Shown piece after piece: positions 1 through 64,000 of a stretch of DNA of 64,000 nt (its first letter is position 1; each line of letters opens with the position of its first letter). This DNA comes from Pectobacterium aroidearum (GTDB lineage: Bacteria; Pseudomonadota; Gammaproteobacteria; Enterobacterales; Enterobacteriaceae), in the NCBI RefSeq assembly GCF_041228105.1, contig NZ_CP166097.1:3162001-3226000 (forward strand). Direction: 5' to 3'. Made by a program: the position numbers and the translations under genes. Under the pieces are notes generated by a model. That model worked only from the letters and a program-made list of their open reading frames with translations. It did not search any database and was not told where the DNA came from.

Positions 1-1070
1 ACAATCGCACCAAGACCGAAGCGCAGCGTTCCTGCTAGCGACGAGGCCGTACCTGCCATATGGGGGAAATCATCAAGGATGACCGCCATCGCATTCGACG
101 CAACCATCGCAATACAGCCGACAAACAGCGCTACGCCAAACACCAGCGGTAAGAAGCCGAGATCGAACAGGCAGACGATCACCAGCCATATTCCCATCGC
201 AAACTGGATCACCAGCCCCGCACGGAACATCGCCAGCGCCCCCAACCGTCGCACATTGCGGCTGTTAAACAATGTCACCACAAACAGAAAGACGACGTTC
301 AGGGCAAAGTAATAGCCAAAATTCTGAGGTGACACACCATACAGGTTGATATACACAAATGGTCCGGCGCTCAGGAAGGAAAACATGCCGCAAAACGACA
401 GCCCGCTCGCCACCATATAGCTGAACACCCGCTTGTGGCGGAATAGGATGGCAAAATTCCCGATGGTGGTGCGCAGATGAAATTTCTGCCGCTTCGCAGG
501 CGGTAAGGTTTCTTTGATGAAAAAGAAAATCAGCGCTGCGGCCAGAAACGCCGCACCAGAGATCGTCCAGAAAATAGAATGCCAGCTGAACCACAGCAAC
601 AGCCAGCCACCAGCAATCGGCGCAATGAGCGGTGCGACCGTCATCACCAACACGACAAACGACATCATGCGAGAAAAATCATCCCGCGAGAACATATCGC
701 GCATCAGTGCATTAATCACCACCGCCGCTGCTGCTGCAGAAACTCCGTGCAGGAAGCGCATGTAGATAAGTTGCTCTACCGTTTGCGCCAGCGCACAGGC
801 CACGCCTGCGAACGCAAAAACCAGCGTACCACCGAGAATGACAGGTTTACGCCCCAGACTATCCGCCATCGGCCCGTAGAACATCTGGCCTATAGCAAAC
901 CCCAGTACATAGGTACTGAGCGTCATTTGGACGTGCCCATCCTCCACGCCAAACTCGTTGGCAATAGTCGGTAACGCAGGTAAATACATATCGATGGCTA
1001 ACGGCATTAGCATCGAAATCAGGCCAAGAATAAAGATCAGCCCGAGATGAGAAGAACGGCGTAATTGCAC
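1..1070 (-). CDS. bcr: Bcr/CflA-family multidrug efflux MFS transporter (3' part outside window)
   Basis: Inner-membrane drug/proton antiporter of the 12-helix major facilitator superfamily; E. coli Bcr exports bicyclomycin and is linked to sulfonamide resistance. The reading frame runs off the left edge, so about 356 of roughly 395 residues are visible. The N-terminus reads closely like E. coli Bcr, with the helix-1 stretch [18 protein letters not shown] and the loop motif [13 protein letters not shown]. The start is GTG at 1070-1068, six bases after GGAG; no ATG fits the homology. It lies 40 bp downstream of rsuA on the same strand, the E. coli order, so the two are probably co-transcribed. 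Substrate is inferred from the family only. Confidence 0.93.
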
Positions 1071-1110
1071 TAATAACTCCAAATTAGGAAGAAGGTCGTT
1101 CTGAACCGTT

Positions 1111-1806
1111 TTATTTTACGCTGGCGATCTCTTCATCACTTAATTCCCGGAATTCTCCCGGTTCCAGTTCGCTATCCAGCCAGATGTCACCAATACGCTC
1201 GCGGTGTAGTTCCACGACCCGATTCCCCACCGCCGCAAACATCCTTTTCACCTGATGATAGCGACCTTCGCTAATCGTCAGTCGAACAACATGATCCGTT
1301 ATCTTCTCAAGCGTAGCGGGTTTGGTGAGATTCTTCTCGTTATGCAACTGCACGCCTGCCGTAAATTGTGCGGCGGTATCCTCAGCCAGCGGCTGCTCCA
1401 GCGTTACCAGATAGGTCTTTTCACACTGATGCTTAGGCGAGGTAATACGATGCGACCATTTCCCATCATCAGTTAACAGCACCAATCCCGTGGTATCGAT
1501 ATCCAGTCGGCCTGCCGCATGCAGTTTGTACGCCACCGGCACATCCATAAAATAAAGAATAGTCGGATGATCGGGATCGTCCGTTGAACAGACGTAGCCC
1601 TGAGGCTTATTCAACATGAAATAACGCGGCCCGTTCTGCTGTTTCAGCGGGTTACCATCAAATTCAACGTTATGTTCAGGGGATAACTTGAACGCACCGC
1701 TTTTTACCACTTCACCATCTACGGTAACGCGCTGCGCGTGGAGCTCACGCGCCACCAGTGAACGACTAATTTCCAACTGCTGGGATAAAAATTTGTCCAA
1801 TCGCAT
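1111..1806 (-). CDS. rsuA: 16S rRNA pseudouridine(516) synthase RsuA
   Basis: Isomerises U516 of 16S rRNA to pseudouridine in the cytoplasm during small-subunit assembly. The 231-residue product has the same length as E. coli RsuA. An S4 RNA-binding domain occupies about residues 1-60 ([11 protein letters not shown] start). The catalytic motif GRLDIDTTG lies at residues 99-107, with the nucleophile Asp102. The C-terminal part carries the family motif GRYHQVKRM. It sits just upstream of bcr on the same strand, as in E. coli. Nothing odd. Confidence 0.97.
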
Positions 1807-2030
1807 TAAAGCTCACTACCTATCTCAAATAACTGCCTGTCTCAAATCATGAGACCCTAAATTGTGAGTGGATAGTATAACGGGGGTTTGTTCACGCGTC
1901 CTGCAATTCACCGTCCATACGTTGCTCTTTTTAGCAGGCCTTCAAGCTGCATGACCTTTGCTTATCCCTCGCGCCGGGTATTATCAACAGGCATAATAAG
2001 GGCAATTTTTTACATTTTAAGGACAACCCT

Positions 2031-2270
2031 ATGTCATCTATTCACGGTCATGAAGTGTTGCAAATGATGATCGCATCCGGTGAGTCATTTACCACCGAAC
2101 AGCTGATTAGCACGATAGAAGCCCGCTTCGGCAACGAGGCGCGTTTTCATACCTGTTCTGCCGAAAATATGACGGCCTCGATGCTGGTACAGTTTTTGTC
2201 TGAACGCGGAAAATTTATCCCGCAGGATGCGGGCTTTACCACCAGCGCCAATAAAATCTGTCAGCACTAG
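2031..2270 (+). CDS. yecH: YecH-family putative metal-binding protein (DUF2492)
   Basis: A 79-residue protein with the start [10 protein letters not shown] typical of the YecH family, whose members have a conserved His/Cys pattern (HGH near the N-terminus, FHTCSAENM centrally) thought to bind metal. It is the usual length for the family. No enzymatic role is known. It ends two bases before radD, so the two are likely transcribed together; E. coli yecH is not next to radD, so this linkage differs from E. coli. The 224 bp between it and rsuA hold the divergent promoters; I see no other gene there. Confidence 0.85.
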
Positions 2271-2272
2271 TT

Positions 2273-4033
2273 ATGTCGTTCACGCTACGGCCTTACCAAC
2301 GTGAGGCTGTTTCCGCCACACTCGACTATTTTCGCTGTCACACCCAGCCGGCCGTCATCGTTTTGCCCACCGGCGCAGGGAAAAGTCTGGTTATCGCCGA
2401 ACTGGCGCGACTCGCACGCGGCCGCGTGCTGGTGCTCGCGCACGTTAAGGAGCTGGTCGCACAAAACCACGCCAAATACTGCGCCTGGGGGCTTGATGCG
2501 GATATCTTCGCCGCCGGGCTGCAACAGCGAGAAAGTCAGGGAAAAGTGGTCTTTGGCAGCGTGCAGTCTGTCGCACGGAACCTCGACCAGTTCGACAATG
2601 CGTTCTCTCTGTTGATCATTGATGAATGTCACCGTATTAGCGACGACGATAACAGCCAATATCAACAAATCATCCAGCATCTGCAAAAAACCAATCCACA
2701 GCTGCGGCTGCTCGGCTTAACCGCCACGCCTTATCGGCTTGGCAAAGGCTGGATATATCAGTATCACTATCACGGCATGATACGTGGCGATGAGCGCTGT
2801 TTGTTCCGTGATTGCATCTATGAGCTGCCGCTGCGCTATATGATCAAACATGGCTTTCTGGTGCCGCCTGACAGACTGGATATGCCCGTGGTGCAGTATG
2901 ATTTCAGCAAACTCGCCGCCCGCAGCAACGGGCTATTCAGTGAGGCTGATCTGAACCTCGAACTCAAACGTCAGCAACGCATTACGCCGCACATCATCAG
3001 CCAGGTCATCGATTATGCGCAAACACGGCGCGGGGCGATGATTTTTGCGTCCACCGTCGAACACGCCAAAGAAATTACGACCTTGTTACCGGCTGGCCAA
3101 GCGGCGTTGGTCAGCGCCGATACACCAGCAGCCGAGCGCGATGCGCTGATTGACGCCTTTAAACAACAGTCGCTGAAATATCTGGTCAACGTGGCGGTGC
3201 TGACAACGGGTTTTGATGCCCCGCATGTCGATCTTATCGCCATCCTTCGCCCAACAGAATCCGTCAGCCTGTACCAGCAAATCGTCGGACGTGGTTTACG
3301 CTTATATCCGGGAAAAACGGACTGTCTGATTCTGGATTACGCGGGCAATCCACACGATCTCTATACGCCAGAAGTCGGCAACAGCAAGCCGCATGCCGGT
3401 AGCCAACCGGTGCAAATCTTCTGCCCCGTATGCGGCTTTGCCAACCTCTTTTGGGGGAAAACCACTCCAGACGGCAACGTCATCGAACACTATGGCCGCC
3501 GCTGCCAGGGTTGGGAAATGGCGGAAAATGGCCAACGCCAACAGTGTGATTTCCGGTTTCGGTTTAAAGTTTGTCCGCACTGCGGCGCGGAAAACGATAT
3601 CGCAGCGCGCCGCTGCCACCAGTGTGACGAGGTGTTGGTCGATCCCGACGATATGCTGAAAGCAGCGCTGAAGCTGAAAGATGCACTGGTTTTACGCTGT
3701 AGCGGCATGAGCTTCGAGCAAGGGCAGGATGCAAAAGGAGAATGGCTGAAAATCATCTACCACGATGAAGACGGGGCCGACGTGAGTGAACGTTTTCGCC
3801 TGCATTCCACCGCACAGCGCCACGTTTTCCTGCAACAATTTTTGCGCGTTCATCAGCGTGCGCCGGGAACGCCGTTTAACTGGCAGCATGCCGCGGACGT
3901 TATCGCGCAGCAGGCCTTACTTCGCGCCCCAGACTTTGTTGTCGCCCGCAAACACGGAAAATTCTGGCAAATCCGTGAAAAGCTCTTTGATTATCAGGGA
4001 CGATTTCGTCGCGCCAATGAGCTCCGCGGCTAA
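2273..4033 (+). CDS. radD: RadD (YejH) superfamily 2 DNA helicase/ATPase
   Basis: A 586-residue SF2 ATPase, the same length as E. coli RadD, which acts in double-strand-break repair and stimulates RecA strand exchange. Walker A is PTGAGKS at residues 32-38. The Walker B/DEAH-type box is IIDECH near residue 118, and motif III is LTATPYR. Helicase motif VI reads [14 protein letters not shown]. The C-terminal third has zinc-ribbon cysteine pairs ([20 protein letters not shown]), as in the family. It follows the yecH-like gene by two bases and precedes rplY, keeping the yejH-rplY order of E. coli. Confidence 0.96.
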
Positions 4034-4035
4034 AG

Positions 4036-4163
4036 TATACTCTAAATAATTCGAGTTTCAGGCAGGCGGCAAGTGAAGGAATCCCGATGAGCTTACTCAG
4101 GTAAGTGATTCGGGTGACAGAACGCTGCCAACGCACATGAAACTTGAAGTATGACGAGTAATG
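4036..4163. repeat. Interspersed palindromic intergenic repeat (Pectobacterium-type)
   Basis: The first 30 bases (TCGAGTTTCAGGCAGGCGGC near 4051) and the last 30 (reverse of CAACGCACATGAAACTTGAA) form an imperfect inverted repeat of about 128 bp. From memory, closely similar elements are dispersed between genes in Pectobacterium and related soft-rot bacteria; that is recollection, not a search. It is non-coding and lies between radD and rplY. Confidence 0.6.
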
Positions 4164-4291
4164 CTGAGATTCATTTGCCCGCAAGGGCATATTCCGCTAG
4201 AATTCAGCCCGCTTTTGTTCGCAAAAGCTGAATAACCCCGCCTGCTGCTGGGTCGCCTGTAGCAGGGTTACTTTTATAAGTAGAGAATAAA

Positions 4292-4576
4292 ATGATTACT
4301 ATCAAAGCAGAAGTACGTAAGGATCAGGGTAAGGGTGCGAGCCGCCGCCTGCGTTCCGCTGGTAAATTCCCAGCCATCGTTTACGGTGGTTCAGAAGCAC
4401 CAGTATCCATCGAACTGGATCACGACTCAGTGAAAAACCAAGAAGCGAAAGAAGGCTTCTACGGTACTGCACTGATTCTGTCTATCGATGGCAAAGAAGT
4501 ACAAGTTAAAGTTCAGGCTGTACAACGTCACGTTTACAAGCCAAAACTGACTCACATCGACTTCGTACGCGTTTAG
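4292..4576 (+). CDS. rplY: 50S ribosomal protein L25
   Basis: A 94-residue protein that binds 5S rRNA in the large ribosomal subunit. It is the short, single-domain L25 of enterobacteria, lacking the C-terminal extension of the Ctc form. The diagnostic stretch [21 protein letters not shown] is present near residues 14-34. The start ATG follows TAGAGAATAAA. Codon use is that of a highly expressed gene (mostly CTG, CGT, GGT, GTT). The 100 bp upstream are rich in short GC stems (around 4249-4271), which may be a leader structure; a strong terminator follows. Confidence 0.98.
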
Positions 4577-4615
4577 TTTGCGCTGAAGTTGTTTTCCGGG
4601 ACGCCGGAAAAGAAG

Positions 4616-4641
4616 AACGCCGCTTATGCGGCGTTTTTTTT
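4616..4641 (+). terminator. Rho-independent terminator of rplY
   Basis: A perfect 8-bp stem AACGCCGC / GCGGCGTT with a TTAT loop is followed by eight T residues, 40 bp after the rplY stop. Confidence 0.92.
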
Positions 4642-4675
4642 ATAAAAATTTGCTCATTCACAAAGGAATGTGAAC

Positions 4676-5824
4676 ATGTCTCGTGATATTCCACAGCGGC
4701 TTATCGCTATTGATGCCCTGCGCGGTCTGGTAATGATACTTATGCTACTAGACCATGTGCGGGAGACTTTTTATCTGCACCTGCAACTCGCCGATCCGAT
4801 TGATGTCACCAGCACCGACCCCATGCTATTCATCAACCGTACGCTGGCACATTTATGTGCTCCCGTGTTTGTCTTTTTAACCGGGCTTTCCGCGGCGCTT
4901 TACCAGCAGAAAGTACAAGATCGCCGACAAACCGCCCTCTTCCTGTTCCAGCGCGGCTTAATTCTTATTTTGCTTGAACTCACATTGATCAACTTCGCGT
5001 GGACGTTCCAGTTCCCACCGCAGGTCATCTATTTACAGGTCATCTGGGCAATCGGTATGAGCATGATCGCCCTCAGCGCGTTGATCTGGCTCCCTGCCGG
5101 ACTGGTTTTCATACTCGGCGTCGTTATCGTGGGCGGACACAATCTGCTGGATCCTCTGCATGCTTCCGCAGACTCCATCTGGTCCATTCCCTGGGCGATA
5201 CTGCACGATCGCGGTTGGATAGAAATCGGCGAAACCTTCCGTATGCGGACCTCATATCCGGTACTTCCCTGGATTGGTGTCATTTCACTTGGCTATGTGG
5301 CTGGTGTGCTATACCGAAAAGACGTTTTTCCGCTTCAGCGCCAGAAAGTCTTACTCATCGCGGCGGGAATCACGCTCGCGCTGTTCTTCGTGCTACGCAG
5401 TATCAATCTCTATGGCGACAAGCCCTGGCAGCAGAGTGATGTCATCACCTATACACTAATGAGCTATTTCAACATCACGAAATATCCGCCATCGCTGCTA
5501 TTTCTCTGCCTGACACTCGGCATCGGGCTGTGCCTGCTTGCCGTATTTGAACGTCAGCAACAGAAGCGCTGGCTTGTGATGCTGGCAAGCTTTGGTGCCG
5601 CTCCAATGTTTTTCTACCTATTGCATCTGTATGTTTTAAAAGGCCTGTATTTAACCGCTGTCGCTGTCTGGGGGAAAAATCAGGGAGAGTGGTTCGGCTT
5701 TTCCGCCGTCTGGCAATTGTGGGTGTGTGCTCTGGTGCTGATGGTCGTGTTATTTTCGCCGGTTCAAGCGTTTGCCCGCCTGAAAGCCCGCCGTCGAGAC
5801 ATCCGCTGGCTTAAATATTTCTAG
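4676..5824 (+). CDS. Multi-pass membrane protein, DUF1624 / heparan-alpha-glucosaminide acetyltransferase-like
   Basis: A hydrophobic inner-membrane protein of about 382 residues with roughly ten transmembrane helices. The N-terminus RLIAIDALRGLVMILMLLDH is the classic opening of acyltransferase-type DUF1624 proteins, in which the helix-1 Asp/Arg and the following LDH are conserved. The family is related to HGSNAT transmembrane acetyltransferases; the bacterial substrate is unknown. I chose ATG 4676, eight bases after AGGA, over the in-frame GTG at 4670, which lies only two bases from it. It stands alone between the rplY terminator and a bidirectional stem-loop. Confidence 0.85.
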   Translation: MSRDIPQRLIAIDALRGLVMILMLLDHVRETFYLHLQLADPIDVTSTDPMLFINRTLAHLCAPVFVFLTGLSAALYQQKVQDRRQTALFLFQRGLILILLELTLINFAWTFQFPPQVIYLQVIWAIGMSMIALSALIWLPAGLVFILGVVIVGGHNLLDPLHASADSIWSIPWAILHDRGWIEIGETFRMRTSYPVLPWIGVISLGYVAGVLYRKDVFPLQRQKVLLIAAGITLALFFVLRSINLYGDKPWQQSDVITYTLMSYFNITKYPPSLLFLCLTLGIGLCLLAVFERQQQKRWLVMLASFGAAPMFFYLLHLYVLKGLYLTAVAVWGKNQGEWFGFSAVWQLWVCALVLMVVLFSPVQAFARLKARRRDIRWLKYF

Positions 5825-5854
5825 CCGTTATCGTTCCCAAACATTAGCGGTCGC

Positions 5855-5885
5855 TGCCCTTTTCCTGATGATAAGAAAAAGGGCA
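5855..5885. terminator. Bidirectional stem-loop between convergent genes
   Basis: TGCCCTTTT pairs with AAAAAGGGCA around a short loop; A/T tracts flank the stem on both sides. It separates the DUF1624 gene (+) from yejK (-) and probably terminates both. Confidence 0.7.
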
Positions 5886-5910
5886 ACGTCGTCTTCTGAA
5901 GTGATGCCGA

Positions 5911-6918
5911 CTACTTACCGCTGCTCGTCCGACGCTGTAGCTGATCGCGCAGATTCGGCGGCGTGCCTTTAATCGTCAACGTGTCCGTCGCCGGATCCCA
6001 GAAAATGCGCTCACCAAGCAACAGTGCATCAAAATTCAAACTGATGCCGCCGCCGCTGCCCGCAAACTTGGTTAGCTGGCGTAGTGTGCCACGATCGGCA
6101 GGGAAGCTTTCTTCCAGCTCATAACCCTGCTCAGTTGAAAACTGCTGAAAAGTTTTCTCACCCAGCGGTGGCAGCTCCTGCGACAACGACGCCAGTTCAA
6201 TTTCCTCACCGGACTGCAATTGCTCATTGCAGTAGCTATACACCTGCTGACGATAGTTCTGACGCTCGTTTTTATCTAACTGCGCTTCATCACAATACTC
6301 ATCGACCGCTTTCAACAAGCCACGGTTTTGTGCTTTGGTGTCCAACCCTTCCGATGCGGCCAGAAAATCCATGAAGAAGTCAGACACTTTGCGCCCGACG
6401 CGGCCTTTCAGGAACGTCAGATAGCGCGTAGATTCCGGATTGGTTTCCCATTCGGTCAAATCGATACGTGCAACGATATCGGCATGATTGATGTCCAGAT
6501 AGTGCGTGGTGCTGATATCCAGCTGTTCATTCACCCGCATGCTGTTGCAGCTATTGAGCACCGATATCAGCAAGTAGTCGACCGCCAGATAACGGTACTG
6601 GCAGAACAACACGATACCGCCTTCGGCAAACGGGTACTTCGCCAGCTCGTCACGCAGACGTCCGGTCGCAGCGCGTGAGAAACTCAGAAAGTCCTCATCC
6701 CCTTTGCGACAGGCACGCAGCGCATCCGCCAGCTCGCTTTGCTCATTAAACAGCCCATAGGCCTTACTCTTGGCGCTGTAGACGCGATGCAGTTCAGCCA
6801 TCATCTCTTCAACTGCCGCATTGGTCGACAGCAAGGAATCACGCAACACCATTTCCAGCGTTTGTTCGTCACGTTTAATTAGCTGATGCAGGGCAATCTG
6901 GGCGATATCCAGACTCAT
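5911..6918 (-). CDS. yejK: Nucleoid-associated protein YejK (NdpA)
   Basis: A 335-residue nucleoid-associated protein of the 37-kDa NdpA family; E. coli YejK associates with the chromosome and with topoisomerases. The sequence is collinear with E. coli YejK from [19 protein letters not shown] to [17 protein letters not shown] chose ATG 6918, which follows AAGGAGAGTTTATC, rather than an upstream in-frame start that would add MPKGEFI, because the homology and the ribosome site both begin here. It is divergent from yejL, as in E. coli. Confidence 0.96.
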
Positions 6919-7135
6919 GATAAACTCTCCTTTTGGCAAGGCGCGTATTCAAGCATTGATGCGGACGCCCCGCAACACATAAAGCCGCCCTTCGCACGGG
7001 TACGCGCGCTAAGCGTCTACACTACTTATTGATAGAAGCACGCCAGTAATAAAATACGGTAATGATAAAAGTGCGGAAAAGCATAAGCCTATACGGTAAG
7101 ATAAGCGACTTTACCAGCTTGAGATACGCCATTTT

Positions 7136-7366
7136 ATGCCACAATCATCCCGTTATAGTGACGAACACGTTGAACAACTGCTTTCTGAGATGGTCAATGT
7201 GCTGGAAAAGCACCACGCTCCGACCGATCTTGCTTTGATGGTGCTCGGTAATATGGTGACAAACCTGATTAACACCAGCATCGCGCCTGCGCAACGTCAG
7301 GTTATGGCGCGTTCTTTCGCTGAAGCCCTGCAGGCTTCGATTAAAAAAGCCGATAAAGCTCACTAA
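7136..7366 (+). CDS. yejL: YejL family protein (DUF1414)
   Basis: A 76-residue cytoplasmic protein nearly identical in pattern to E. coli YejL, including [20 protein letters not shown] at residues 31-50. Its function is unknown. It is 14 bp upstream of yejM and is almost certainly co-transcribed with it, as in E. coli. The 217-bp space before it holds the divergent yejK and yejL promoters. Confidence 0.95.
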
Positions 7367-7380
7367 GTTTTGACCAACGT

Positions 7381-9129
7381 ATGGTAACCAACCGTCAGCG
7401 CTACCGCGAAAAAGTCTCCCAGATGATCAGTTGGGGACACTGGTTCGCCTTATTCAACATTTTGCTCACTTTGGGGCTGGGTAGCCGCTATCTGTTTGTT
7501 GCCGATTGGCCGATCTCCCTGTTCGGTCGAATTTACGCGCTGGTTAGCTGGCTTGGTCATTTTAGTTTTATTGTCTTTGCCGCCTATCTGCTGGTCATCT
7601 TCCCGCTCACGTTTATTGTGATGTCGCAGCGCCTGCTGCGATTCCTGTCTGCGGCGCTGGCAACGGCTGGGCTGACGATACTGTTAGTGGATGTTGAGGT
7701 CTTTACCCGTTTTCACCTACACCTCAACAGCACCGTTTGGGAACTTGTCGTCAATCCGGGACAGGGGGAGATTGCCCGCGACTGGCAGTGGATGTTTATC
7801 GGCATTCCATTGATTTTCATGGTGGAAATGCTGTTCGGCACGTGGTGCTGGCAAAAATTACGCAGTCTAAACCGCCGCCACTTTGGCAAACCGCTGGCGG
7901 GCGTTTTCATCTCGGCGTTCTTTGCATCGCACCTGATGTACATCTGGGCCGATGCAAATTTCTATCGCCCGATTACGATGCAACGCGCCAACCTGCCGCT
8001 GTCTTATCCGATGACGGCTCGCCGTTTTCTGGAAAAACATGGCCTGCTGGATGCACAGGAATATCAGCGCCGGCTAACGCAGCAGGGTAACCCTGAAGCC
8101 ATAACAGTGGAGTATCCGCTCAATAACATCACCTTCCGCGATAACGGTAGCGGCTACAACCTGCTGATGGTGATGATCGACGATACGCAACCTGATGCCA
8201 TACAAAATCGCATGCCGAACCTGTCGCGCTTCGCCGCAGAAAACGTGCGCTTCAGCGATCATTACGATTCTGGTTCGCAGCCAGACGCGGCCTTGTTTAA
8301 CCTGTTCTACGGCCTCTCGACGACCTATATGGATGGCGTCCTTAGCGCGCGTAAACCTTCAGCGTTAATCACCGCATTGAGCCAGCAGGGCTATCAGTTC
8401 GGACTCTTTTCAGCGAACGGCTTCAACAGCCCGCTTTATCGTCAGGCGCTGCTTTCTGATTTCTCCTTGCCTGCGCCGCAGCAGCAAAGCGGCGATGTCA
8501 TCATCACGCAATGGCAGGAGTGGCTCAACCGCGATAGTAACCCTGCCCCTTGGTTCTCTTACATTGAACTCAACAGCGCACCGAAAAATGCGTCTGGTAA
8601 AGATGCAGAGCCAAACAGCCGAATGAACATTCAGGACGTTGACCGCCAAATTGGCCAAATCATTCGTACCTTGCAGGAAAAAAACATTCTGGAAAACACG
8701 GTCATCATCGTGACAACCGCCCAAAACCAGAATGCCAATACCAGTAACGCGGCACGTTTTGCCCGTACCCAGTGGCAAACGCCGCTCATTGTTCACTGGC
8801 CGAATACCCCTGCGCAGACTATTACGAAAATGACGGACAACAAAGACGTCATGACCACGCTGATGCAACGCCTGCTCCATGTTAAAAACAGCACGGATGA
8901 TTATTCACAGGGTGAAGACTTATTCTCTGCCCAACGGCGCTACCCGTGGTTGATTAACGGTAACGGCGGCACACTGCTAATCACAACGCAGGATCAGCTC
9001 ATCGTCCTGGAAAGTAACGGCAACTACCGCGCTTACGACACGCAGGGAAATCGGCTGAATGATGAAAAACCACAGCTTGCTCTGCTCTTACAGGTATTAA
9101 CGAACGAAAGGCGCTTTATTGCCAACTAA
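7381..9129 (+). CDS. yejM: Inner-membrane LPS regulator YejM/PbgA/LapC
   Basis: A 582-residue inner-membrane protein with about five N-terminal helices (residues 20-190) and a periplasmic sulfatase/phosphoethanolamine-transferase-like domain (YNLLMVMIDDTQPDAI near residue 260). In E. coli it senses periplasmic LPS and restrains LapB-FtsH degradation of LpxC, and its membrane part is essential. The catalytic nucleophile Thr of true sulfatases is not evident, as expected for this non-enzymatic relative. It follows yejL and precedes the proL tRNA, the conserved order. Confidence 0.95.
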   Translation: MVTNRQRYREKVSQMISWGHWFALFNILLTLGLGSRYLFVADWPISLFGRIYALVSWLGHFSFIVFAAYLLVIFPLTFIVMSQRLLRFLSAALATAGLTILLVDVEVFTRFHLHLNSTVWELVVNPGQGEIARDWQWMFIGIPLIFMVEMLFGTWCWQKLRSLNRRHFGKPLAGVFISAFFASHLMYIWADANFYRPITMQRANLPLSYPMTARRFLEKHGLLDAQEYQRRLTQQGNPEAITVEYPLNNITFRDNGSGYNLLMVMIDDTQPDAIQNRMPNLSRFAAENVRFSDHYDSGSQPDAALFNLFYGLSTTYMDGVLSARKPSALITALSQQGYQFGLFSANGFNSPLYRQALLSDFSLPAPQQQSGDVIITQWQEWLNRDSNPAPWFSYIELNSAPKNASGKDAEPNSRMNIQDVDRQIGQIIRTLQEKNILENTVIIVTTAQNQNANTSNAARFARTQWQTPLIVHWPNTPAQTITKMTDNKDVMTTLMQRLLHVKNSTDDYSQGEDLFSAQRRYPWLINGNGGTLLITTQDQLIVLESNGNYRAYDTQGNRLNDEKPQLALLLQVLTNERRFIAN

Positions 9130-9207
9130 CTGCCTAAATCTAAAGCAGTCGTTCCATCAAGCTATTGCAATAAGGTCAAGAAAAGGTAGTATGAATGCCC
9201 ATAGCAT

Positions 9208-9284
9208 CGGCACGTAGCGCAGCCTGGTAGCGCACCGTCATGGGGTGTCGGGGGTCGGAGGTTCAAATCCTCTCGTGCCGACCA
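9208..9284 (+). tRNA. proL: tRNA-Pro (GGG)
   Basis: A 77-nt cloverleaf with encoded CCA. The acceptor stem is CGGCACG / CGTGCCG, the T-loop is GTTCAAATC, and the anticodon GGG lies at 9242-9244. It matches E. coli proL in sequence and position after yejM. It is the integration site of the island that follows: the integrase gene begins 217 bp downstream on the same strand. Confidence 0.97.
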
Positions 9285-9340
9285 AATTTCCCCCAACGTT
9301 TTGTCTACAGAAGTCCAGACAAGACTATAAATAACAGATC

Positions 9341-9371
9341 AAACAGTGGGTTGAATAAACCTGCTGTTTTT
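9341..9371 (+). terminator. Stem-loop with T-tail downstream of tRNA-Pro
   Basis: AAACAG pairs with CTGTTT around an inner GGTT / AACC stem, followed by TTTTTAT. It lies inside the island's left end between proL and the integrase and may terminate the tRNA transcript in the integrated state. Confidence 0.5.
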
Positions 9372-9414
9372 ATGTTGTCTACTGAATTCCATATTGATAC
9401 ATTGAAATCCACAC

Positions 9415-9440
9415 TTTTTAGGCATAGATATAGGCATACG
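9415..9440 (+). repeat. Left copy of the 26-bp island-end repeat
   Basis: Matches 42871-42896 at 24 of 26 bases in the same orientation; the shared core includes TTTTAGGCATAG and TATAGGCATACG. It lies 62 bp before the integrase start. It may be an arm-type integrase or AlpA binding site, or a promoter element; the sequence alone does not decide. Confidence 0.6.
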
Positions 9441-9501
9441 ACGCAACATGTAGCCTCAATCCTATGCCTAAACAGCTTTGCGGATTTGATTGGAGAGCGA
9501 T

Positions 9502-10731
9502 ATGGCACGTCAGACAAAGCCCCTGAACAATACTGAGGTCAAAAGCGCCAAGGCAACTGACCGTGCTATCATCCTCTACGATGGAGACGGTTTAGAATTA
9601 CAGGTCACTCCGAGCGGTTCAAAACTCTGGCGTTTTCGCTACTACAAACCCTTCACTCGCAAACGTGCAATGATTAGCCTTGGCGCTTACCCTTCGGTAT
9701 CTCTTGCCGAAGCGCGTAAGCTTCGTGAAGATGCACGCCTTCTTCTTGGCAAAGACGTTGATCCGCAGGAGCACAAGCAAGCAGAGCAATCACGGCAAAA
9801 AAATGCCACAGAGAACACATTTGAAAAAGTTGCTGCCGAATGGTTTAAAACTAAAGAATCAGCAGGTTTGGCAACACATACGTTGAACGATATCTGGCGC
9901 TCCATGAGCAAGTATGTGTTCCCACACATTGGCTCTATGCCTATTGCCAACATCACGGCTCAACGATTTATTGGAGCGTTAGAACCCACTCATGCCGCAG
10001 GCAGACTTGAAACTGTTAAACGTCTGAGTCAGCGTATCAATGAAGTCATGGATTATGCACTCAACTCTGGTCTGGTCTCAGTAAATCCAGCCGCACGAAT
10101 CGGACGCACTTTTCATAAACCGAAGGTGAAGCATCGCCCTGCCCTCTTGCCAGAGCAATTACCACTTCTGATGAAAACACTGTCATTTGCCAGCATTGGG
10201 AGACAAACCCGTTGTCTTATCGAATGGCAATTACTCACTATGACTCGACCAGCCGAAGCCGCCGAATCGCGCTGGGATGAAATCGATTTTGGCGCAAAAG
10301 AATGGCGTATTCCTGCCGGTCGCATGAAGATGAAACGTGAGCACATTATCCCACTCTCAGAGCAAGCACTGGGGATTCTGGAAGTCATGAAGCCCATCAG
10401 TAAGCACAGGGATTATGTTTTCCCCGGATATCGTAACCCGCTTGAGCCAATGAACAGCCAGACCGCGAACATGGCACTCAAACGTATGGGCTTCAAAGAT
10501 ATGCTTGTAGCCCATGGTATGAGAGCCATTGCTTCGACCATCCTCAATGAAAAAGGATTTCCCCCTGATGTGATCGAAGCAGCGTTAGCGCATATCGATA
10601 CTAATGAAGTCAGGAGAGCCTATAACAGGGCGCAGTATCTTGAACAGCGCAGAGAAATGATGGCTTGGTGGGGAGAGCATGTTGAGTCAGCTTCATATGG
10701 TAAAACGAGCATCGTTTCTGTCGCTGGCTAA
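9502..10731 (+). CDS. int: P4-type tyrosine recombinase/integrase
   Basis: A 409-residue site-specific recombinase that would integrate and excise the island at proL. The N-terminal arm-DNA-binding domain (DUF4102 type) spans about residues 5-90 (DGDGLELQVTPSGSKLWRFRY, ISLGAYPSVSLAEAR). A core-binding SAM-like domain follows, then the catalytic domain: Arg in TMTRPAEAAESRWDEI, HGMR, ALAH and the nucleophile Tyr in VRRAYNRAQY. I chose ATG 9502, six bases after GGAG, over an in-frame start four codons upstream. Position and direction next to the tRNA are typical of P4-like islands. It looks intact. Confidence 0.95.
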   Translation: MARQTKPLNNTEVKSAKATDRAIILYDGDGLELQVTPSGSKLWRFRYYKPFTRKRAMISLGAYPSVSLAEARKLREDARLLLGKDVDPQEHKQAEQSRQKNATENTFEKVAAEWFKTKESAGLATHTLNDIWRSMSKYVFPHIGSMPIANITAQRFIGALEPTHAAGRLETVKRLSQRINEVMDYALNSGLVSVNPAARIGRTFHKPKVKHRPALLPEQLPLLMKTLSFASIGRQTRCLIEWQLLTMTRPAEAAESRWDEIDFGAKEWRIPAGRMKMKREHIIPLSEQALGILEVMKPISKHRDYVFPGYRNPLEPMNSQTANMALKRMGFKDMLVAHGMRAIASTILNEKGFPPDVIEAALAHIDTNEVRRAYNRAQYLEQRREMMAWWGEHVESASYGKTSIVSVAG

Positions 10732-10865
10732 ATTTGCCAACAGGAAGCAATAACCACAGCCCTTTTAGCCCCTCCATGGTCGCTGGGCTTTTCTGGCAAC
10801 GGCTTCAACACAGATGGGCTACATTTTGTAGGAAAGTAGCCCATCTCGTGCAAAAAAAGCCGCAT

Positions 10866-11993
10866 TTACAGAACAGATTTTATTTTTTCATTCACCCACA
10901 CAGTCATATCATGCAGCAGCGTCATTGCTCCCTGTTTATCTTTCGATAGCCCCCAGAAACTGAGAGAAAGATTGGCTCCATTTTTTGAGGAAGAGACAGA
11001 GTAATCTTCATTACTTGCACTCGGTATGAAATCATTCCTGGCTATGCTCTTTTCTACTTCATCCTTGAGATAGGCTATATCGGGATATTGATTTTTATTA
11101 ATTTCAGCATTGACATAAAATTCAATTCCATCCCCATTGCTCTCTGGTCTATACACTAAACTCATATACGTCTTATCGTATCCCCACTCACTTGGATAAA
11201 AGTGCAATGCTTTATAATCCTCATCCCAATTATTCATACGATTGGTGATATTGCTGTCAGGAAGGATTTTGGAAATGACACTTTTCCCTTCCTGAGAGAT
11301 AGTATTTTCAAACGCCTCCAAAAGCTGTTTAGCTTTTATAAGCTTTCCAAAATTTTCCGTGATAAAATCAGACTGTTCATTACTCAATAAATCACTCATT
11401 TCTTCCTCACTCAATGCAGATAGATGGGATAAAAATTCGTTGTAGAAAATCGTCCATTTACTTAATGGTTCATTAATCATATCATGACCCAGAAGGGAAA
11501 TTGCCATATCAGCCAACTCAGCATAGGTAATAACTTTCCAGTCATTATTTACTGAGCTTTTATTCCATGAGGGTTTAAGTATGCACTTATATACGTCTTG
11601 ATTATTATCAATGTATTTTTTAAGTTGCTCCTCATATTTATCAAACGGATTGTTAATACCGGAGATGACTTTATTCTCTATGCCGATTATAAAATCGTCA
11701 TGGCATATTACGATATCGATTCTTTCTCCATCCTCACAGCCCACTTCTCTCTCGGCAGTGAGTGACGAAAAATCCATATTCTCAGCATCTACTTTTAATA
11801 GTTTTAATAATGCCTTCAACAGCCACGGCGTTACTTTTTCATGACCTCCCATAAACAATGCCATTAAATCTGATGTAGGGTTTTCAAAATAACCACATCC
11901 ACCTACATCAAAAAAGTTAGGCTCAGGAATTTCTTTAATCGTTACCTTGCTAAGTTGTTCCAGGAAATCATCTGGAAAAATATTTCCGCTCAT
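10866..11993 (-). CDS. PD-(D/E)XK nuclease superfamily protein
   Basis: A 375-residue protein with a nuclease-fold signature in its N-terminal third: after GCEDGERIDIVICHDDF comes IIGIENKV, giving the D...ExK active-site pattern at about residues 92-108. This fits the PD-(D/E)XK family that includes PF14281-type proteins of unknown function found in defence islands. The remaining 250 residues have no motif I recognise. The start ATG follows GAGGG. It is transcribed towards the integrase and divergently from the next gene. A role in phage defence is inferred from fold and context only. Confidence 0.75.
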   Translation of the reverse strand: MSGNIFPDDFLEQLSKVTIKEIPEPNFFDVGGCGYFENPTSDLMALFMGGHEKVTPWLLKALLKLLKVDAENMDFSSLTAEREVGCEDGERIDIVICHDDFIIGIENKVISGINNPFDKYEEQLKKYIDNNQDVYKCILKPSWNKSSVNNDWKVITYAELADMAISLLGHDMINEPLSKWTIFYNEFLSHLSALSEEEMSDLLSNEQSDFITENFGKLIKAKQLLEAFENTISQEGKSVISKILPDSNITNRMNNWDEDYKALHFYPSEWGYDKTYMSLVYRPESNGDGIEFYVNAEINKNQYPDIAYLKDEVEKSIARNDFIPSASNEDYSVSSSKNGANLSLSFWGLSKDKQGAMTLLHDMTVWVNEKIKSVL

Positions 11994-12303
11994 AATCCCT
12001 CATATAATAATTCAATCATAAAAATAGTTTCTGTAACTCAGTCATTTTCTACGCTCAGTTACTGACCAGTGAATTCTTTGAGTCAGTGACATAGATGATA
12101 CCGTCTTTCGTTAAAAATTCATTGAGTTATTCACGACCTAAAGGTTATCTATATCTGAAAATCAACACATCCTCTCTGATAACCGCTCTTTACATTGTTT
12201 TTTGAGACAAGAGCATACCTTCAACCATAATGAACCAAATAGCGGTTATCCTCACCAAATAAATAGCAGGCTATTAATGTAATAAGAATGTATTCCGCTC
12301 ATT

Positions 12304-12326
12304 AGTTGATTACACTACAATCAACT
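12304..12326. promoter_or_regulatory. Inverted repeat, possible operator; divergent intergenic region
   Basis: AGTTGATT and AATCAACT form a perfect 8-bp inverted repeat with a 7-nt spacer, ending 35 bp before the start at 12361. The whole gap 11994-12360 separates two divergent genes and must hold both promoters; a looser CAGTTACTGA...TCAGTGAC repeat lies near 12056-12091. I see no gene in it. Confidence 0.4.
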
Positions 12327-12360
12327 GTGACAAATCATGTAATTCATGGATGGAATAACA

Positions 12361-12993
12361 ATGACCGAAGCAGACTTAGATGAACTGGCTGACCGTATAG
12401 TGAAGATGCTAACCACTACGGATTTTTATGAAGGGATAGGCTCTGGCATATCAGAGATAGGTAAGAATTTTGGCTATCTGGCCTATGATTTTATTGATAC
12501 GGATACACGGTATGCCAAATCACGAGAAATGGAAAGATTGATAAAAGCGATTCATCGAGGAATTGTATCAAGAGAAAAAATCATTGAGGCAATAAAAAGA
12601 ATATTTAAGGTCTTTAACCGAGATGCCTCGGAGTCTAAAAAAGAGTCGATTTATAATAAGGCAGTAGGCTCCGTAGTCGGTAGTATGCTTGTTTCACAAG
12701 CAGTCTTTCAAATAGCAAAAAGAATCGGCAATGCCCCCAAAGTATCTACTGGCACGGTATATTATATTTTGTTGCTTGGTGGTATGGCGAAACGGTCAAT
12801 ATATCGATCAATGTATTTGAGGAGCCACAATCCTGAAGTATATTCAGAGTTGAGAAGAGATGATTTGGATTTTCTTTTCTTCCTGTTTGAAGAAAATGTT
12901 GAACCACTAACCGAAGCAATAAAGATGAGGAGAGTTTATGGTAATGGCATGTTTAATCAATTAATTGATAAAATAGAATACAGGATTAAGTGA
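12361..12993 (+). CDS. Hypothetical protein, 210 aa, with a small-residue helical segment
   Basis: Not recognised. The N-terminus MTEADLDELADRIVKML is acidic and amphipathic. A small-residue-rich helix (AVGSVVGSMLVSQAVFQIA) lies near residue 105 and a second hydrophobic stretch (TVYYILLLGGMA) near 135, so it may touch membranes. The start ATG 12361 follows GGAATAACA; an in-frame ATG 15 bases upstream lacks a ribosome site. The next gene starts one base after its stop, so the two form a unit. The pairing of a membrane-active-looking protein with a tiny membrane protein resembles toxin-immunity pairs, but no known toxin motif is visible. Confidence 0.7.
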   Translation: MTEADLDELADRIVKMLTTTDFYEGIGSGISEIGKNFGYLAYDFIDTDTRYAKSREMERLIKAIHRGIVSREKIIEAIKRIFKVFNRDASESKKESIYNKAVGSVVGSMLVSQAVFQIAKRIGNAPKVSTGTVYYILLLGGMAKRSIYRSMYLRSHNPEVYSELRRDDLDFLFFLFEENVEPLTEAIKMRRVYGNGMFNQLIDKIEYRIK

Positions 12994-12994
12994 T

Positions 12995-13195
12995 ATGACT
13001 ACCTTTCTAAAAAAGGCATTTATTTTCATATTAAACAACATAACCATGTTTCTTTTCAGCATATGCTTCTTTTGGATTTGTTATATTCTATTTGTTGGAT
13101 ATGCCCCTTGGAGTGAAAAAACAGTCCATTTAATCATTGCCGTTTCTGTTTTCATTGGGTTAGGGAAATTATCTGACTGGTTTGATAAAAAATGA
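12995..13195 (+). CDS. Small two-helix membrane protein, 66 aa
   Basis: Starts one base after the stop of the preceding gene. Two hydrophobic segments (about residues 8-35 and 42-58) are separated by a short loop YAPWSEKTVH, and the C-terminus is DWFDKK. This topology suits an inner-membrane immunity-like or accessory protein. No family recognised. It is convergent with hcp, 24 bp away. Confidence 0.65.
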   Translation: MTTFLKKAFIFILNNITMFLFSICFFWICYILFVGYAPWSEKTVHLIIAVSVFIGLGKLSDWFDKK

Positions 13196-13219
13196 ATGCA
13201 GGGTCACCCCTGCACTTGT

Positions 13220-13705
13220 TTAGTTCATGAACTTCGTCATTTCCCACAATGCATAACCAGACGTTCCTGCCTTGTGATGCGTCCATGTCACATCTTTATA
13301 TCTGATAGAGATATGCTCCAATATCAGGCCAGCCCCATCATCAATAATGTTAGGCATGACGAGGTTGATATCTGATATGAGCCCATCATTGATCTGAATG
13401 GAGAAAAACTTCTCTTGTTTGGCATGTTGCGTCGTGCGGTAAAAGTCGAGCAGCACTTTGACCTTCTCTTGCTCGTTCAATGCCATTGCCAGTAACGGCG
13501 TTGACTTATCGATAGGTTTTACCAGGGTGATCGGGTTATGGACTGCGTGACCATCATTACTCATCATGTGGTTAAAAGCCAGAATCATGATTTCATCGGT
13601 ATGCCCTGCCTGATAGCGGTTACCGATAGATTCTAATGTGGAGCAACCCTCAGAAATTAATCCCTGTGATTTACCTTCGATAGTCATGTATGCATAATTA
13701 GCCAT
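13220..13705 (-). CDS. hcp: Hcp-family type VI secretion tube protein
   Basis: A 161-residue Hcp, the hexameric ring protein that stacks into the T6SS inner tube and carries effectors. The N-terminus MANYAYMTIEGKSQGLISEGC and the central LVKPIDKSTPLLAMAL are diagnostic, and the C-terminus keeps EHISIRYKDVTWTH. Length is normal, with no toxin extension. ATG follows AAGGAAATTTAT. No vgrG, tss genes or adjacent effector of known type is in this window, so this is an orphan hcp. It sits between two unrecognised small-protein loci that could include its cargo. Confidence 0.93.
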   Translation of the reverse strand: MANYAYMTIEGKSQGLISEGCSTLESIGNRYQAGHTDEIMILAFNHMMSNDGHAVHNPITLVKPIDKSTPLLAMALNEQEKVKVLLDFYRTTQHAKQEKFFSIQINDGLISDINLVMPNIIDDGAGLILEHISIRYKDVTWTHHKAGTSGYALWEMTKFMN

Positions 13706-13795
13706 ATAAATTTCCTTTTCAATGGTTTTGCGCTTTGCATATTATCGTTAATGAACACTTAAGACTATTGATGCAATCATAATAATTAGGATGAT

Positions 13796-13972
13796 ATGGA
13801 TATCAAAGAGCTTAGCGAATCGATTTGCTCATTCGTAAATTATGATGGACGTTCACCGTTGACTGAGAACGAAATAACCCTAATATACGAGTTTAAGAAG
13901 CAGCTTCTTGGTAGTGAAGTTGAGCCTCGTGATGTGTTTGTTGAAATGTATTTAAAGCACTATATACATTAG
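13796..13972 (+). CDS. Small acidic protein, 58 aa
   Basis: An open frame starting MDIKELSESICSFVNYDG and ending VEMYLKHYIH, preceded by AGGA four bases before ATG. It is divergent from hcp (91 bp between starts). The sequence ELSESICSFVN...PLTENEITLIYEFKKQLL has an amphipathic, folded-protein look. It is not recognised; a partner or regulator of hcp is possible. Confidence 0.5.
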   Translation: MDIKELSESICSFVNYDGRSPLTENEITLIYEFKKQLLGSEVEPRDVFVEMYLKHYIH

Positions 13973-14151
13973 ACTTTGGAAGCTAGTTAACTCGGTCAGG
14001 CAGCTAAGTGCCAAAAACAGACGTCATCATTTCTTGAGTTCTAACTAACCAGTCGGATAGCTCATTATTTGCAAGAAAGCATACTAATGTTGATTGTTGT
14101 TTTAATAGTATTGTATTCTGATTCTTTGATTTTTTATCGCATGGCAATATA

Positions 14152-14685
14152 ATGAAAAGAGAAAAAAAAGTTATAACGTTCCTAATGTTAGTTTTCGCAT
14201 TTTGTTTGGCTATTATAACTGGAATTTACATCCTTAACTTCAGGAATAGTTCAATATCCAGTAACCCATCTGACTGGGGAGTTTTAGGGGATTATTTTGG
14301 AGGTATTCTCAACCCATTAATATCTTTGATTACGCTGTTTTTCTTGATAAAAACCTACTTATCTCAGAAAGAAGAACTTTATCAAAGTGAAATTGCTGCT
14401 GATGAGCAGCGTCAAATTTCACAAAAAACCATCTACATTCAGTTATTAAGCACAAAAATTTCAGCATCTTATGAAATTATCGCGTTGTATAGAGGTGAAA
14501 TGGAGGGCGTGACCAATGCCATGAATGCCCGAGGAAATGGCAGATCTTATACCTCAATGGAAGGTAAACGCTATTTCAGTGACGACGAACAAAAAGAGTA
14601 CAGGCTATCAATAGCTAGAAAAATAAATGTAGAATTAGAAAAAATAGATAATTATCTAAAAGAAATACAATCTCTCTCCAATTGA
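14152..14685 (+). CDS. Two-helix membrane protein resembling putative phage-abortive-infection proteins
   Basis: A 177-residue protein with two transmembrane helices: residues 8-29 and about 50-68, the second within WGVLGDYFGGILNPLISL. This DYFGG-x-LNP motif recurs in membrane proteins annotated as putative phage abortive infection proteins (PF16872-like), followed as here by a coiled-coil cytoplasmic tail (YLSQKEELYQSEIAADEQRQ). The C-terminal part is charged and helical. It stands alone, AT-rich, in the defence-like block. Function by family resemblance only. Confidence 0.65.
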   Translation: MKREKKVITFLMLVFAFCLAIITGIYILNFRNSSISSNPSDWGVLGDYFGGILNPLISLITLFFLIKTYLSQKEELYQSEIAADEQRQISQKTIYIQLLSTKISASYEIIALYRGEMEGVTNAMNARGNGRSYTSMEGKRYFSDDEQKEYRLSIARKINVELEKIDNYLKEIQSLSN

Positions 14686-14855
14686 GTATCTGATACTGAC
14701 GAACATGATATGAAAATGTAGTGCTCATCGTTCATGGTATTTTCCATTTACAGTTAGTCAGTGTCCGTTTCTCGCTCACAGTGGACCTTAATCTCTGTTA
14801 CCTTGTCCACTCCGTGCCAGAAGCGGACGATGCAAACTCTTTCCTTTCGCTAAGA

Positions 14856-16526
14856 CTAGCTTTCCAAGGAATTTAGTAAATGAACAACAAATTCGGCTGC
14901 ATTATTTGCAGCTAAGTTTTGTTGTGACTTTTTGTTATTGTTTTTATTTCCGTCAGCCCAATCGCAGATCGCTTTGATCAAAATCCAGTCTTTCTTTTCA
15001 TTTAAACATGCTGAATATACTCCAGCCCCCTCCATTTCACCACCTAAGGCAGTAGGTACTAATCTCTTCAACTCATCACGATAGTTGAGATTATCTATCA
15101 ACTTCTCCCCACACAAAATTAAACCAACATCAACTTTTGCATTACTATCCGGCCAGCTAAGTATTGCATTATGAACCCAACCTAAGATTTTAGACGATGC
15201 GTGCGGTTTATCTCCCCTAAGCGTTATTGAGTTGTCTGCACTAACTCTTTGTAAATCATACAATTGAAGCTGTTTCGAAACCAGTATGTCTCCGACAGAC
15301 TGTGAATTCTCATCAATTCCAAAAGCAATACCTACCATGATCACGGCATCAGGATTAAGATTCTGAATTGCTTTATCAACAGAAGTATGTGAGCCTCCAA
15401 CACCACCGGTCCCCATTTCTGATATGCATAAAAAGCATTCAGACTGACCAATAATCCCTAGAGCCTGATAGGATGTATCCTTAATAGTAAAAGACTCGAA
15501 TTTTTTCTGGGTGATTTGGAGTACATTATTTATAATAGCTTTGCTCTCTACATCAGTTACAGTAACTAAAAGTATCTTTCGTTTTACAGATAAATCATTC
15601 ATTTTTTTATTATTTCTTTTTAAAATGGATGGAAGTTTCAATTCTTTATTAGCTAGAACCCAAATATTTTGTGAGGAAATACTGTCTGGGATAGCTTCGT
15701 CCGGATTGTTAATTAGCTGCTCTTCTTTTTCACTCAATACTTGATATGACTCAATCTGTATTTTTAGTATAGCTGCAAGCTCTAACATAGATACCGCATT
15801 TTTATATCTTTTAAGATTTCCTGAGGTCGTTTCAGGTGCGGCATAAGGTACATATGAAACAATCCCTTGCTTGTCAAACAATATAAGAGATTGATCAATT
15901 TGATGAGCTGCATTTTTTTCTAAAACTGAATGTGCAACGGAATCAAGTAACTTTTCATGACGTGTTACCAATTCCACCATTTCTAATTTCCAATTATGGT
16001 GATCTTTTCCCAGAGGAACAATTCTAATTGCTGGGTATGTTTTAGGCATTGTGCCAATAGGTAACGCGTCGCGATTGCCTTCAAAAATCATTGCAATGGT
16101 TTTTTTAACTAATAGTGCTATATTTTTATTTTGGTTGAGATTTTGAATATCCTTAAATGAGATATTATTTTCTAATTTTATCTCTATGTCACTAATAGAA
16201 ACCTTAACACACAAAACGCTATCAAATAGATGAAGATTGATATTTACTCGCGCTAAAACTCCGGGAAGTAAAAAATTGGATACATATGGAAATCTTTTAC
16301 CTGTAAAACCATACTTATCACGGAAGGTTGATAGCGTTGAATGAAAAAGTGCTGTTGGTTCCAATACTATAGGGGAATATTGCGATAAAATATTTCCACC
16401 TATCCCCCGGAGGAAACTCCTACCACCTTTAGGGTTGAATAAAATCTTATTATCGCCAGATTTGTAGATATTTGAATATGGCACTTTTGTAATTACTAGC
16501 CATTCAAGTCTGACGCAATATTTCAT
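14856..16526 (-). CDS. Large protein with C-terminal MTAN/PNP-type nucleosidase domain
   Basis: A protein of about 556 residues. The last 230 form a nucleoside phosphorylase-superfamily domain: ILLVTVTDVESKAI opening strand, GTGGVGGSHTSVDKAIQNLN, PDAVIMVGIAFGID, then the substrate-binding GGEMEGAGVY and the catalytic Asp in ICDWADG. These match the EME and SDxAD motifs of 5'-methylthioadenosine/SAH nucleosidase. The N-terminal 320 residues are unrecognised. Similar nucleosidase domains fused to sensor regions serve as ATP- or nucleotide-cleaving immune effectors in some defence systems. I chose ATG 16526 (MKYCVRLEW), preceded by GGAA; an upstream in-frame GTG would start inside a tRNA-like sequence. 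Confidence 0.8.
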   Translation of the reverse strand: MKYCVRLEWLVITKVPYSNIYKSGDNKILFNPKGGRSFLRGIGGNILSQYSPIVLEPTALFHSTLSTFRDKYGFTGKRFPYVSNFLLPGVLARVNINLHLFDSVLCVKVSISDIEIKLENNISFKDIQNLNQNKNIALLVKKTIAMIFEGNRDALPIGTMPKTYPAIRIVPLGKDHHNWKLEMVELVTRHEKLLDSVAHSVLEKNAAHQIDQSLILFDKQGIVSYVPYAAPETTSGNLKRYKNAVSMLELAAILKIQIESYQVLSEKEEQLINNPDEAIPDSISSQNIWVLANKELKLPSILKRNNKKMNDLSVKRKILLVTVTDVESKAIINNVLQITQKKFESFTIKDTSYQALGIIGQSECFLCISEMGTGGVGGSHTSVDKAIQNLNPDAVIMVGIAFGIDENSQSVGDILVSKQLQLYDLQRVSADNSITLRGDKPHASSKILGWVHNAILSWPDSNAKVDVGLILCGEKLIDNLNYRDELKRLVPTALGGEMEGAGVYSACLNEKKDWILIKAICDWADGNKNNNKKSQQNLAANNAAEFVVHLLNSLES

Positions 16527-16542
16527 CACTATTCCAGAAAAA

Positions 16543-16613
16543 TGGGTGAACAGGATGGGAATCGAACCCACACTCTAGGAATTACTTCCAAGACTTTCCA
16601 TTAAGCCCGTTCA
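16543..16613 (-). tRNA. tRNA-like sequence, degenerate or atypical
   Basis: On the minus strand a 71-nt stretch folds like a tRNA. TGAACGGG and CCTGTTCA give an 8-bp acceptor stem with one G-T pair. A 5-bp T-stem carries the canonical loop TTCGATT, and a 3-bp D-stem encloses AATGGA. CCA is encoded after the discriminator and a T-run follows. The anticodon arm is poor: it has a mismatch, an 8-nt loop and no T at the position before the anticodon, so the identity cannot be read. It could be a decayed tRNA, a former attachment site, or a tRNA-like RNA. It ends 17 bp upstream of the nucleosidase gene. Confidence 0.45.
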
Positions 16614-16953
16614 TAAATTCATGACGCCAGTTATACAATATTTATAGCTGATTAACAATAACTTAAGTGGATATTTTGTGCTCTTGCGTAGCAAAAAACT
16701 GGAAATCACACAAATGTTATTCGTCGTATATTAATTGTAACCACCTAATCATCGAAACTGTCCTTTCATAGTAGATCAGTTATCTCTCCAGCTTGCAGCT
16801 TTGTACAAGCAACGGAAACCATAAACGCAGCAGTAACTACTAATCGATTACTGAATACTCATTTGATGTGACTTAAGATGCTATTTGTGAGATAGAATGA
16901 TCGGTGGAATCGAATATGATAAGGATATTTGGGATGGGCTGGAATGGTTAGCT

Positions 16954-17107
16954 TCACTGTGGGTGATGCTTGTTGTAATGACTGAACGCCACTGCAAGAT
17001 TCACCAGCGCCGACTGACTGTCCGTTTTCGGCAAAATACTGGTGTAATCTCGCTTGAACGTTTTCACGAAGCTTTCTGCTATACCGTTACTTTCCGGACT
17101 CCGCGTA
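16954..17107 (-). pseudogene. Remnant of IS3-family (IS2-like) transposase orfB
   Basis: Minus-strand translation reads [20 protein letters not shown], followed by [20 protein letters not shown] and SHYNKHHP, then a stop. SPESNGxAESFVKTxKRDY is the hallmark of the IS2-type integrase domain near the catalytic Glu; the expected C-terminal SALGYRSPREYL part is lost. No terminal repeats or other transposase parts are visible. The rest of the 16614-17342 gap holds no gene I can support, apart from an AT-rich stretch with no clear signals. Confidence 0.75.
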
Positions 17108-17342
17108 AATAAAGCAGTTAAAGAAGTAATTCCTGTCGTTCAAACGGTAAATAACTCACAGCCATAGATTTATGGCAAGTTGTAATTTTTTACATGGAAG
17201 AGCATCTGCTCCTCGCTCTTAGCGGATTCTTAGACCGAGGAACTGCTATTCTAAATCAGGTGTTTCTGTCACCTATCCCCATTATACAATGGGGATAAAA
17301 TATATAGCCAGAGCTATCTCTGGCTATTATCAGATAGCATAA

Positions 17343-19700
17343 TCACTTTCTAAAGCGGGCAAATGCCCCATCACTTCCTTTTGGTGCGATCCAAAAAGCT
17401 CTTTTGACACCACGGGTGATGGCAACATATGCAAGACGATAAGACTCATCGACCATAGCTTGATCATATGATTGATGAAAGCATTCTACCTGCTTGTAGA
17501 TCTCATTTCTAAGCACATGGCCGGTAAGAGCTTTGCTATCATCAAAAATGAAACAAACTTCGCCCTGAAGTCCTTTTGCTGAATGAATCGTGAGGAATTT
17601 AATCCCACGAGTGGAGCCATATTTTTTAGCGTAAGCTTTCTCTATGTTTTTCAGAGTATTATTTGTTCTACTCAAAACAATCACTTTTGTTTTATCATGC
17701 TTTTGTTGCTGAGAAACTAAAGAGAATTGATCTTTTATGCGATCAACTGCTCTTTCTTGCCATTTATCATTTTCGTCGCGGCTATCATATTCATCACACT
17801 TAACACCATCTTCATCACCATCGGGGGATCTGCATGGCAGAGATTTTTTATCAATCTTGCGAACGACTAATTTCATTAAACTTTCTGCATCATGGATGAT
17901 CTTCTCATCAGAACGAAAGTTCTCCATCATTTTAACAGTGTGGTGTTTCCCCAAATCTCTATGAACAGGGAAAAATGTTGAAAAATTCATAAAGATGTCC
18001 GGTGAACTTCCGCGCCAGGAATAGATGGATTGCCAGTCATCACCAATAGCCATGATCGTTGGTTTTTTGCATAGAATGGCATTCTCTCTTTGCATCGCTT
18101 TTATCCAGTTAGCTATTTGTGGAGAAATGTCCTGAAATTCATCAATCAACAAATTTTCAAAGCGGCGATATTTACCTAATAAATTTACTCGTCGTTGCTT
18201 TAAAACGCTTTCATCAGAAAACATCATAAACATTCGGTTGAATGTCATCATGTTGTCATTGTGTAAGTTTTTTTCGAACTCTTTCCAAAAAATAGATAAT
18301 GCTTTTGCGAAGAAAAAGTCTACACTCTCCTCCCTGAAAAGGGATATCTTTGATATTGATGAAACTACATCTTTCCCTAAGCTTTCTATAAATGAGCCTT
18401 GATCATAAAGTAAATCAAGTATATTTGAAGCGTTCAACTCTCCACTTAACTTAACACTAAAATTGCTGGGTGCTTCACCATCGACATGCAAGGATAAAAA
18501 ATTAACCACAGTGTCTAGTTTTTTATTACTATTAATCATGATGCTAAGTTTATTATTATAACCAGCAATGATCCTGTTCTTTACAGAAATAGCCATGCCG
18601 AGTTTAATATTTTTCTTAGGTTCACTCGGATCAACAATAAATATTTCCTTATTGTCATAAAGTAACTCATAACCAATACTTCCTGACAAAAAAACAGGCA
18701 TTTTGTTATGTTCGACATACCCATTTGAATAAAAAGCTCTACCATTCACATGAAAACATTCCTGGGGTTCAGGGACAACCCCCTCAATAGGCCATATCCC
18801 TTTATTCCTCCAACGTTCATTCAGAAGGTTAACTAGTTTCAAATCTCTCTCATGGCTGAGATTAATTTTCCAATTCTCTACTTCCTTATCGTCAACCGTT
18901 GCAGGAGTAGTCAATGATAATACTATCAACTTATCAATACAGGTTTTAAAATCATTGTTTTTCAAATATAAATTAGTATAGACTTTTTTAAGATAATCTA
19001 ATTGTTCATTTGTTTTTTTACTTGTCGCAACGTCAAGAATATCATCGTCTTTTATCTCATCACCAAAGAAATCAAATGCCGTTAGACCGGGCATAGCACT
19101 TATAGATAATCGATAGATCAGAGAGTGAAATGTGCTTACTACAGATCCAATGGTTTCTTTATTTCCTTTATGGCCCCAGAACTGAAATACTGAATAAATT
19201 TTTTCTCTAAGCTCTTCACAAGACTTTGTGGTAAACGAAATTACGGTCAATTGACTCAATGGTATTTTCAGATAAAAATGCATGAAAACGACACGAAGGA
19301 CAAGTGTTGTTGATTTGCCAGAGCCAGCACCAGCGACAACACAGGTAGCCGGATGCTCTGAGAAAATCATGTCCCATTGAGATTCTGTTGGATAGCCGAT
19401 AAGCCCTTGTTCATACGCTTTCTTTGTCATCTCTACCATAAGAGACTTAACTGTATCGTTTACTGGTATTTTTTCCGGTCCATATATTGATTTATCAACG
19501 GGTTGCATCACCGCATTGCTTCTTTCATCCTTGATAAGATATTTCAATATCCCGGCATCATGGCCTTTTAAGTATCCAGCTTTTCGCCCACTAAAATACC
19601 CTCGTTTAAAAGAGCCCTTGCTAATTAATTTAAGGTATTTTGAGAAAGTTTTAATAAAAACATGTTCAAGAAAGCTTCTTTTTGATTTTTGTTCGATCAT
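17343..19700 (-). CDS. UvrD/Rep-type superfamily 1 helicase
   Basis: A 785-residue SF1A ATPase. The Q-motif/Walker A region is TESQWDMIFSEHPATCVVAG followed by AGSGKST (about residues 105-132). Motif II is LLIDEFQDISPQ, motif III is IGDDWQSIYSWRG, motif V is TIHSAKGLQGEV and motif VI is YVAITRGVKRAF. An insertion of about 300 residues between motifs I and II is unrelated to UvrD. The basic N-terminal 60 residues are also unusual. No nuclease domain is fused. It follows a PD-(D/E)XK-like gene and an RHH regulator on the same strand, so a nuclease-helicase unit is plausible, as in other helicase-nuclease defence pairs. The exact system is not identified. Confidence 0.85.
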   Translation of the reverse strand: MIEQKSKRSFLEHVFIKTFSKYLKLISKGSFKRGYFSGRKAGYLKGHDAGILKYLIKDERSNAVMQPVDKSIYGPEKIPVNDTVKSLMVEMTKKAYEQGLIGYPTESQWDMIFSEHPATCVVAGAGSGKSTTLVLRVVFMHFYLKIPLSQLTVISFTTKSCEELREKIYSVFQFWGHKGNKETIGSVVSTFHSLIYRLSISAMPGLTAFDFFGDEIKDDDILDVATSKKTNEQLDYLKKVYTNLYLKNNDFKTCIDKLIVLSLTTPATVDDKEVENWKINLSHERDLKLVNLLNERWRNKGIWPIEGVVPEPQECFHVNGRAFYSNGYVEHNKMPVFLSGSIGYELLYDNKEIFIVDPSEPKKNIKLGMAISVKNRIIAGYNNKLSIMINSNKKLDTVVNFLSLHVDGEAPSNFSVKLSGELNASNILDLLYDQGSFIESLGKDVVSSISKISLFREESVDFFFAKALSIFWKEFEKNLHNDNMMTFNRMFMMFSDESVLKQRRVNLLGKYRRFENLLIDEFQDISPQIANWIKAMQRENAILCKKPTIMAIGDDWQSIYSWRGSSPDIFMNFSTFFPVHRDLGKHHTVKMMENFRSDEKIIHDAESLMKLVVRKIDKKSLPCRSPDGDEDGVKCDEYDSRDENDKWQERAVDRIKDQFSLVSQQQKHDKTKVIVLSRTNNTLKNIEKAYAKKYGSTRGIKFLTIHSAKGLQGEVCFIFDDSKALTGHVLRNEIYKQVECFHQSYDQAMVDESYRLAYVAITRGVKRAFWIAPKGSDGAFARFRK

Positions 19701-19780
19701 AGTGAGTTAAAAAACCTTTTCGGATAATTTATTCAACTAAAGATAATGTTTTCAAATGTATCTATCTGGATACGTCTAAC

Positions 19781-20233
19781 TTAAAGACCAACAGGCCAAA
19801 CCTTCCGACCAATCTGCTTGAATTTGCTGATAGATAACGAACCTCGTTCATTACGAGATTTAGAACCAGGTGCGAGTAATGCGTATGTGACTTCAGGGCG
19901 GTAGGCTTCCCACATTTCTTTGACGGTGAACACATCATCCATCAATACCAAAATCACAGAATCCCAATCATGCTCTAACCTGATAGCCCCTACCCTTTGC
20001 CCCGGTTTTGAACTATCAGCAAGAGAACGGCCTTTGATTTGGATTTTACGACCATCAGAGCCAATAGCGTCATAGCCAGCACTACGTGCTTCCATTAGTT
20101 TCAAACCTAATAGCTTAGAGGCATAGAACTCAGCTACTTCACCGGTTATTCCGAGTGGCTTACCTGTAAGTTTTTTGTATTTCGCTGCCAAGTCTATTGC
20201 TGCAACCAGTAGCTCTTCGACTTCATCGTTCAC
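19781..20233 (-). CDS. PD-(D/E)XK-like protein (DUF6998-like), 150 aa
   Basis: A small protein with a nuclease-like core: GEVAEFYASKLLGL helix, then AGYDAIGSDGRKIQIKGRSL, giving a D-x(n)-Q-x-K pattern in which Gln replaces the usual Glu, and then DSVILVLMDD. This matches the DUF6998-type restriction-endonuclease-like fold from memory. GTG 20233 is the start, seven bases after AGGA. It lies 67 bp downstream of the RHH gene and 80 bp upstream of the helicase, all on the minus strand. Catalytic activity is uncertain. Confidence 0.65.
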   Translation of the reverse strand: MNDEVEELLVAAIDLAAKYKKLTGKPLGITGEVAEFYASKLLGLKLMEARSAGYDAIGSDGRKIQIKGRSLADSSKPGQRVGAIRLEHDWDSVILVLMDDVFTVKEMWEAYRPEVTYALLAPGSKSRNERGSLSISKFKQIGRKVWPVGL

Positions 20234-20300
20234 TTACATTTCCTGTGAGGTAGGTTTTGCTAATTTTTGGGCAAGACCAGGAAAGGGAGAGAAGGCCCAT

Positions 20301-20495
20301 TCATCCCTTCGGCTCAATCCCCTGATTTCTCAATTCATTACGGGCAAGCTCTTTGAACCAGTTGCCGAGGCTGACACCTTCTTTTGCTACGACTTCATCT
20401 AGTTGTTCACGTAGCTCAGGCGATATGCGTATCTGGAAGGTTGGTGATTTCCCCAACGATGAAGATTTTTTCGTATCGCGTTTTATCGTTGACAT
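20301..20495 (-). CDS. Ribbon-helix-helix DNA-binding protein, 64 aa
   Basis: A basic N-terminus is followed by the RHH signature FQIRISPELREQLDEVVAKE and GVSLGNWFKELARNELRN. Such proteins bind DNA as dimers and commonly autoregulate small operons, including toxin-antitoxin loci. ATG 20495 follows AAAAGG by seven bases, and this ribosome site lies inside a perfect inverted repeat. It heads a likely three-gene unit with the PD-(D/E)XK-like protein and helicase. Confidence 0.8.
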   Translation of the reverse strand: MSTIKRDTKKSSSLGKSPTFQIRISPELREQLDEVVAKEGVSLGNWFKELARNELRNQGIEPKG

Positions 20496-20537
20496 GTACG
20501 TACCTTTTTAACTATGCTTGATTTAATAGGTACGTAC
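20496..20537. promoter_or_regulatory. Two-site operator for the RHH regulator
   Basis: GTACGTACC at 20496-20504 and its exact inverse GGTACGTAC at 20529-20537 are centred 33 bp apart, about three helical turns. Each half contains the self-palindrome GTACGTAC. The proximal half overlaps the ribosome site of the RHH gene, so autorepression is likely. Confidence 0.65.
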
Positions 20538-20631
20538 CCTATCACAAGCCCTACACTCATCACCAGTTTCGCCCCTGAAAGGTATTGGCCTACCAGACAG
20601 GGGCTAACCACACCGTTAAGGAAGTAACGAT

Positions 20632-20742
20632 ATGGCTATCAGCAAGTCTAGCAATTCTCTTCTGGAAGATCAGCACTTTAAGCAATCGAGTAAGCGTTAC
20701 TTTAATCTGTTCTGGCAAGCTACGGAGGTGCGTTATGTTTGA
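20632..20742 (+). CDS. Small protein, 36 aa, upstream of and overlapping the 53-aa gene
   Basis: ATG follows AGGAAGTAACG. The frame MAISKSSNSLLEDQHFKQSS ends at a TGA inside the start of the next gene (8-bp overlap), the arrangement of a translationally coupled leader. It is not recognised. Serine-rich, no hydrophobic segment. Confidence 0.4.
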   Translation: MAISKSSNSLLEDQHFKQSSKRYFNLFWQATEVRYV

Positions 20743-20896
20743 TAACACACCTCTAGAGCAAGAAGAAATCATAGATCAGTGCAGGGCGTTGATCTACGCC
20801 GTGATCGAAACCAAGAACCCGCAAGCCAAAGAAATTTTGACGTTCATCCTATGGGAGAGGCTCGACTGGCTGTATCAAGATTTTCATTCAGAATAA
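20735..20896 (+). CDS. Small acidic protein, 53 aa
   Basis: ATG 20735 has a near-perfect Shine-Dalgarno GGAGGT. The product runs MFDNTPLEQEEIIDQCRALI to LDWLYQDFHSE and is helical and acidic. A decayed copy of the same gene lies at 26640-26773 on the same strand, on the other side of the DprA locus, which shows that this is a real, duplicated gene. Function unknown. The following gap, 20897-21274, holds no gene I can see; it must contain the promoter of the HAD-PRTase gene. Confidence 0.6.
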   Translation: MFDNTPLEQEEIIDQCRALIYAVIETKNPQAKEILTFILWERLDWLYQDFHSE

Positions 20897-21274
20897 CCAG
20901 AAGAATTTTTCCATTCTTCTATATTGACAATATATAGCCCAAATAATTTCACACATTGGAGCTTAACTTCTCATCGTGTGAATTCTGTGTTTACTGGTTG
21001 CCACATCCAGTAGGTGTGGCGCTATTATGCAAAGCTGTTTAGTTATAGTCCTGCCACTAGTAATTAATAATTTTCAGGTATAATATCCGTTGATATGCTT
21101 GTAGATTTGTATTGATGAACCATTAAGTAAAACTAAGGCAGAGTGACACTGTTGCATTTAAGATTACAACACTTATAATTAGCAAGATAACATCTTGCGG
21201 AAAATTTATAAAAAAGTTAACAAAATGGATTTTAGGAAGTACATTATAACCTTCTTAGAGACAGGAGGTTAATA

Positions 21275-22720
21275 ATGAAAATCGAAGCGATTTTATTTGA
21301 TCTTGATAATACTTTAGTGTCAACAAATAATTTAAAAGATATTAGAGATCGCGGAGCTTATGATGAAATCACCCCAGAACTACTTGCCACTGTAAAACCA
21401 TACAAAAACATTAAAAACTTACTTAGTTTATTAATTTCAAAAGGAATTAAAATTGGAGTGGTTACTAACTCAAGCAAAACTTATGCTGATAAAATAATCC
21501 CTCAACTCCATTTACCAGATTTTGATGTAATAGTTACTTACACAGATGTAGGCAGAGCAGGTATGAAGCCGAACCCTACTGGGATAAATCTTGCATTATC
21601 CAGATTAGGTATTTCTCATCCTGAGCGAGTAATTTACATTGGTGATGATTACACTGACATAATAGCGAGTTATTACGCAGGTGTAATCCCAATTGTTCCT
21701 TCATGGGCTTCAAGAATTCCAGTATCTCAAGTTCCGGCAGCTGTATTAAGTAGCGAGTTTCTTATAGATGAATGTGACACTTACGAAAATATCATTCTAA
21801 TGGCGGAGAAATGCGCATTACATGAGAGTTTTTCTTTTCAACGTAAAAGATTTTATTTCGTTCCTTTAGATGAATCAGCCAATGTCATACCTGCAAGTGA
21901 TACACTTTCAACGATTTGTCTTGGTCGTTATTTTTCACAAAAAAGCATTTTGACTACAAAGCTACATGACTCACATCCACTATCAAAAGAAATAGCAAAA
22001 AAAGAACACAAAGAAAATTATACTCCCCCTGATTATTGGGGTGATATTTTGGCACATGCAGCAGATAAAATTCCCGAATTTTTCAAGGCAAAGAAGTACT
22101 TTGACATAATTACGATTATTCCTTCGAAGAAGGAAAAAGCACAGAGGCTTGAGCATGTTCTGGCTAATGCTCGCAGTAAAAGCCAGTCTAATTCTCAATT
22201 TTTAGATGACCTCTTTGTTTTTGATGAAGGGGCAAGATCACTCAAAACCTTGCCAAGAGATCAAAGAGGTATCGAAATTGAAACCACTTTACACATTAAC
22301 CCCAAATATGATGGCAAGTTGATCGGAAAATCTATTTTAATATTTGATGATGTCATAACTACTGGTTCAACTTTGAAAAGAGCTTACGCTTTGTTACGCA
22401 ACCAAGTTGTCAAACATAGCCTCGGTATATGTTTAGCAAAAACAGTTTCTATTTCTGAAGAAGACAGGTTATGTCCTAAATGCCAGTCTCATGTCCTAAG
22501 AATTAGACGAAATCATCAAAGTGGCATACGATTTTGGGGGTGCTCAGGTTATAATGATAATAGAGAGCAATGCGATTATAGTGAAGGAATTGTTGAGAAA
22601 CAATGCCCGCAGTGTGGTAGAGATATGTTAAAAAAATATAACAAACAAAAAGGCATTTGTTTTCTGTCCTGCACGGGATGGAATCAGGAACCTAAATGTA
22701 ATTACACCGAGAATGAGTGA
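21275..22720 (+). CDS. HAD phosphatase - ComF-type phosphoribosyltransferase - double zinc-ribbon fusion
   Basis: A 481-residue three-part protein. Residues 1-170 are a HAD hydrolase: motif I FDLDNT with nucleophile Asp9 and Asp11, motif II TNSS, the Lys of MKPNP, and motif IV GDDYTD. Residues about 230-425 are a PRTase of the ComF type: IITIIPSKKEKAQRLEHVL and the PRPP loop ILIFDDVITTGSTL. The last 80 residues carry two topoisomerase-type C4 zinc ribbons (CPKC...C...C, CPQC...C...C), suggesting nucleic-acid binding. ATG follows AGGAGG. It is convergent with the DprA gene and resembles the HAD-PRTase at 24846-26105 without zinc ribbons. A role in making, removing or sensing a nucleotide is inferred. 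Confidence 0.85.
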   Translation: MKIEAILFDLDNTLVSTNNLKDIRDRGAYDEITPELLATVKPYKNIKNLLSLLISKGIKIGVVTNSSKTYADKIIPQLHLPDFDVIVTYTDVGRAGMKPNPTGINLALSRLGISHPERVIYIGDDYTDIIASYYAGVIPIVPSWASRIPVSQVPAAVLSSEFLIDECDTYENIILMAEKCALHESFSFQRKRFYFVPLDESANVIPASDTLSTICLGRYFSQKSILTTKLHDSHPLSKEIAKKEHKENYTPPDYWGDILAHAADKIPEFFKAKKYFDIITIIPSKKEKAQRLEHVLANARSKSQSNSQFLDDLFVFDEGARSLKTLPRDQRGIEIETTLHINPKYDGKLIGKSILIFDDVITTGSTLKRAYALLRNQVVKHSLGICLAKTVSISEEDRLCPKCQSHVLRIRRNHQSGIRFWGCSGYNDNREQCDYSEGIVEKQCPQCGRDMLKKYNKQKGICFLSCTGWNQEPKCNYTENE

Positions 22721-22755
22721 TATCGACGATAACACCAAATACTGAAAAACTTATG

Positions 22756-22788
22756 ACACTTAGTGCCCTCACATAGGGGGCTAAGTGT
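22756..22788 (+). terminator. Stem-loop after the HAD-PRTase-zinc-ribbon gene
   Basis: ACACTTAG and CTAAGTGT form a perfect 8-bp stem with an inner GCCC/GGGG pairing, followed by TTTGTCTATTTT. It lies 36 bp after the stop and is a probable terminator. Confidence 0.65.
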
Positions 22789-22841
22789 TTGTCTATTTTG
22801 GATTTCCTCAAGATTTTTTTCAAATTCCCCCATTAATAATT

Positions 22842-22875
22842 AGAGTGTGTCCCGTAACTATTTTTGGGACACTCT
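22842..22875. terminator. Second stem-loop between convergent genes
   Basis: AGAGTGTGTCCC pairs with GGGACACTCT around GTAACTATTTTT. It may serve the opposite strand. The rest of the gap 22721-23193 is AT-rich and shows no gene. Confidence 0.45.
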
Positions 22876-23193
22876 GGTGTATGATTTTACCGCAAAAATT
22901 CCCCTTCACAGAAAGGTGCATTCAGAAAGCTTCCCATGTCTTCATCTTTCTATTCATATCACATCAAAGCTTTTCATAATTCATAACACATAGTTTAATA
23001 TTATATTTTAACATCGCACTTATCTAAATATTCATAAAAATAGTTAGATATATATGACGTTCGAAAAGAATTTAAGTAACATGATGATAAAAACAAGTTA
23101 TACATTAAATTAAAAAACTCACCATTTCAGAGAGAAAAAATTAATATAATAATTTATAATTTTGGGGAGGGGAACCCCCTCCGAAATTTCTAT

Positions 23194-24849
23194 TCATGAT
23201 AATACTATATGATTGAACTCTTCGAGCATGTTACCAAATCGCTCATAATTACAAGAATTACAATTAGTTTCTGCTACAGAATGGACATCACATAAAATGA
23301 CTGAATCAGGGAAATTTAATAGAACATTGTCAATCTTATCTTTTAATACAATCACTGTATCCATATCGCTATGTTCAAAACCACATAAGGAAATTACCTT
23401 TAGCATATGAAAAAGAACATCTTCAACTATAATTTTATTTTTCAAAACAGTAATGGGATTTTTTTCTTCGAAGAACTTATCTTTATGCATCAGTTTTAAA
23501 TTTTTACTGATAATTTTAAATCGTAATTTAACAAGCTGTAGTTTTTCATCCTGATTACCCAATTTACTAGTTAGTTTTTTGTTTTTATTGGTTATATTTT
23601 TCATAACCAAATCAAAGTCAGAAATAAAATCACTAGACACAATAAGCTTTTCTACAGAAATTTCCTTCACTTCATTAGTGTCTACAACATCATCTAGAAA
23701 TGATTCTTCTGTTTTGATAACAGTTTCTGATAGATTACCAAGGACTGCCGCGCCATTACTAATAGGGTTAAATTCTTGTAGTCCATGATCTTCATATGCT
23801 CCCATGTAAGACTCATCTGAGCCTGAGTTACTATGAGAACCGAACATATCAGCAACAAAAGGAATATCAGTCGATACTTGTTCGAAGCAAACATCTTCTA
23901 TTAACTTATTATAATCTTCTTTTCCATTCAAAATAATAATATTTCTTAGCTTCATTTTATCAAAACGAAGAGTTCCTGCTTTATCAGAATCTGAACCATT
24001 GGCTATTAATAAATTAGCCTGAGCTTTAGGCTCGTTTCTTGCGATATCATCTTTTGTTGGATATGGAACTGCAAGCCATCGATTATAATCCAAAGAGGCT
24101 CTCGATGCATGTAAGCTCCCGCCTTTAACATCAGACTGAATCATAACTACTCCACGAGCCAATCCGGCTTGAATACGATCCCTCTTTACATATTGTTGTT
24201 TTTGTATTTCTTGCCCAAAAGGATATTCCGTTATCAGTGCTCCACCTTCTTCAATTATCCGGTGTGCCAAATTTTTATGACGGCTAGGTGCGATAGTTTG
24301 AAGACCATGAGCCAAGACGGCAACAGTATGACCATGACAATTTAATGCAGTTTCGTGAGCAATACCATCACAACCTATTGCTAATCCGCTCACAATGCTC
24401 CAGTTTTTTTCTACAAAAAATTTTGTAATCCTTTCTGTAATCACTTTCCCATGTGAAGTAGGCGCTCTAGTCCCTATTATAGCGACAGATTTATCAGGAG
24501 CCCCAGATAAATTGCCTTTCACATATAACAAACAAGGATCATCTTTTGTTTCAGACAATAATTTTGGATAATCATTATCTAATATGGAAATTATACGAAA
24601 AGAATATTCATCTGCATACTCTATTTGCTTTTCAGCCTTTTCCTGTGCAAACAAAAAATTTGCATCATCATTAACTAATGAAGCAATTTTTACGTCAAAT
24701 TTCGATAACTCATTAATAGAAAAAATGTTTGAAGATAAAATGTAAGATGCCGTTCTTTTTAGCAATACAGGCCCAACTCCCTTGAGCATAGAGAGAGTAA
24801 GTAATAGCCTTGTTGAAGGAGTAATGGTTTCTCTTAAATTATCTTTCAT
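23194..24849 (-). CDS. DprA-like DNA-processing protein with C-terminal extension
   Basis: DprA/Smf proteins bind single-stranded DNA and load RecA during DNA uptake; usual length is about 370 residues, here 551. The N-terminus has a helix-hairpin-helix (LKGVGPVLLKR). The Rossmann-like core shows AIIGTRAPTSHG, SGLAIGCDGIAHETAL, PSRHKNLAHRI, EGGALITEYPFG, RIQAGLARGVVMIQSDVKGG and AVPYP. The canonical RNR is RDR here. About 210 extra residues follow from 340 on, ending in a Cys-rich CNSCNYERF stretch, with no family I recognise. Its ATG overlaps the stop of the upstream HAD-PRTase gene by 4 bp, so the two are translationally coupled. A chromosomal housekeeping dprA would sit near def/fmt; this one is island-borne. 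Confidence 0.88.
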   Translation of the reverse strand: MKDNLRETITPSTRLLLTLSMLKGVGPVLLKRTASYILSSNIFSINELSKFDVKIASLVNDDANFLFAQEKAEKQIEYADEYSFRIISILDNDYPKLLSETKDDPCLLYVKGNLSGAPDKSVAIIGTRAPTSHGKVITERITKFFVEKNWSIVSGLAIGCDGIAHETALNCHGHTVAVLAHGLQTIAPSRHKNLAHRIIEEGGALITEYPFGQEIQKQQYVKRDRIQAGLARGVVMIQSDVKGGSLHASRASLDYNRWLAVPYPTKDDIARNEPKAQANLLIANGSDSDKAGTLRFDKMKLRNIIILNGKEDYNKLIEDVCFEQVSTDIPFVADMFGSHSNSGSDESYMGAYEDHGLQEFNPISNGAAVLGNLSETVIKTEESFLDDVVDTNEVKEISVEKLIVSSDFISDFDLVMKNITNKNKKLTSKLGNQDEKLQLVKLRFKIISKNLKLMHKDKFFEEKNPITVLKNKIIVEDVLFHMLKVISLCGFEHSDMDTVIVLKDKIDNVLLNFPDSVILCDVHSVAETNCNSCNYERFGNMLEEFNHIVLS

Positions 24850-26105
24850 CGTAAGACATCACTTATATTTTTAGCTAAAGAAAATAGAGTAACACTTCGA
24901 GCACCAGCATCTCTTAGAGATTTATATGCATATATTAACGATGCTCCTGTTGTGACTACATCATCGATTACAACTACTTCATCGATTACAACGACTTCAT
25001 CAACTGAAGACAGTCGAGATACATTACTAGTAATCAAGTGATCTCTGACGTTCATAAATCTTTCCCCTTGATTCAAATGCTCACCATGTTGTGAACGAAC
25101 CCCATCACGGTAAGCCAATAGATCTGTAGCCAGTATAACATTACAATGCTGAATTGGCTCATCAGTTAGTGAAGTAATTAATTGGCTAAGTAGATTTTCT
25201 AAGCGAGGAATCCTACCTGGCCGATGAGGAATAGAGGTTATTATTATTGTTTTAGTCCAAAAAAACCCTGCACATTTTTCACTGATAAACTCTCTTAGAG
25301 TATTAACCCATTCACAAGGAAACTCTGTAGAATTTTTGTTAGATGAAATTGATTCTGTTAAAGAATGTTCAGCTCTTTTGTAATAGAGGGATTCATAATT
25401 TGAAAAATTCCTACCAGCAACATATATAGGAAAATTGGTCGTATCCCCCCCGATAGATCTTGGGATGAAATGTCCAATTCTATCGAATCTTTTAGAATCG
25501 ACATTGCCTGAATCGAGTAGACATTCCAATATTGGTAAATATTTATGCGGTTCAGCTAAAAAATCGAGTAAATTGCTGGGTTCATTAATGATAGCATCAG
25601 GGATCAAATTAATAGCGTTCCAATGTTCCGAGCTGTAACTACGTGGCCAACCACTTTGGTCAAGCAATGCAACACAACCAGCATTGTAAGCAGCCTTGAT
25701 ATCAATATCTGCATCACCAATCATAACAACCTTTGTAAGATCTTCAATTTCAAAATATTCCATTATATTCTTAATTCCCTGACCATTTGGTTTTGTTGGC
25801 CTTACATCCTCATAACAAATTAACATGTCCCATTCAATCTCAGGATATGCCCACTCTAAAACCGTTTCAGCATAGCTACGTGGAGATCGAGTAAAAATAG
25901 CCAGTAAAATATCAGGATGACTTGCAATAATTTCCTGAATAATATCTTGAGAGTATATTAATCTTTCATCATCTTCCTCAAGAGTTTCTAACAGCGTTTC
26001 TAAAATTCCCTCATCATCATTATTGGCAAGGCTCAGCCTTATTTCCTCTAAATCATTTGTATGTATCAACGTTTCATCTAAATCAAAAATACATAATTCA
26101 AACAT
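24846..26105 (-). CDS. HAD phosphatase - ComF-type phosphoribosyltransferase fusion
   Basis: A 419-residue protein. Residues 1-185 are a HAD hydrolase: motif I FDLDETL with Asp8 and Asp10, motif II TRSP, the Lys of PTKPNGQ and motif IV GDADIDI. Residues about 210-419 are a PRTase: IITSIPHRPGRIPRLENLL and the PRPP loop VVVIDDVVTTGASL. The strand before the PRPP loop is duplicated (VVVIDE-VVVIDD) by an 18-bp tandem repeat. It lacks the zinc ribbons of its relative at 21275. It is the first gene of a two-gene unit with DprA (ATGA overlap). The ends of the motifs look intact, so both activities are possible. Confidence 0.87.
   Translation of the reverse strand: MFELCIFDLDETLIHTNDLEEIRLSLANNDDEGILETLLETLEEDDERLIYSQDIIQEIIASHPDILLAIFTRSPRSYAETVLEWAYPEIEWDMLICYEDVRPTKPNGQGIKNIMEYFEIEDLTKVVMIGDADIDIKAAYNAGCVALLDQSGWPRSYSSEHWNAINLIPDAIINEPSNLLDFLAEPHKYLPILECLLDSGNVDSKRFDRIGHFIPRSIGGDTTNFPIYVAGRNFSNYESLYYKRAEHSLTESISSNKNSTEFPCEWVNTLREFISEKCAGFFWTKTIIITSIPHRPGRIPRLENLLSQLITSLTDEPIQHCNVILATDLLAYRDGVRSQHGEHLNQGERFMNVRDHLITSNVSRLSSVDEVVVIDEVVVIDDVVTTGASLIYAYKSLRDAGARSVTLFSLAKNISDVLR
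24961..24996. repeat. 18-bp tandem duplication inside the PRTase coding region
   Basis: Two adjacent 18-bp units (TCATCGATTACAACTACT and TCATCGATTACAACGACT on the plus strand, 17/18 identical) add six codons in frame just before the PRPP-binding loop. Confidence 0.85.
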
Positions 26106-26639
26106 TTTTCACTCCATATAAAATATTTTATGTTTTATTACATTCAAGTCATTTCGTTTAGGCACATTAAATACAGCTTTGAATGGTTACTATTTTACTT
26201 ATAAAATCTGATATTTTCGGTATGGCTTTACTGAGCTTTTAATCACTCAAGAGTTGTTCAAATTCAAACTTGATAGTGTCGTCAAAGGACTCAAAAGAGC
26301 CGATCCAGTCATTGTCATCTGCCTCATTTACCATCTTATATAAGTAGAACTACAATACAAACTATTTTCATCCCCCATTCAGAATGGTTTGTTTCCCCTA
26401 TGGTTTTTGTAAATCATTACTGTCCCGACTAATTAATAACGAATAAATAAATTACATGCGTAAAATATTTCTATGCTAATTATTTTTTAAAATACTGCTT
26501 ATAAGATATAGCTCTACCATTGGAAAAGAGCCACCTGAGAGCTAAAAAATAACTAACCCAATAGTTTTAGCAAAAATAATGATAGCAAGGTAATAATATA
26601 AATTTAACTCGTATCCAGTTGAGGACATGTTACATATCA

Positions 26640-26773
26640 GTGGATAGGTCATTGATCAGGGCAAGGTGTTGTTCTACACCGTCATCGAGGCTAGATAGTC
26701 ACTGTAAAAAAGATGTTGACCTACTTTGGGAAAGATGGGACTAGCTGTATCGAGGCTATGATTTGGAATGAAT
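26640..26773 (+). pseudogene. Decayed second copy of the 53-aa small gene
   Basis: The stretch ATTGATCAGGGCAAGG...TTCTACACCGTCATCGAGG, on through the degenerate GGGAAAGATGGGACTAGCTG segment, aligns with 20772-20896 over its length but has an in-frame TAG and small indels. It flanks the DprA/HAD-PRTase locus on the opposite side from the intact copy and in the same orientation. The rest of 26106-26896 holds no clear gene; a 31-codon acidic minus-strand frame at about 26240-26335 has no ribosome site. Confidence 0.7.
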
Positions 26774-26896
26774 GCTTATCAACACAATAACGTGAAACTA
26801 TTGCAATCTATTTTGATTAAATGTAGTAATCAATTTACTTGCCACAACATATATGTAGCCTAACGAAAATGGGGCCGCAGCCCCACATATTATGGA

Positions 26897-27403
26897 TTAT
26901 CCAGCTTGATTGTCAGGCGAGGAGTCATTAGCTACAGAACGAAGGAAATTTAATACCCCCTCCTCACCAAATTCCTTATAAAGACGCTTCATCTCTTTTT
27001 GTGCGCTGCTTTCCTTTTGCACAAGCAGAGACTTACGGCATACTTCAAAGACAGATTCAGTGTCCTTCTCTAAGCGACTCAAATCTTCCTTCGTTATAAA
27101 GAATGCAGATTGATGAGAAATCCCACCTACATCAGCTTTTGCAGGGAGGGACTTAGCTGATATTGGTAGCAGGTATTGCTTCAGAGAATGTGCTACAGCA
27201 GATGCCCGATTAACCGAATAGTCTGCATCAATGTTATATCCTGACGTTGTTAGCGTCTTACCATCGCATAACGCAGCCAGAGCACATAAATCAGTCCTTT
27301 TCATACCGCGAATCAGTTCTGACATAGGCTCATTATCTTGAAAACGCAGATCAAGCTTATGTCGGGCTATTTCCGGGGAATAGTCATCAGTAACCTTACG
27401 CAT
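26897..27403 (-). CDS. Hypothetical protein, 168 aa
   Basis: Not recognised. The N-terminal third is charged (MRKVTDDYSPEIARHKLDLR); the middle reads MKRTDLCALAALCDGKTLTT, and the C-terminal 60 residues look helical (EKDTESVFEVCRKSLLVQKE). I chose ATG 27403 with GAGG six bases upstream over a GTG four codons earlier. It is isolated on the minus strand. Confidence 0.6.
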   Translation of the reverse strand: MRKVTDDYSPEIARHKLDLRFQDNEPMSELIRGMKRTDLCALAALCDGKTLTTSGYNIDADYSVNRASAVAHSLKQYLLPISAKSLPAKADVGGISHQSAFFITKEDLSRLEKDTESVFEVCRKSLLVQKESSAQKEMKRLYKEFGEEGVLNFLRSVANDSSPDNQAG

Positions 27404-27645
27404 ACGGCACCTCACATTTTATGCAGGGAAAGAGAGCTAAAATTTCTACATTTCTTAGAAACATCAGTCTGTTACTCATAAATAAGAGATATAAACCCAG
27501 ACTACAAAAAGAAGAACTGATGTGATATGCGTAAAAAAACCTAGAAAAAAGCCCCGAATATCCTACATAATGCATACGCGGCTTGGTAAATCGTAAGTTA
27601 TACGCATTCAACCAGGTCGTTTTCAGTTTGCGAACTGGAATGAGG

Positions 27646-27693
27646 GGCAGCTATCAGACCTTGGCCTAGGAACTAAGTATTCTGATAGCTGCC
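27646..27693 (+). terminator. Long perfect inverted repeat with T-rich tail
   Basis: GGCAGCTATCAGA and TCTGATAGCTGCC form a perfect 13-bp stem around a 22-nt loop, followed by TTTGTTTTT. No plus-strand gene precedes it, so it may end a small RNA or a lost gene, or mark an element end. Confidence 0.5.
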
Positions 27694-27701
27694 TTTGTTT
27701 T

Positions 27702-27724
27702 TCTGAGATCTCTATGATCTCAGA
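27702..27724. repeat. Short perfect hairpin
   Basis: TCTGAGATC and GATCTCAGA are separated by TCTAT, directly after the previous stem-loop. Both lie in the gene-poor 27404-28464 stretch, which otherwise holds only a LexA-like box, an octamer repeat array and a short frame. Confidence 0.5.
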
Positions 27725-27889
27725 ACTGTGATTATATCATGCATCGCAGTCAACATTGCCAGATTTTTTTTTGTTCAATCCATCCTAAGCCTCTCAGAAC
27801 CACTCACGTTCGATTTTCTCTTCCTTGCATGGTTAATCTAAGGGTTATCGTAGTCATGCCCAAAACGCATTTTACTGCCTAAAATCGGA

Positions 27890-27905
27890 CTGTATCCTCA
27901 TACAG
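27890..27905 (+). promoter_or_regulatory. LexA-box-like operator
   Basis: CTGTATCCTCATACAG fits CTGT-N8-ACAG exactly. It lies just before a short frame (GTG 27907) that contains the octamer array, so SOS control of something downstream is possible. A match of this kind can arise by chance. Confidence 0.45.
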
Positions 27906-27906
27906 T

Positions 27907-28104
27907 GTGGATAAATACAGTGCATTAGATGAGTGGTGCTTTTGGAACAGAGTGGGGATTACCAGCACACCAGCACACCAGCACACCAGCACACCAGCAC
28001 ACCAGCACACCAGCACAGAAAAAATGACATTAGACCAAAAATTTAAAATAAATCTTTTTTATCAATTAGTTAAAATTATTTTATACCATAGGGTGAACAA
28101 GTAA
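27907..28104 (+). CDS. Short frame spanning an octamer repeat, doubtful gene
   Basis: GTG-initiated, 65 codons: MDKYSALDEWCFWNRVG, then the repeat translated as TSTPAHQH units, then an AT-rich tail TEKMTLDQKFKINLFYQLVK. No ribosome site is evident. The octamer array would shift the frame with each unit gained or lost. It may be a truncated gene start left after rearrangement. Confidence 0.25.
   Translation: MDKYSALDEWCFWNRVGITSTPAHQHTSTPAHQHTSTEKMTLDQKFKINLFYQLVKIILYHRVNK
27961..28016. repeat. Octamer tandem repeat, 7 x ACCAGCAC
   Basis: Seven perfect head-to-tail copies of ACCAGCAC. Unit length is not a multiple of three, so copy-number change by slipped-strand mispairing would switch the reading frame across it. 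Confidence 0.95.
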
Positions 28105-28464
28105 GCAGTAGACACCATCTTTATTAAATATCTAATTTGAAACATCAGCGTCTTTCCGACGAAATGAGCGCAATGTTGAAGAGAGAAGCAACTAATTTTT
28201 GATACTCCACTGACAATGGTTAATGGTTATAATTTCCATAGTTAATACCTTCCATTATCGATATTCTCTTACCATTAGCGAGAAAATGATCTAATTAATA
28301 ATAAAAAAACATGATAGTTATCATGATTATTATATAAAATACATTAATTAATGTAATAACAACCTCCACATTGTCTGAAAATATATTCATCTTTTTTCAT
28401 AGGCCTCTGCTATATTTAAAAAAACATCCCAACTCCACTTTAAATTTATAAGCAGGAAATATAT

Positions 28465-29040
28465 ATGCATGGTTACGTTTTAAACATTTCAAAAACTTAT
28501 GATTCAAAAGGTGAAGTAATCTATTATGTTTTTGATTCTAATGGAACTTGTATAGGGCACGCCCCAAATTTAGAATTAGCACTTAGCTTAATGATAATTT
28601 ATATAGAATATCTTCTTTCTGTTAACAACTTACATAATAAAGCAGAGGAAATAATTAAAAGTATAAAGCCATTTATGAAAGAAAATAAAATTAATTGCGA
28701 AAAATTACTTAATGAAATTAAGGATTCGAATGTCATAAAAAAAACAATTTCGTTATTTACGAGAGAAGTTCAACATACAGAAACCGAAGAGGTTTTTTTT
28801 GAAAAGAAAATTGAAAATATAGAAATTCACAACTATAACTTTAACCCGGAGTGTATAGAAAAACACTACACTAATTTAATTAAAGAAAATAGCAATAATA
28901 AAATAATTAATAAAAAAGAAAGTGATTTCCTTTTTATTGAAAAAGAAAAAATAGACTTCAATAAGATAAAAGAAAAAAACAATTCAATAAGAGAAGATAA
29001 ATCTCTTTCTAATTTTAAAAAAAACCAACACAGACATTGA
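28465..29040 (+). CDS. Hypothetical protein, 191 aa, very AT-rich
   Basis: Not recognised. The N-terminal 60 residues (MHGYVLNISKTYDSKGEVIY, ALSLMIIYIEYLLS) look folded; the rest is Lys/Asn/Glu-rich and low in complexity. ATG follows AGGAAATATAT. Base composition is far more AT-rich than the backbone, a sign of transfer. The ankyrin-type gene starts 50 bp later on the same strand, so the two are probably one unit. Confidence 0.6.
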   Translation: MHGYVLNISKTYDSKGEVIYYVFDSNGTCIGHAPNLELALSLMIIYIEYLLSVNNLHNKAEEIIKSIKPFMKENKINCEKLLNEIKDSNVIKKTISLFTREVQHTETEEVFFEKKIENIEIHNYNFNPECIEKHYTNLIKENSNNKIINKKESDFLFIEKEKIDFNKIKEKNNSIREDKSLSNFKKNQHRH

Positions 29041-29090
29041 CTTTAAAAAAACTATATATTATAGAAAAATAAAATGGTCTGGACTACGAA

Positions 29091-29792
29091 ATGAATAGAG
29101 AAATTAAATCAATAAAAGATGTTTTTTCGGAAATGATAAGAAGTTATAGCGATCCATCCAGGGTGGATGAATTGGGACAGAATTTGATTTTTAAAGATTT
29201 TACATGGAATGAAGAAGATCTTCAAATGTTAATAGAAAGAGGATTTAATATTAATCAAAAAGATAACTATGGCAAAACCCCTATATTTTATAGTAAAACG
29301 ATATATGAATTCACACTTCTCTTGTTCTATAAAGCTGATTTAAAACAATTAGACAATGACAATAGAAGTTTATTATTTTTTGAAAATGAAAAATACAATA
29401 TTGGATTAATTCTTAAAAGTGGAATTAACCTTAACACTGTAGATTTCTTAGGTAATAATTTTACCTCATACCCCCCATTCCATCAACATCCAGAAATTTT
29501 TACTGACAAGTTATCTGATTTTTCTGTGAGCGCTAATATATTTCAACTTTATGAAAAAAGTGAAGAAGCGTTAAGATTATTAGAAAGGAATTCAATAAAA
29601 TTTAATTTATCGAAAAAAATCACTTTACACTACAATCCCAAAGAAGAAAGAACAATAATTATTAACCTGCTATCTTACCTAAAAAACAAAATAGAAGAGA
29701 GTGAATTAAATAAAACAAGATTTATTTACAATCCCTCAGATGACTCCCCTGCACAAATTTATACATTACATCAACTATCTAATATTATTTAA
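29091..29792 (+). CDS. Ankyrin-repeat-like protein, 233 aa
   Basis: Repeats resembling ankyrin motifs occur between residues 40 and 130: LQMLIERGFNINQKDNYGKT, LLLFYKADLKQLDNDNRSLL and LILKSGINLNTVDFLGNNF. The C-terminal 100 residues are unrecognised. Ankyrin proteins of this size are common as binding or immunity partners in mobile regions. It follows the 191-aa gene and is likewise AT-rich; a strong terminator follows. Function not known. Confidence 0.65.
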   Translation: MNREIKSIKDVFSEMIRSYSDPSRVDELGQNLIFKDFTWNEEDLQMLIERGFNINQKDNYGKTPIFYSKTIYEFTLLLFYKADLKQLDNDNRSLLFFENEKYNIGLILKSGINLNTVDFLGNNFTSYPPFHQHPEIFTDKLSDFSVSANIFQLYEKSEEALRLLERNSIKFNLSKKITLHYNPKEERTIIINLLSYLKNKIEESELNKTRFIYNPSDDSPAQIYTLHQLSNII

Positions 29793-29793
29793 G

Positions 29794-29851
29794 CAAGGGC
29801 TAACTCTCCGAAGCGCTACGCTGGCTTCTCCGAGTTCTCCCTTGTTTTTTT
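29794..29851 (+). terminator. Rho-independent terminator after the ankyrin gene
   Basis: CAAGGG / CCCTTG outer stem and ACTC / GAGT inner stem enclose a GC-rich loop; seven T residues follow. It isolates the mobilisation genes that start at 29980. Confidence 0.75.
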
Positions 29852-29979
29852 CGCCCTCTGGTTGAAAAAAATTAAAAGCAAAATCAACACCATGCATTGA
29901 CATTGTTAGCTTCTGCCATATAAATAAGTATTAAGCATAAGGAATATGCTTTGATTTAATTATATGAAAAGGAGTTCAT

Positions 29980-30357
29980 ATGATCGAAAATGATACTTTT
30001 AATAATATCCTTCGCAGCCATTGCGTCAGTGTCAGGTTAAATAATGAAGAGTTGTCGCTTCTGAATGAAAGGCGTGGTAGTCATCGCAAAGGTGAATGGC
30101 TGCGTATGGCATTTCTGCATAACCTTCCCTCCATTATTCCTTCTATTAATCTCGAAGCATGGAAAACCCTTGGTGAGATTTCGCAGAAGCTGAACAGACT
30201 GGTCGCTCATCTGGATAGCAAGAGCAATGATAGTTCTCTTTCACAAACTGAACTCTTTGCCGTGAAACGGCAGATCTCCGAGCTTCGCACAAATCTGATC
30301 ACCGATAACATGTGGAGTGCTTCCCATGAAGGGAATGCAAAAAATCCGCAGGGGTAA
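29980..30357 (+). CDS. mobC: Mobilisation relaxosome accessory protein MobC
   Basis: A 125-residue RHH-type relaxosome protein that helps the relaxase open oriT. The typical SVRLNNEELSLLNERRGSHR and KGEWLRMAFLHNLPSIIPSI stretches are present (residues 17-55), followed by ISQKLNRLVAHL. ATG follows AAAAGGAG. It overlaps the start of the relaxase gene by 32 bp. An oriT would be expected nearby, probably in 29852-29979 or upstream, but I cannot identify it. Confidence 0.88.
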   Translation: MIENDTFNNILRSHCVSVRLNNEELSLLNERRGSHRKGEWLRMAFLHNLPSIIPSINLEAWKTLGEISQKLNRLVAHLDSKSNDSSLSQTELFAVKRQISELRTNLITDNMWSASHEGNAKNPQG

Positions 30358-31711
30358 GGGTTTCGCCGGTGTTGTTCTCTACGCATTAAAGCCAGGCTCT
30401 CATCATCAATGCACACCTTACATCATTGGTGGGAACATGCTGGGGAATAAAGCCGGAGATCTGATCGCTGAATTCAATACCACCAAAACCCTTCGCCCAG
30501 ATATTGCTAAACCCGTCTGGCACAATTCACTTCGATTACCGAAAAGCGAAGCGCTGAAAGATGCTCAGTGGTCAGAGATAGCTGATGATTACATGTCCCG
30601 AATGGGCTTCTCTGAAACGCATCTGAGATGCTATGTGTTGCATGACGACACAGCAGGCCAGCACATCCACATTATTGCCAGTCGTATCGATCTCACTAAT
30701 GGAAGCCTTTACTTGGGCAAAAATGAAAACCTGATCAGCACCCGTATCATACAGCAGCTTGAACGCGACTATTCACTGACCAGAACCAAAGGGCCAGAAT
30801 TGGTAGCATCACCATCCCCAGCTTCGCCCTTCCCTCCTTCGCTATCCAGAAAACCCCCGACACAGAAACCGAGGGGCGCAACACCAAAGCCTAAAAAGCT
30901 GTCGCGTAACGAAGCGATGATGGAGAAGTATAAAGGAGAGCCATCGCCCAAATCGGTCATTCAGAAAGCACTGGAAGCATTACTTGTCGGTAAACCATCC
31001 ACCACTGAATTTGTGACACAGCTTGTGGCACAAAACATAACGGTAGTCCCGAATATCGCTTCTACCGGAAAGATGAATGGATTTTCATTCGAATATCAGG
31101 GGATTGCCTTCAAAGCTTCGCAGTTAGGTAAGTGTTATTCCTGGTCTACCCTACAAGACAAACTCGATTACCAGCCGGAACGCGACAATGCTTTCCTGTT
31201 TGCATTGAAAATGCCATCAGTCAGTAAGGCATCGGTTAGCGAAGCTCTTGATATGACCATAGCTAAAGATACCCCTGAAATCACAACAGAAGACGTTACC
31301 AGCCCCATCGAAACGCTTACCCTCAATAAAGACGGCGGTCAGGACGAACACGCTATCAATTATCCTACAACGCTACACAATGAAGCTGTTGCAAGTAACA
31401 AAGAAGCGTATGCAACCGAAGCAGTAAAAGAAGCTGGTGCAGATGGTAAAGAAGCACATGTAATCGAAGCGGTAAAAGAAGCTCATCACAGAAAACCCTT
31501 CTCTATGATTCAGACCGGCTTCAGATGGTTAGAAACCATTCCCTACCTCAACATCATCATTGGCATGTTGAAAAAACTCAAAATCCCGACACTCAAACGC
31601 CCAGACAAACACAACAGCATTACGGGCATGAAGATGATAGAAATTACGGCAACACCAAAAACCACCATCAAAACTCCGCAAAAATCACACCCATCATCAT
31701 TCCAAATGTAG
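30326..31711 (+). CDS. mobA: Relaxase/mobilisation nuclease MobA-type
   Basis: A 461-residue relaxase. The catalytic region (residues 1-155) contains the three-histidine metal motif HIHIIASRID preceded by RCYVLHDDTAGQ, and the partner motif DYMSRMGF. It nicks oriT and leads the strand into a recipient, using another element's conjugation apparatus. After residue 165 come a Pro/Lys-rich linker, a less conserved domain, and a KEA...EAVKEA repeat near the C-terminus. I chose ATG 30326, eight bases after GGAG. No type IV secretion genes are present, so the element would be mobilisable rather than self-transmissible. Confidence 0.87.
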   Translation: MKGMQKIRRGKGFAGVVLYALKPGSHHQCTPYIIGGNMLGNKAGDLIAEFNTTKTLRPDIAKPVWHNSLRLPKSEALKDAQWSEIADDYMSRMGFSETHLRCYVLHDDTAGQHIHIIASRIDLTNGSLYLGKNENLISTRIIQQLERDYSLTRTKGPELVASPSPASPFPPSLSRKPPTQKPRGATPKPKKLSRNEAMMEKYKGEPSPKSVIQKALEALLVGKPSTTEFVTQLVAQNITVVPNIASTGKMNGFSFEYQGIAFKASQLGKCYSWSTLQDKLDYQPERDNAFLFALKMPSVSKASVSEALDMTIAKDTPEITTEDVTSPIETLTLNKDGGQDEHAINYPTTLHNEAVASNKEAYATEAVKEAGADGKEAHVIEAVKEAHHRKPFSMIQTGFRWLETIPYLNIIIGMLKKLKIPTLKRPDKHNSITGMKMIEITATPKTTIKTPQKSHPSSFQM

Positions 31712-31758
31712 GGCTGAGAAGCCGTCCAGCAAGCCTTTCTTCATACAAAAAACACAAG

Positions 31759-31774
31759 ATTAACGATCGTTAAT
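31759..31774. promoter_or_regulatory. 16-bp perfect palindrome
   Basis: ATTAACGATCGTTAAT is a perfect palindrome 48 bp after the mobA stop. A related CGATCGTTATAA occurs near 31826-31837. The surrounding gap 31712-32029 contains no gene I can support. Confidence 0.5.
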
Positions 31775-32029
31775 ACCGATCTATATTTAATTTATGATAG
31801 CTTTAATCTATCACAAGTAAACCATCGATCGTTATAAGCGATTTGCTTTGTTTGATCACAACTGTTCAAAATGTAGCTGTTCCTTTTCCCATAATAGACT
31901 GATTTAACTGGTCTATTTACTTATTCAACTAACGATATAGGTTCAGCAATGACAAATTTCGTCTCATACATAGTTCCTGACCTCTTCATACATCGAATAT
32001 GACTTTCACTCAGCTATTAAGGAATTTGT

Positions 32030-32833
32030 ATGAGCCTTTTATTCATGAGACGTTTCTGGATCGGCGTATTGCTTCCTGTGTTTATCGACTGGCTTTTTAT
32101 GGCAGGTGCAATTCAGCTTTGGTGGCTCTGGTTACCTATCAGTGCTCCCCTGCTCATCTGGGCTTTTTTTGCCTACAACAAAAATAGGAAAGAAGACGCA
32201 GATTCCAGAATCTGGATCCGCCAACAGTGGGAAGAGCAAATCACTACTGAAAAATTTGAATTTTGCGGTCGCGCATATACGTTTCAGGAAACGCTCTCAG
32301 GCACTGTCATCAGCTACAACCCGAACAATGACACTATCTGGGTAAAAACAGATGCTGGGGATGAGACACAAATTTCCGCGCATGGCATACCGTTCCGTGA
32401 ATCGCATCGTATTAAAAAATACGAATTCAATGGCTATCATGACCATCATTCCTATGCATCATTTCATGATGCACTGATCGTTAATGAAACCACCAAAGAA
32501 CGACATGTAAACATGCCGGAAAAATGTTTTATTGTCTTCGGATTAACAACATTGACTCTGCTTTTGTTTATTCGACCTATAGTAAAATTTACTGCTAGTG
32601 TCTATAGTTCTGCTATGCCCGTCCCAAGCTTTTTCCCTGTTACCTTTATCGTAACTAATATTATCTCTGCCGTTTCATTTATTATTTTCCTTTTTGATTT
32701 TAAAAATGATGATCTATGGGATATCTATTTGTTATCAACACTGGTCTGTCATGTCCTCATCAGATGGTTAAACATCAGGGCTAGCAAGTTTAATGTCGAA
32801 TTCAGAAATCTGGTTAGTTCATTTACACGTTAA
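32030..32833 (+). CDS. Hypothetical membrane protein, 267 aa
   Basis: Four to five hydrophobic segments: two near the N-terminus (residues 8-50), two or three after residue 160. A soluble stretch between them (residues 60-155) reads FCGRAYTFQETLSGTVISYN and may face the cytoplasm. ATG follows AAGGAATTTGT. It is not recognised. It is followed by two lipoprotein genes on the same strand (gaps 36 and 39 bp), so an envelope-related operon is likely. Confidence 0.65.
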   Translation: MSLLFMRRFWIGVLLPVFIDWLFMAGAIQLWWLWLPISAPLLIWAFFAYNKNRKEDADSRIWIRQQWEEQITTEKFEFCGRAYTFQETLSGTVISYNPNNDTIWVKTDAGDETQISAHGIPFRESHRIKKYEFNGYHDHHSYASFHDALIVNETTKERHVNMPEKCFIVFGLTTLTLLLFIRPIVKFTASVYSSAMPVPSFFPVTFIVTNIISAVSFIIFLFDFKNDDLWDIYLLSTLVCHVLIRWLNIRASKFNVEFRNLVSSFTR

Positions 32834-32869
32834 GACCTAATAATAGTAAATCCTTAAAGGTTTAAATTA

Positions 32870-33244
32870 ATGAAAAAATTTATCATCGTAACATTGGTAT
32901 CACTCACTCTCTCTGGATGTTATTCCTTCGGTAATCAGACACTGAAAAATGTAACGCAGGAAGACGTAAAAGCTAAAATTGTAAAAGGAAAAACCACCAA
33001 GGCAGAAGTATTAACCGCCTTTGGTGAGCCGGATAAACGTATCACCACAGATGATGAGGAGAAATGGTCTTATTCAATGCATAACTACCGCAGTAAACCA
33101 ACATCATATATTCCGATTGTCGGAATACTGACTGGCGGAACGGATATTGAAGAAAAATCAATTCTCATCACGTTTAAAGGTGAAAAAGTAAGTTCTTATG
33201 AATTCACTGCCGGTGCCAGTGAAATGAAACGCGGTGCCTTTTAA
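32870..33244 (+). CDS. SmpA/OmlA(BamE)-domain lipoprotein, 124 aa
   Basis: A lipoprotein signal MKKFIIVTLVSLTLSGC places the acylated Cys at residue 17. The mature part has the BamE-like motif IVKGKTTKAEVLTAFGEPDK and EKWSYSMHNY. BamE proper belongs to the outer-membrane assembly machine; this island copy is distinct and its partner is unknown. Confidence 0.8.
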   Translation: MKKFIIVTLVSLTLSGCYSFGNQTLKNVTQEDVKAKIVKGKTTKAEVLTAFGEPDKRITTDDEEKWSYSMHNYRSKPTSYIPIVGILTGGTDIEEKSILITFKGEKVSSYEFTAGASEMKRGAF

Positions 33245-33283
33245 ATCCTTTTAAATTCAGCAATCCTCAAAACGAGAGCCATA

Positions 33284-33607
33284 ATGAATAAAAAATTATC
33301 CTTAGGTTTATTACTGGTGCTGTCCTTTTTCCTCACCGGCTGTGACAGCGAACCATCAGATGCTGACGTATCTAAGGCAATGCAGTCTTTTACTGAAGAG
33401 ATGAACAAAGGCGCACCGTCCGAATCAGCAAGAGTCGTTTTCAATTCAGCCAAGAAAATCGCCTGTAAAGACAAAGACAGTGACGGCGGTTACAAATGCA
33501 CACTCGAATACAATGCCAAAATCCCGTTTCTGGGTGAAAGAACATCAACCATGGAGCTTAAGTTCTTTAAATTTGAAGGAAAATGGAAGGTTTCACCCTC
33601 AAAATAA
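33284..33607 (+). CDS. Small lipoprotein, 107 aa
   Basis: Signal peptide MNKKLSLGLLLVLSFFLTGC with the lipobox Cys at residue 20. The mature part has two more Cys (IACKDKD...YKCTLEY), likely a disulfide, and ends FKFEGKWKVSPSK. It resembles small lipoproteins of plasmids and islands that may serve surface exclusion, but no assignment is possible. Confidence 0.7.
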   Translation: MNKKLSLGLLLVLSFFLTGCDSEPSDADVSKAMQSFTEEMNKGAPSESARVVFNSAKKIACKDKDSDGGYKCTLEYNAKIPFLGERTSTMELKFFKFEGKWKVSPSK

Positions 33608-33641
33608 TTGATATGACATAAACAGCATCAGGGAAAACATC

Positions 33642-33672
33642 AGCCCGTAGTTTCACCGCTACGGGCTTTTCT
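33642..33672 (+). terminator. Rho-independent terminator of the lipoprotein operon
   Basis: AGCCCGTAG / CTACGGGCT forms a 9-bp stem with a short loop, followed by TTTTCT, 35 bp after the stop. Confidence 0.85.
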
Positions 33673-33871
33673 CATCTGCATTGAGCGGCCTTTTTCTGAG
33701 GGCTACTTACGCTCCAGGGCGTGGGTTCGGTTACCAACGGACGTGCCGCCGCTCTTGCTGGGCCAGTTCGGAACAGACCTGTGTCCGTGGCTATATAATA
33801 AGGTCCTTAACCGGAATAGGGTAAAAACTATTATGTATCAATCCATTATCTATATATTATGGTTTTTCATA

Positions 33872-35107
33872 TCATTGACTGTCGAACCGATTAATATTTT
33901 CAATTTGGTTCTGAACCGCTTTATTTACTTGCTTATACCCCCTCAGAATAGTGTCTGGTGAAAATTTTGATTCATCTATCTTTAATACATCAATCAATTC
34001 ACTTGAAAGGTCTGCACATAATTTATCTAATGATTTTTTAGGATTTTCATTATCAAATAAATAACGACTAAGAATAATCATTCCACAGAGATAGTTCTTC
34101 GCATTAAAATCTGTCTTTAGGTTTTTTATCTGTGGAGTGTGCAATTTTTTTATCTGAAGATAGTTTTCAGTCTTAATGTTAGGTATTTCAAATGCTCGTT
34201 TAAATTCATTTATGTCTTTAGCCATGTGATATTCGGAATATTTATTATCACGTTGCAGATTGGAAATCTCGCACCTGAGCATCGCTAGGATTTTATCAAC
34301 TTCAAAATCATCTAGCGGGGATGATGTGTCAATGCTTATCCGTAGTTCATTTGTATAGCTAACCTTTTTAACGTCTCTAAGTGCATATAATGAATAAAAT
34401 TCCTGCATTAGAGGATCTTTTTCGTCAGTCAATTCGAGTTTAAAGTCTCTGTTTTTTATTGCTTTTTTTAATGTCTCTTGGGGTACTTCAACATCATTCT
34501 TTATATATCTGATTCTATATTTAGAATAACCGTATGGCCTTCTTATTTCATATGGGGAATTCGTGATTGTTGTTTCCGCCCCATATTTAGATTCTTTCTT
34601 CTTTGGAAGGTATTCTTTATTGTAAAAGTATATGAGCGCATGCAGATAGTTATTATCTAGGCAAAACACATAGGGAGAGTAATGATATTTTAGATTAAAC
34701 CTTACGCCACTGTATTTATTGCGCATCTCAACTGCGCATGAAATAACTTTCCTCCTCAAGCCCTCTCTGAATTTAATGTAATCATTATCATGATGATTAT
34801 ACTCATCGAGAGGATACAAGTCGTCTATATAGTTATTTATTTCCTCATGTAGATTTTCATCTACCTCACCTGTGGCTATATTTTTTACCATTATTTCAGT
34901 GATTTCTTCATGTGCTGATTCAGCTTGTAACTCATCTTTAATTGCGTGCAAGATTTTTCTTATATCAACTGCCAATTGATTAATTAGTTCGTATTCTGAT
35001 GAATGTGAATGCTTAACGGCTAAAACATATATTTCTTGAGCTATTAAGTTAATTATTTCAGATAACTCATTATCGTCATAATCAGAAGTTTTCATTACGG
35101 TTTCCAT
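33872..35107 (-). CDS. Hypothetical protein, 411 aa
   Basis: Not recognised. It is acidic, helical and rich in Tyr/Asn, with no signal peptide or membrane helix. Segments such as NELRISIDTSSPLDDFEVDK and RFNLKYHYSPYVFCLDNNYL look like a folded soluble protein. An alternative start (MKTSDYDD) lies four codons in, with GGA eight bases upstream. It is AT-rich and isolated between the lipoproteins and a small secreted peptide. Confidence 0.65.
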   Translation of the reverse strand: METVMKTSDYDDNELSEIINLIAQEIYVLAVKHSHSSEYELINQLAVDIRKILHAIKDELQAESAHEEITEIMVKNIATGEVDENLHEEINNYIDDLYPLDEYNHHDNDYIKFREGLRRKVISCAVEMRNKYSGVRFNLKYHYSPYVFCLDNNYLHALIYFYNKEYLPKKKESKYGAETTITNSPYEIRRPYGYSKYRIRYIKNDVEVPQETLKKAIKNRDFKLELTDEKDPLMQEFYSLYALRDVKKVSYTNELRISIDTSSPLDDFEVDKILAMLRCEISNLQRDNKYSEYHMAKDINEFKRAFEIPNIKTENYLQIKKLHTPQIKNLKTDFNAKNYLCGMIILSRYLFDNENPKKSLDKLCADLSSELIDVLKIDESKFSPDTILRGYKQVNKAVQNQIENINRFDSQ

Positions 35108-35266
35108 TTTTATTTATTTCTCAGTGATATGTTTCTATGTTTAACGATGATGATTGTGATTGACTTTAGTGCCTACGTCTAGGTCATTTTTTTCAGGAAT
35201 TTTTGAGCGTGAATTTAACGCCAAACTGGTCAATGCTACATACCACCTTGAAAAGGAGTATGAAAA

Positions 35267-35386
35267 ATGGTTAAAAAATCACTGTTTATGATCGTTTTGA
35301 TTGCGTTTACTCACATGAGCAACGTAGAAATACCCGCTATGAATATCCTATCCAACAACAATATTGAAGTTAACGTTATGTTGTAA
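35267..35386 (+). CDS. Small peptide with hydrophobic N-terminus, 39 aa
   Basis: ATG 35267 is preceded by AAGGAG at eight bases. The product begins MVKKSLFMIVLIAFTHM, like a signal or membrane segment, then NVEIPAMNILSNN. A small secreted or membrane peptide; no family recognised. The remainder up to 35639 holds only the repeated stem-loop element. Confidence 0.5.
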   Translation: MVKKSLFMIVLIAFTHMSNVEIPAMNILSNNNIEVNVML

Positions 35387-35510
35387 GAACTATCTACCAC
35401 ATGCGGAGATGCCTTACATCAAGCGCAGAAAGGGTCATCATCATTGATAATGACATCAAGCTCGGGAGCCGATAGTTGCCGATGCTTTCATAGGCTATAT
35501 TTCGCTCAGC

Positions 35511-35561
35511 CAGCAGAACCGGACAGAATAACTGTTATGTCCAACGGCACGGGGAATTAAA
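35511..35561 (+). repeat. First copy of a repeated stem-loop element
   Basis: CAGCAGAACC-GGACA-N12-TGTCC, then CGGCACGGGG and a TTAA run. It resembles 35971-36021 over about 50 bp in the same orientation. The GGACA/TGTCC arms can pair. Confidence 0.55.
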
Positions 35562-35639
35562 TGAGAGGCAGTATAAAGGCCGTTGACGCGGCCTGATTAT
35601 GGATTATGAAGGATTCAGTAAACGAATGAATTGATCACG

Positions 35640-35909
35640 TTATCGGCTATCTTCTGACTGCCGACTAATCAAATTTTCAAGCATTTCCTGATGTTTCCCA
35701 GACTGATTAACCACTTTTCGGCACTGTAGATCTTGGGCAACTAAGCGTTGCTCATGTTCCAGCGCCACGCTATTGCCCATTTTGCAGGACAACCGATGGC
35801 AGAAATTCCGGTAGGAAGCTTTTAATAACGCAATTTTATACAGTGCAAGAGCAGCCTCAACAGGATTGGTAGTGAACGTAACAGGCATATAAAAGGGATA
35901 ATCAGTCAT
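35640..35909 (-). CDS. Hypothetical protein, 89 aa
   Basis: Not recognised. The sequence PVEAALALYKIALLKASYRN is helical, followed by FCHRLSCKMG and a charged helical tail. ATG follows GAAGGTG by five bases. It lies between the two copies of the stem-loop repeat. Confidence 0.55.
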   Translation of the reverse strand: MTDYPFYMPVTFTTNPVEAALALYKIALLKASYRNFCHRLSCKMGNSVALEHEQRLVAQDLQCRKVVNQSGKHQEMLENLISRQSEDSR

Positions 35910-35970
35910 ATGAACACCTTCACTGAAAAAGAAGAATAAGTCTGAGAATAACAGGCCAGATCACACGCGC

Positions 35971-36021
35971 CAGTAGAACTGGACGGAATCACTTGTCTGT
36001 CCAAATGGCACGGGGTTTAAT
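35971..36021 (+). repeat. Second copy of the repeated stem-loop element
   Basis: CAGTAGAACT-GGACG...CTGTCC, then TGGCACGGGG and TTTAATG. Compare 35511-35561. A third, weaker relative may lie at 33766-33793 (GGAACAGACCTGTGTCC). Confidence 0.55.
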
Positions 36022-36128
36022 GTGAAAATAAACAGCAGAATGTCTGCACATGGCACAGAGCCGCTTGTAAGATTACGCTTAGCTCTGCGCAGCAACTGTG
36101 CCAGTCGGGTCTTAGCTAATACATTTCA

Positions 36129-36539
36129 TCACAATCGGCAACCACTCTTCCTGACGCTCGTTGAGGCTCTTATCAGCTTGTTGGCGTCATACTTCTTTTT
36201 CTCATGCACGTAGATTCTTTCTGTTCTTCCACCGTTGTTGATGATGAAGCTGATGATGGAAAGAAAGACTTTATTCAGACGGGCTTTGTCGATCAAGTCA
36301 TCACTGATTTTCTCGATATGGCAATAGTAAGAGAGAAGCAGAAAACTTAGCACCACTTCTCGGTTTGAAAACGTCAGATTTTCTATGTCCTGCTGATATT
36401 TAATATAAAATCCGGCACAAAAAAGATAAGACTGCTCGGTGATTTCTGCTTCTGAAAAGCCCGATTCATCGAGCTTATCAACGAACCTGTCCAGCAACAG
36501 CAGATACCTTTCCATCAAACTCATATTTACTTTTTTCAT
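36129..36539 (-). CDS. Hypothetical protein, 136 aa
   Basis: A helical protein starting MKKVNMSLMERYLLLLDRFV. It is not recognised. I chose ATG 36539 with AAGGA nine bases upstream rather than an ATG six codons earlier that has no ribosome site. It ends in a basic tail (ASTSVRKSGCRL). It lies downstream of the recombinase operon on the same strand, 124 bp after it. Confidence 0.55.
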   Translation of the reverse strand: MKKVNMSLMERYLLLLDRFVDKLDESGFSEAEITEQSYLFCAGFYIKYQQDIENLTFSNREVVLSFLLLSYYCHIEKISDDLIDKARLNKVFLSIISFIINNGGRTERIYVHEKKKYDANKLIRASTSVRKSGCRL

Positions 36540-36663
36540 AACTATGCATCCTTGCATTTAAATTATTATTAATTGTCATCCTGACAACGTATCAATATCA
36601 CCATTAAATTAAAAATCAAGCAATTCGTAAAAATATATTTACGCTACCTGCTTTCGTTTATAG

Positions 36664-37053
36664 TCACTTTTTTTCAGGTAACGGTTCATTAAGTTGGTGC
36701 GATTTCAACCCATATTTATTGGCGTTATACTGCCACAGGGAAAACTGCTCTTTATAACGGTTGTTTTGCTGCTCAAGCATTGCCATCTCGTTTTCAATAT
36801 GTCGTATTCTCTGTGCCGCAATTTTCAGGCTGGCGGGTTTCTTTGGTTCAACGCGGCTTGTCTGTATCATTTTCTTTTTCATTAAATAGGCAGTCACGAT
36901 ATCTTTATGCATATTCAATGACTGACGACTGGGTTTCTTTCCGATAAATTTTTCAACTTCGATACAAAGCGCTTCCCATGTTAATTTTCCTTGCCAGCCC
37001 TGAAGCGTTTTTTTAATGACTGTGATATCTGATGATGTTAAATGTTTTGCCAT
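36664..37053 (-). CDS. Small coiled-coil protein of the recombinase operon, 129 aa
   Basis: The N-terminal half (LTSSDITVIKKTLQGWQGKL, KPSRQSLNMHKDIVTAYLMK) looks like a small DNA-binding helical domain, and residues 80-110 form a coiled coil (AAQRIRHIENEMAMLEQQNN). ATG follows a full AGGAGG. It is the last gene of the recombinase operon, 15 bp after the third recombinase. Its place and build recall TnpC of Tn554-like elements, which also sits after two tyrosine recombinases; homology is not shown. Confidence 0.65.
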   Translation of the reverse strand: MAKHLTSSDITVIKKTLQGWQGKLTWEALCIEVEKFIGKKPSRQSLNMHKDIVTAYLMKKKMIQTSRVEPKKPASLKIAAQRIRHIENEMAMLEQQNNRYKEQFSLWQYNANKYGLKSHQLNEPLPEKK

Positions 37054-37068
37054 ACGGCCTCCTGATGA

Positions 37069-38769
37069 TTAATTTTTATAAGATATTTTCATTTTTTTGC
37101 TCTGCATTTTCTCTAAAACAGATAATACGGCTTCGTGGTGCGCCACCCATTTATCCGCACCAAAATACGCGTCTTTCACTGCCTTTTTCGCCATCCGAAG
37201 GTGCTGACGGATTTTTTTGACAGGCTCATGCCCGTTCATTCCCCCTGCCCAGCCGTAATACAACGTGCTGGCTAATTTCTTGCAGGGGAGCATCAGGTAG
37301 TCATGAACACAATAACCGTAGGGCGTGACGTGAACCGCACCGTGATCCGGCTCTTCTGTGATAACCGGAATACTGACAGGCAGAGCGTAGCCATGAGCAC
37401 CCAGCTTCAGCTCTTTGATTTTCTCGTGCATCTCTTCCTGAGAGACATGATTATAGGCACGGTTCTGCATGACACTGACTCTGCCTGACCATTTGGCGAT
37501 CTCCATTTCTGAAAGTTCCCCCTGATGCGCCAGCGTGTTGAGAAGGTGCCTCGGCTGATGGGAGCGCAGAAATAAGGGGTTCCCCTCATCATCGGTATAA
37601 CCATGACGTGCAAAGATATTCTTCACCGTGCCGGAAGGTCTCATCTTTGCGATATCAGAGGCAAAGAAATGATACGCTGGCCTGCAAATCTGAACGTCCT
37701 GCGTCTTCCTTTTCCCACAGCCCTGATATTTGTTCAGCAGACACAGCGCATTGCTATATCGCACAGACTTTTCTTTATCAAACCAGGGAAAATCCGCAGG
37801 CAGACACGGCATCACCTTCTCGTTTACAGAGTGTGCAGCAGTCTTACGTTTTTCTGAACATGTTTGATTTTCTGCCCGTTTCGCTATTGAACGGGCGTTT
37901 TCCGACAGAAGGCGTAACCGGCTGACCGCTTTTCTGGCAACCGGCACCATAACATCAGGCACCCACTTGATAGTGGCCCCATAGCCCTTGACGGCATGAA
38001 AGCGAAGCCCGTAACGCTCCACGCCATTTTTATCTTTCCGGGTGATCTCACAGTCTGCCGGTAATGCCAGAATTTCTGAAATACGGTTTGGTGAGCACAT
38101 CAGCAGGGCAAAGACCGAGGTGGTAAACAAATCCCGCTCACTGAGTTCATCATCCGGTCGTGAAAAAATTTCAGCGATAGCGAGTAAAGCCCGTTCGTCC
38201 GGTAATTTATGCTTTCTGTCCGGATCTTCTTTCTCAGGCAGGTAATGATTTTTGAAATCGGGTTTAGCCGGATTGCACCAGCGAAAAAAACCACAGCTAA
38301 CGAAGCGGTGGGTCGTAAGAAACTGCGCCAGTTTTTCAAGCTGTGTGCCACACTGGTATAACACATTATCTTTATAATACTGTCTGGCGGTCTGCATCGC
38401 TTCATCCAGCACCAGAACCGACGTGTTATAGATATGGGCATTCCGGCAAACCTGCAACAGCGCTTTTTCCAGACACCTCAGTGCCATGAGTGCCGCACCG
38501 TGACGTTTGACCGGGCGTAACGCCTGCTGGTAACGGATATAGCTTTTGGCAAAAGAAATGAAATCGCTGTCCATGGCACATTCATTGCTGACTGCGCCTC
38601 TCCCCGTCCCCAGCTTGCAAAACGTTGCAATGCCTTTCCAGACAGGTGAATGCCAGTTTAAATCCGCACCAAATACGGTCAGCTTATCCCGGCAAAAAAC
38701 AATAAAATCACCGGTATTCTTTTCCACACTCAACCCGGCCTGAGATTTGAATACGGTCACGTTACCCAT
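37069..38769 (-). CDS. Tyrosine recombinase, large (566 aa), third of a trio
   Basis: The catalytic residues of the tyrosine recombinase family are visible in the C-terminal half: Arg in CSPNRISEILALPADC, HQPRH in FLRSHQPRHLLNTLAHQG, Trp in AKWSGRVSVMQ and the nucleophile Tyr in NRAYNHVSQEEM. The N-terminal 180 residues look like an extended core-binding region. I chose ATG 38769, preceded by GAGG at six bases; its start overlaps the previous stop by 8 bp, a coupling arrangement. Size resembles the second recombinase (TnpB) of Tn554-like elements. Confidence 0.85.
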   Translation of the reverse strand: MGNVTVFKSQAGLSVEKNTGDFIVFCRDKLTVFGADLNWHSPVWKGIATFCKLGTGRGAVSNECAMDSDFISFAKSYIRYQQALRPVKRHGAALMALRCLEKALLQVCRNAHIYNTSVLVLDEAMQTARQYYKDNVLYQCGTQLEKLAQFLTTHRFVSCGFFRWCNPAKPDFKNHYLPEKEDPDRKHKLPDERALLAIAEIFSRPDDELSERDLFTTSVFALLMCSPNRISEILALPADCEITRKDKNGVERYGLRFHAVKGYGATIKWVPDVMVPVARKAVSRLRLLSENARSIAKRAENQTCSEKRKTAAHSVNEKVMPCLPADFPWFDKEKSVRYSNALCLLNKYQGCGKRKTQDVQICRPAYHFFASDIAKMRPSGTVKNIFARHGYTDDEGNPLFLRSHQPRHLLNTLAHQGELSEMEIAKWSGRVSVMQNRAYNHVSQEEMHEKIKELKLGAHGYALPVSIPVITEEPDHGAVHVTPYGYCVHDYLMLPCKKLASTLYYGWAGGMNGHEPVKKIRQHLRMAKKAVKDAYFGADKWVAHHEAVLSVLEKMQSKKMKISYKN

Positions 38770-40066
38770 GCGCCACCTCGTCATTATTCTGGTGAGTGAA
38801 AGGTCTGAAATAAAGGCACTGATAGCACGGAATGGCTGTCGCACAGGATGAACAGCTTTTTACTTTCGGCTTTTCTTTCCCAAGAAAAACATCGGCAATA
38901 AAGGATAATTTGTCAGAAACAGCCTGGTTAATCCTGACGACACTATCCGGTAAATTTTCAACATAAATCCCGGCACAGGCCGTGGAAGAGTGATCTAACA
39001 ACTCTGCAATGTATTGCACATCATACCCGTCACGCGCCATCCTGGTGCCAAGGGTATAACGGAGTCGTCGGGGACTTATTTTCATGATTTCACCGGTTCT
39101 TTCAGAGATGACCTGCTCGGTATTAACCACGTTGATCAGTGCATCATTAACCCCGTTTCGGGAAGCATGAAGTCTGTCCGACGCCAGTAACGCCGTCATA
39201 TTCTGACCTTCGCTCAGACGACATTGCGACTCACACAGAAAAACAGGCACATCCTCTTTTTCTGCCGGTTGAAGCGCCCTGCCGATAGCCTTCTCAATCC
39301 GGCTTACCGACGCCTCTGCCTGTTGCCTGACAATATCAAACAGATATTTATCAACGTTCAGGAGCCTGAAGGTCCTCCTGAATCCGCCCCCCTGTTTGAT
39401 CCTGGGGAAGTTGATGAAATAGCCAGAATCACTATTATTCTCTTCTTTTATGTCCTGATATTTTAATGAGGTGATTTGCAAGGGTCGTCTTCCGGTCAGG
39501 CTGACCAGCAATGCCATTGCAGACTCAGACAGCGTGATCCTGCCGTTTTTCCCGGCATGGTGGATCGCCCTATTTAATCCCTTATGCTCCGTATCCGTTA
39601 AGGGGCCCTTTTCAGGGCTTTCCTGTTTTACAACGTCTCCGGGCGCTTTAACCTTTATTCTCATGGCTTTCAACAGCGTAATGGCATTGTCATCGATACC
39701 CGCATAACCCAGGGAATGCCACTTAATCAGAAAACATCTCAGCACCATCAGACTTGCCAGCGGTGTTGCAGGTGAAGCTCTGTAATTCAGGATCGCTGAC
39801 TCATCAATATAATCAGGGGACATCTCACGGATAAACCGCCTCATGCTGTTATTGATCATCACCACATAACCCGCACTCCGTTTACAGGCAAAAAAAGCCA
39901 GTGTATTGAGATACCCCTCATGCAATGACGGGGTTAATGTTTGCAATACAGAATAAATATTGACCGTATTATCCTTATCCAGATGCCACCGTGTATCGGA
40001 GAGAGAAAATGAATAACCTGAACGTGTTGCCATTAAACAGGGTTTGTTTTCTTTCACTTTATTCAT
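38762..40066 (-). CDS. Tyrosine recombinase, 434 aa, second of a trio
   Basis: A recombinase-fold protein: Arg in SLTGRRPLQITSLKYQDI, RRLRYTLGTRMARDG in place of the usual HxxR, then ELLDHSSTACAGIYVENLP with His and Tyr. The first catalytic His appears replaced by Arg, so activity may be altered. A C-terminal Cys cluster (SCSSCATAIPCYQCLYF) could bind zinc. The start overlaps the previous stop by 4 bp (ATGA) and has GGGAG upstream. Confidence 0.8.
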   Translation of the reverse strand: MNKVKENKPCLMATRSGYSFSLSDTRWHLDKDNTVNIYSVLQTLTPSLHEGYLNTLAFFACKRSAGYVVMINNSMRRFIREMSPDYIDESAILNYRASPATPLASLMVLRCFLIKWHSLGYAGIDDNAITLLKAMRIKVKAPGDVVKQESPEKGPLTDTEHKGLNRAIHHAGKNGRITLSESAMALLVSLTGRRPLQITSLKYQDIKEENNSDSGYFINFPRIKQGGGFRRTFRLLNVDKYLFDIVRQQAEASVSRIEKAIGRALQPAEKEDVPVFLCESQCRLSEGQNMTALLASDRLHASRNGVNDALINVVNTEQVISERTGEIMKISPRRLRYTLGTRMARDGYDVQYIAELLDHSSTACAGIYVENLPDSVVRINQAVSDKLSFIADVFLGKEKPKVKSCSSCATAIPCYQCLYFRPFTHQNNDEVAHG

Positions 40067-41253
40067 AACATCTCCCTGATGATTTCTTGCTGAACAGCCA
40101 GTGAGGTTTCATTTGCCTTTTTAGTAAGATGTCTTTTGTTGTAGATCATCGCCATCTCAGAGCCCGGCACCCAGCCCATACAATACACTCTGCATTGCCC
40201 TTCTCTCACCTCAGAAAGACCATGGGCGTCTGACATGGAAGAAAAGTGATCATTCCATGTGTGTCTCAGTTGATGCCCGGTTACCCCACACAACTCCGGT
40301 GAGCACTGGCTAATCGTATGGATAATTTTCCGGTAAGCCGACATCGACAGGGGATTTCCCTCTGTATCCCCTTTCTTATAGGTAATAAAAAGAAAATCAT
40401 TTTTCTTTGCATTTCTTATTTTTAGCCTGTCTTGCTGGATGTAATTATATAATTCAGACATGACCGCTTCCTCAGAGAGGAGCACCCTTCCCCGCGTTTT
40501 GACAAGCGGCTGCTTAACCCTTGGATCTGATTTGTCATTGGCGCGGCGCTGGATAGTAATAGAGGAACAGGCAAAATCAATATCACTGATCCGGAGATTT
40601 AAAAGCTCACCGGCTCTGACCCCGTAACTGAACAGTAATAAAATGATGAGCCTGTTCCGTGTCTGAACCTCAGGAGAAAACGGATTTAATGCAGACCCGA
40701 CGCTGACTACGCTAAACAGAATATCTTGCTGCGCCTTCGTTAAGGACTTTTCAGGGATATAGTCACGGTATCCGTCAGAATCAGGTCTTTTATTTTTCAG
40801 TTCAGCCACCATCCTTGTGATCCTGGCGTCAAGATTTACGTCTACCGAATGCGGTAAGTGATGATGGTATAGCCAGTCAAGGTAATGGCAAATAAACGTC
40901 AGTCTGAAATACTTTGTCGGCGCTTTCACACTTCTGCTACCGGACGTTTTTTTCCTATTTTTGAAGTTTTCCGAAGCGAAATCAGCCAGCGCATCAATTT
41001 CATAAGAACTTAAAAATTCCATGCGGGTGATCCGATCCACGATGTCTATTTTTCTCATATGAAAAAATCGATAAAGTAATACCAGACTTCCGGCAACCAC
41101 CTCCATTGTATTAATCGACACCGATTTGCTCCTGACGTTTGTCGTTATATAAAGATTAGGATCAAAAAGCGGCTCTCCTGTCAGACTGTTAATAACATGG
41201 CAATATCGCTCACCATTATCAAACATAAATGCATTCGTTCTAATATGATCCAT
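40063..41253 (-). CDS. Tyrosine recombinase, 396 aa, first of a trio
   Basis: A XerC/D-like recombinase with the full active-site set: Arg in LLFSYGVRAGELLNLRISD, Lys region after, GHQLRHTWNDHFSS (HxxR-H) and MGWVPGSEMAMIYNKRH with Tyr. ATG follows AAGGAG by five bases. It is the promoter-proximal gene of a four-gene coupled operon. Three recombinases in tandem plus a small protein recall Tn554-type, recombinase-in-trio and gamma-mobile-trio modules; which one, I cannot tell. The gap 41254-41553 upstream is AT-rich and presumably holds the operon promoter. Confidence 0.87.
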   Translation of the reverse strand: MDHIRTNAFMFDNGERYCHVINSLTGEPLFDPNLYITTNVRSKSVSINTMEVVAGSLVLLYRFFHMRKIDIVDRITRMEFLSSYEIDALADFASENFKNRKKTSGSRSVKAPTKYFRLTFICHYLDWLYHHHLPHSVDVNLDARITRMVAELKNKRPDSDGYRDYIPEKSLTKAQQDILFSVVSVGSALNPFSPEVQTRNRLIILLLFSYGVRAGELLNLRISDIDFACSSITIQRRANDKSDPRVKQPLVKTRGRVLLSEEAVMSELYNYIQQDRLKIRNAKKNDFLFITYKKGDTEGNPLSMSAYRKIIHTISQCSPELCGVTGHQLRHTWNDHFSSMSDAHGLSEVREGQCRVYCMGWVPGSEMAMIYNKRHLTKKANETSLAVQQEIIREML

Positions 41254-41553
41254 ATTCTCTCCTTAAAATATTTTACAAAAGCACTCTAGGTGCAATATAT
41301 TATTAAATTACAAATAATAAATTTACAAAAAAATCTTAAGAAAATGACAAGAAAATAATAATTAAATTTATTTTTAATCAATCAGATAATAACGATATTT
41401 TTTACATTTAATATCTATGGTGTACTTAATTAACCTTAAGTACACCTGAGACTTAATAACGCCCCGCGAAACCTTTAAACAAAAGCCCTCATTAAAAACT
41501 GTCAAATATTCTGTAAAATATATAGCCTTTATTGATTGAAATTCTTTACACTT

Positions 41554-41751
41554 TTAAAATACATTTCTTTTTTCAATCGCGGTCAATATCCATTCATCAA
41601 TTTCATTTTCAACAAATGCGACAGCACGGATACCAATTTTCACAGGTCGGGGGAAACGTTCTTCACTAATAAGGCGATAGATCCAGGCTTTTCCAAATCC
41701 GGTTTTTCTCATTACTTCGGGGAAACGAATAAGGCGATTCTGGGTATTCAT
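41554..41751 (-). CDS. alpA: AlpA-family phage/island transcriptional regulator
   Basis: A 65-residue MerR-like winged-helix regulator. LIRFPEVMRKTGFGKAWIYR and LISEERFPRPVKIGIRAVAF followed by ENEIDEWI are diagnostic of the AlpA family, which activates integrase expression and excision of P4-like islands (CP4-57 in E. coli). ATG follows GAGGAG. It lies at the far end of the island from the integrase, next to the DUF6387-like gene, a frequent pairing. Confidence 0.92.
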   Translation of the reverse strand: MNTQNRLIRFPEVMRKTGFGKAWIYRLISEERFPRPVKIGIRAVAFVENEIDEWILTAIEKRNVF

Positions 41752-41835
41752 AGTCTCTCCTCGCTTTTTAGAAGAGACTATATGAAAAATTCAGGGAAAC
41801 AAGCGAATTTCAGCACATCCAGAATTAGCGTGTTT

Positions 41836-42687
41836 TTAGTCCTTGTCTGCGAGCGTTATAACATCAGAAACCCGCATTTCTTTCAAATGGTTGTTCTTGT
41901 TAAGAAAATGATGAAACTGAAGGATGAATGACTTGCTGGCGGTTTTAAGCGCAAGGGGTTTGTCAGTATTTTTTATATGACTCCCCATTCTTGTTTTATT
42001 TTCCTCATCAGAATCGCAGTGAAGCAGAGAGGAAAGGTGATTATCTGACACCCGAATATCATGGTGCTTTGCCCATGTCAGTATGTCGAGTAATGGGATC
42101 AGTCTGTAATCGATAATTTTCTTGATTGTGCTGTGACCAAAGCGAATGGTGTCTAATGACTCCGGCTCAATCTTCCGGATTTTACGCCACTTAGGAAGCA
42201 TGGCTTTCAGTGATTCAGCGATTTCTTCGTCAGAGCCACTGGTGAGATTTATCTCTATCATAACCCGGTGTTCACATAATATCGGCATAGCCTCTGCAAC
42301 AGGGAGCTCGTCGACTTTTTCATCTATCCAATAATCATCAACATTGTTCCAGCCAAATAACGACTTCTTCATCCCTTCAAAACAAAGATGTGCCACCCTT
42401 CCGGTCGTTGTTACAGAAAAGTATGGGGATACCAAAAGTCTGGCTTTTGTTTTAAGCTGATTCATATGACTATCTGTAATGAGGAAGGGATCCCCACTGA
42501 AGAGACTGTTGGCATAAGTTTTAACCACCCAGCGATCATAATCACTATGGTCAGAACTAAAAAACAGCGACCTCATCACCAGCTCAAGATAAAGCCGCTC
42601 AAGAGATATGTTTTCAAACTGCCGATAGGTATCAATATTTAGCCATTTTTTGATTTCTTTAATGTCTTTGTCCGACAAGTTTTTCAT
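41836..42687 (-). CDS. DUF6387-like protein, 283 aa
   Basis: The family pattern, as I recall it, is an N-terminal W-x-x-Y...LSLxxLYxEL stretch (here WLNIDTYRQFENISLERLYL) and a C-terminal LPKWRK...IIDYRLIPLLDILTWAKHH, both present. The function is unknown; such genes occur next to alpA in enterobacterial islands. I chose ATG 42687 with GGA eight bases upstream. It is 85 bp upstream of alpA on the same strand. Confidence 0.75.
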   Translation of the reverse strand: MKNLSDKDIKEIKKWLNIDTYRQFENISLERLYLELVMRSLFFSSDHSDYDRWVVKTYANSLFSGDPFLITDSHMNQLKTKARLLVSPYFSVTTTGRVAHLCFEGMKKSLFGWNNVDDYWIDEKVDELPVAEAMPILCEHRVMIEINLTSGSDEEIAESLKAMLPKWRKIRKIEPESLDTIRFGHSTIKKIIDYRLIPLLDILTWAKHHDIRVSDNHLSSLLHCDSDEENKTRMGSHIKNTDKPLALKTASKSFILQFHHFLNKNNHLKEMRVSDVITLADKD

Positions 42688-42870
42688 ATGATCATCCGCT
42701 ATCAATTGTCCTTTCCTTAAAAAAGGATAGTTGAACCAGGCCGAATGACTAACTATTCACCACTCTTTTCAGTTTTTCTGTCACTTGAACAGCGTAGATC
42801 CGATGTAATACTTTATCGTCTGAAGGTTCGAAGTTTGAGGCAATATTTTCTGTTGATGGGATGACTTTGA

Positions 42871-42896
42871 CTTTTAGGCATAGCTATAGGCATACG
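42871..42896 (+). repeat. Right copy of the 26-bp island-end repeat
   Basis: Differs from 9415-9440 at only two of 26 positions. It is followed by AT-rich DNA, the short tRNA-end match CTCTCGTG at 42958-42965, and then a terminator. The gap 42688-43078 has no gene. Confidence 0.6.
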
Positions 42897-42976
42897 CTAA
42901 ATATCAACATGAAAAATAAATTATATATTTCATAAAGTTAAATTCATTACTTTAATGCTCTCGTGATAATCCCAGA

Positions 42977-43002
42977 AAAACCAACCTCTTACGGTTGGTT
43001 TT
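42977..43002 (+). terminator. Terminator, probably the displaced proL terminator
   Basis: AAAACCAACC / GGTTGGTTTT forms a 10-bp stem with TCTTAC as loop and more T residues after. No plus-strand gene of the island ends here, so it is best read as the original downstream flank of tRNA-Pro pushed away by the insertion. Confidence 0.75.
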
Positions 43003-43078
43003 TTTTCGTCTGGATTTTACAGGGGGAATTATGGTGGAATTACGGGGGAATAACCTGTCATAAAATCAAGGATGAGAA

Positions 43079-43208
43079 ATGGAAACGATCACATATCACG
43101 GAACGACGATCTGCGTACTCGACGATATGCTGACTGACTGCCCTACCCACGCACTTGGATATTGCCGCTCAGGTTGTCGATGACGTGAATGATGATGAGA
43201 TTTTGTAA
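43079..43208 (+). pseudogene. Small frameshifted gene just outside the island
   Basis: ATG 43079 follows AAGGA. The frame METITYHGTTICVLDDMLTD ends early at 43183. A one-base shift would continue as THLDIAAQVVDDVNDDEIL to 43208, which looks like the natural C-terminus. Product family unknown. Confidence 0.4.
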
Positions 43209-43309
43209 TGATGTGGAAGAAATTTTTTACATAATTACAAATGAAGCATTTAAAATAAACCATGTGTAAAGATTAAAGATTTATCAGCTACCACTCACAT
43301 AAGCTTGTG

Positions 43310-43546
43310 TTAAACCACTCTTCCTGCATCATCTTCTATTGCATTAAAATAACACTCCAGATTCCACACCTCCTCATAAACAGGCGTTTTACCGCCAGAT
43401 AGTGAATGATAAAACCTACACGAAGTCATCAAGAATATATATTTCCTTCCCACAATAAACATCCCAGCCAGACAACTCAATAACACTGTCCCCCAAAACA
43501 AATTGAAAATATCAGTGCAATTGCAAGGTTTGTGCTGGCCCTTCAT
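43310..43546 (-). CDS. Possible small membrane protein, 78 aa
   Basis: One hydrophobic segment (DIFNLFWGTVLLSCLAGMFI, about residues 12-31) is followed by GGKTPVYEEVWNLECYF. No good ribosome site precedes the ATG. It may be real or chance; it fills the space between the island end and the secreted-protein gene. Nothing else is visible in 43547-43823 apart from the upstream region of that gene. Confidence 0.35.
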   Translation of the reverse strand: MKGQHKPCNCTDIFNLFWGTVLLSCLAGMFIVGRKYIFLMTSCRFYHSLSGGKTPVYEEVWNLECYFNAIEDDAGRVV

Positions 43547-43823
43547 CGCTGTAACAGATTCACCTATCAGGAAAATCCACCTCGCCTAAATACTAAAACG
43601 AATTTAAATGAAGCTCCGAGAATTTGCGAGATCATTATCCAACGTGAATCGGCCGTCAGTGTTATTAAGTTCTGCTAATTGGCAGTTCAATTACACGTGC
43701 CGTTTACATGCTAGCATAATATCTGTCGATGCTGCGACGGGCTAATTATCAACGTGCTGGCATACGTAAAATGGAATGGACTCATTCCCCATAATCGTAG
43801 TTTTTATATTAAGAGGAAGTGAA

Positions 43824-44702
43824 ATGAAAAGATATGCAATTGCATTAATGTGCCTATTCTCAGCTTCAGCCTTTGCTGAAACCTATAAAGGCTATCCCGA
43901 TATTCCGGGTACCGCGGTGGGGTTTGCCACAGAGATCGTGAGCTATACGCCTGGCCCTAATGTATCTTCAAGTTATAAAGTGCCTGAAAGAATACTGGGG
44001 GAGCCTAACCGCTATAGCGCGAATGAAAATATACTTTCCCTCGGTGCAGCAGGTAGTGTTGTAGTTCGTTTTACCCCGTACGCGATTAAAAAGAGCGGTA
44101 CTGCGGAGGCGGATGTCTATATCTATGAAGCAGGAACCTATGAGTCATGGGATGCCTACGTATCCAATGACGGCAGTGAATGGATTAAAGCTACACCGGT
44201 GTTTCAGGCAATTAACCCGGCATCCGCCCAGACGACAACCAATCGTGGTTCTGTCATCGGGTATGACGTTGACGTGATTGATTCCGAGTCTGATTCATTT
44301 ACCTATCTAAAAATCGTCGACACCAGCCTGTCAAAATATGCCGATTCACCGGGTGCCGACATCGACGCGATTGTTTTGACAAGTGCAAAAGCGTTGGGAA
44401 CAGAAGTATTTATTGATACCGACTCTCGTAACGGAAAAGTCTATAACCTGTATCAGAACGACATCACTGGCGCTGTCGGTGTAAAAATCATCAGCAAAGA
44501 CAATACCGTCTTGTCTATTCCTTTCTCTACCGATGATTCGCTAAAAGCCATCGCGCTATCGTTGCAAGGTGATTTCAATTGCGATGATGAAAAGGATATT
44601 AATGTTTTAGCAACACGTAAATCTGACGGAATCCAGTTAAACATCATCAAGCAGCAGAATGGTACAGCCATTAAGACTATCGATAACTCAGTGATTAAAT
44701 GA
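43824..44702 (+). CDS. Secreted protein of unknown function, 292 aa
   Basis: A Sec signal MKRYAIALMCLFSASAFA precedes ETYKGYPDIPG. The mature part is beta-rich; VRFTPYAIKKSGTAEADVYI and SWDAYVSNDGSEW suggest a cell-surface, discoidin-like domain of the type predicted to bind ligands. I chose ATG 43824 after GAGGAAGTGAA over an ATG 16 codons upstream that would precede the signal peptide. Monocistronic. Confidence 0.75.
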   Translation: MKRYAIALMCLFSASAFAETYKGYPDIPGTAVGFATEIVSYTPGPNVSSSYKVPERILGEPNRYSANENILSLGAAGSVVVRFTPYAIKKSGTAEADVYIYEAGTYESWDAYVSNDGSEWIKATPVFQAINPASAQTTTNRGSVIGYDVDVIDSESDSFTYLKIVDTSLSKYADSPGADIDAIVLTSAKALGTEVFIDTDSRNGKVYNLYQNDITGAVGVKIISKDNTVLSIPFSTDDSLKAIALSLQGDFNCDDEKDINVLATRKSDGIQLNIIKQQNGTAIKTIDNSVIK

Positions 44703-44862
44703 TGCATTACAACAGGCATTCATCGAGTGCCTGTGATAATGCTAAATAACTTCAACCATACCAGCGATATACCATAGTGTAATATTCTCACAGCGTATTC
44801 ACAGTAACGATGCAGGCTGCTCCGATATTTTTTTATTTTTAAGCTAACCCTGATAAACAGAC

Positions 44863-45327
44863 TTAATTCGCTGCTTCAACAGACTGCCATATTTCAATTT
44901 CCCAGTTGCCATTGCTTCCGTCGCACAAATAGCTTTCATAACAGATATCACCTGCCGGGCGGTATCCCTGCGCATTAATGGCCTTATAAAAGTCATCCCA
45001 GGCTTTCGCAAAATCACCATTCTCCACAATAGTGTGCGTCACAGCATAAAGTCCACCGGGAATGACTTCCCTACGTATTCCCACATCTTCTGGCAACGTT
45101 GACGGCATCTCTTTGCACGTAATAGCTACATCGGCCCGTAATTCATCCGGTTCTACTTTGCTGGGATCATCCCAGTAGAACGCCAAAGATTTATCGATGG
45201 GGAGATGGTGCTCCCTTGCCCACGATAATATTTCATCAAACCCCTGCGGTATTTTTTCGTAATAGGGACCCACGACCCGAAGACTCAGCACTTCCATCGA
45301 TTCTGCAAGTTCAATTCTGATAGACAC
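44863..45327 (-). CDS. GyrI/SbmC-like small-molecule-binding protein
   Basis: A 154-residue protein collinear with the E. coli DNA gyrase inhibitor SbmC: LRVVGPYYEKIPQGFDEILS near the start, YWDDPSKVEPDELRADVAI, then PGGLYAVTHTIV, DDFYKAINAQG and C-terminal NWEIEIWQSV. The fold is the AraC effector-binding (GyrI-like) domain. I chose GTG 45327, with AGGAG upstream, because upstream codons do not match. E. coli sbmC is SOS-controlled, but I see no LexA box here. Confidence 0.8.
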   Translation of the reverse strand: MSIRIELAESMEVLSLRVVGPYYEKIPQGFDEILSWAREHHLPIDKSLAFYWDDPSKVEPDELRADVAITCKEMPSTLPEDVGIRREVIPGGLYAVTHTIVENGDFAKAWDDFYKAINAQGYRPAGDICYESYLCDGSNGNWEIEIWQSVEAAN

Positions 45328-45562
45328 GTTCGTACACTCCTGATTCGTATAGACAATAACCCAACACACCCCATTAACCACATTGAGTGTAGTGCTATAT
45401 ATCAACAACGACAACAGGTTTAGAAGCGAGTCACTTCCGTATCAAGCAACGACTTGAGCGTTTCTGTACAAACGGTTTTGGCTTCGACGAACGCGAATCC
45501 AGATAGGATGAGTTAATTATGGTCGAGGGCTAATCTCCCTACTCCGGATTAGCCCCTCACCA

Positions 45563-45892
45563 TCAATCCACAACAAACAGCTTAGCGCCCGTCTCGGTGT
45601 AGGAGCGATGAGCTTCTGCGTTATCCGCAACCTGATAACTCATTCCGGGTTTAAGAACAAAAACACGCCCATCATCCAGTTCCGTATGAAGTTCGCCCTC
45701 AAGACACAGCAGAATATGTCCCTTTGAGCACCAGTGATCGGCCAGGTAACCAGGCGTGTACTCAACAATACGCACCCGAATATTATCAAAACGCTGTGTT
45801 CGCCAGTAGGCGATTCCTGTCTCCCCGTGATGCTCGGTGGGTTCTATTTGCGACCAGTCGGTCGTACCAAACGGAATGTTCTTCATGTCCAT
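45563..45892 (-). CDS. DHCW-motif cupin protein
   Basis: A 109-residue single-domain cupin. It contains ADHWCSKGHILLCLEGELHT, the DHCW-type motif (here DHWC) of this small family, and the second cupin motif VFVLKPGMSYQVADNAEAH. A metal-binding beta barrel with unknown substrate. It lies 65 bp downstream of the ygaP gene on the same strand, so co-transcription is possible. Confidence 0.85.
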   Translation of the reverse strand: MDMKNIPFGTTDWSQIEPTEHHGETGIAYWRTQRFDNIRVRIVEYTPGYLADHWCSKGHILLCLEGELHTELDDGRVFVLKPGMSYQVADNAEAHRSYTETGAKLFVVD

Positions 45893-45957
45893 ATTGCTGC
45901 CCCTATTTTTTGATGGTTAACACTCCGCTTACTATCCCGGCAGGTCATCCCGGCCAA

Positions 45958-46494
45958 TCAGCGTTTGGCGTCACGGTTCCACGGCATTTTCATTAACAGC
46001 CTTGCCATACCGCAAAAACCGGTTACCCCAGCAAACAGCAACCCAACCCCTACAAAACCAGAGAGCAGGAAGAAAGCGCTGCTTACGCTGTAACCCAGTA
46101 ATACACCACTCAGAATAAGTGCACCAGCGGCGATTTGAACCTGCCGCATGAGTTCAATCGGCTGCTTAAGATTCACCTCTGTCGGAAACCCCGCCTTTTT
46201 CCATGCGGCCATTCCCCCTTCCAGAAGAAAAACCGTTGCGGGTGACGCCGCCTGTGCCAGCAAGCCAGCATTCTGTTCCGAACGCATGCCGGATAAGCAG
46301 TGGAAAATCACCGTTTGGCCTTCCCTGCCATCATCGGGGAGAACATATCCGGCAGAGGAATTCAGCGGCTGCAACCTCGCTTGTGCGATGTGCTCGCGGG
46401 CGTACTCTTCCGGCTGGCGAATATCAATCAGTATCGCCCCTTCATCTAACAATTTGCGGGCCTGAGCAGGTGAGATAGCAAGTGGTGTTGGCAT
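45958..46494 (-). CDS. ygaP: Membrane-anchored rhodanese YgaP
   Basis: A thiosulfate:cyanide sulfurtransferase with an N-terminal rhodanese domain ([16 protein letters not shown]; active-site loop CLSGMRS with the catalytic Cys) and a C-terminal membrane part with two helices ([40 protein letters not shown]). 178 residues, close to E. coli YgaP. ATG follows GAGG. In E. coli the gene pairs with the ArsR-type repressor ygaV; no such gene is next to it here. Confidence 0.93.
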
Positions 46495-46601
46495 GATCGT
46501 GATCCTCTTTTGAGCCGCGGAAACCCGTCATAATGCAACTGCTCAGCGTAGCGCTAAGTCGGTAAGGAAGGTGATATCGCTGATGGTAAGCGTGCCACCG
46601 T

Positions 46602-46638
46602 TAATTTAGATAAATCTAATTAAGTAAAATCTAAATTA
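46602..46638. promoter_or_regulatory. AT-rich nested palindromes, possible operator
   Basis: TTAGAT-AA-ATCTAA is nested within TAATTTAGAT...ATCTAAATTA. It lies 108 bp upstream of the ygaP start in the 46495-46901 gap, which separates it from the MATE gene. Such dyads suit an ArsR-type repressor. I see nothing else in the gap. Confidence 0.45.
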
Positions 46639-46901
46639 AATAATAGGCGCGTGCAACAACTTTCCATGCGAGGAAAGCAATCCAGGCTGGACATCGATTT
46701 GGCGACTGATACTCTGTAAACAGGAACGCTATTTTAAAAAACAGCCATACTGCCGCGAGCGTACAAAATGGTTCAGACACGGTATGGATAAGTCACTGTA
46801 TCAATTACGTATCATGCAAAAGTAATGCTATTTGCGAGCCACCTTAATGGCTCTGTTTACCGCACCGACTGGGAAACCTGAGATCGATCCAAGACCGTTT
46901 C

Positions 46902-48308
46902 ATGAAAAAATTAAAAGATACAGACTGGTATAAAAAGCGTTACTCCAACCGTGTTCTCTTCTGGAGAGAAATCTCACCGCTCGCCTTCCCTATCTTTATT
47001 GAAGGCCTTTGCGTCGTGTTGATGGGGGTTTTCAGCACCTTCCTGGTCAGTTGGCTGGGGAAAGAAGCGATGGCGGCCGTCGGTTTGGCTGATAGCTTCA
47101 ATATGGTCATCATCGCCTTCTTTACCGCCGTCGCGTTGGGGACCGCCGTTGTTGTGGCTTTCAGCATAGGACAACGCAATAGAAAGCAGGCGCGTTCTGC
47201 TGCTCGCCAGTCGATGTCATTACTGGTTCTGTCATCGTTTCTGTTAGTCGCGTTAGTTGAATTCGCCGGTTCAGCGATTATCGATTTGATCGCCGGACAG
47301 GCCGACGCACAGGTTAAAGCACTCGCCCTCACGTTCCTTCGCTGGACAGTATGGGGATACCCTGCTGTCGCCATCGCGCTGGTCGGCTGTGGCGCATTGC
47401 GGGGTGCCGGCAATACCAAGTTACCCATGGTCATCAACATTGGGATGAACATCCTCAATATTGCCATCAGCAGCCTGCTGATTTACGGTGCCTTTTCCTG
47501 GAATGGCCTCGGTTTTATTGGTGCTGGTATCGGGATTACCATTTCACGCTATATCGGTGCGGTATTCGTGATTCTGACGCTGATGCACGGTTTTAACGGC
47601 GCGCTGCGTATTCCCTTCAAGTCTTACTTTGCACCTTTTACCCTGTCGATCCTCTATGAAGTGCTCAGTATTGGTATTCCCGCCAGCATAGAATCCGTGA
47701 TGTTTAACATCGGCAAGCTGATCACACAGCGCTTTGTGGCGGGTATGGGAACCGAAGTCATCGCCGGAAACTTTATTGCTTTCTCTATCTCAACGCTGAT
47801 CAACCTTCCCGGCAATTCACTCGGCGCAGCCGCCACCATTATTGTGGGCACACGGCTGGGGAAAGGCCAAATCATGCAATCGACCCGCCAATTGAAGTAT
47901 ATCTTCTGGCTGTCCAATATTGGGCTATGCGCACTCGCCGTATTATCGGTACCCAGCGCCAGCTTTTTGGCATCGTTTTACACCAATGAGCCGGAAGTTA
48001 TCGAAGTGGCAAAACATCTCTTGTGGCTCAACGCGCTATTTATGCCAATCTGGGGAGCGGCCTGGGTGCTCCCTGCCGGCCTGAAAGGGGCGAAAGACGC
48101 CAGCTACACCATGTGGGTGGCAATGGCAGGCATGTGGGGATGTCGGGTCATCGCAGGCTATATCCTCGGTGTGATGCTTGGTTTTGGCGTGATTGGCGTG
48201 TGGATGGGGATGTTCTTTGACTGGATTGTCCGCGGCTTCTTCTATTACCGCCGCCTGATGAGCGGACGCTGGCTATGGCGTTATCGCTCCCCCACGGACA
48301 AAGCATAG
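46902..48308 (+). CDS. MATE-family multidrug efflux transporter
   Basis: A 468-residue inner-membrane exporter with twelve predicted helices in two homologous halves. The first starts REISPLAFPIFIEGLCVVLM, the second LSIGIPASIESVMFNIGKLI. The conserved RGAGNTKLPM and LKGAKDASYT loops at equivalent positions are MATE signatures. It is of the EmmdR/YeeO type, driven by ion gradients. Substrates cannot be read from the sequence. It is convergent with the MFS gene 38 bp downstream. Confidence 0.9.
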   Translation: MKKLKDTDWYKKRYSNRVLFWREISPLAFPIFIEGLCVVLMGVFSTFLVSWLGKEAMAAVGLADSFNMVIIAFFTAVALGTAVVVAFSIGQRNRKQARSAARQSMSLLVLSSFLLVALVEFAGSAIIDLIAGQADAQVKALALTFLRWTVWGYPAVAIALVGCGALRGAGNTKLPMVINIGMNILNIAISSLLIYGAFSWNGLGFIGAGIGITISRYIGAVFVILTLMHGFNGALRIPFKSYFAPFTLSILYEVLSIGIPASIESVMFNIGKLITQRFVAGMGTEVIAGNFIAFSISTLINLPGNSLGAAATIIVGTRLGKGQIMQSTRQLKYIFWLSNIGLCALAVLSVPSASFLASFYTNEPEVIEVAKHLLWLNALFMPIWGAAWVLPAGLKGAKDASYTMWVAMAGMWGCRVIAGYILGVMLGFGVIGVWMGMFFDWIVRGFFYYRRLMSGRWLWRYRSPTDKA

Positions 48309-48346
48309 CGAGCGGGTTTCCGCTCGCTGACAACACAACAAACGGC

Positions 48347-49516
48347 TTAGCGACTCGCGCTTTTCACTGGAGCAAAACGCGTCGCCATGAGGATCAACAC
48401 GACCACACCAACGGTCATAATCATCCAAGCCTGTTCCAGCCCTGCGGTATGCTGGCGTATAAAACCCGCCAGCAAAGGCATCAGGCTGGCGAGGATGTAG
48501 CCGCCGCCTTGCACAAAGCCCATCAGTGAACCAGTCTTATGCGATTCCGTCACCTGATCCAACGCCACAATCAACGACAGCGGGAATAGTGCGCCAATAC
48601 CAATCCCCAGCATAATAATAATCGGATACGTGAACGTCAGCGGCACCACGATCAGTCCAATCATCCCCACCAGCATCACGATCAGAATAGGAAGTAGCAG
48701 TTTGCGCCGATCGGGGAAGTGGTTGATGAATGTGGACACCAGCAAACCGGAAATCACCTCCGTCAGCGTTAATCCCCCCAACATCAGGCCACTTTGCGTC
48801 GCATCTAATCCCAGTTGAATGTAATACGGTGGCAACCATGCCAGCACCAGCGTATACGCGCCCGTACCAATACCAAAGAACACCATCAGCAGCCAGTCCA
48901 TTCCGCTTCGACGCGTTGCTACAACAGCCGCCGTGTCCTGCTTCGCGGTATACGCTTTAGGGACACACCGCCAGGCCACCGTGGCAACCAGCGCTACAAT
49001 CCCCCAACAGGCCAGCGCGCTTTGCCAGCCCCACGCATTTGCCAGCGGAGAAACGGATGAAGCCGCAAATGCTGCACCGGTCATAATCGCCGTGGTGTAA
49101 AAACCCATCAGGAGGCTACTATGGCGGCCAAAATGGAGCTTGATAAACGACGGCACCAGCGCCTGAATCAAGGCAATCCCGATCCCGGCAAGCGCGGCGC
49201 TAACCAGCAGAGCAATGCCGCTATTCAGCCACCAGCGTGCGCTACACGCCAGGGCAATCACCACAATACCCAGCGTGATTCCCCGATATTCTCCAAGGCG
49301 AGCCTGCAACTGGCCGCCATATAACGCACACCACCCCATAGCGAACACGGGGAGCGTAGTTAACATACCCGCCATACTGTCATCCAGACCCGTTGCGGCC
49401 TGAATCTGATTCAGCAACGGACCAATCCCTGCCAGTACAGGTCGTAAATTCAATCCCAATAGGATAATCGTGAAGAAAAGAAAAGCCCGCGTGCGGGCCG
49501 TTGATGTCACTACCAT
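48347..49516 (-). CDS. CynX/NimT-family MFS transporter
   Basis: A 389-residue, twelve-helix transporter. LLGLNLRPVLAGIGPLLNQI and MAGMLTTLPVFAMGWCALYG resemble the CynX group (cyanate and 2-nitroimidazole transporters). The C-terminal half keeps FPDRRKLLLPILIVM and GIGIGALFPLSLIVALDQV. I chose ATG 49516 with GAGG six bases upstream over an ATG eight codons earlier. No cyn genes are nearby, so cyanate transport is not implied. Confidence 0.85.
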   Translation of the reverse strand: MVVTSTARTRAFLFFTIILLGLNLRPVLAGIGPLLNQIQAATGLDDSMAGMLTTLPVFAMGWCALYGGQLQARLGEYRGITLGIVVIALACSARWWLNSGIALLVSAALAGIGIALIQALVPSFIKLHFGRHSSLLMGFYTTAIMTGAAFAASSVSPLANAWGWQSALACWGIVALVATVAWRCVPKAYTAKQDTAAVVATRRSGMDWLLMVFFGIGTGAYTLVLAWLPPYYIQLGLDATQSGLMLGGLTLTEVISGLLVSTFINHFPDRRKLLLPILIVMLVGMIGLIVVPLTFTYPIIIMLGIGIGALFPLSLIVALDQVTESHKTGSLMGFVQGGGYILASLMPLLAGFIRQHTAGLEQAWMIMTVGVVVLILMATRFAPVKSASR

Positions 49517-49781
49517 GTATAACCTCAATAGCTTGAGCAAATCATTGCTGCCTGATGATCAATATCTTCACACAAAGAATCTTAACGTCAAGATAAAATA
49601 TGATGACAGACCGATACACATGCTTTTGCTTAACCGTGGCAAGAACACCTGAATAGCGACTGGCGGGAAAGTGACTGGCTAAAAGACTGGCGAAACTCGT
49701 CACGGGTTTGACAAACTGTCATAGAAAAACGTCGCTTACGACGTCCCACAGAGTGGCGGGCAGGAAATTCGCCATAAAAAA

Positions 49782-49805
49782 ATCCGCTCTGAAAAGAGCG
49801 GATTC
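49782..49805 (-). terminator. Terminator of ompX
   Basis: AATCCGCTCT / AGAGCGGATT, loop GAAA, followed on the minus strand by seven T residues. It is 54 bp after the ompX stop. The rest of 49517-49859 holds the upstream region of the MFS gene and no visible gene. Confidence 0.9.
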
Positions 49806-49859
49806 TTCCGACACATCTAACAACCAACGCTGAGGGTAGATAACCCCTACAGGGTTAGA

Positions 49860-50375
49860 TTAGAAACGGTAACCTACGCCAACAGCCCAGGCACCAACGT
49901 CAACACTGCGGATACGGCTTTGTTCGTAACCTACATCCAGAGCAACGTCCTGAATTGGGTTGAACTGAACACCAGCACCGTAGGTGAAGCCATAATCGTC
50001 ATTGCTGCTGTTGTTCTGGCCGTTGGTAGCGTTGTTAGTTACTTTACCGTGGCTGAAACCAACAACACCGTACAGGCTTGCCCAGTCATTCAGACGGTAA
50101 GCTGGACCAGCAGTGAAGCCCATGTACTGGCCTTTGCTGTAGTCGCTGCCATCGCTACCATTTTTTTCCAGGTAGGTGAAAGAGCTAATAACGCCCAGTG
50201 GGTTATTATCTTGCTCATAACGATATTTCAGGTTAAAGCCTTTAACTTTATTTTGTACGCCCTGAGCATCACCTTGAGCATAACCTGCAGTTACAGTACT
50301 TTGACCAGCAAATGCAGAACCTGCGCCAACGGCTAATACACAAGCCAGAGCGGAAAGACACGCGATTTTTTTCAT
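49860..50375 (-). CDS. ompX: Outer membrane protein OmpX
   Basis: An 8-stranded beta-barrel of the Ail/OmpX family, 171 residues. The signal peptide MKKIACLSALACVLAVGAGS ends AFA with mature GQSTVTAGYAQG. The C-terminal strand VGAWAVGVGYRF ends in Phe, the BAM recognition signal. It is divergent from rhtA, as in E. coli. The gap 50376-50751 is AT-rich and holds the two promoters; no gene is visible in it. Confidence 0.96.
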   Translation of the reverse strand: MKKIACLSALACVLAVGAGSAFAGQSTVTAGYAQGDAQGVQNKVKGFNLKYRYEQDNNPLGVISSFTYLEKNGSDGSDYSKGQYMGFTAGPAYRLNDWASLYGVVGFSHGKVTNNATNGQNNSSNDDYGFTYGAGVQFNPIQDVALDVGYEQSRIRSVDVGAWAVGVGYRF

Positions 50376-50751
50376 ATTTACAGCCTCAAATTCATTTTAT
50401 GAAAGACTAACTAACGCCTTAAATATAACAAAGAAGTTCGAAGCTTGCCGCCCTATAAATATTTATCAATTGGCCTTTAGATGTAACAAATATTGTCAAA
50501 AACAACCTATCGCACTAATTACATTGGCTTTTTTATTGTGACAGTTAGATTAAAAATAAATTCACCACAAGGCAGTAAAACAGATAATTCCTAATTTCCC
50601 ACTCAGTTTGTATGCTAACTGAATTGAACAAAAATAAAGCAGTTAAATGATGCGTAAATAAAGGTCAATAAAAGTCAATTCATACCAGACAAATTGTTTA
50701 CAATTGGATATAATAGCAACGGAACGTTATACCTGCTTTAAGGCCAAAAGA

Positions 50752-51639
50752 ATGACCTTATTTTCCCACCGCTCCTCATCGTTTGTACCGGTCTTGCTCA
50801 TCATAATTTCAATGCTTTCTATCCAAAGCGGCGCGGCTTTAGCCAAGAGTCTGTTTCCACTCATTGGCGCTACCGGCGTAACGGCATTGCGCCTGGGAAT
50901 TGGTACGATCATTCTGTGCGTCATCTTCAAACCGTGGCGAATGCGCTTTAGCAGTAACCGCCTGCCGCTGCTGGTATATGGCATCACGCTGGGCGGGATG
51001 AACTTTCTGTTCTATCTCTCACTGCAGACGGTGCCGCTCGGCATTGCTGTTGCACTCGAGTTCACCGGCCCGCTTGCCGTTGCTATGTTAGCTTCACGCA
51101 GGCCTATCGATTTTCTATGGGTTTTTCTGGCCGTTGCCGGGCTATGGTTCTTATTACCGCTGGGTCACAATATCGGCAATGTTGATTTGGTGGGCGCGGC
51201 TTGCGCCGTGGGTGCGGGTGCCTGTTGGGCGCTCTATATTCTGTTTGGGCAAAAAGCAGGCACAAATCATGGGCCGGGAACGGTCGCAATCGGCTCCTGC
51301 ATTGCCGCACTGATTTTCTGCCCTATTGGCGCATATTATGCGGAAAACACGCTGTTTTCGCTATCAATACTCCCGCTCGGTATTGCCGTCGCGGTTCTGT
51401 CCACCGCGCTCCCCTACTCTCTGGAAATGGTGGCGTTGACTCGTCTACCCGCCAGAACGTTCAGCACTCTCATGAGTATGGAACCCGCGATTGCCGCCCT
51501 ATCAGGGATCCTCTTCCTCGGTGAGCACCTATCATTCATACAGTGGATGGCGCTTATCTTTATTATCATCGCCTCAATAGGCGCAACGTTGACAATAAAA
51601 CCCGCAGGTGCGGCCAATGTGACAACTCAAACAGAATGA
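50752..51639 (+). CDS. rhtA: Threonine/homoserine exporter RhtA
   Basis: A 295-residue, ten-helix exporter of the DMT/EamA superfamily, with two EamA repeats. SIQSGAALAKSLFPLIGATG, TVPLGIAVALEFTGPLAVAM and LSTALPYSLEMVALTRLPAR match E. coli RhtA closely. I chose ATG 50752, with AAGG eight bases upstream; an in-frame ATG 16 codons earlier has no homology. Its 3' end overlaps the convergent kinase gene by 13 bp. Confidence 0.94.
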   Translation: MTLFSHRSSSFVPVLLIIISMLSIQSGAALAKSLFPLIGATGVTALRLGIGTIILCVIFKPWRMRFSSNRLPLLVYGITLGGMNFLFYLSLQTVPLGIAVALEFTGPLAVAMLASRRPIDFLWVFLAVAGLWFLLPLGHNIGNVDLVGAACAVGAGACWALYILFGQKAGTNHGPGTVAIGSCIAALIFCPIGAYYAENTLFSLSILPLGIAVAVLSTALPYSLEMVALTRLPARTFSTLMSMEPAIAALSGILFLGEHLSFIQWMALIFIIIASIGATLTIKPAGAANVTTQTE

Positions 51640-52178
51640 AGGGGTATTTCCTCGGGAAAATGTTGCAGAAAAGTTTCACATTCTCGAGGAGAACGCAGCG
51701 TAATAAAGTGAATATGCTGATAACGCGGGTCGGCTAAATCCGCTAAATACCGCTTCCGGTTTCTTGAATAGGTTTTTATTGTCCAAAGGATAATTGATTT
51801 TCGGCTAAAGAAACTACGGAGAAAAGATTCTTTGTTTCCCGTGCCAATCCAGAGTTCCTCTTTGTGCCATGCCCGAGCACAGGCACGCCGAATCGCCTGA
51901 AAAAGGGTGCGGGTAAAACCGTAGTCAACCCAAACCACAACATCAACATTGCGCCATTTGATATCACGCGTGCGATTATAGTTACCATCCAGCACCCAAC
52001 TTTCAGGCTCCAGTGCGCTTTCAAGCCGTTGAAAAAAATCGATATCTGTCCGCTCCTGCCAGTCCTTCAGCCAGAACAACGCATCCATTTCAATGTACGG
52101 AATAGCCAACTTTTCAGACAAGCGGCGAGCAAGTGTCGATTTACCACTTCCACTGGTGCCAATAATGTTCACTCTCAT
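51627..52178 (-). CDS. P-loop adenylate-kinase-like protein (FlaR/topology-modulation type)
   Basis: A 183-residue P-loop NTPase. Walker A is IIGTSGSGKST at residues 5-15, followed by PYIEMDALFWLKDWQ, the D-A-L-F/W motif of the FlaR-type group, and GNYNRTRDI. The substrate is unknown; such proteins are often called topology modulation proteins. Its last codons overlap the rhtA end on the other strand. The gap 52179-52526 holds the dps upstream region and no gene. Confidence 0.8.
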   Translation of the reverse strand: MRVNIIGTSGSGKSTLARRLSEKLAIPYIEMDALFWLKDWQERTDIDFFQRLESALEPESWVLDGNYNRTRDIKWRNVDVVVWVDYGFTRTLFQAIRRACARAWHKEELWIGTGNKESFLRSFFSRKSIILWTIKTYSRNRKRYLADLADPRYQHIHFITLRSPRECETFLQHFPEEIPLHSV

Positions 52179-52526
52179 CCTGCACGACTCCCTTTACTGG
52201 CATGCAATATTCTTCAGAAGGAAAACAACGCTGCAATCTTATTTGCATAAAGATAGCTGTCAAATAATAACTATTTTCATCTAAGCGATGATGATATTTA
52301 TCAAAATATGAGATTATGTTTCAGGGAGTAATTAAAATATTGCAATAACATTGCTACCTGCCACATTATTGATATCAGATAAATCCTGACTACAAATACC
52401 CACAATATCGTTATGCTAAAGCTATTCATTTGATAGGTGATTCTTTTCAATATTAATTTTTATCACTGCTATAATTAATCACGTTGAACAGTAAGACTAT
52501 GAATAATTAAAGAGAGGATAACTATT

Positions 52527-53030
52527 ATGTCTACCGCCAAACTCGTGAAATCAGCCCCGTCCGCACTGCTTTACACTCGCAATGATTTGGATGATAGCGT
52601 TAAGACCTCGACGATCGCGCTGTTAAACCAACTGGTTGTTGATTTCATCGACCTGTCATTGATTACCAAACAGGCGCACTGGAATATGCGCGGTGCAAAC
52701 TTCATCGCCGTTCACGAAATGCTGGATGGCTTCCGCACCTCGATTATTGACCATCAGGATACCATCGCCGAGCGCGTGGTGCAGATAGGCGGTGTCGCAC
52801 TGGGTACTGTGCAAATTGTGGGTAAACAAACCTCGCTGAAAAGCTATCCAACCAACATCCATAGCGTTCAGGATCATCTGAAGGCGCTGGCGGAACGTTA
52901 TGCGATTGTCGCCAACAACGTACGTAAGGCAATTGGTAAAACGGAAGATGAGGCCTCTGCAGACATTCTGACCGCCGCATCACGCGATCTGGATCAGTTC
53001 CTGTGGTTCATTGAATCAAACATTGAATAA
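52527..53030 (+). CDS. dps: DNA starvation/stationary phase protection protein Dps
   Basis: A 167-residue ferritin-like protein that forms dodecamers, binds DNA and oxidises iron with peroxide. The ferroxidase residues are in [20 protein letters not shown] and [20 protein letters not shown], and the C-terminal helix ends [10 protein letters not shown]. The Lys/Ser-containing N-terminal tail ([16 protein letters not shown]) is the DNA-binding element. ATG follows GAGAGGATAACTATT. Confidence 0.97.
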
Positions 53031-53058
53031 TCGGCATTATCATTCCGAGAACACTTTC

Positions 53059-53080
53059 AAGGCTGCTTAGGCAGCCTTTT
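53059..53080 (+). terminator. Terminator of dps
   Basis: AAGGCTGC / GCAGCCTT with TTAG loop and T-tail, 28 bp after the stop. The rest of 53081-53428 is the upstream region of glnH; I could not identify a sigma54 promoter in it with confidence. Confidence 0.9.
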
Positions 53081-53428
53081 TACTGTCGCTTTCCCCGCTA
53101 GCCCCCTCTTTACAGGTAAAACCCGCACAAACCACGCATTTTATCCGTTAATACGCTCAAAAAATTAGCTTTTGCCTCCATTAATTGGCCATAACGCTAA
53201 TCAACGGTTGTTTCCCTCGTATAAATCAGTTAATCATAGCAGCGCCTTGCCTGAGCGAATCGGAGGTGAAAATTTCACCGCTGGCAGGGCAATAAATAAA
53301 AGCAACAGGTTAAGCACAACGCAGGGTAACTGACTCAGGTTTCACTTTCGCACGATGTACTATGCTTACAACACGCTTAAACACCTGTAAAACAAAAAGC
53401 TCCCACAACTGCTAATAGGAAGGATTTG

Positions 53429-54175
53429 ATGAAATCACTACTTAAGGCCTCTTTGGCTGCACTGACGCTGATGATGAGCGTATCTAGCTATGCTGCTGAA
53501 AAAGAACTGATTGTCGCCACAGACACCGCGTTCGTCCCTTTTGAGTTCAAACAAGGCGACAAGTACGTCGGTTTTGACATCGATCTCTGGGATGCTATCG
53601 CTAAACAGCTCAACCTGAAGTACACCCTGAAGCCAATGGACTTCGGCGGCATTATTCCTGCACTGCAAACACGTAACATCGATCTGGCGCTGGCAGGTAT
53701 TACCATCACTGAAGAGCGCAAAAAAGCAATCGATTTCTCTGACGGCTACTACAACAGCGGCCTGCTGGTGATGGTCAAAGCGGACAACAACGACATCAAA
53801 GGCGAGCAGGATTTAGCCGGTAAAGTACTGGCGGTGAAGAGCGGCACAGGTTCTGTTGATTACGCGAAAGCCAATATCAAAACCAAAGATCTGCGCCAGT
53901 TCCCGAACATCGACAATGCCTATATGGAACTGGGCACCAACCGTGCTGACGCTGTGCTGCACGACACGCCAAATATTCTCTACTTCATCAAAACCGCAGG
54001 CAATGGCCAGTTTAAAGCGGTAGGTGATTCCATTAAAGCCCAGCAATACGGCATCGCGTTCCCGAAAGGCAGCAACGAACTGCGTGAAAAAGTGAATGGC
54101 GCCCTGAAAACACTGCGTGAAAACGGCACTTATGCTGAGATCTACAAGAAGTGGTTTGGCGTAGAACCTAAGTAA
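53429..54175 (+). CDS. glnH: Glutamine ABC transporter periplasmic binding protein GlnH
   Basis: A 248-residue solute-binding protein. The signal peptide [20 protein letters not shown] ends YAA with mature [13 protein letters not shown]. Family motifs include [20 protein letters not shown] and [20 protein letters not shown]. It delivers glutamine to GlnPQ. I chose ATG 53429 after GGAAGG over the overlapping TTG one codon earlier. It heads the glnHPQ operon. Confidence 0.97.
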
Positions 54176-54201
54176 TTGCCGATTTAATCTGGAGATATTC
54201 C

Positions 54202-54857
54202 ATGCAGTTTGACTGGAGTGCCATTTGGCCTTCTCTGCCCCTCCTGATGGAAGGGGCAAAAATGACGTTGTTGATTTCTGTACTGGGTCTGCTTGGCGGC
54301 CTGGTGATTGGCGTGGTCGCGGGTTTTGCCCGTGCCTACGGCGGCTGGTTCTCCAGCCGCATCTCGCTCGTTTTTATTGAAATTATCCGCGGTACCCCGA
54401 TTGTTGTGCAGGTGATGTTTATTTACTTCGCCTTGCCGATGATTTTCACGTCCGTGCGAATTGACCCTTTTGCCGCTGCTGTAGTGACCATCATGATTAA
54501 CTCTGGTGCTTACATTGCAGAAATTACTCGCGGTTCAGTACTGTCAATTCATAATGGCTTCCGTGAAGCAGGTCTGGCACTTGGGCTGTCTCGCCGCGCG
54601 ACGCTACGCCACGTCATTGCCCCGCTTGCCCTGCGCCGCATGTTACCGCCGCTGGGTAACCAGTGGATTATCAGCATCAAAGATACGTCACTGTTTATTG
54701 TTATCGGCGTCGCTGAACTGACTCGTTCAGGACAGGAAATCATCGCGGGCAACTTCCGTGCGCTGGAAATCTGGACTGCGGTTGCCATTATTTACCTGTG
54801 CATCACGCTGATCCTCAGCTTTATTCTGCGTCGTCTGGAAAGAAGACTTAAGATTAT

Positions 54858-54861
<4 letters not shown>
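54202..54861 (+). CDS. glnP: Glutamine ABC transporter permease GlnP
   Basis: A 219-residue inner-membrane permease of the HisMQ type with about five helices. [20 protein letters not shown] and the cytoplasmic EAA loop [20 protein letters not shown] are diagnostic; the latter contacts the ATPase GlnQ. It starts 26 bp after glnH and overlaps glnQ by 4 bp. Confidence 0.97.
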
Positions 54862-55580
<719 letters not shown>

Positions 55581-55585
55581 TCAAC

Positions 55586-55610
55586 AAGGGGGCTTCGCCC
55601 CCCTTTCTCT
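55586..55610 (+). terminator. Terminator of glnHPQ
   Basis: AAGGGGGC / GCCCCCCTT hairpin with TTC loop and a pyrimidine-rich tail right after the glnQ stop. Confidence 0.85.
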
Positions 55611-55629
55611 TCTTCGATATTAGCGAATG

Positions 55630-57498
55630 TTATGCCTGCGAACGTGGATATTCCCGTTCAATAAACGCCGCAAAATCCTGACACATCTTCTCATCACCCT
55701 GCGCATTATCCGCCAGCACGCGGCTACCATCGACCACGCGAATGTGGGCTGACAAATCGAAATCCGCAGCAGGCTGAGGACGCGCAGCAGCCTGTGTCAT
55801 CGTGCCCTGCGCCTGTTGCCAGGCTTCATCGACCGTCAGATTGCAGGCCTGCGCCAGATAAGCGGGATTAAAACCCTCACCGGTCAGACTACGCAACGTA
55901 TCGTCATGACTCACGCTATTTCCCGGCAACCAATAGTGCTGCGCTAAATCGGGGCCGATAGCCGGGTTATCCGTCAGATAGCCATCGCGTTGCAGGAAAT
56001 AGCTCCGCGTCTGCTCTACCGCCATCAGCGCCAGCAGATAGCCCTGATAAGAGCACGCTGATTCCATAGACAGCAGATGGGGAATCGCCAGTGTCGGGCG
56101 CGGGCTACCGCTAATGCCCAAAATTCGCTGTTCGGTGTCGCGCGCCAGTTTGGTCATCGCTTCCGGCGTACGTGCTTCATCGTCCCACGAATAAAGCTGC
56201 CACTCAAAATACGGCACCAGCAGAATGTGTCGCTCATTGAAAGCGCGCATTGGCTGCTGCGTGCCGATGTCTGCACGGATTAATTCGTCAGGAATCGTTT
56301 CTCCCTGCGTATTCTTTGCATAACGTTTTAACCAGTCAGCATCCCCCAACAGGCTGTCACAGAACATGGACTGCGTTTCGGCATAGGCCATCGACGTTGG
56401 CGGAAACTCCTGCGAGAAACAGGGTGCATTCTGCTTAATATTGGCAAAGTGCGCAGCATGTCCACCTTCATGGAACAACGTATTAATGCCGCTGGCACCG
56501 CTACCAATTTGATCCGGCTTTGCCAGGCTGGTGAAATTAATCTGCGCAGGGAGCCATTTTCCTTCCTGCACAAACGGCGGCACAGGGCCGTGCATAAAGC
56601 CGTTCTCGTATTTACCTTTGCGTACCAGCAAATCGAGCTGCATTTCTGCGCCGTTAAACCCAATGCGCAAACGCTTAAAGCTGTTGATCCAACGCTCCAG
56701 CGACGCCGAGAAAGGGAAATAAGGATCAAGCTGACGCGTCACATCGCCCGCGCTGGCATAGCGAATATTCCACGGCTGCAGCGCATCTTCGCCCTTTTCG
56801 TTCGCCAGATTTTTCAGGCTGCGGGCATTCGCTTCACGGGTCTGCTCTTCAAAAGGATCGAGAATGGCAAAAAGCTGCTCCGGCGTCATCCGCTCCGTTT
56901 TATTGACCTTATAGTCAAAATAATTCCGGTAACCCATCTGACGGGCAAAGCGGTTACGCAGTGAAATCAGTTCGGGGAAACCGTTCTGCAACAGCCACTG
57001 CTCCAGATCGCGCAGCGCCTGCTGAGAACTCTGACGATAGGCCTCAGTATCATTGGTCGTCTGATTGGTCAGCAGCTCTCCGAGCGAGGCAGAAACACGC
57101 TCCCCCTTAGCATCCAGATGCGTCATTTCATAGGATTTACGCTTGGCGTATAGCGCACTTTCAGCAGCAATAATCTCATCCATCAGCGCCTGAGCCTGTG
57201 GATCTTCAATCACATTGCAGTCGAAAAACCGATACCAGCCTTGCAAGCCGTGTAACAGCGCCTGCTGTTGTTCATCACGTGGGCTGCTTTCCAGTGTTGC
57301 AAGCTGGGTTCTTAGCTCAGCCAAACGTCGCGGCTGTGAAATAAAGCGTTTATACGCACTTTCTGCGGCAGAGAAACGCTCGGACACCTCATCGTCGCCC
57401 GTTCCCATATACAGTTGCCAAAATAGTTCTTCTTTCGCCTGATGAACCGCAAGATAGTCGCGATTCAAGGCGTTAAAATAGTCCGCTACCTGTTGCAT
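55630..57498 (-). CDS. M3-family zinc metallopeptidase (oligoendopeptidase F-like)
   Basis: A 622-residue cytoplasmic peptidase. The zinc motif HEGGHAAHF (HExxH) lies near residue 350, with the third ligand region MAYAETQSMFCDS about 30 residues on. The overall length and all-helical look fit the M3 family, which trims short peptides. I chose ATG 57498 with GAAGGA five bases upstream over an in-frame start seven codons earlier. It lies 86 bp downstream of ybiB on the same strand. Confidence 0.88.
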   Translation of the reverse strand: MQQVADYFNALNRDYLAVHQAKEELFWQLYMGTGDDEVSERFSAAESAYKRFISQPRRLAELRTQLATLESSPRDEQQQALLHGLQGWYRFFDCNVIEDPQAQALMDEIIAAESALYAKRKSYEMTHLDAKGERVSASLGELLTNQTTNDTEAYRQSSQQALRDLEQWLLQNGFPELISLRNRFARQMGYRNYFDYKVNKTERMTPEQLFAILDPFEEQTREANARSLKNLANEKGEDALQPWNIRYASAGDVTRQLDPYFPFSASLERWINSFKRLRIGFNGAEMQLDLLVRKGKYENGFMHGPVPPFVQEGKWLPAQINFTSLAKPDQIGSGASGINTLFHEGGHAAHFANIKQNAPCFSQEFPPTSMAYAETQSMFCDSLLGDADWLKRYAKNTQGETIPDELIRADIGTQQPMRAFNERHILLVPYFEWQLYSWDDEARTPEAMTKLARDTEQRILGISGSPRPTLAIPHLLSMESACSYQGYLLALMAVEQTRSYFLQRDGYLTDNPAIGPDLAQHYWLPGNSVSHDDTLRSLTGEGFNPAYLAQACNLTVDEAWQQAQGTMTQAAARPQPAADFDLSAHIRVVDGSRVLADNAQGDEKMCQDFAAFIEREYPRSQA

Positions 57499-57584
57499 AG
57501 TATTCCTTCTCTCTTCCAATGACAGCCGCCTGGCTGTATGAAGTGGCGCGATAAACCGCGTCCGAACCCGCTCCGGCAGGTCGA

Positions 57585-58553
57585 TCAGCCAAGGCGTTTC
57601 TTAATCGTAGCGACAGCCTGTTCCATTGTCGCCGCTTCGCCGGCAGCAACCAGACAACACGCCAGTTGCAGGCGAATCGCCTGCGGGATAGCAATTTCGC
57701 CTGTCAGGCATTGTACCGTCCAACGCGCAGTGGTGGCGGCATCCTTCGCAATAGGCAACGCATCGGGTGCGACGCTGATATCCTGCCGCAGTTGCAGCAC
57801 TTTAGTGTTTTGCTGATGAATAAAATGAATCTCTGGGCAGCGCTGCGGGTTAGCATAAACCTCCCCTTCCGTGCCGTGCATCAGAAGCGCGCGTCCATTG
57901 ATATCGTGAAAAAACGTCCCCACGCGGGAAACGTATTCAGGGTGGGAAACGCTGGCGACACGCAGCGCGTCGCTTTCACCAAACGGCGTCGCGACCTTGG
58001 CCAGCGTGTGGCTGCTGTTACGCACGCCCATACGCCAACGCACCTGTAACTGGCGATCGATGGCCGGACACAGTGTCGAGACGGGGATAAATACCGGGCT
58101 ACCGTTATCAAGCTCGCGCTGAGCCTGTTCAGCATTCTCTGCAATCGTCACGCCGAGATTACGCAAAATCTCCGCGCTGGTGACACGGGTTGGGTCGTCG
58201 CTGACGCCGTGAACCACGACCGGAAAACCCAACTTTGCCAGCAGCAGCGCCAACAGCGGCGTCAGATTCGCCTGTTTCCGCGCGCCGTTATAACTAGGAA
58301 GCACGATGGGCATAGGAAAGCCCGCTGGCGGGTTCAGGCGCAACACATGCTCGTCCATCGCCTGATAAAAACCCAGCATTTCGGCTTCGGATTCGCCTTT
58401 GATGCGAAACGCAATCAACAGCCCACCGAGTTCCAGCTCTGGCACGTCGCCACGCAGCATCGCGCTATACAGTTCATAAGCCGTGGCCTGATCGACATCA
58501 CGCGCATGATTTTTCCCGCGCCCCACTTCTTTGATAATTTTGGTGTAATCCAT
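57585..58553 (-). CDS. ybiB: YbiB, DNA-binding protein with anthranilate-phosphoribosyltransferase fold
   Basis: A 322-residue protein with the TrpD-like fold, collinear with E. coli YbiB: IIKEVGRGKNHARDVDQATA, PSYNGARKQANLTPLLALLL, WRMGVRNSSHTLAKVATPFG and LMHGTEGEVYANPQRCPEI. E. coli YbiB binds DNA without enzymatic activity. It is the last backbone gene before the phage-tail region. Confidence 0.95.
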   Translation of the reverse strand: MDYTKIIKEVGRGKNHARDVDQATAYELYSAMLRGDVPELELGGLLIAFRIKGESEAEMLGFYQAMDEHVLRLNPPAGFPMPIVLPSYNGARKQANLTPLLALLLAKLGFPVVVHGVSDDPTRVTSAEILRNLGVTIAENAEQAQRELDNGSPVFIPVSTLCPAIDRQLQVRWRMGVRNSSHTLAKVATPFGESDALRVASVSHPEYVSRVGTFFHDINGRALLMHGTEGEVYANPQRCPEIHFIHQQNTKVLQLRQDISVAPDALPIAKDAATTARWTVQCLTGEIAIPQAIRLQLACCLVAAGEAATMEQAVATIKKRLG

Positions 58554-58662
58554 GCTGGCCTCTCATTTGCGGCGACACAGTAAAGAACTTATCAATGAAA
58601 ATAACATGTTTAGCGAGATTCTGGTGATTCTGGCGCAAAGGAAATTACTATCACGCCGCGTT

Positions 58663-59238
58663 TTAGCCAGCAGCAGGAACGTCGCCCTGACTCCGGGCGG
58701 GAAAGTATTTATAGATGGTTTTCTCTGATACACCGACGATATTCGCTACCTGAAGGCGGGTCGCCCCTGTCGCCAACATCGCTTTAGCACGACAAAGCAC
58801 ATCTGGCGTCATCAGTCGCTTTCGACCCCCAATGCGCCCCTGCAACCGAGCAGCATCAAGGCCAGCCCGCGTGCGCTCGACGATCAGCTCACGCTCCATC
58901 TCCGCCAGTGCGCTCATCACATGAAAGAAAAAACGGCCTGCTGGCGTTGACGTATCAATACTGTCCGTCAGGCTACGAAAGTGAATACCTTTCGCCTGCA
59001 ATGCGGATACCAGTTCAATCAAATCCCGCACGCTGCGACCTAGCCGATCCAGCTTCCACACCATCAGCGTATCACCGCGCCGCAGGCGCCTGATCGCCCT
59101 TTTCAACCCCGGCCGCTGTGCATTCTTCCCACTGGCGGTATCCTCAAAAATCAGCTCACATTCTGCGCGAATCAGCGCTTTTGTTTGTAATTCCGTATTT
59201 TGATCGGTGGTAGACACGCGCGCATAGCCAATCAGCAT
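58663..59238 (-). CDS. Serine DNA invertase (Hin/Gin/Pin family)
   Basis: A 191-residue recombinase. The catalytic Ser9 is in IGYARVSTTDQN, with the Arg cluster WKLDRLGRSVRDL, and the C-terminal helix-turn-helix ATRLQVANIVGVSEKTIYKY binds the crossover half-sites. It would flip the adjacent segment bounded by sites at 59282-59307 and 62484-62509, usually with Fis and an enhancer. It ends just inside the prophage flank, 110 bp from ybiB. Confidence 0.94.
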   Translation of the reverse strand: MLIGYARVSTTDQNTELQTKALIRAECELIFEDTASGKNAQRPGLKRAIRRLRRGDTLMVWKLDRLGRSVRDLIELVSALQAKGIHFRSLTDSIDTSTPAGRFFFHVMSALAEMERELIVERTRAGLDAARLQGRIGGRKRLMTPDVLCRAKAMLATGATRLQVANIVGVSEKTIYKYFPARSQGDVPAAG

Positions 59239-59262
59239 TCCATAACCCCATGAAATTGTTGA

Positions 59263-60231
59263 TTGTATTTTTATTGTGAGGTTCTCGTAAACCTCGGTTT
59301 GGGCGAAACGGTAGACCTCGCCGCAGGGGCGTTGGCAAAAGCCAGGAATGGTGCAGATATTCCTGATAAAACCGCGTTTTATAGCAATGTGACATTACGT
59401 GGCACGTTAAGCGATGGTATGACCTTCGCCAACTGCGATAAAGCAGGTGATTATGTTGTGGCGATAACCGATCCCAATACCGTTTCTGATATGCCTGTTT
59501 ATAAAGGGCAGAAATTATACGGATATGGTGTGCTTCATGTTTTTCAGCACGGTAATTTCGTCGGACAGGAATATATTAATCATAGTGGTGATTATGCCTG
59601 GCGGCAGAAGTGGGATGACCGTGTCTACGCGCCCTGGGTTATTGCACTCAGTTCATCACGCGAACCAACAGCCGCTGATGTGGGGGCATATACCAAAGCA
59701 GAGACGGATACCCATGTAGCGGCTGTAATCACAACCGCGAATAATGCTGCAACAGAAGCTGCGAGAGCCAACGCTAACGCCAACGAACGCGTACCATCTG
59801 TACGCAAGGTAAATGGTAAAGCATTGACAATGGATATCACATTAACAGCTGATGATGTAGGCGCTATGCCAGCAAATTCATCAGGTATGAAGGTATGGGT
59901 TTCAGGTGAATATACCCCGGCAACTAGCACACCTATCGTGGTGGCTCATGGGCTGGCTAATATCAATCCTTTACATTGTCGCTGCGATGTTTTAATTAAA
60001 TGCATCACTGCTGAAGGTGAATACCGAGTGGGAGATTTTGCGATTAACCCTATGACGCTTTTTATGCAAAATGGTGTCGCACATCCTTACTCGTTATTAC
60101 CTGCCTTGAGCACCAGTACTGTTCAGTTGAATATGATGCATTATCTCGCTGCATCATTCAAAACCAGCACAATAGGCAATCAGCAACTAAATATGGCGAA
60201 CTGGCGCTGTATTTTCCGAATTTTTTACTAG
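59263..60231 (+). CDS. Silent alternative tail-fibre C-terminal cassette
   Basis: An open frame in the orientation opposite to the expressed fibre gene. It has no ribosome site; its real beginning is the crossover site, where NLGLGE is shared with the active fibre. Inversion would fuse residues from NLGLGETV onward to the constant fibre N-terminus. Residues about 30-140 (DKTAFYSNVTLRGTLSDGMT, then GYGVLHV, GDYAWRQKW, AADVGA) are homologous to residues 115-230 of the expressed fibre. The C-terminal end is specific, so it probably changes receptor choice. Confidence 0.82.
   Translation: MYFYCEVLVNLGLGETVDLAAGALAKARNGADIPDKTAFYSNVTLRGTLSDGMTFANCDKAGDYVVAITDPNTVSDMPVYKGQKLYGYGVLHVFQHGNFVGQEYINHSGDYAWRQKWDDRVYAPWVIALSSSREPTAADVGAYTKAETDTHVAAVITTANNAATEAARANANANERVPSVRKVNGKALTMDITLTADDVGAMPANSSGMKVWVSGEYTPATSTPIVVAHGLANINPLHCRCDVLIKCITAEGEYRVGDFAINPMTLFMQNGVAHPYSLLPALSTSTVQLNMMHYLAASFKTSTIGNQQLNMANWRCIFRIFY
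59282..59307 (+). other. Left invertase crossover site
   Basis: A 26-bp site with the core AAACCTCGGTTT, flanked by TTCTCGT and GGGCGAA. The central AAACC-TC-GGTTT is the same as in Gin-type gix sites. It matches the inverted site at 62484-62509 over 19 contiguous bases and lies 43 bp from the invertase start. Confidence 0.88.
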
Positions 60232-60446
60232 AGGTGTCGTAGATAGATATTCAATTTTGGACACATAAATATAGCTAAGTTTATATCTGTAATGAAATAG
60301 AGGGCGTTCCGTGACAGGAGACGAAATCAACGCTCACAAAAACAGCTCTACTATTTTAATTTGCATAATTCAGCTTGCAATTAGTTAATGTGAGTTAACG
60401 TTCTCTTTTATACGGGAGAAAAATAAATATAAATGGGGGATATTGT

Positions 60447-60475
60447 CACCCACTATAATTTTTACATAGTGGGTG
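60447..60475. terminator. Stem-loop between the convergent fibre cassettes
   Basis: CACCCACTAT / ATAGTGGGTG, a perfect 10-bp stem with a 9-nt loop, ending 9 bp before the assembly gene stop. It can terminate transcription of the fibre operon in either orientation. The gap 60232-60446 shows no gene. Confidence 0.75.
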
Positions 60476-60483
60476 CTATTTTA

Positions 60484-61104
60484 TTAACTGGAATAAGGAA
60501 GGATAGGTAAAGCTTCCTCAAATGAATTAACATCAACTCGACTGAGCTGTAAGCGATACGTTTTCCACACTTTCAGCTCATTCTTTTCTTCTTCAGTTGC
60601 CAGATTTAGCTCAACGGCGTCACTGAGTACCTGAATACGTTCGCTTGCTTGGGATAGCTTGGTATTAAGCTCCACTTTTTTATTTTCAATTAACGCCTGC
60701 CGCTGTGCTTCCAGATCGGTTACCCATTTGCCATCTTCCCATTTATCAAACTCAGAGGTTGGTACCAATAAAGTTTGATTGTCTTGCAATGCTCCAATAT
60801 CCGTGATCTTCTGGGGTTGACGAGTCTCTGTATTATAAACAGTCTGATCTCGGTAGTCAGATACATGCTCCCACTGTTTCCCATCCACACTACGCCTTAG
60901 CGCCAAACCTACCAGAGGAAGTTCTGGAACGTCAATGTAACTCCCCGCAGGAACACCTACACCGATAGGCAAATACTCATAATTAGCACCGATATATTCT
61001 CGGGTTACTGGGTGAACTTGATAAATAGTAATCCACCCCGCCTGAATGCTAAATCCTGATTCATTTATTTTGGCTGAGTTAACTTCAATAGAATAATTTT
61101 TCAT
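60484..61104 (-). CDS. Tail fibre assembly protein (Tfa family)
   Basis: A 206-residue chaperone-like protein that helps fold and trimerise the tail fibre. It has the usual N-terminal beta part (VHPVTREYIGANYEYLPIGV, PAGSYIDVP) and a C-terminal helical domain (KVELNTKLSQASERIQVLSD, EKNELKVWKTYRLQLSRVDV). It overlaps the fibre stop by one base and follows it on the same strand. It lies inside the invertible segment, so it travels with the expressed tip. Confidence 0.9.
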   Translation of the reverse strand: MKNYSIEVNSAKINESGFSIQAGWITIYQVHPVTREYIGANYEYLPIGVGVPAGSYIDVPELPLVGLALRRSVDGKQWEHVSDYRDQTVYNTETRQPQKITDIGALQDNQTLLVPTSEFDKWEDGKWVTDLEAQRQALIENKKVELNTKLSQASERIQVLSDAVELNLATEEEKNELKVWKTYRLQLSRVDVNSFEEALPILPYSS

Positions 61105-63287
61105 TATGCTGCTCTCACGATGTAGTTAAAGGCAATATTGCGTGGGTGGTTATCTCCTGTGAGATTCATATCATTTCCCGCACCATTCAATGACTCCAAT
61201 CTTTCCTCTATCTCCCAACTCCCTGAGCCAACCATTAAACGTCCAGCCTCTATCGCTCCAGGGGTGACACCATTTCTTCCCCATCCCACCGCAGGGATAG
61301 GCGGTATAAATGCGGCTTGTGAACTCATCAATGCGCGATCAGCATCCACGCCGCGGCCATCATCCCAGCCACGAATAAACTCACCACGAAGATCGGGCAA
61401 TCTTCCTGATGGATAAGCCTGTGCTAAAAATGGATAGATATTTTTATCAAATGTCTGCCCGTTACACTTTAACCAACCAGACGGTGCTGTTATCTGTGGC
61501 CAGGGCATAGGGATACCAACAAATTCATTGAGAGATAATGCCCCAATCTCAGCCGCCGTAGGTTTATCCTGATCGCTATAAATACGTGCCCATGGTTTTT
61601 CAAATCCGCTATTATCACGGGAACTTCGATACATCAAACCACTATTTGAATAGCCAAAATGAAATTGGGCTGCTGATGCAGAACCAGTATTTAGTCCCAT
61701 ATGCCAGATAAGAGAGGTATCTCCTCCATTATCTTTTAAGTAGGCGCCCGTAGGACTATTCCATGCAAGGTCATCGTTTTTATAAATAACGCCCAATGAA
61801 CCCTGACGAACATAATTACTATCAGCATCTGATTTTGTTATAGCCCCAACATCCGATGCTGTAGGTTTATTATCGGAGTGATAAACTTTTACGGGTTTCA
61901 GCCATGTACCATTATTTTGTTTGTATATCGATATATCATATGAATTCGACAACATATTTTCTTCAACAACAGCCATTCCATATAAGCTATTGTTTTTATC
62001 ACCATTTTCAGGAAGCCCTCCTAAGTGTCGCACTGATATATGGGTTTTCCAACTGCCATCAATAAGAGTACGACTGCCCATTTCTTGTTGTTGAGATAAT
62101 TGATGTAGATACTCATTCATATTTGATGGTTTTGAAAGGGTAACGCCTAACGCATTCGCCACCCCACCTTTTTTAGAACCAGCCCAGTTATATTGCCACT
62201 CTCCCCATAGGCCATTAATCGTATTAATTGTTGCTGTACGCACACGGCTATCATCCCCTGACGGGGTAAAAGATATCGCGACTAATGTCCCATAAAAATC
62301 ACTATGCTGAATAACCGACCAGAGTAACAAACAGTCGCTAAACCCAGACGGGCGGTCGGCGATCGTCGTATTACACCAATAGAGTCCCGATGGCTTATCT
62401 GCCTTAAAATAATCAATAATCTTTGAATTAGATGGCAACGGAACTGCTTTTCCTCCCCATCCAAATTCCCCTTTGTTCATGACTTCGCCCAAACCGAGGT
62501 TTGCGGGAGTCAGTGCAATATTGGCCGTACCATCAAACGGCACACCGTTGATCGTACGAGGCGTAGCCAGTTTGGCGGCAGCCTGAGCGACAGCCTTTTC
62601 AGGTAATGCCCCAACATCAGCCGCTGTCGGCACACGTGATGAACTAAGTGCAACAGTCCAAGGTGCATAAACACCGTCGTTCCATTTCTGTCTCCAGGCA
62701 TAATCCCCATTGTGGCTGGTATATTCCTGTCCGACGAAGTGATCTCGCTGAGAAACATGAAGCACACCGTACCCATACAATTTTTGTCCTTTATACTCAG
62801 GCATATCAGAAATAGTATTAGGATCGGATATCACAACAAAATAATCGCCCGCTTTATCACAACTGGCGAACGTCATTCCGTTTTCCAGAACCCCTCGCTG
62901 TAATACATTGCTGTAGAACGTGGTTTTATCAAGAATATCCGCCCCGTTCTGATCCTTCGCCAGCTTCATGGCCGCAACAGACTTCACAAACGCCGTCGTC
63001 GCAATCTGCTGGCTATTGCTGTCAGTTGCCGGCGTTGGCGCTTTCGGTGTCCCTGTGAAAGTGGGATCTGCTTTTAGCGCGTATTGCGTATGCGGATCGG
63101 CGGCGGCAGCGTGCGTCGCCAGATCGCTGCCCGTTTTTTCCTGCTCTTTTTTCAAATAGCGGGTACGACTGGCCAATTCTTTAGCCTGTCGGTTTGATAC
63201 GCCATCCGGTCCACCTACGACCGGATCCGACGTTTCGATTTGGTAAATGCCGTCAACCCATTGCGGGTTCTCTGACAAATTCGCCAT
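61104..63287 (-). CDS. Tail fibre protein (P2 gpH-like), expressed form
   Basis: A 727-residue fibre. The constant N-terminus (MANLSENPQWVDGIYQIETS, GGPDGVSNRQAKELASRTRY) attaches to the baseplate. Phage-collar-type TAADVGA repeats follow, then the crossover at about residue 262 (ANLGLGEVMNKG). The variable C-terminal part ends in a tip domain with PMPWPQITAPSGWLKCNGQT and the AEIGALSLNEF repeat. I chose ATG 63287, nine bases after GGGAG. The downstream part is swapped by the invertase. Family: P2-like and carotovoricin-like fibres. Confidence 0.92.
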   Translation of the reverse strand: MANLSENPQWVDGIYQIETSDPVVGGPDGVSNRQAKELASRTRYLKKEQEKTGSDLATHAAAADPHTQYALKADPTFTGTPKAPTPATDSNSQQIATTAFVKSVAAMKLAKDQNGADILDKTTFYSNVLQRGVLENGMTFASCDKAGDYFVVISDPNTISDMPEYKGQKLYGYGVLHVSQRDHFVGQEYTSHNGDYAWRQKWNDGVYAPWTVALSSSRVPTAADVGALPEKAVAQAAAKLATPRTINGVPFDGTANIALTPANLGLGEVMNKGEFGWGGKAVPLPSNSKIIDYFKADKPSGLYWCNTTIADRPSGFSDCLLLWSVIQHSDFYGTLVAISFTPSGDDSRVRTATINTINGLWGEWQYNWAGSKKGGVANALGVTLSKPSNMNEYLHQLSQQQEMGSRTLIDGSWKTHISVRHLGGLPENGDKNNSLYGMAVVEENMLSNSYDISIYKQNNGTWLKPVKVYHSDNKPTASDVGAITKSDADSNYVRQGSLGVIYKNDDLAWNSPTGAYLKDNGGDTSLIWHMGLNTGSASAAQFHFGYSNSGLMYRSSRDNSGFEKPWARIYSDQDKPTAAEIGALSLNEFVGIPMPWPQITAPSGWLKCNGQTFDKNIYPFLAQAYPSGRLPDLRGEFIRGWDDGRGVDADRALMSSQAAFIPPIPAVGWGRNGVTPGAIEAGRLMVGSGSWEIEERLESLNGAGNDMNLTGDNHPRNIAFNYIVRAA
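62484..62509 (-). other. Right invertase crossover site
   Basis: Inverted relative to 59282-59307, within the fibre coding sequence; AAACCTCGGTTT reads on the minus strand with GGGCGAA following. It defines the constant/variable junction of the fibre. Confidence 0.88.
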
Positions 63288-63289
63288 GT

Positions 63290-63871
63290 TCAAGCGCTCC
63301 CATGATTGTAGTTACTGTCGTATGTCGCCGTCCGGTTGTAACGGATAGGCACTTCCCAATATTCGATACTGGCCAGGTGACACCGTGCCGGGGCAAACAT
63401 CCCAATGGCATTGCGCAACATTCTGGCCTGATCGTTGGTAATCGGTTGTTTTAGCAGCACGCGATAAACTGCCCACGCCGCTTTGTCGCCGTGCACATAC
63501 AGGTTGTTGTAGGTGGTTTCACCGTCATAACTCAGGCGGCCAATGTTCTCGATCAGCGTGCTGTCACCGAAGCCAAAGCGGCGGATGATCTCTTTAATGC
63601 TCCAGGGCGTCCCTTTGCTGCGATGCAGATCGATAGCGGCTTTGATCAGCGCACGTTTGGAATCATCCGATTCCGCCAGCTCCCAACCGTCACCAAACAA
63701 CGAAAACTGTTCTGCCAGCCAGGGCAAGGCGCTGCTGTCTGCAATATCGATCAGATAAACCAGTAAGGTATTCAGATCGATGTCATCGAAGCGGTCGGCC
63801 AGCTCCGCCAGCGAGCGAAAGCGGGCGTCGGCAGCCAGAGGCGGTGGCAGCAGTTGTAGTGAATCAGCCAT
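63290..63871 (-). CDS. Phage tail protein I (P2 gpI family)
   Basis: A baseplate protein of 193 residues starting MADSLQLLPPPLAADARFRS, with the family's LAEQFSLFGDGWELAESDDS and HRSKGTPWSIKEIIRRFG. It sits at the baseplate edge where the tail fibre attaches. ATG 63871 lies inside the end of the upstream gene, an 8-bp overlap typical of P2 J-I. Its stop is two bases from the fibre ATG. Confidence 0.9.
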   Translation of the reverse strand: MADSLQLLPPPLAADARFRSLAELADRFDDIDLNTLLVYLIDIADSSALPWLAEQFSLFGDGWELAESDDSKRALIKAAIDLHRSKGTPWSIKEIIRRFGFGDSTLIENIGRLSYDGETTYNNLYVHGDKAAWAVYRVLLKQPITNDQARMLRNAIGMFAPARCHLASIEYWEVPIRYNRTATYDSNYNHGSA

Positions 63872-64000
63872 TCGACACCCCGACGACGCTGACATTGATG
63901 CCCGTACAGTTCGCCCATTCACTGTCATCAAGCACCATCAATGACGGCGAAGTCAGTTCCACCTGATACACGCCGGGAATAGAAAGCGTGGCAATAATCT
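63864..64000 (-). CDS. Baseplate assembly protein J, 3' end only
   Basis: The C-terminal 44 or so residues are visible, reading LSIPGVYQVELTSPSLMVLD and ending NVSVVGVSNG. The position before gene I and the sequence match the P2 gpJ-type baseplate protein. It continues beyond the right edge. Confidence 0.75.
   Translation of the reverse strand, partial: IIATLSIPGVYQVELTSPSLMVLDDSEWANCTGINVSVVGVSNG

Follow-up and report, generated by a model that had tools for sequence, protein, structure and literature searches.

The 64,000-nucleotide stretch of Pectobacterium aroidearum DNA analysed here (the window) contains, at 21275-26105, genes for two proteins that each join a HAD domain to a phosphoribosyltransferase (PRTase) domain, and for one relative of DprA (Table 1). 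A preliminary description of this DNA had placed the three open reading frames at coordinates that we confirm, and had correctly noted both the 4-bp overlap that couples the DprA-fold gene to one HAD-PRTase gene, such that the former starts inside the 3' end of the latter, and the second HAD-PRTase with zinc ribbons that faces it. The facing gene converges on the pair, its 3' end at position 22720 lying 473 bp from the end of the DprA-type gene. Here, we assign the overlapping pair to the ShosTA toxin-antitoxin family and the facing gene to a second, divergent ShosT lineage.

Table 1. Features of the locus, with positions in the window and reading strand
Feature	Position	Strand	Remarks
Orphan ShosT, second lineage	21275..22720	+	HAD 1-172 and PRTase ~250-393, then a pair of zinc ribbons at ~400-434 and 442-480
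Decayed 5' ShosA remnant of the orphan, ~33 codons	22717..22818	+	In-frame stop and one lost codon
Filler between modules, 359 bp	22819..23177	.	No detectable ShosA homology
ShosTA module extent common to L080	23177..27167	-	91% nucleotide identity; in L080 near the same integrase
ShosA-type antitoxin	23194..24849	-	DprA domain at residues 81-268, with a long extension at the C terminus
4-bp overlap (ATGA) between the toxin 3' end and the start of ShosA	24846..24849	-	Identical overlap in L003 and L080
Toxin of the complete pair, ShosT type	24846..26105	-	HAD residues ~1-188, PRTase ~238-416
18-bp unit, two copies, in-frame tandem duplication	24966..25001	-	Immediately precedes the PRPP-binding motif in the paired ShosT

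The earlier view of a defence locus within an island is supported in appearance, and the island looks mobile; the locus has defence-type neighbours in an integrase/relaxase island. A retron with a PRTase effector was also considered and finds no support, with no reverse transcriptase family in the 15 Pfam-scanned ORFs between 10866 and 31711, a set that excludes the 103-aa ORF at 20585-20896 and shorter ORFs. Promoter-like matches number 26 against 27.6 expected and terminator-like matches 8 against 2.5 expected, and we draw no inference from either.

Assignment of the three genes

The product of the DprA-type gene matches the PADLOC ShosA profile PDLC03961 (3.2e-89, residues 5-332) and Pfam DprA (PF02481, 2.3e-57), and its best PDB sequence matches are 8zva (named DprA) and 9vzo (named ShosA; 1.3e-26). 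Its partner matches the ShosT profile PDLC03962 (5.8e-8), HAD_2 (PF13419, 5.4e-13) and Pribosyltran (PF00156, 7.3e-5), the last at 22.6 bits, below the cut-off of 26.3. The facing toxin matches PDLC03962 (2.7e-13), PF13419 (2e-22), PF00156 (27.0 bits, just above that cut-off) and a Top1-type zinc ribbon (PF01396, 8.2e-10), which is preceded in the alignment by a second conserved CxxC...C...C set. The ShosT profile scores of both toxins are modest and cover the PRTase part only; the same profile is matched by all aligned proteins of the paired-toxin type (18/18) and of the orphan type (22/22).

Structures have been solved for ShosT (8zvb, 8zvc, 8zvd, 9w2p and 9w2q) and ShosA (9vzo). In Foldseek searches of the PDB, ranks 1-3 by E-value are 8zvd, 8zvc and 8zvb for the model of the paired toxin, which aligns over 441-444 columns but with a TM of 0.30-0.33 and an rmsd of ~18 Å, and 8zvd, 8zvb and 8zvc for the AF2 model of the orphan (pLDDT 91.1; TM 0.25-0.31). 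The models suggest agreement with solved ShosT in domain order and local profile, and disagreement in overall geometry (TM 0.25-0.33, rmsd ~18 Å), the latter a point against the assignment. In a second structural search (VIA), only HAD-type structures were found among the top 50 matches shown, ShosT being absent there, and phmmer gave no PDB match at 0.01 for the C-terminal half of the orphan.

The paired ShosT deviates at 0 of 123 conserved alignment columns, and comparison of the paired genes with the related locus L080 (dN 0.048 / dS 0.200 and dN 0.035 / dS 0.172) indicates that they evolve under constraint. An 18-bp stretch of the paired toxin gene is duplicated in tandem; the six residues that this adds are present in none of the 17 other aligned homologues, and the model places them in a loop (block pLDDT 69) preceding strand 376-384. 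This duplication could weaken the toxin; the repeat, possibly prone to slippage and lying beside the PRPP loop, may tune it. The orphan is 25% identical to the paired ShosT and retains 71 of 72 strongly conserved residues, and its reading frame looks intact, for which simple decay offers no explanation. Comparison of the orphan with L066 yielded no valid dS and so gives no measure of purifying selection after the loss of its ShosA.

The ShosA remnant and relatives of the locus

The plus-strand toxin lacks an intact adjacent ShosA of its own, and only a remnant of ~100 bp follows it. Against the ShosA proteins of two related loci, L066 and L096, this remnant gives tblastn matches of 2e-6 (510- or 700-base search space), while other orphan-type ShosAs match the site more weakly (1.8e-4, 0.015 and 0.32) and one gives no match, all of these E-values applying to a search space of just 510-700 bases. 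At the nucleotide level, homology to L066 and L096 continues without a break beyond the toxin stop codon as far as 22818, and it is these two lines of evidence together that identify the remnant. Since its own ShosA has decayed, we class the gene at 21275-22720 as an orphan ShosT rather than as part of a second complete ShosTA. Neither the remnant nor the 18-bp duplication in the minus-strand toxin appeared in the preliminary description.

Relatives of the orphan have kept what it has lost. In all ten counted loci of the orphan type (L066, L067, L068, L069, L070, L077, L078, L081, L095 and L096), an intact ShosA lies within 106 bp 3' of the toxin, with spacings from an overlap to 106 bp (66 bp as annotated in L077). 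These loci are non-independent: L066 and L096 encode the same toxin and L067 a nearly identical one, and L068 and L069 differ little from each other; the L070 toxin is cut by a contig end, and L081, the same place as L006/L009, has a frameshifted toxin with an intact ShosA. In L072, L073 and L075, each with a DprA nearby, the match to the orphan is confined wholly or mostly to the HAD domain; the count leaves these out, as it does partial orphan-type proteins of E. coli (e.g. P0090, P0094, P0096 and P0100), and H16, a B-type match on a Rhizobium plasmid, lies outside the locus comparison. A scan of genome contigs with the orphan alignment, based on weak motif patterns, gave at least 52 loci, each matching only in part with 23-55% identity in the best segment, none of which entered the count. 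When 11 of them, the ones in which DprA was looked for, were compared with five query proteins at 1e-8, only L011 matched, at 26% to the orphan's PRTase part and with no DprA found. Searches of viral contigs with single relatives gave no matches.

Among 295 genomes of the family, the orphan type occurs in two and the paired type in three, and only the window genome has both. The paired type is present in 12 of 5,426 E. coli genomes, with Kiwa genes adjoining in both records opened, and across the three types searched in E. coli both genes are annotated under the match in 27/27 matching genomes. Relatives of ShosT and ShosA reside in a Pf phage, a plasmid, a P4-like satellite and a prophage. 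The paired lineage stands apart in the toxin tree and in the antitoxin tree alike; support for the orphan-type antitoxin clade is only moderate (84/91), L078 and L079 have long branches, and the position of L079 differs between the trees.

A probable complete module and orphan toxin

Gene identity, adjacency, conserved motifs and an antitoxin remnant are established at this locus, and we consider it very probable that they represent one complete ShosTA anti-phage module facing the toxin left over from another, divergent ShosTA, whose ShosA gene is gone except for some 33 codons. Because all counted orphan-type loci have a ShosA of their own, of which a decayed remnant persists here, the three genes are a complete ShosTA plus an orphan ShosT and no three-gene system. 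The notion of an undescribed system does not survive the PADLOC profiles, the PDB matches and the passages on this family in PMC9122126, PMC11878078 and PMC12593503: DprA with a PRTase is the published ShosTA, so that the suggested core of a DprA relative and PRTase chemistry holds while the pair itself is already known. With structures solved and a mechanism published for its family, the locus calls for no pursuit as a new system. The sole novel element may be restraint of the orphan ShosT by the resident ShosA; an orphan ShosT as such is not put forward as a first report.

That both HAD-PRTases and the DprA relative act as one defence unit, as the preliminary description proposed, would fit their closeness and the intact conserved residues of both toxins. 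We judge this very improbable, as the two toxin types do not recur together in other family genomes, the other opened ShosT/ShosA loci have one HAD-PRTase and one DprA, and the orphan has the remnant of its own ShosA; the facing toxin is instead a separate ShosTA lineage. Still harder to credit is a role outside defence, in which the DprA relative would serve housekeeping or competence alongside ComF-like partners. Similarity to the DprA profile and weak ComF matches of the PRTase parts speak for such a role, but the resident gene scores 180.4 bits, under the 191.15 cut-off of the TIGR00732 DprA equivalog model, relatives reside on mobile elements, and the genome has a separate DprA-like gene at C1:507364, presumed to be the housekeeping DprA.

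By analogy with published ShosTA members, from which toxicity, neutralisation, trigger and defence are all extrapolated, ShosT would use PRPP through its PRTase domain and act as a pyrophosphatase, with the HAD domain, on our own reading, as the likely site. Its activity would disturb the purine pool and lead to DNA damage and growth arrest, and ShosA, a DNA-binding DprA relative, would restrain it until phage takeover releases the toxin and the infected cell halts growth. A review passage likewise summarises the toxin as disturbing the purine pool and the DprA relative as the antitoxin (PMC12593503). Rousset et al. suggest, in a passage of PMC9122126, that DprA senses phage DNA and the PRTase is then activated, a suggestion that resembles the DNA-sensing idea of the preliminary description.

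Under the reading of a complete module beside an orphan toxin, the cell could tolerate the orphan through at least partial restraint by the resident ShosA, through weak expression or through inactivity. Takeover of neutralisation by the resident ShosA, a refinement of the best explanation rather than an alternative to it, would account for an orphan kept intact after ShosA loss. It is consistent with the single deviation at 72 conserved columns, with ~74 bp upstream of the orphan also being conserved with L096, and with a genome in which DprA-like sequence at E <= 1e-5 occurs at just two sites, the resident ShosA and the presumed housekeeping gene. Against it, the resident ShosA shares no more than 44% identity with the lost type, both trees separate the paired lineage as expected if pairs are specific, the orphan's dN/dS is without a valid dS, and an intact frame could also result from a recent loss or from a lack of expression or toxicity. 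We regard a takeover as possible but doubtful, and rather unlikely the fuller proposal of two toxins with one antitoxin, in which the ShosA of one lineage would control a divergent ShosT and loss of the second antitoxin would be tolerated. In either event, an intact orphan toxin beside a foreign ShosA is a natural test of antitoxin specificity: if the resident ShosA restrains both toxins, defence islands can merge toxin-antitoxin modules through one shared antitoxin, and otherwise the orphan has to be silent or harmless, a constraint on any model that makes free ShosT invariably lethal.

Comparison with known systems

Ter-associated nucleotide systems also join HAD and PRTase enzymes in conflict systems, according to a passage of PMC7824862; the Pfam-scanned neighbours here contain no Ter family, and the partner is a DprA relative instead. 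In PsyrTA/RqlHI, a DprA-family protein likewise restrains a PRTase toxin domain, as described in part of PMC4670107, and the PsyrT and PsyrA profiles also give matches. RqlH, however, is a RecQ-type helicase fused to a PRTase, whereas here HAD takes that place: neither toxin has a helicase domain by Pfam, which detects only HAD, PRTase and, in one, a zinc ribbon.

The ShosTA of the Pf phage PfAC02a (GenBank OR790968) consists of a HAD-PRTase that shares 52% identity with the orphan and a DprA that comes after it, annotated by the depositors as ShosT/ShosA and adjoining kwaAB; both genes are present there, whereas the orphan here is without its cognate ShosA. With ShosTA as a whole, the locus shares a DprA-family antitoxin adjoining a PRTase toxin, solved ShosT as the top Foldseek match by E-value, though at low TM, for both toxins, and a location on mobile elements; Kiwa genes are present in the records of three relatives. 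It differs in the length of its ShosA (551 aa, against 318-331 aa for PDB chains 8zva/9vzo), in the 18-bp duplication of the paired toxin, and in the extra ShosT, lacking its own ShosA, that adjoins the pair.

A ShosTA locus with a second toxin gene

The locus belongs to the known ShosTA kind of anti-phage toxin-antitoxin system, and its odd feature is an intact orphan toxin, ShosT (A), beside a foreign antitoxin, ShosA (D), which is paired with a ShosT of its own (B). The gene-level observations of the preliminary description are confirmed: three open reading frames encode HAD-PRTase and DprA domains, B and D overlap in a common ATGA, and A faces D convergently. B's PRTase match, at 22.6 bits, lies under the Pfam cut-off of 26.3 bits; its PRPP motif has a DD.TTGASLIY core that all 18 aligned proteins share unchanged.

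Features of the locus and of the surrounding island, in window coordinates
Feature	Position	Strand	Length (aa)	Observations
Integrase	9490-10731			after tRNA-Pro
PD-(D/E)XK nuclease, candidate PDC-S26	10866-11993			PADLOC 4.2e-57; directly behind integrase
PNP-superfamily effector-like gene	14856-16571		571	C-terminal nucleoside-phosphorylase domain, N-terminal half without assignment; PADLOC PN-superfamily 'Effector' and PDC-M60C matches
UvrD-type helicase	17343-19700			GajB-like PADLOC matches
mREase_II (DUF6998) restriction enzyme	19781-20233			same strand as helicase, adjoining it
A, orphan ShosT	21275-22720	+	481	ORF present; HAD, PRTase, Top1-type zinc ribbon (Pfam)
D, ShosA	23194-24849	-	551	ORF present; DprA (Pfam)
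B, paired ShosT	24846-26105	-	419	ORF present; HAD, PRTase (Pfam)
Relaxase	30317-31711

The same description had taken the three genes for a candidate undescribed system, a claim not borne out by the PADLOC profiles, the PDB matches and the published work on ShosTA. D matches the ShosA profile at 3.2e-89, and the ShosT profile matches A at 2.7e-13, B at 5.8e-8 and every singly scanned protein of A's alignment (22/22) and of B's (18/18). By sequence, D comes closest among PDB chains to 8zva, labelled DprA, and 9vzo, labelled ShosA. AlphaFold2 models with a mean pLDDT of 91.1 for A and 90.9 for B were searched against the PDB with Foldseek, and for both the ShosT structures 8zvb, 8zvc and 8zvd took ranks 1-3 by E-value. 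These alignments span 437-454 columns with a global TM of 0.25-0.33 and an rmsd of about 18 Å, so that domain order and local profile agree with ShosT, without superposition of the overall arrangement. In a second structure search, with VIA, the 50 matches listed were all HAD-type structures. The span of the ShosT alignments suggests that the N-terminal half of solved ShosT is HAD-like.

The remnant behind A and the duplication in B

Nucleotide homology with L096, the closest relative with upstream sequence (toxin 78% identical to A), begins at 21201, continues past the toxin's stop codon and ends at 22818; homology with the relative L066 behaves likewise, starting at 21275. The last ~100 bp of this stretch correspond to the decayed first ~33 residues of the L096 ShosA (20/32 identical), with an in-frame stop and one lost codon. 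For this remnant the unbroken alignment is a stronger argument than the tblastn E-value of 2e-6, which refers to a 510-base search. The 359-bp filler behind it lacks such homology, and the shared B + D module starts at 23177. In all 10 counted A-type loci, which are partly non-independent and include one frameshifted toxin with intact ShosA, ShosA starts between an overlap with the toxin and 106 bp past it. Together, the remnant, the end of homology and the ShosA of relatives indicate that the antitoxin belonging to A has been lost. The toxin gene does not appear degraded: of 72 columns conserved at 90% or more among 21 relatives, A departs at one, by a leucine-to-isoleucine change. At L081:8854-11298 (genome G155) it is the toxin that has decayed: an A-type ShosT is frameshifted and its ShosA intact.

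A would either be restrained by D or be without practical effect. At E <= 1e-5 the genome holds two DprA-like places: D itself and a second gene presumed to be a housekeeping DprA. D is 44% identical to the lost ShosA type, and the B + D lineage is separated in both the toxin and the antitoxin tree; such identity and trees would fit cross-neutralisation of A by D as well as its absence, and prove neither. In B, at 24966-25001, directly before the PRPP motif, an 18-bp unit stands in two in-frame tandem copies, and the six extra residues occur in none of 17 other aligned relatives (0/17). The duplication may be an assembly error. In the AlphaFold2 model the extra residues form a loop (block pLDDT 69), and the strand and loop that come after it are intact, so B may still work. 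Visual inspection shows a third, partial copy after these two, so the site may be slippage-prone.

Distribution and island setting

A-type and B-type toxins are both rare. Among 295 family genomes, A-type toxins occur in 2 and B-type in 3, together in the window genome only; two of the four genomes matched in this search were weak cross-hits of B-type genes. Beyond the window genome, A was absent from two partly overlapping samples: 394 genomes of the order, searched at E <= 1e-20, and 369 of the class, searched at E <= 1e-30. The B + D pair is found in 12 of 5,426 E. coli genomes at 78.5% nucleotide identity; in 12/12 rows the matched stretch has annotations for both genes. The pair adjoins kwaAB and an ABC-three-component cluster in both genomes opened (2/2); L080 (genome G218) carries the module close to the same integrase as the window. 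An A-type pair (HAD-PRTase and DprA) of the L095 kind occurs in 14 of the 5,426; the one opened (L095:5479-9437) is a P4-like satellite at tRNA-Sec, with the pair directly behind its integrase. Further A-type toxins lie in one of the 5,426 E. coli genomes, within a prophage at icd, on a Psychrobacter plasmid, on IMG/VR contigs, in genome G155 and in a Pf phage whose depositors name the two genes ShosT and ShosA and where kwaAB adjoins (cf. PMC11878078). A DprA-family gene adjoins the toxin in all opened A-type and B-type loci except A of the window.

The island is plausibly a defence island on a mobilisable element, and its helicase and mREase_II genes are possibly a restriction-type pair. It also holds an Hcp-type T6SS gene (13220-13705), other T6SS families being absent among scanned neighbours. 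At 37069-41253, two adjacent tyrosine recombinases (38762-40066 and 40063-41253) and a 591-aa protein with no Pfam match together resemble a recombinase trio.

Comparison with published DprA-PRTase systems

Rousset et al. showed protection against T7 and lambda by a DprA + PRTase system found in a P2-like phage hotspot (PMC9122126). They related it to shosTA and rqlHI, whose DprA relatives are antitoxins, and suggested that DprA, on sensing DNA of the phage, switches the PRTase on. Russell and Mulvey report that RqlH toxicity without RqlI requires the PRTase domain, that a PRPP-pocket mutation abolishes most of this toxicity, and that RqlH and RqlI interact, probably via the PRTase domain (PMC4670107). 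As reviewed from Pu et al. 2025, ShosT has both PRTase and pyrophosphatase activity and upsets the purine pool, leading to DNA duplications, filamentation and death, and ShosA binds DNA and counteracts ShosT, with T7 Gp0.7 as one trigger (PMC12593503). ShosTA has also been classed among the systems that respond to single-strand DNA-binding proteins of phages (PMC10732053), so accounts of its trigger differ. By analogy with these published systems, we propose that B + D would be an abortive-infection toxin-antitoxin pair of the ShosTA kind.
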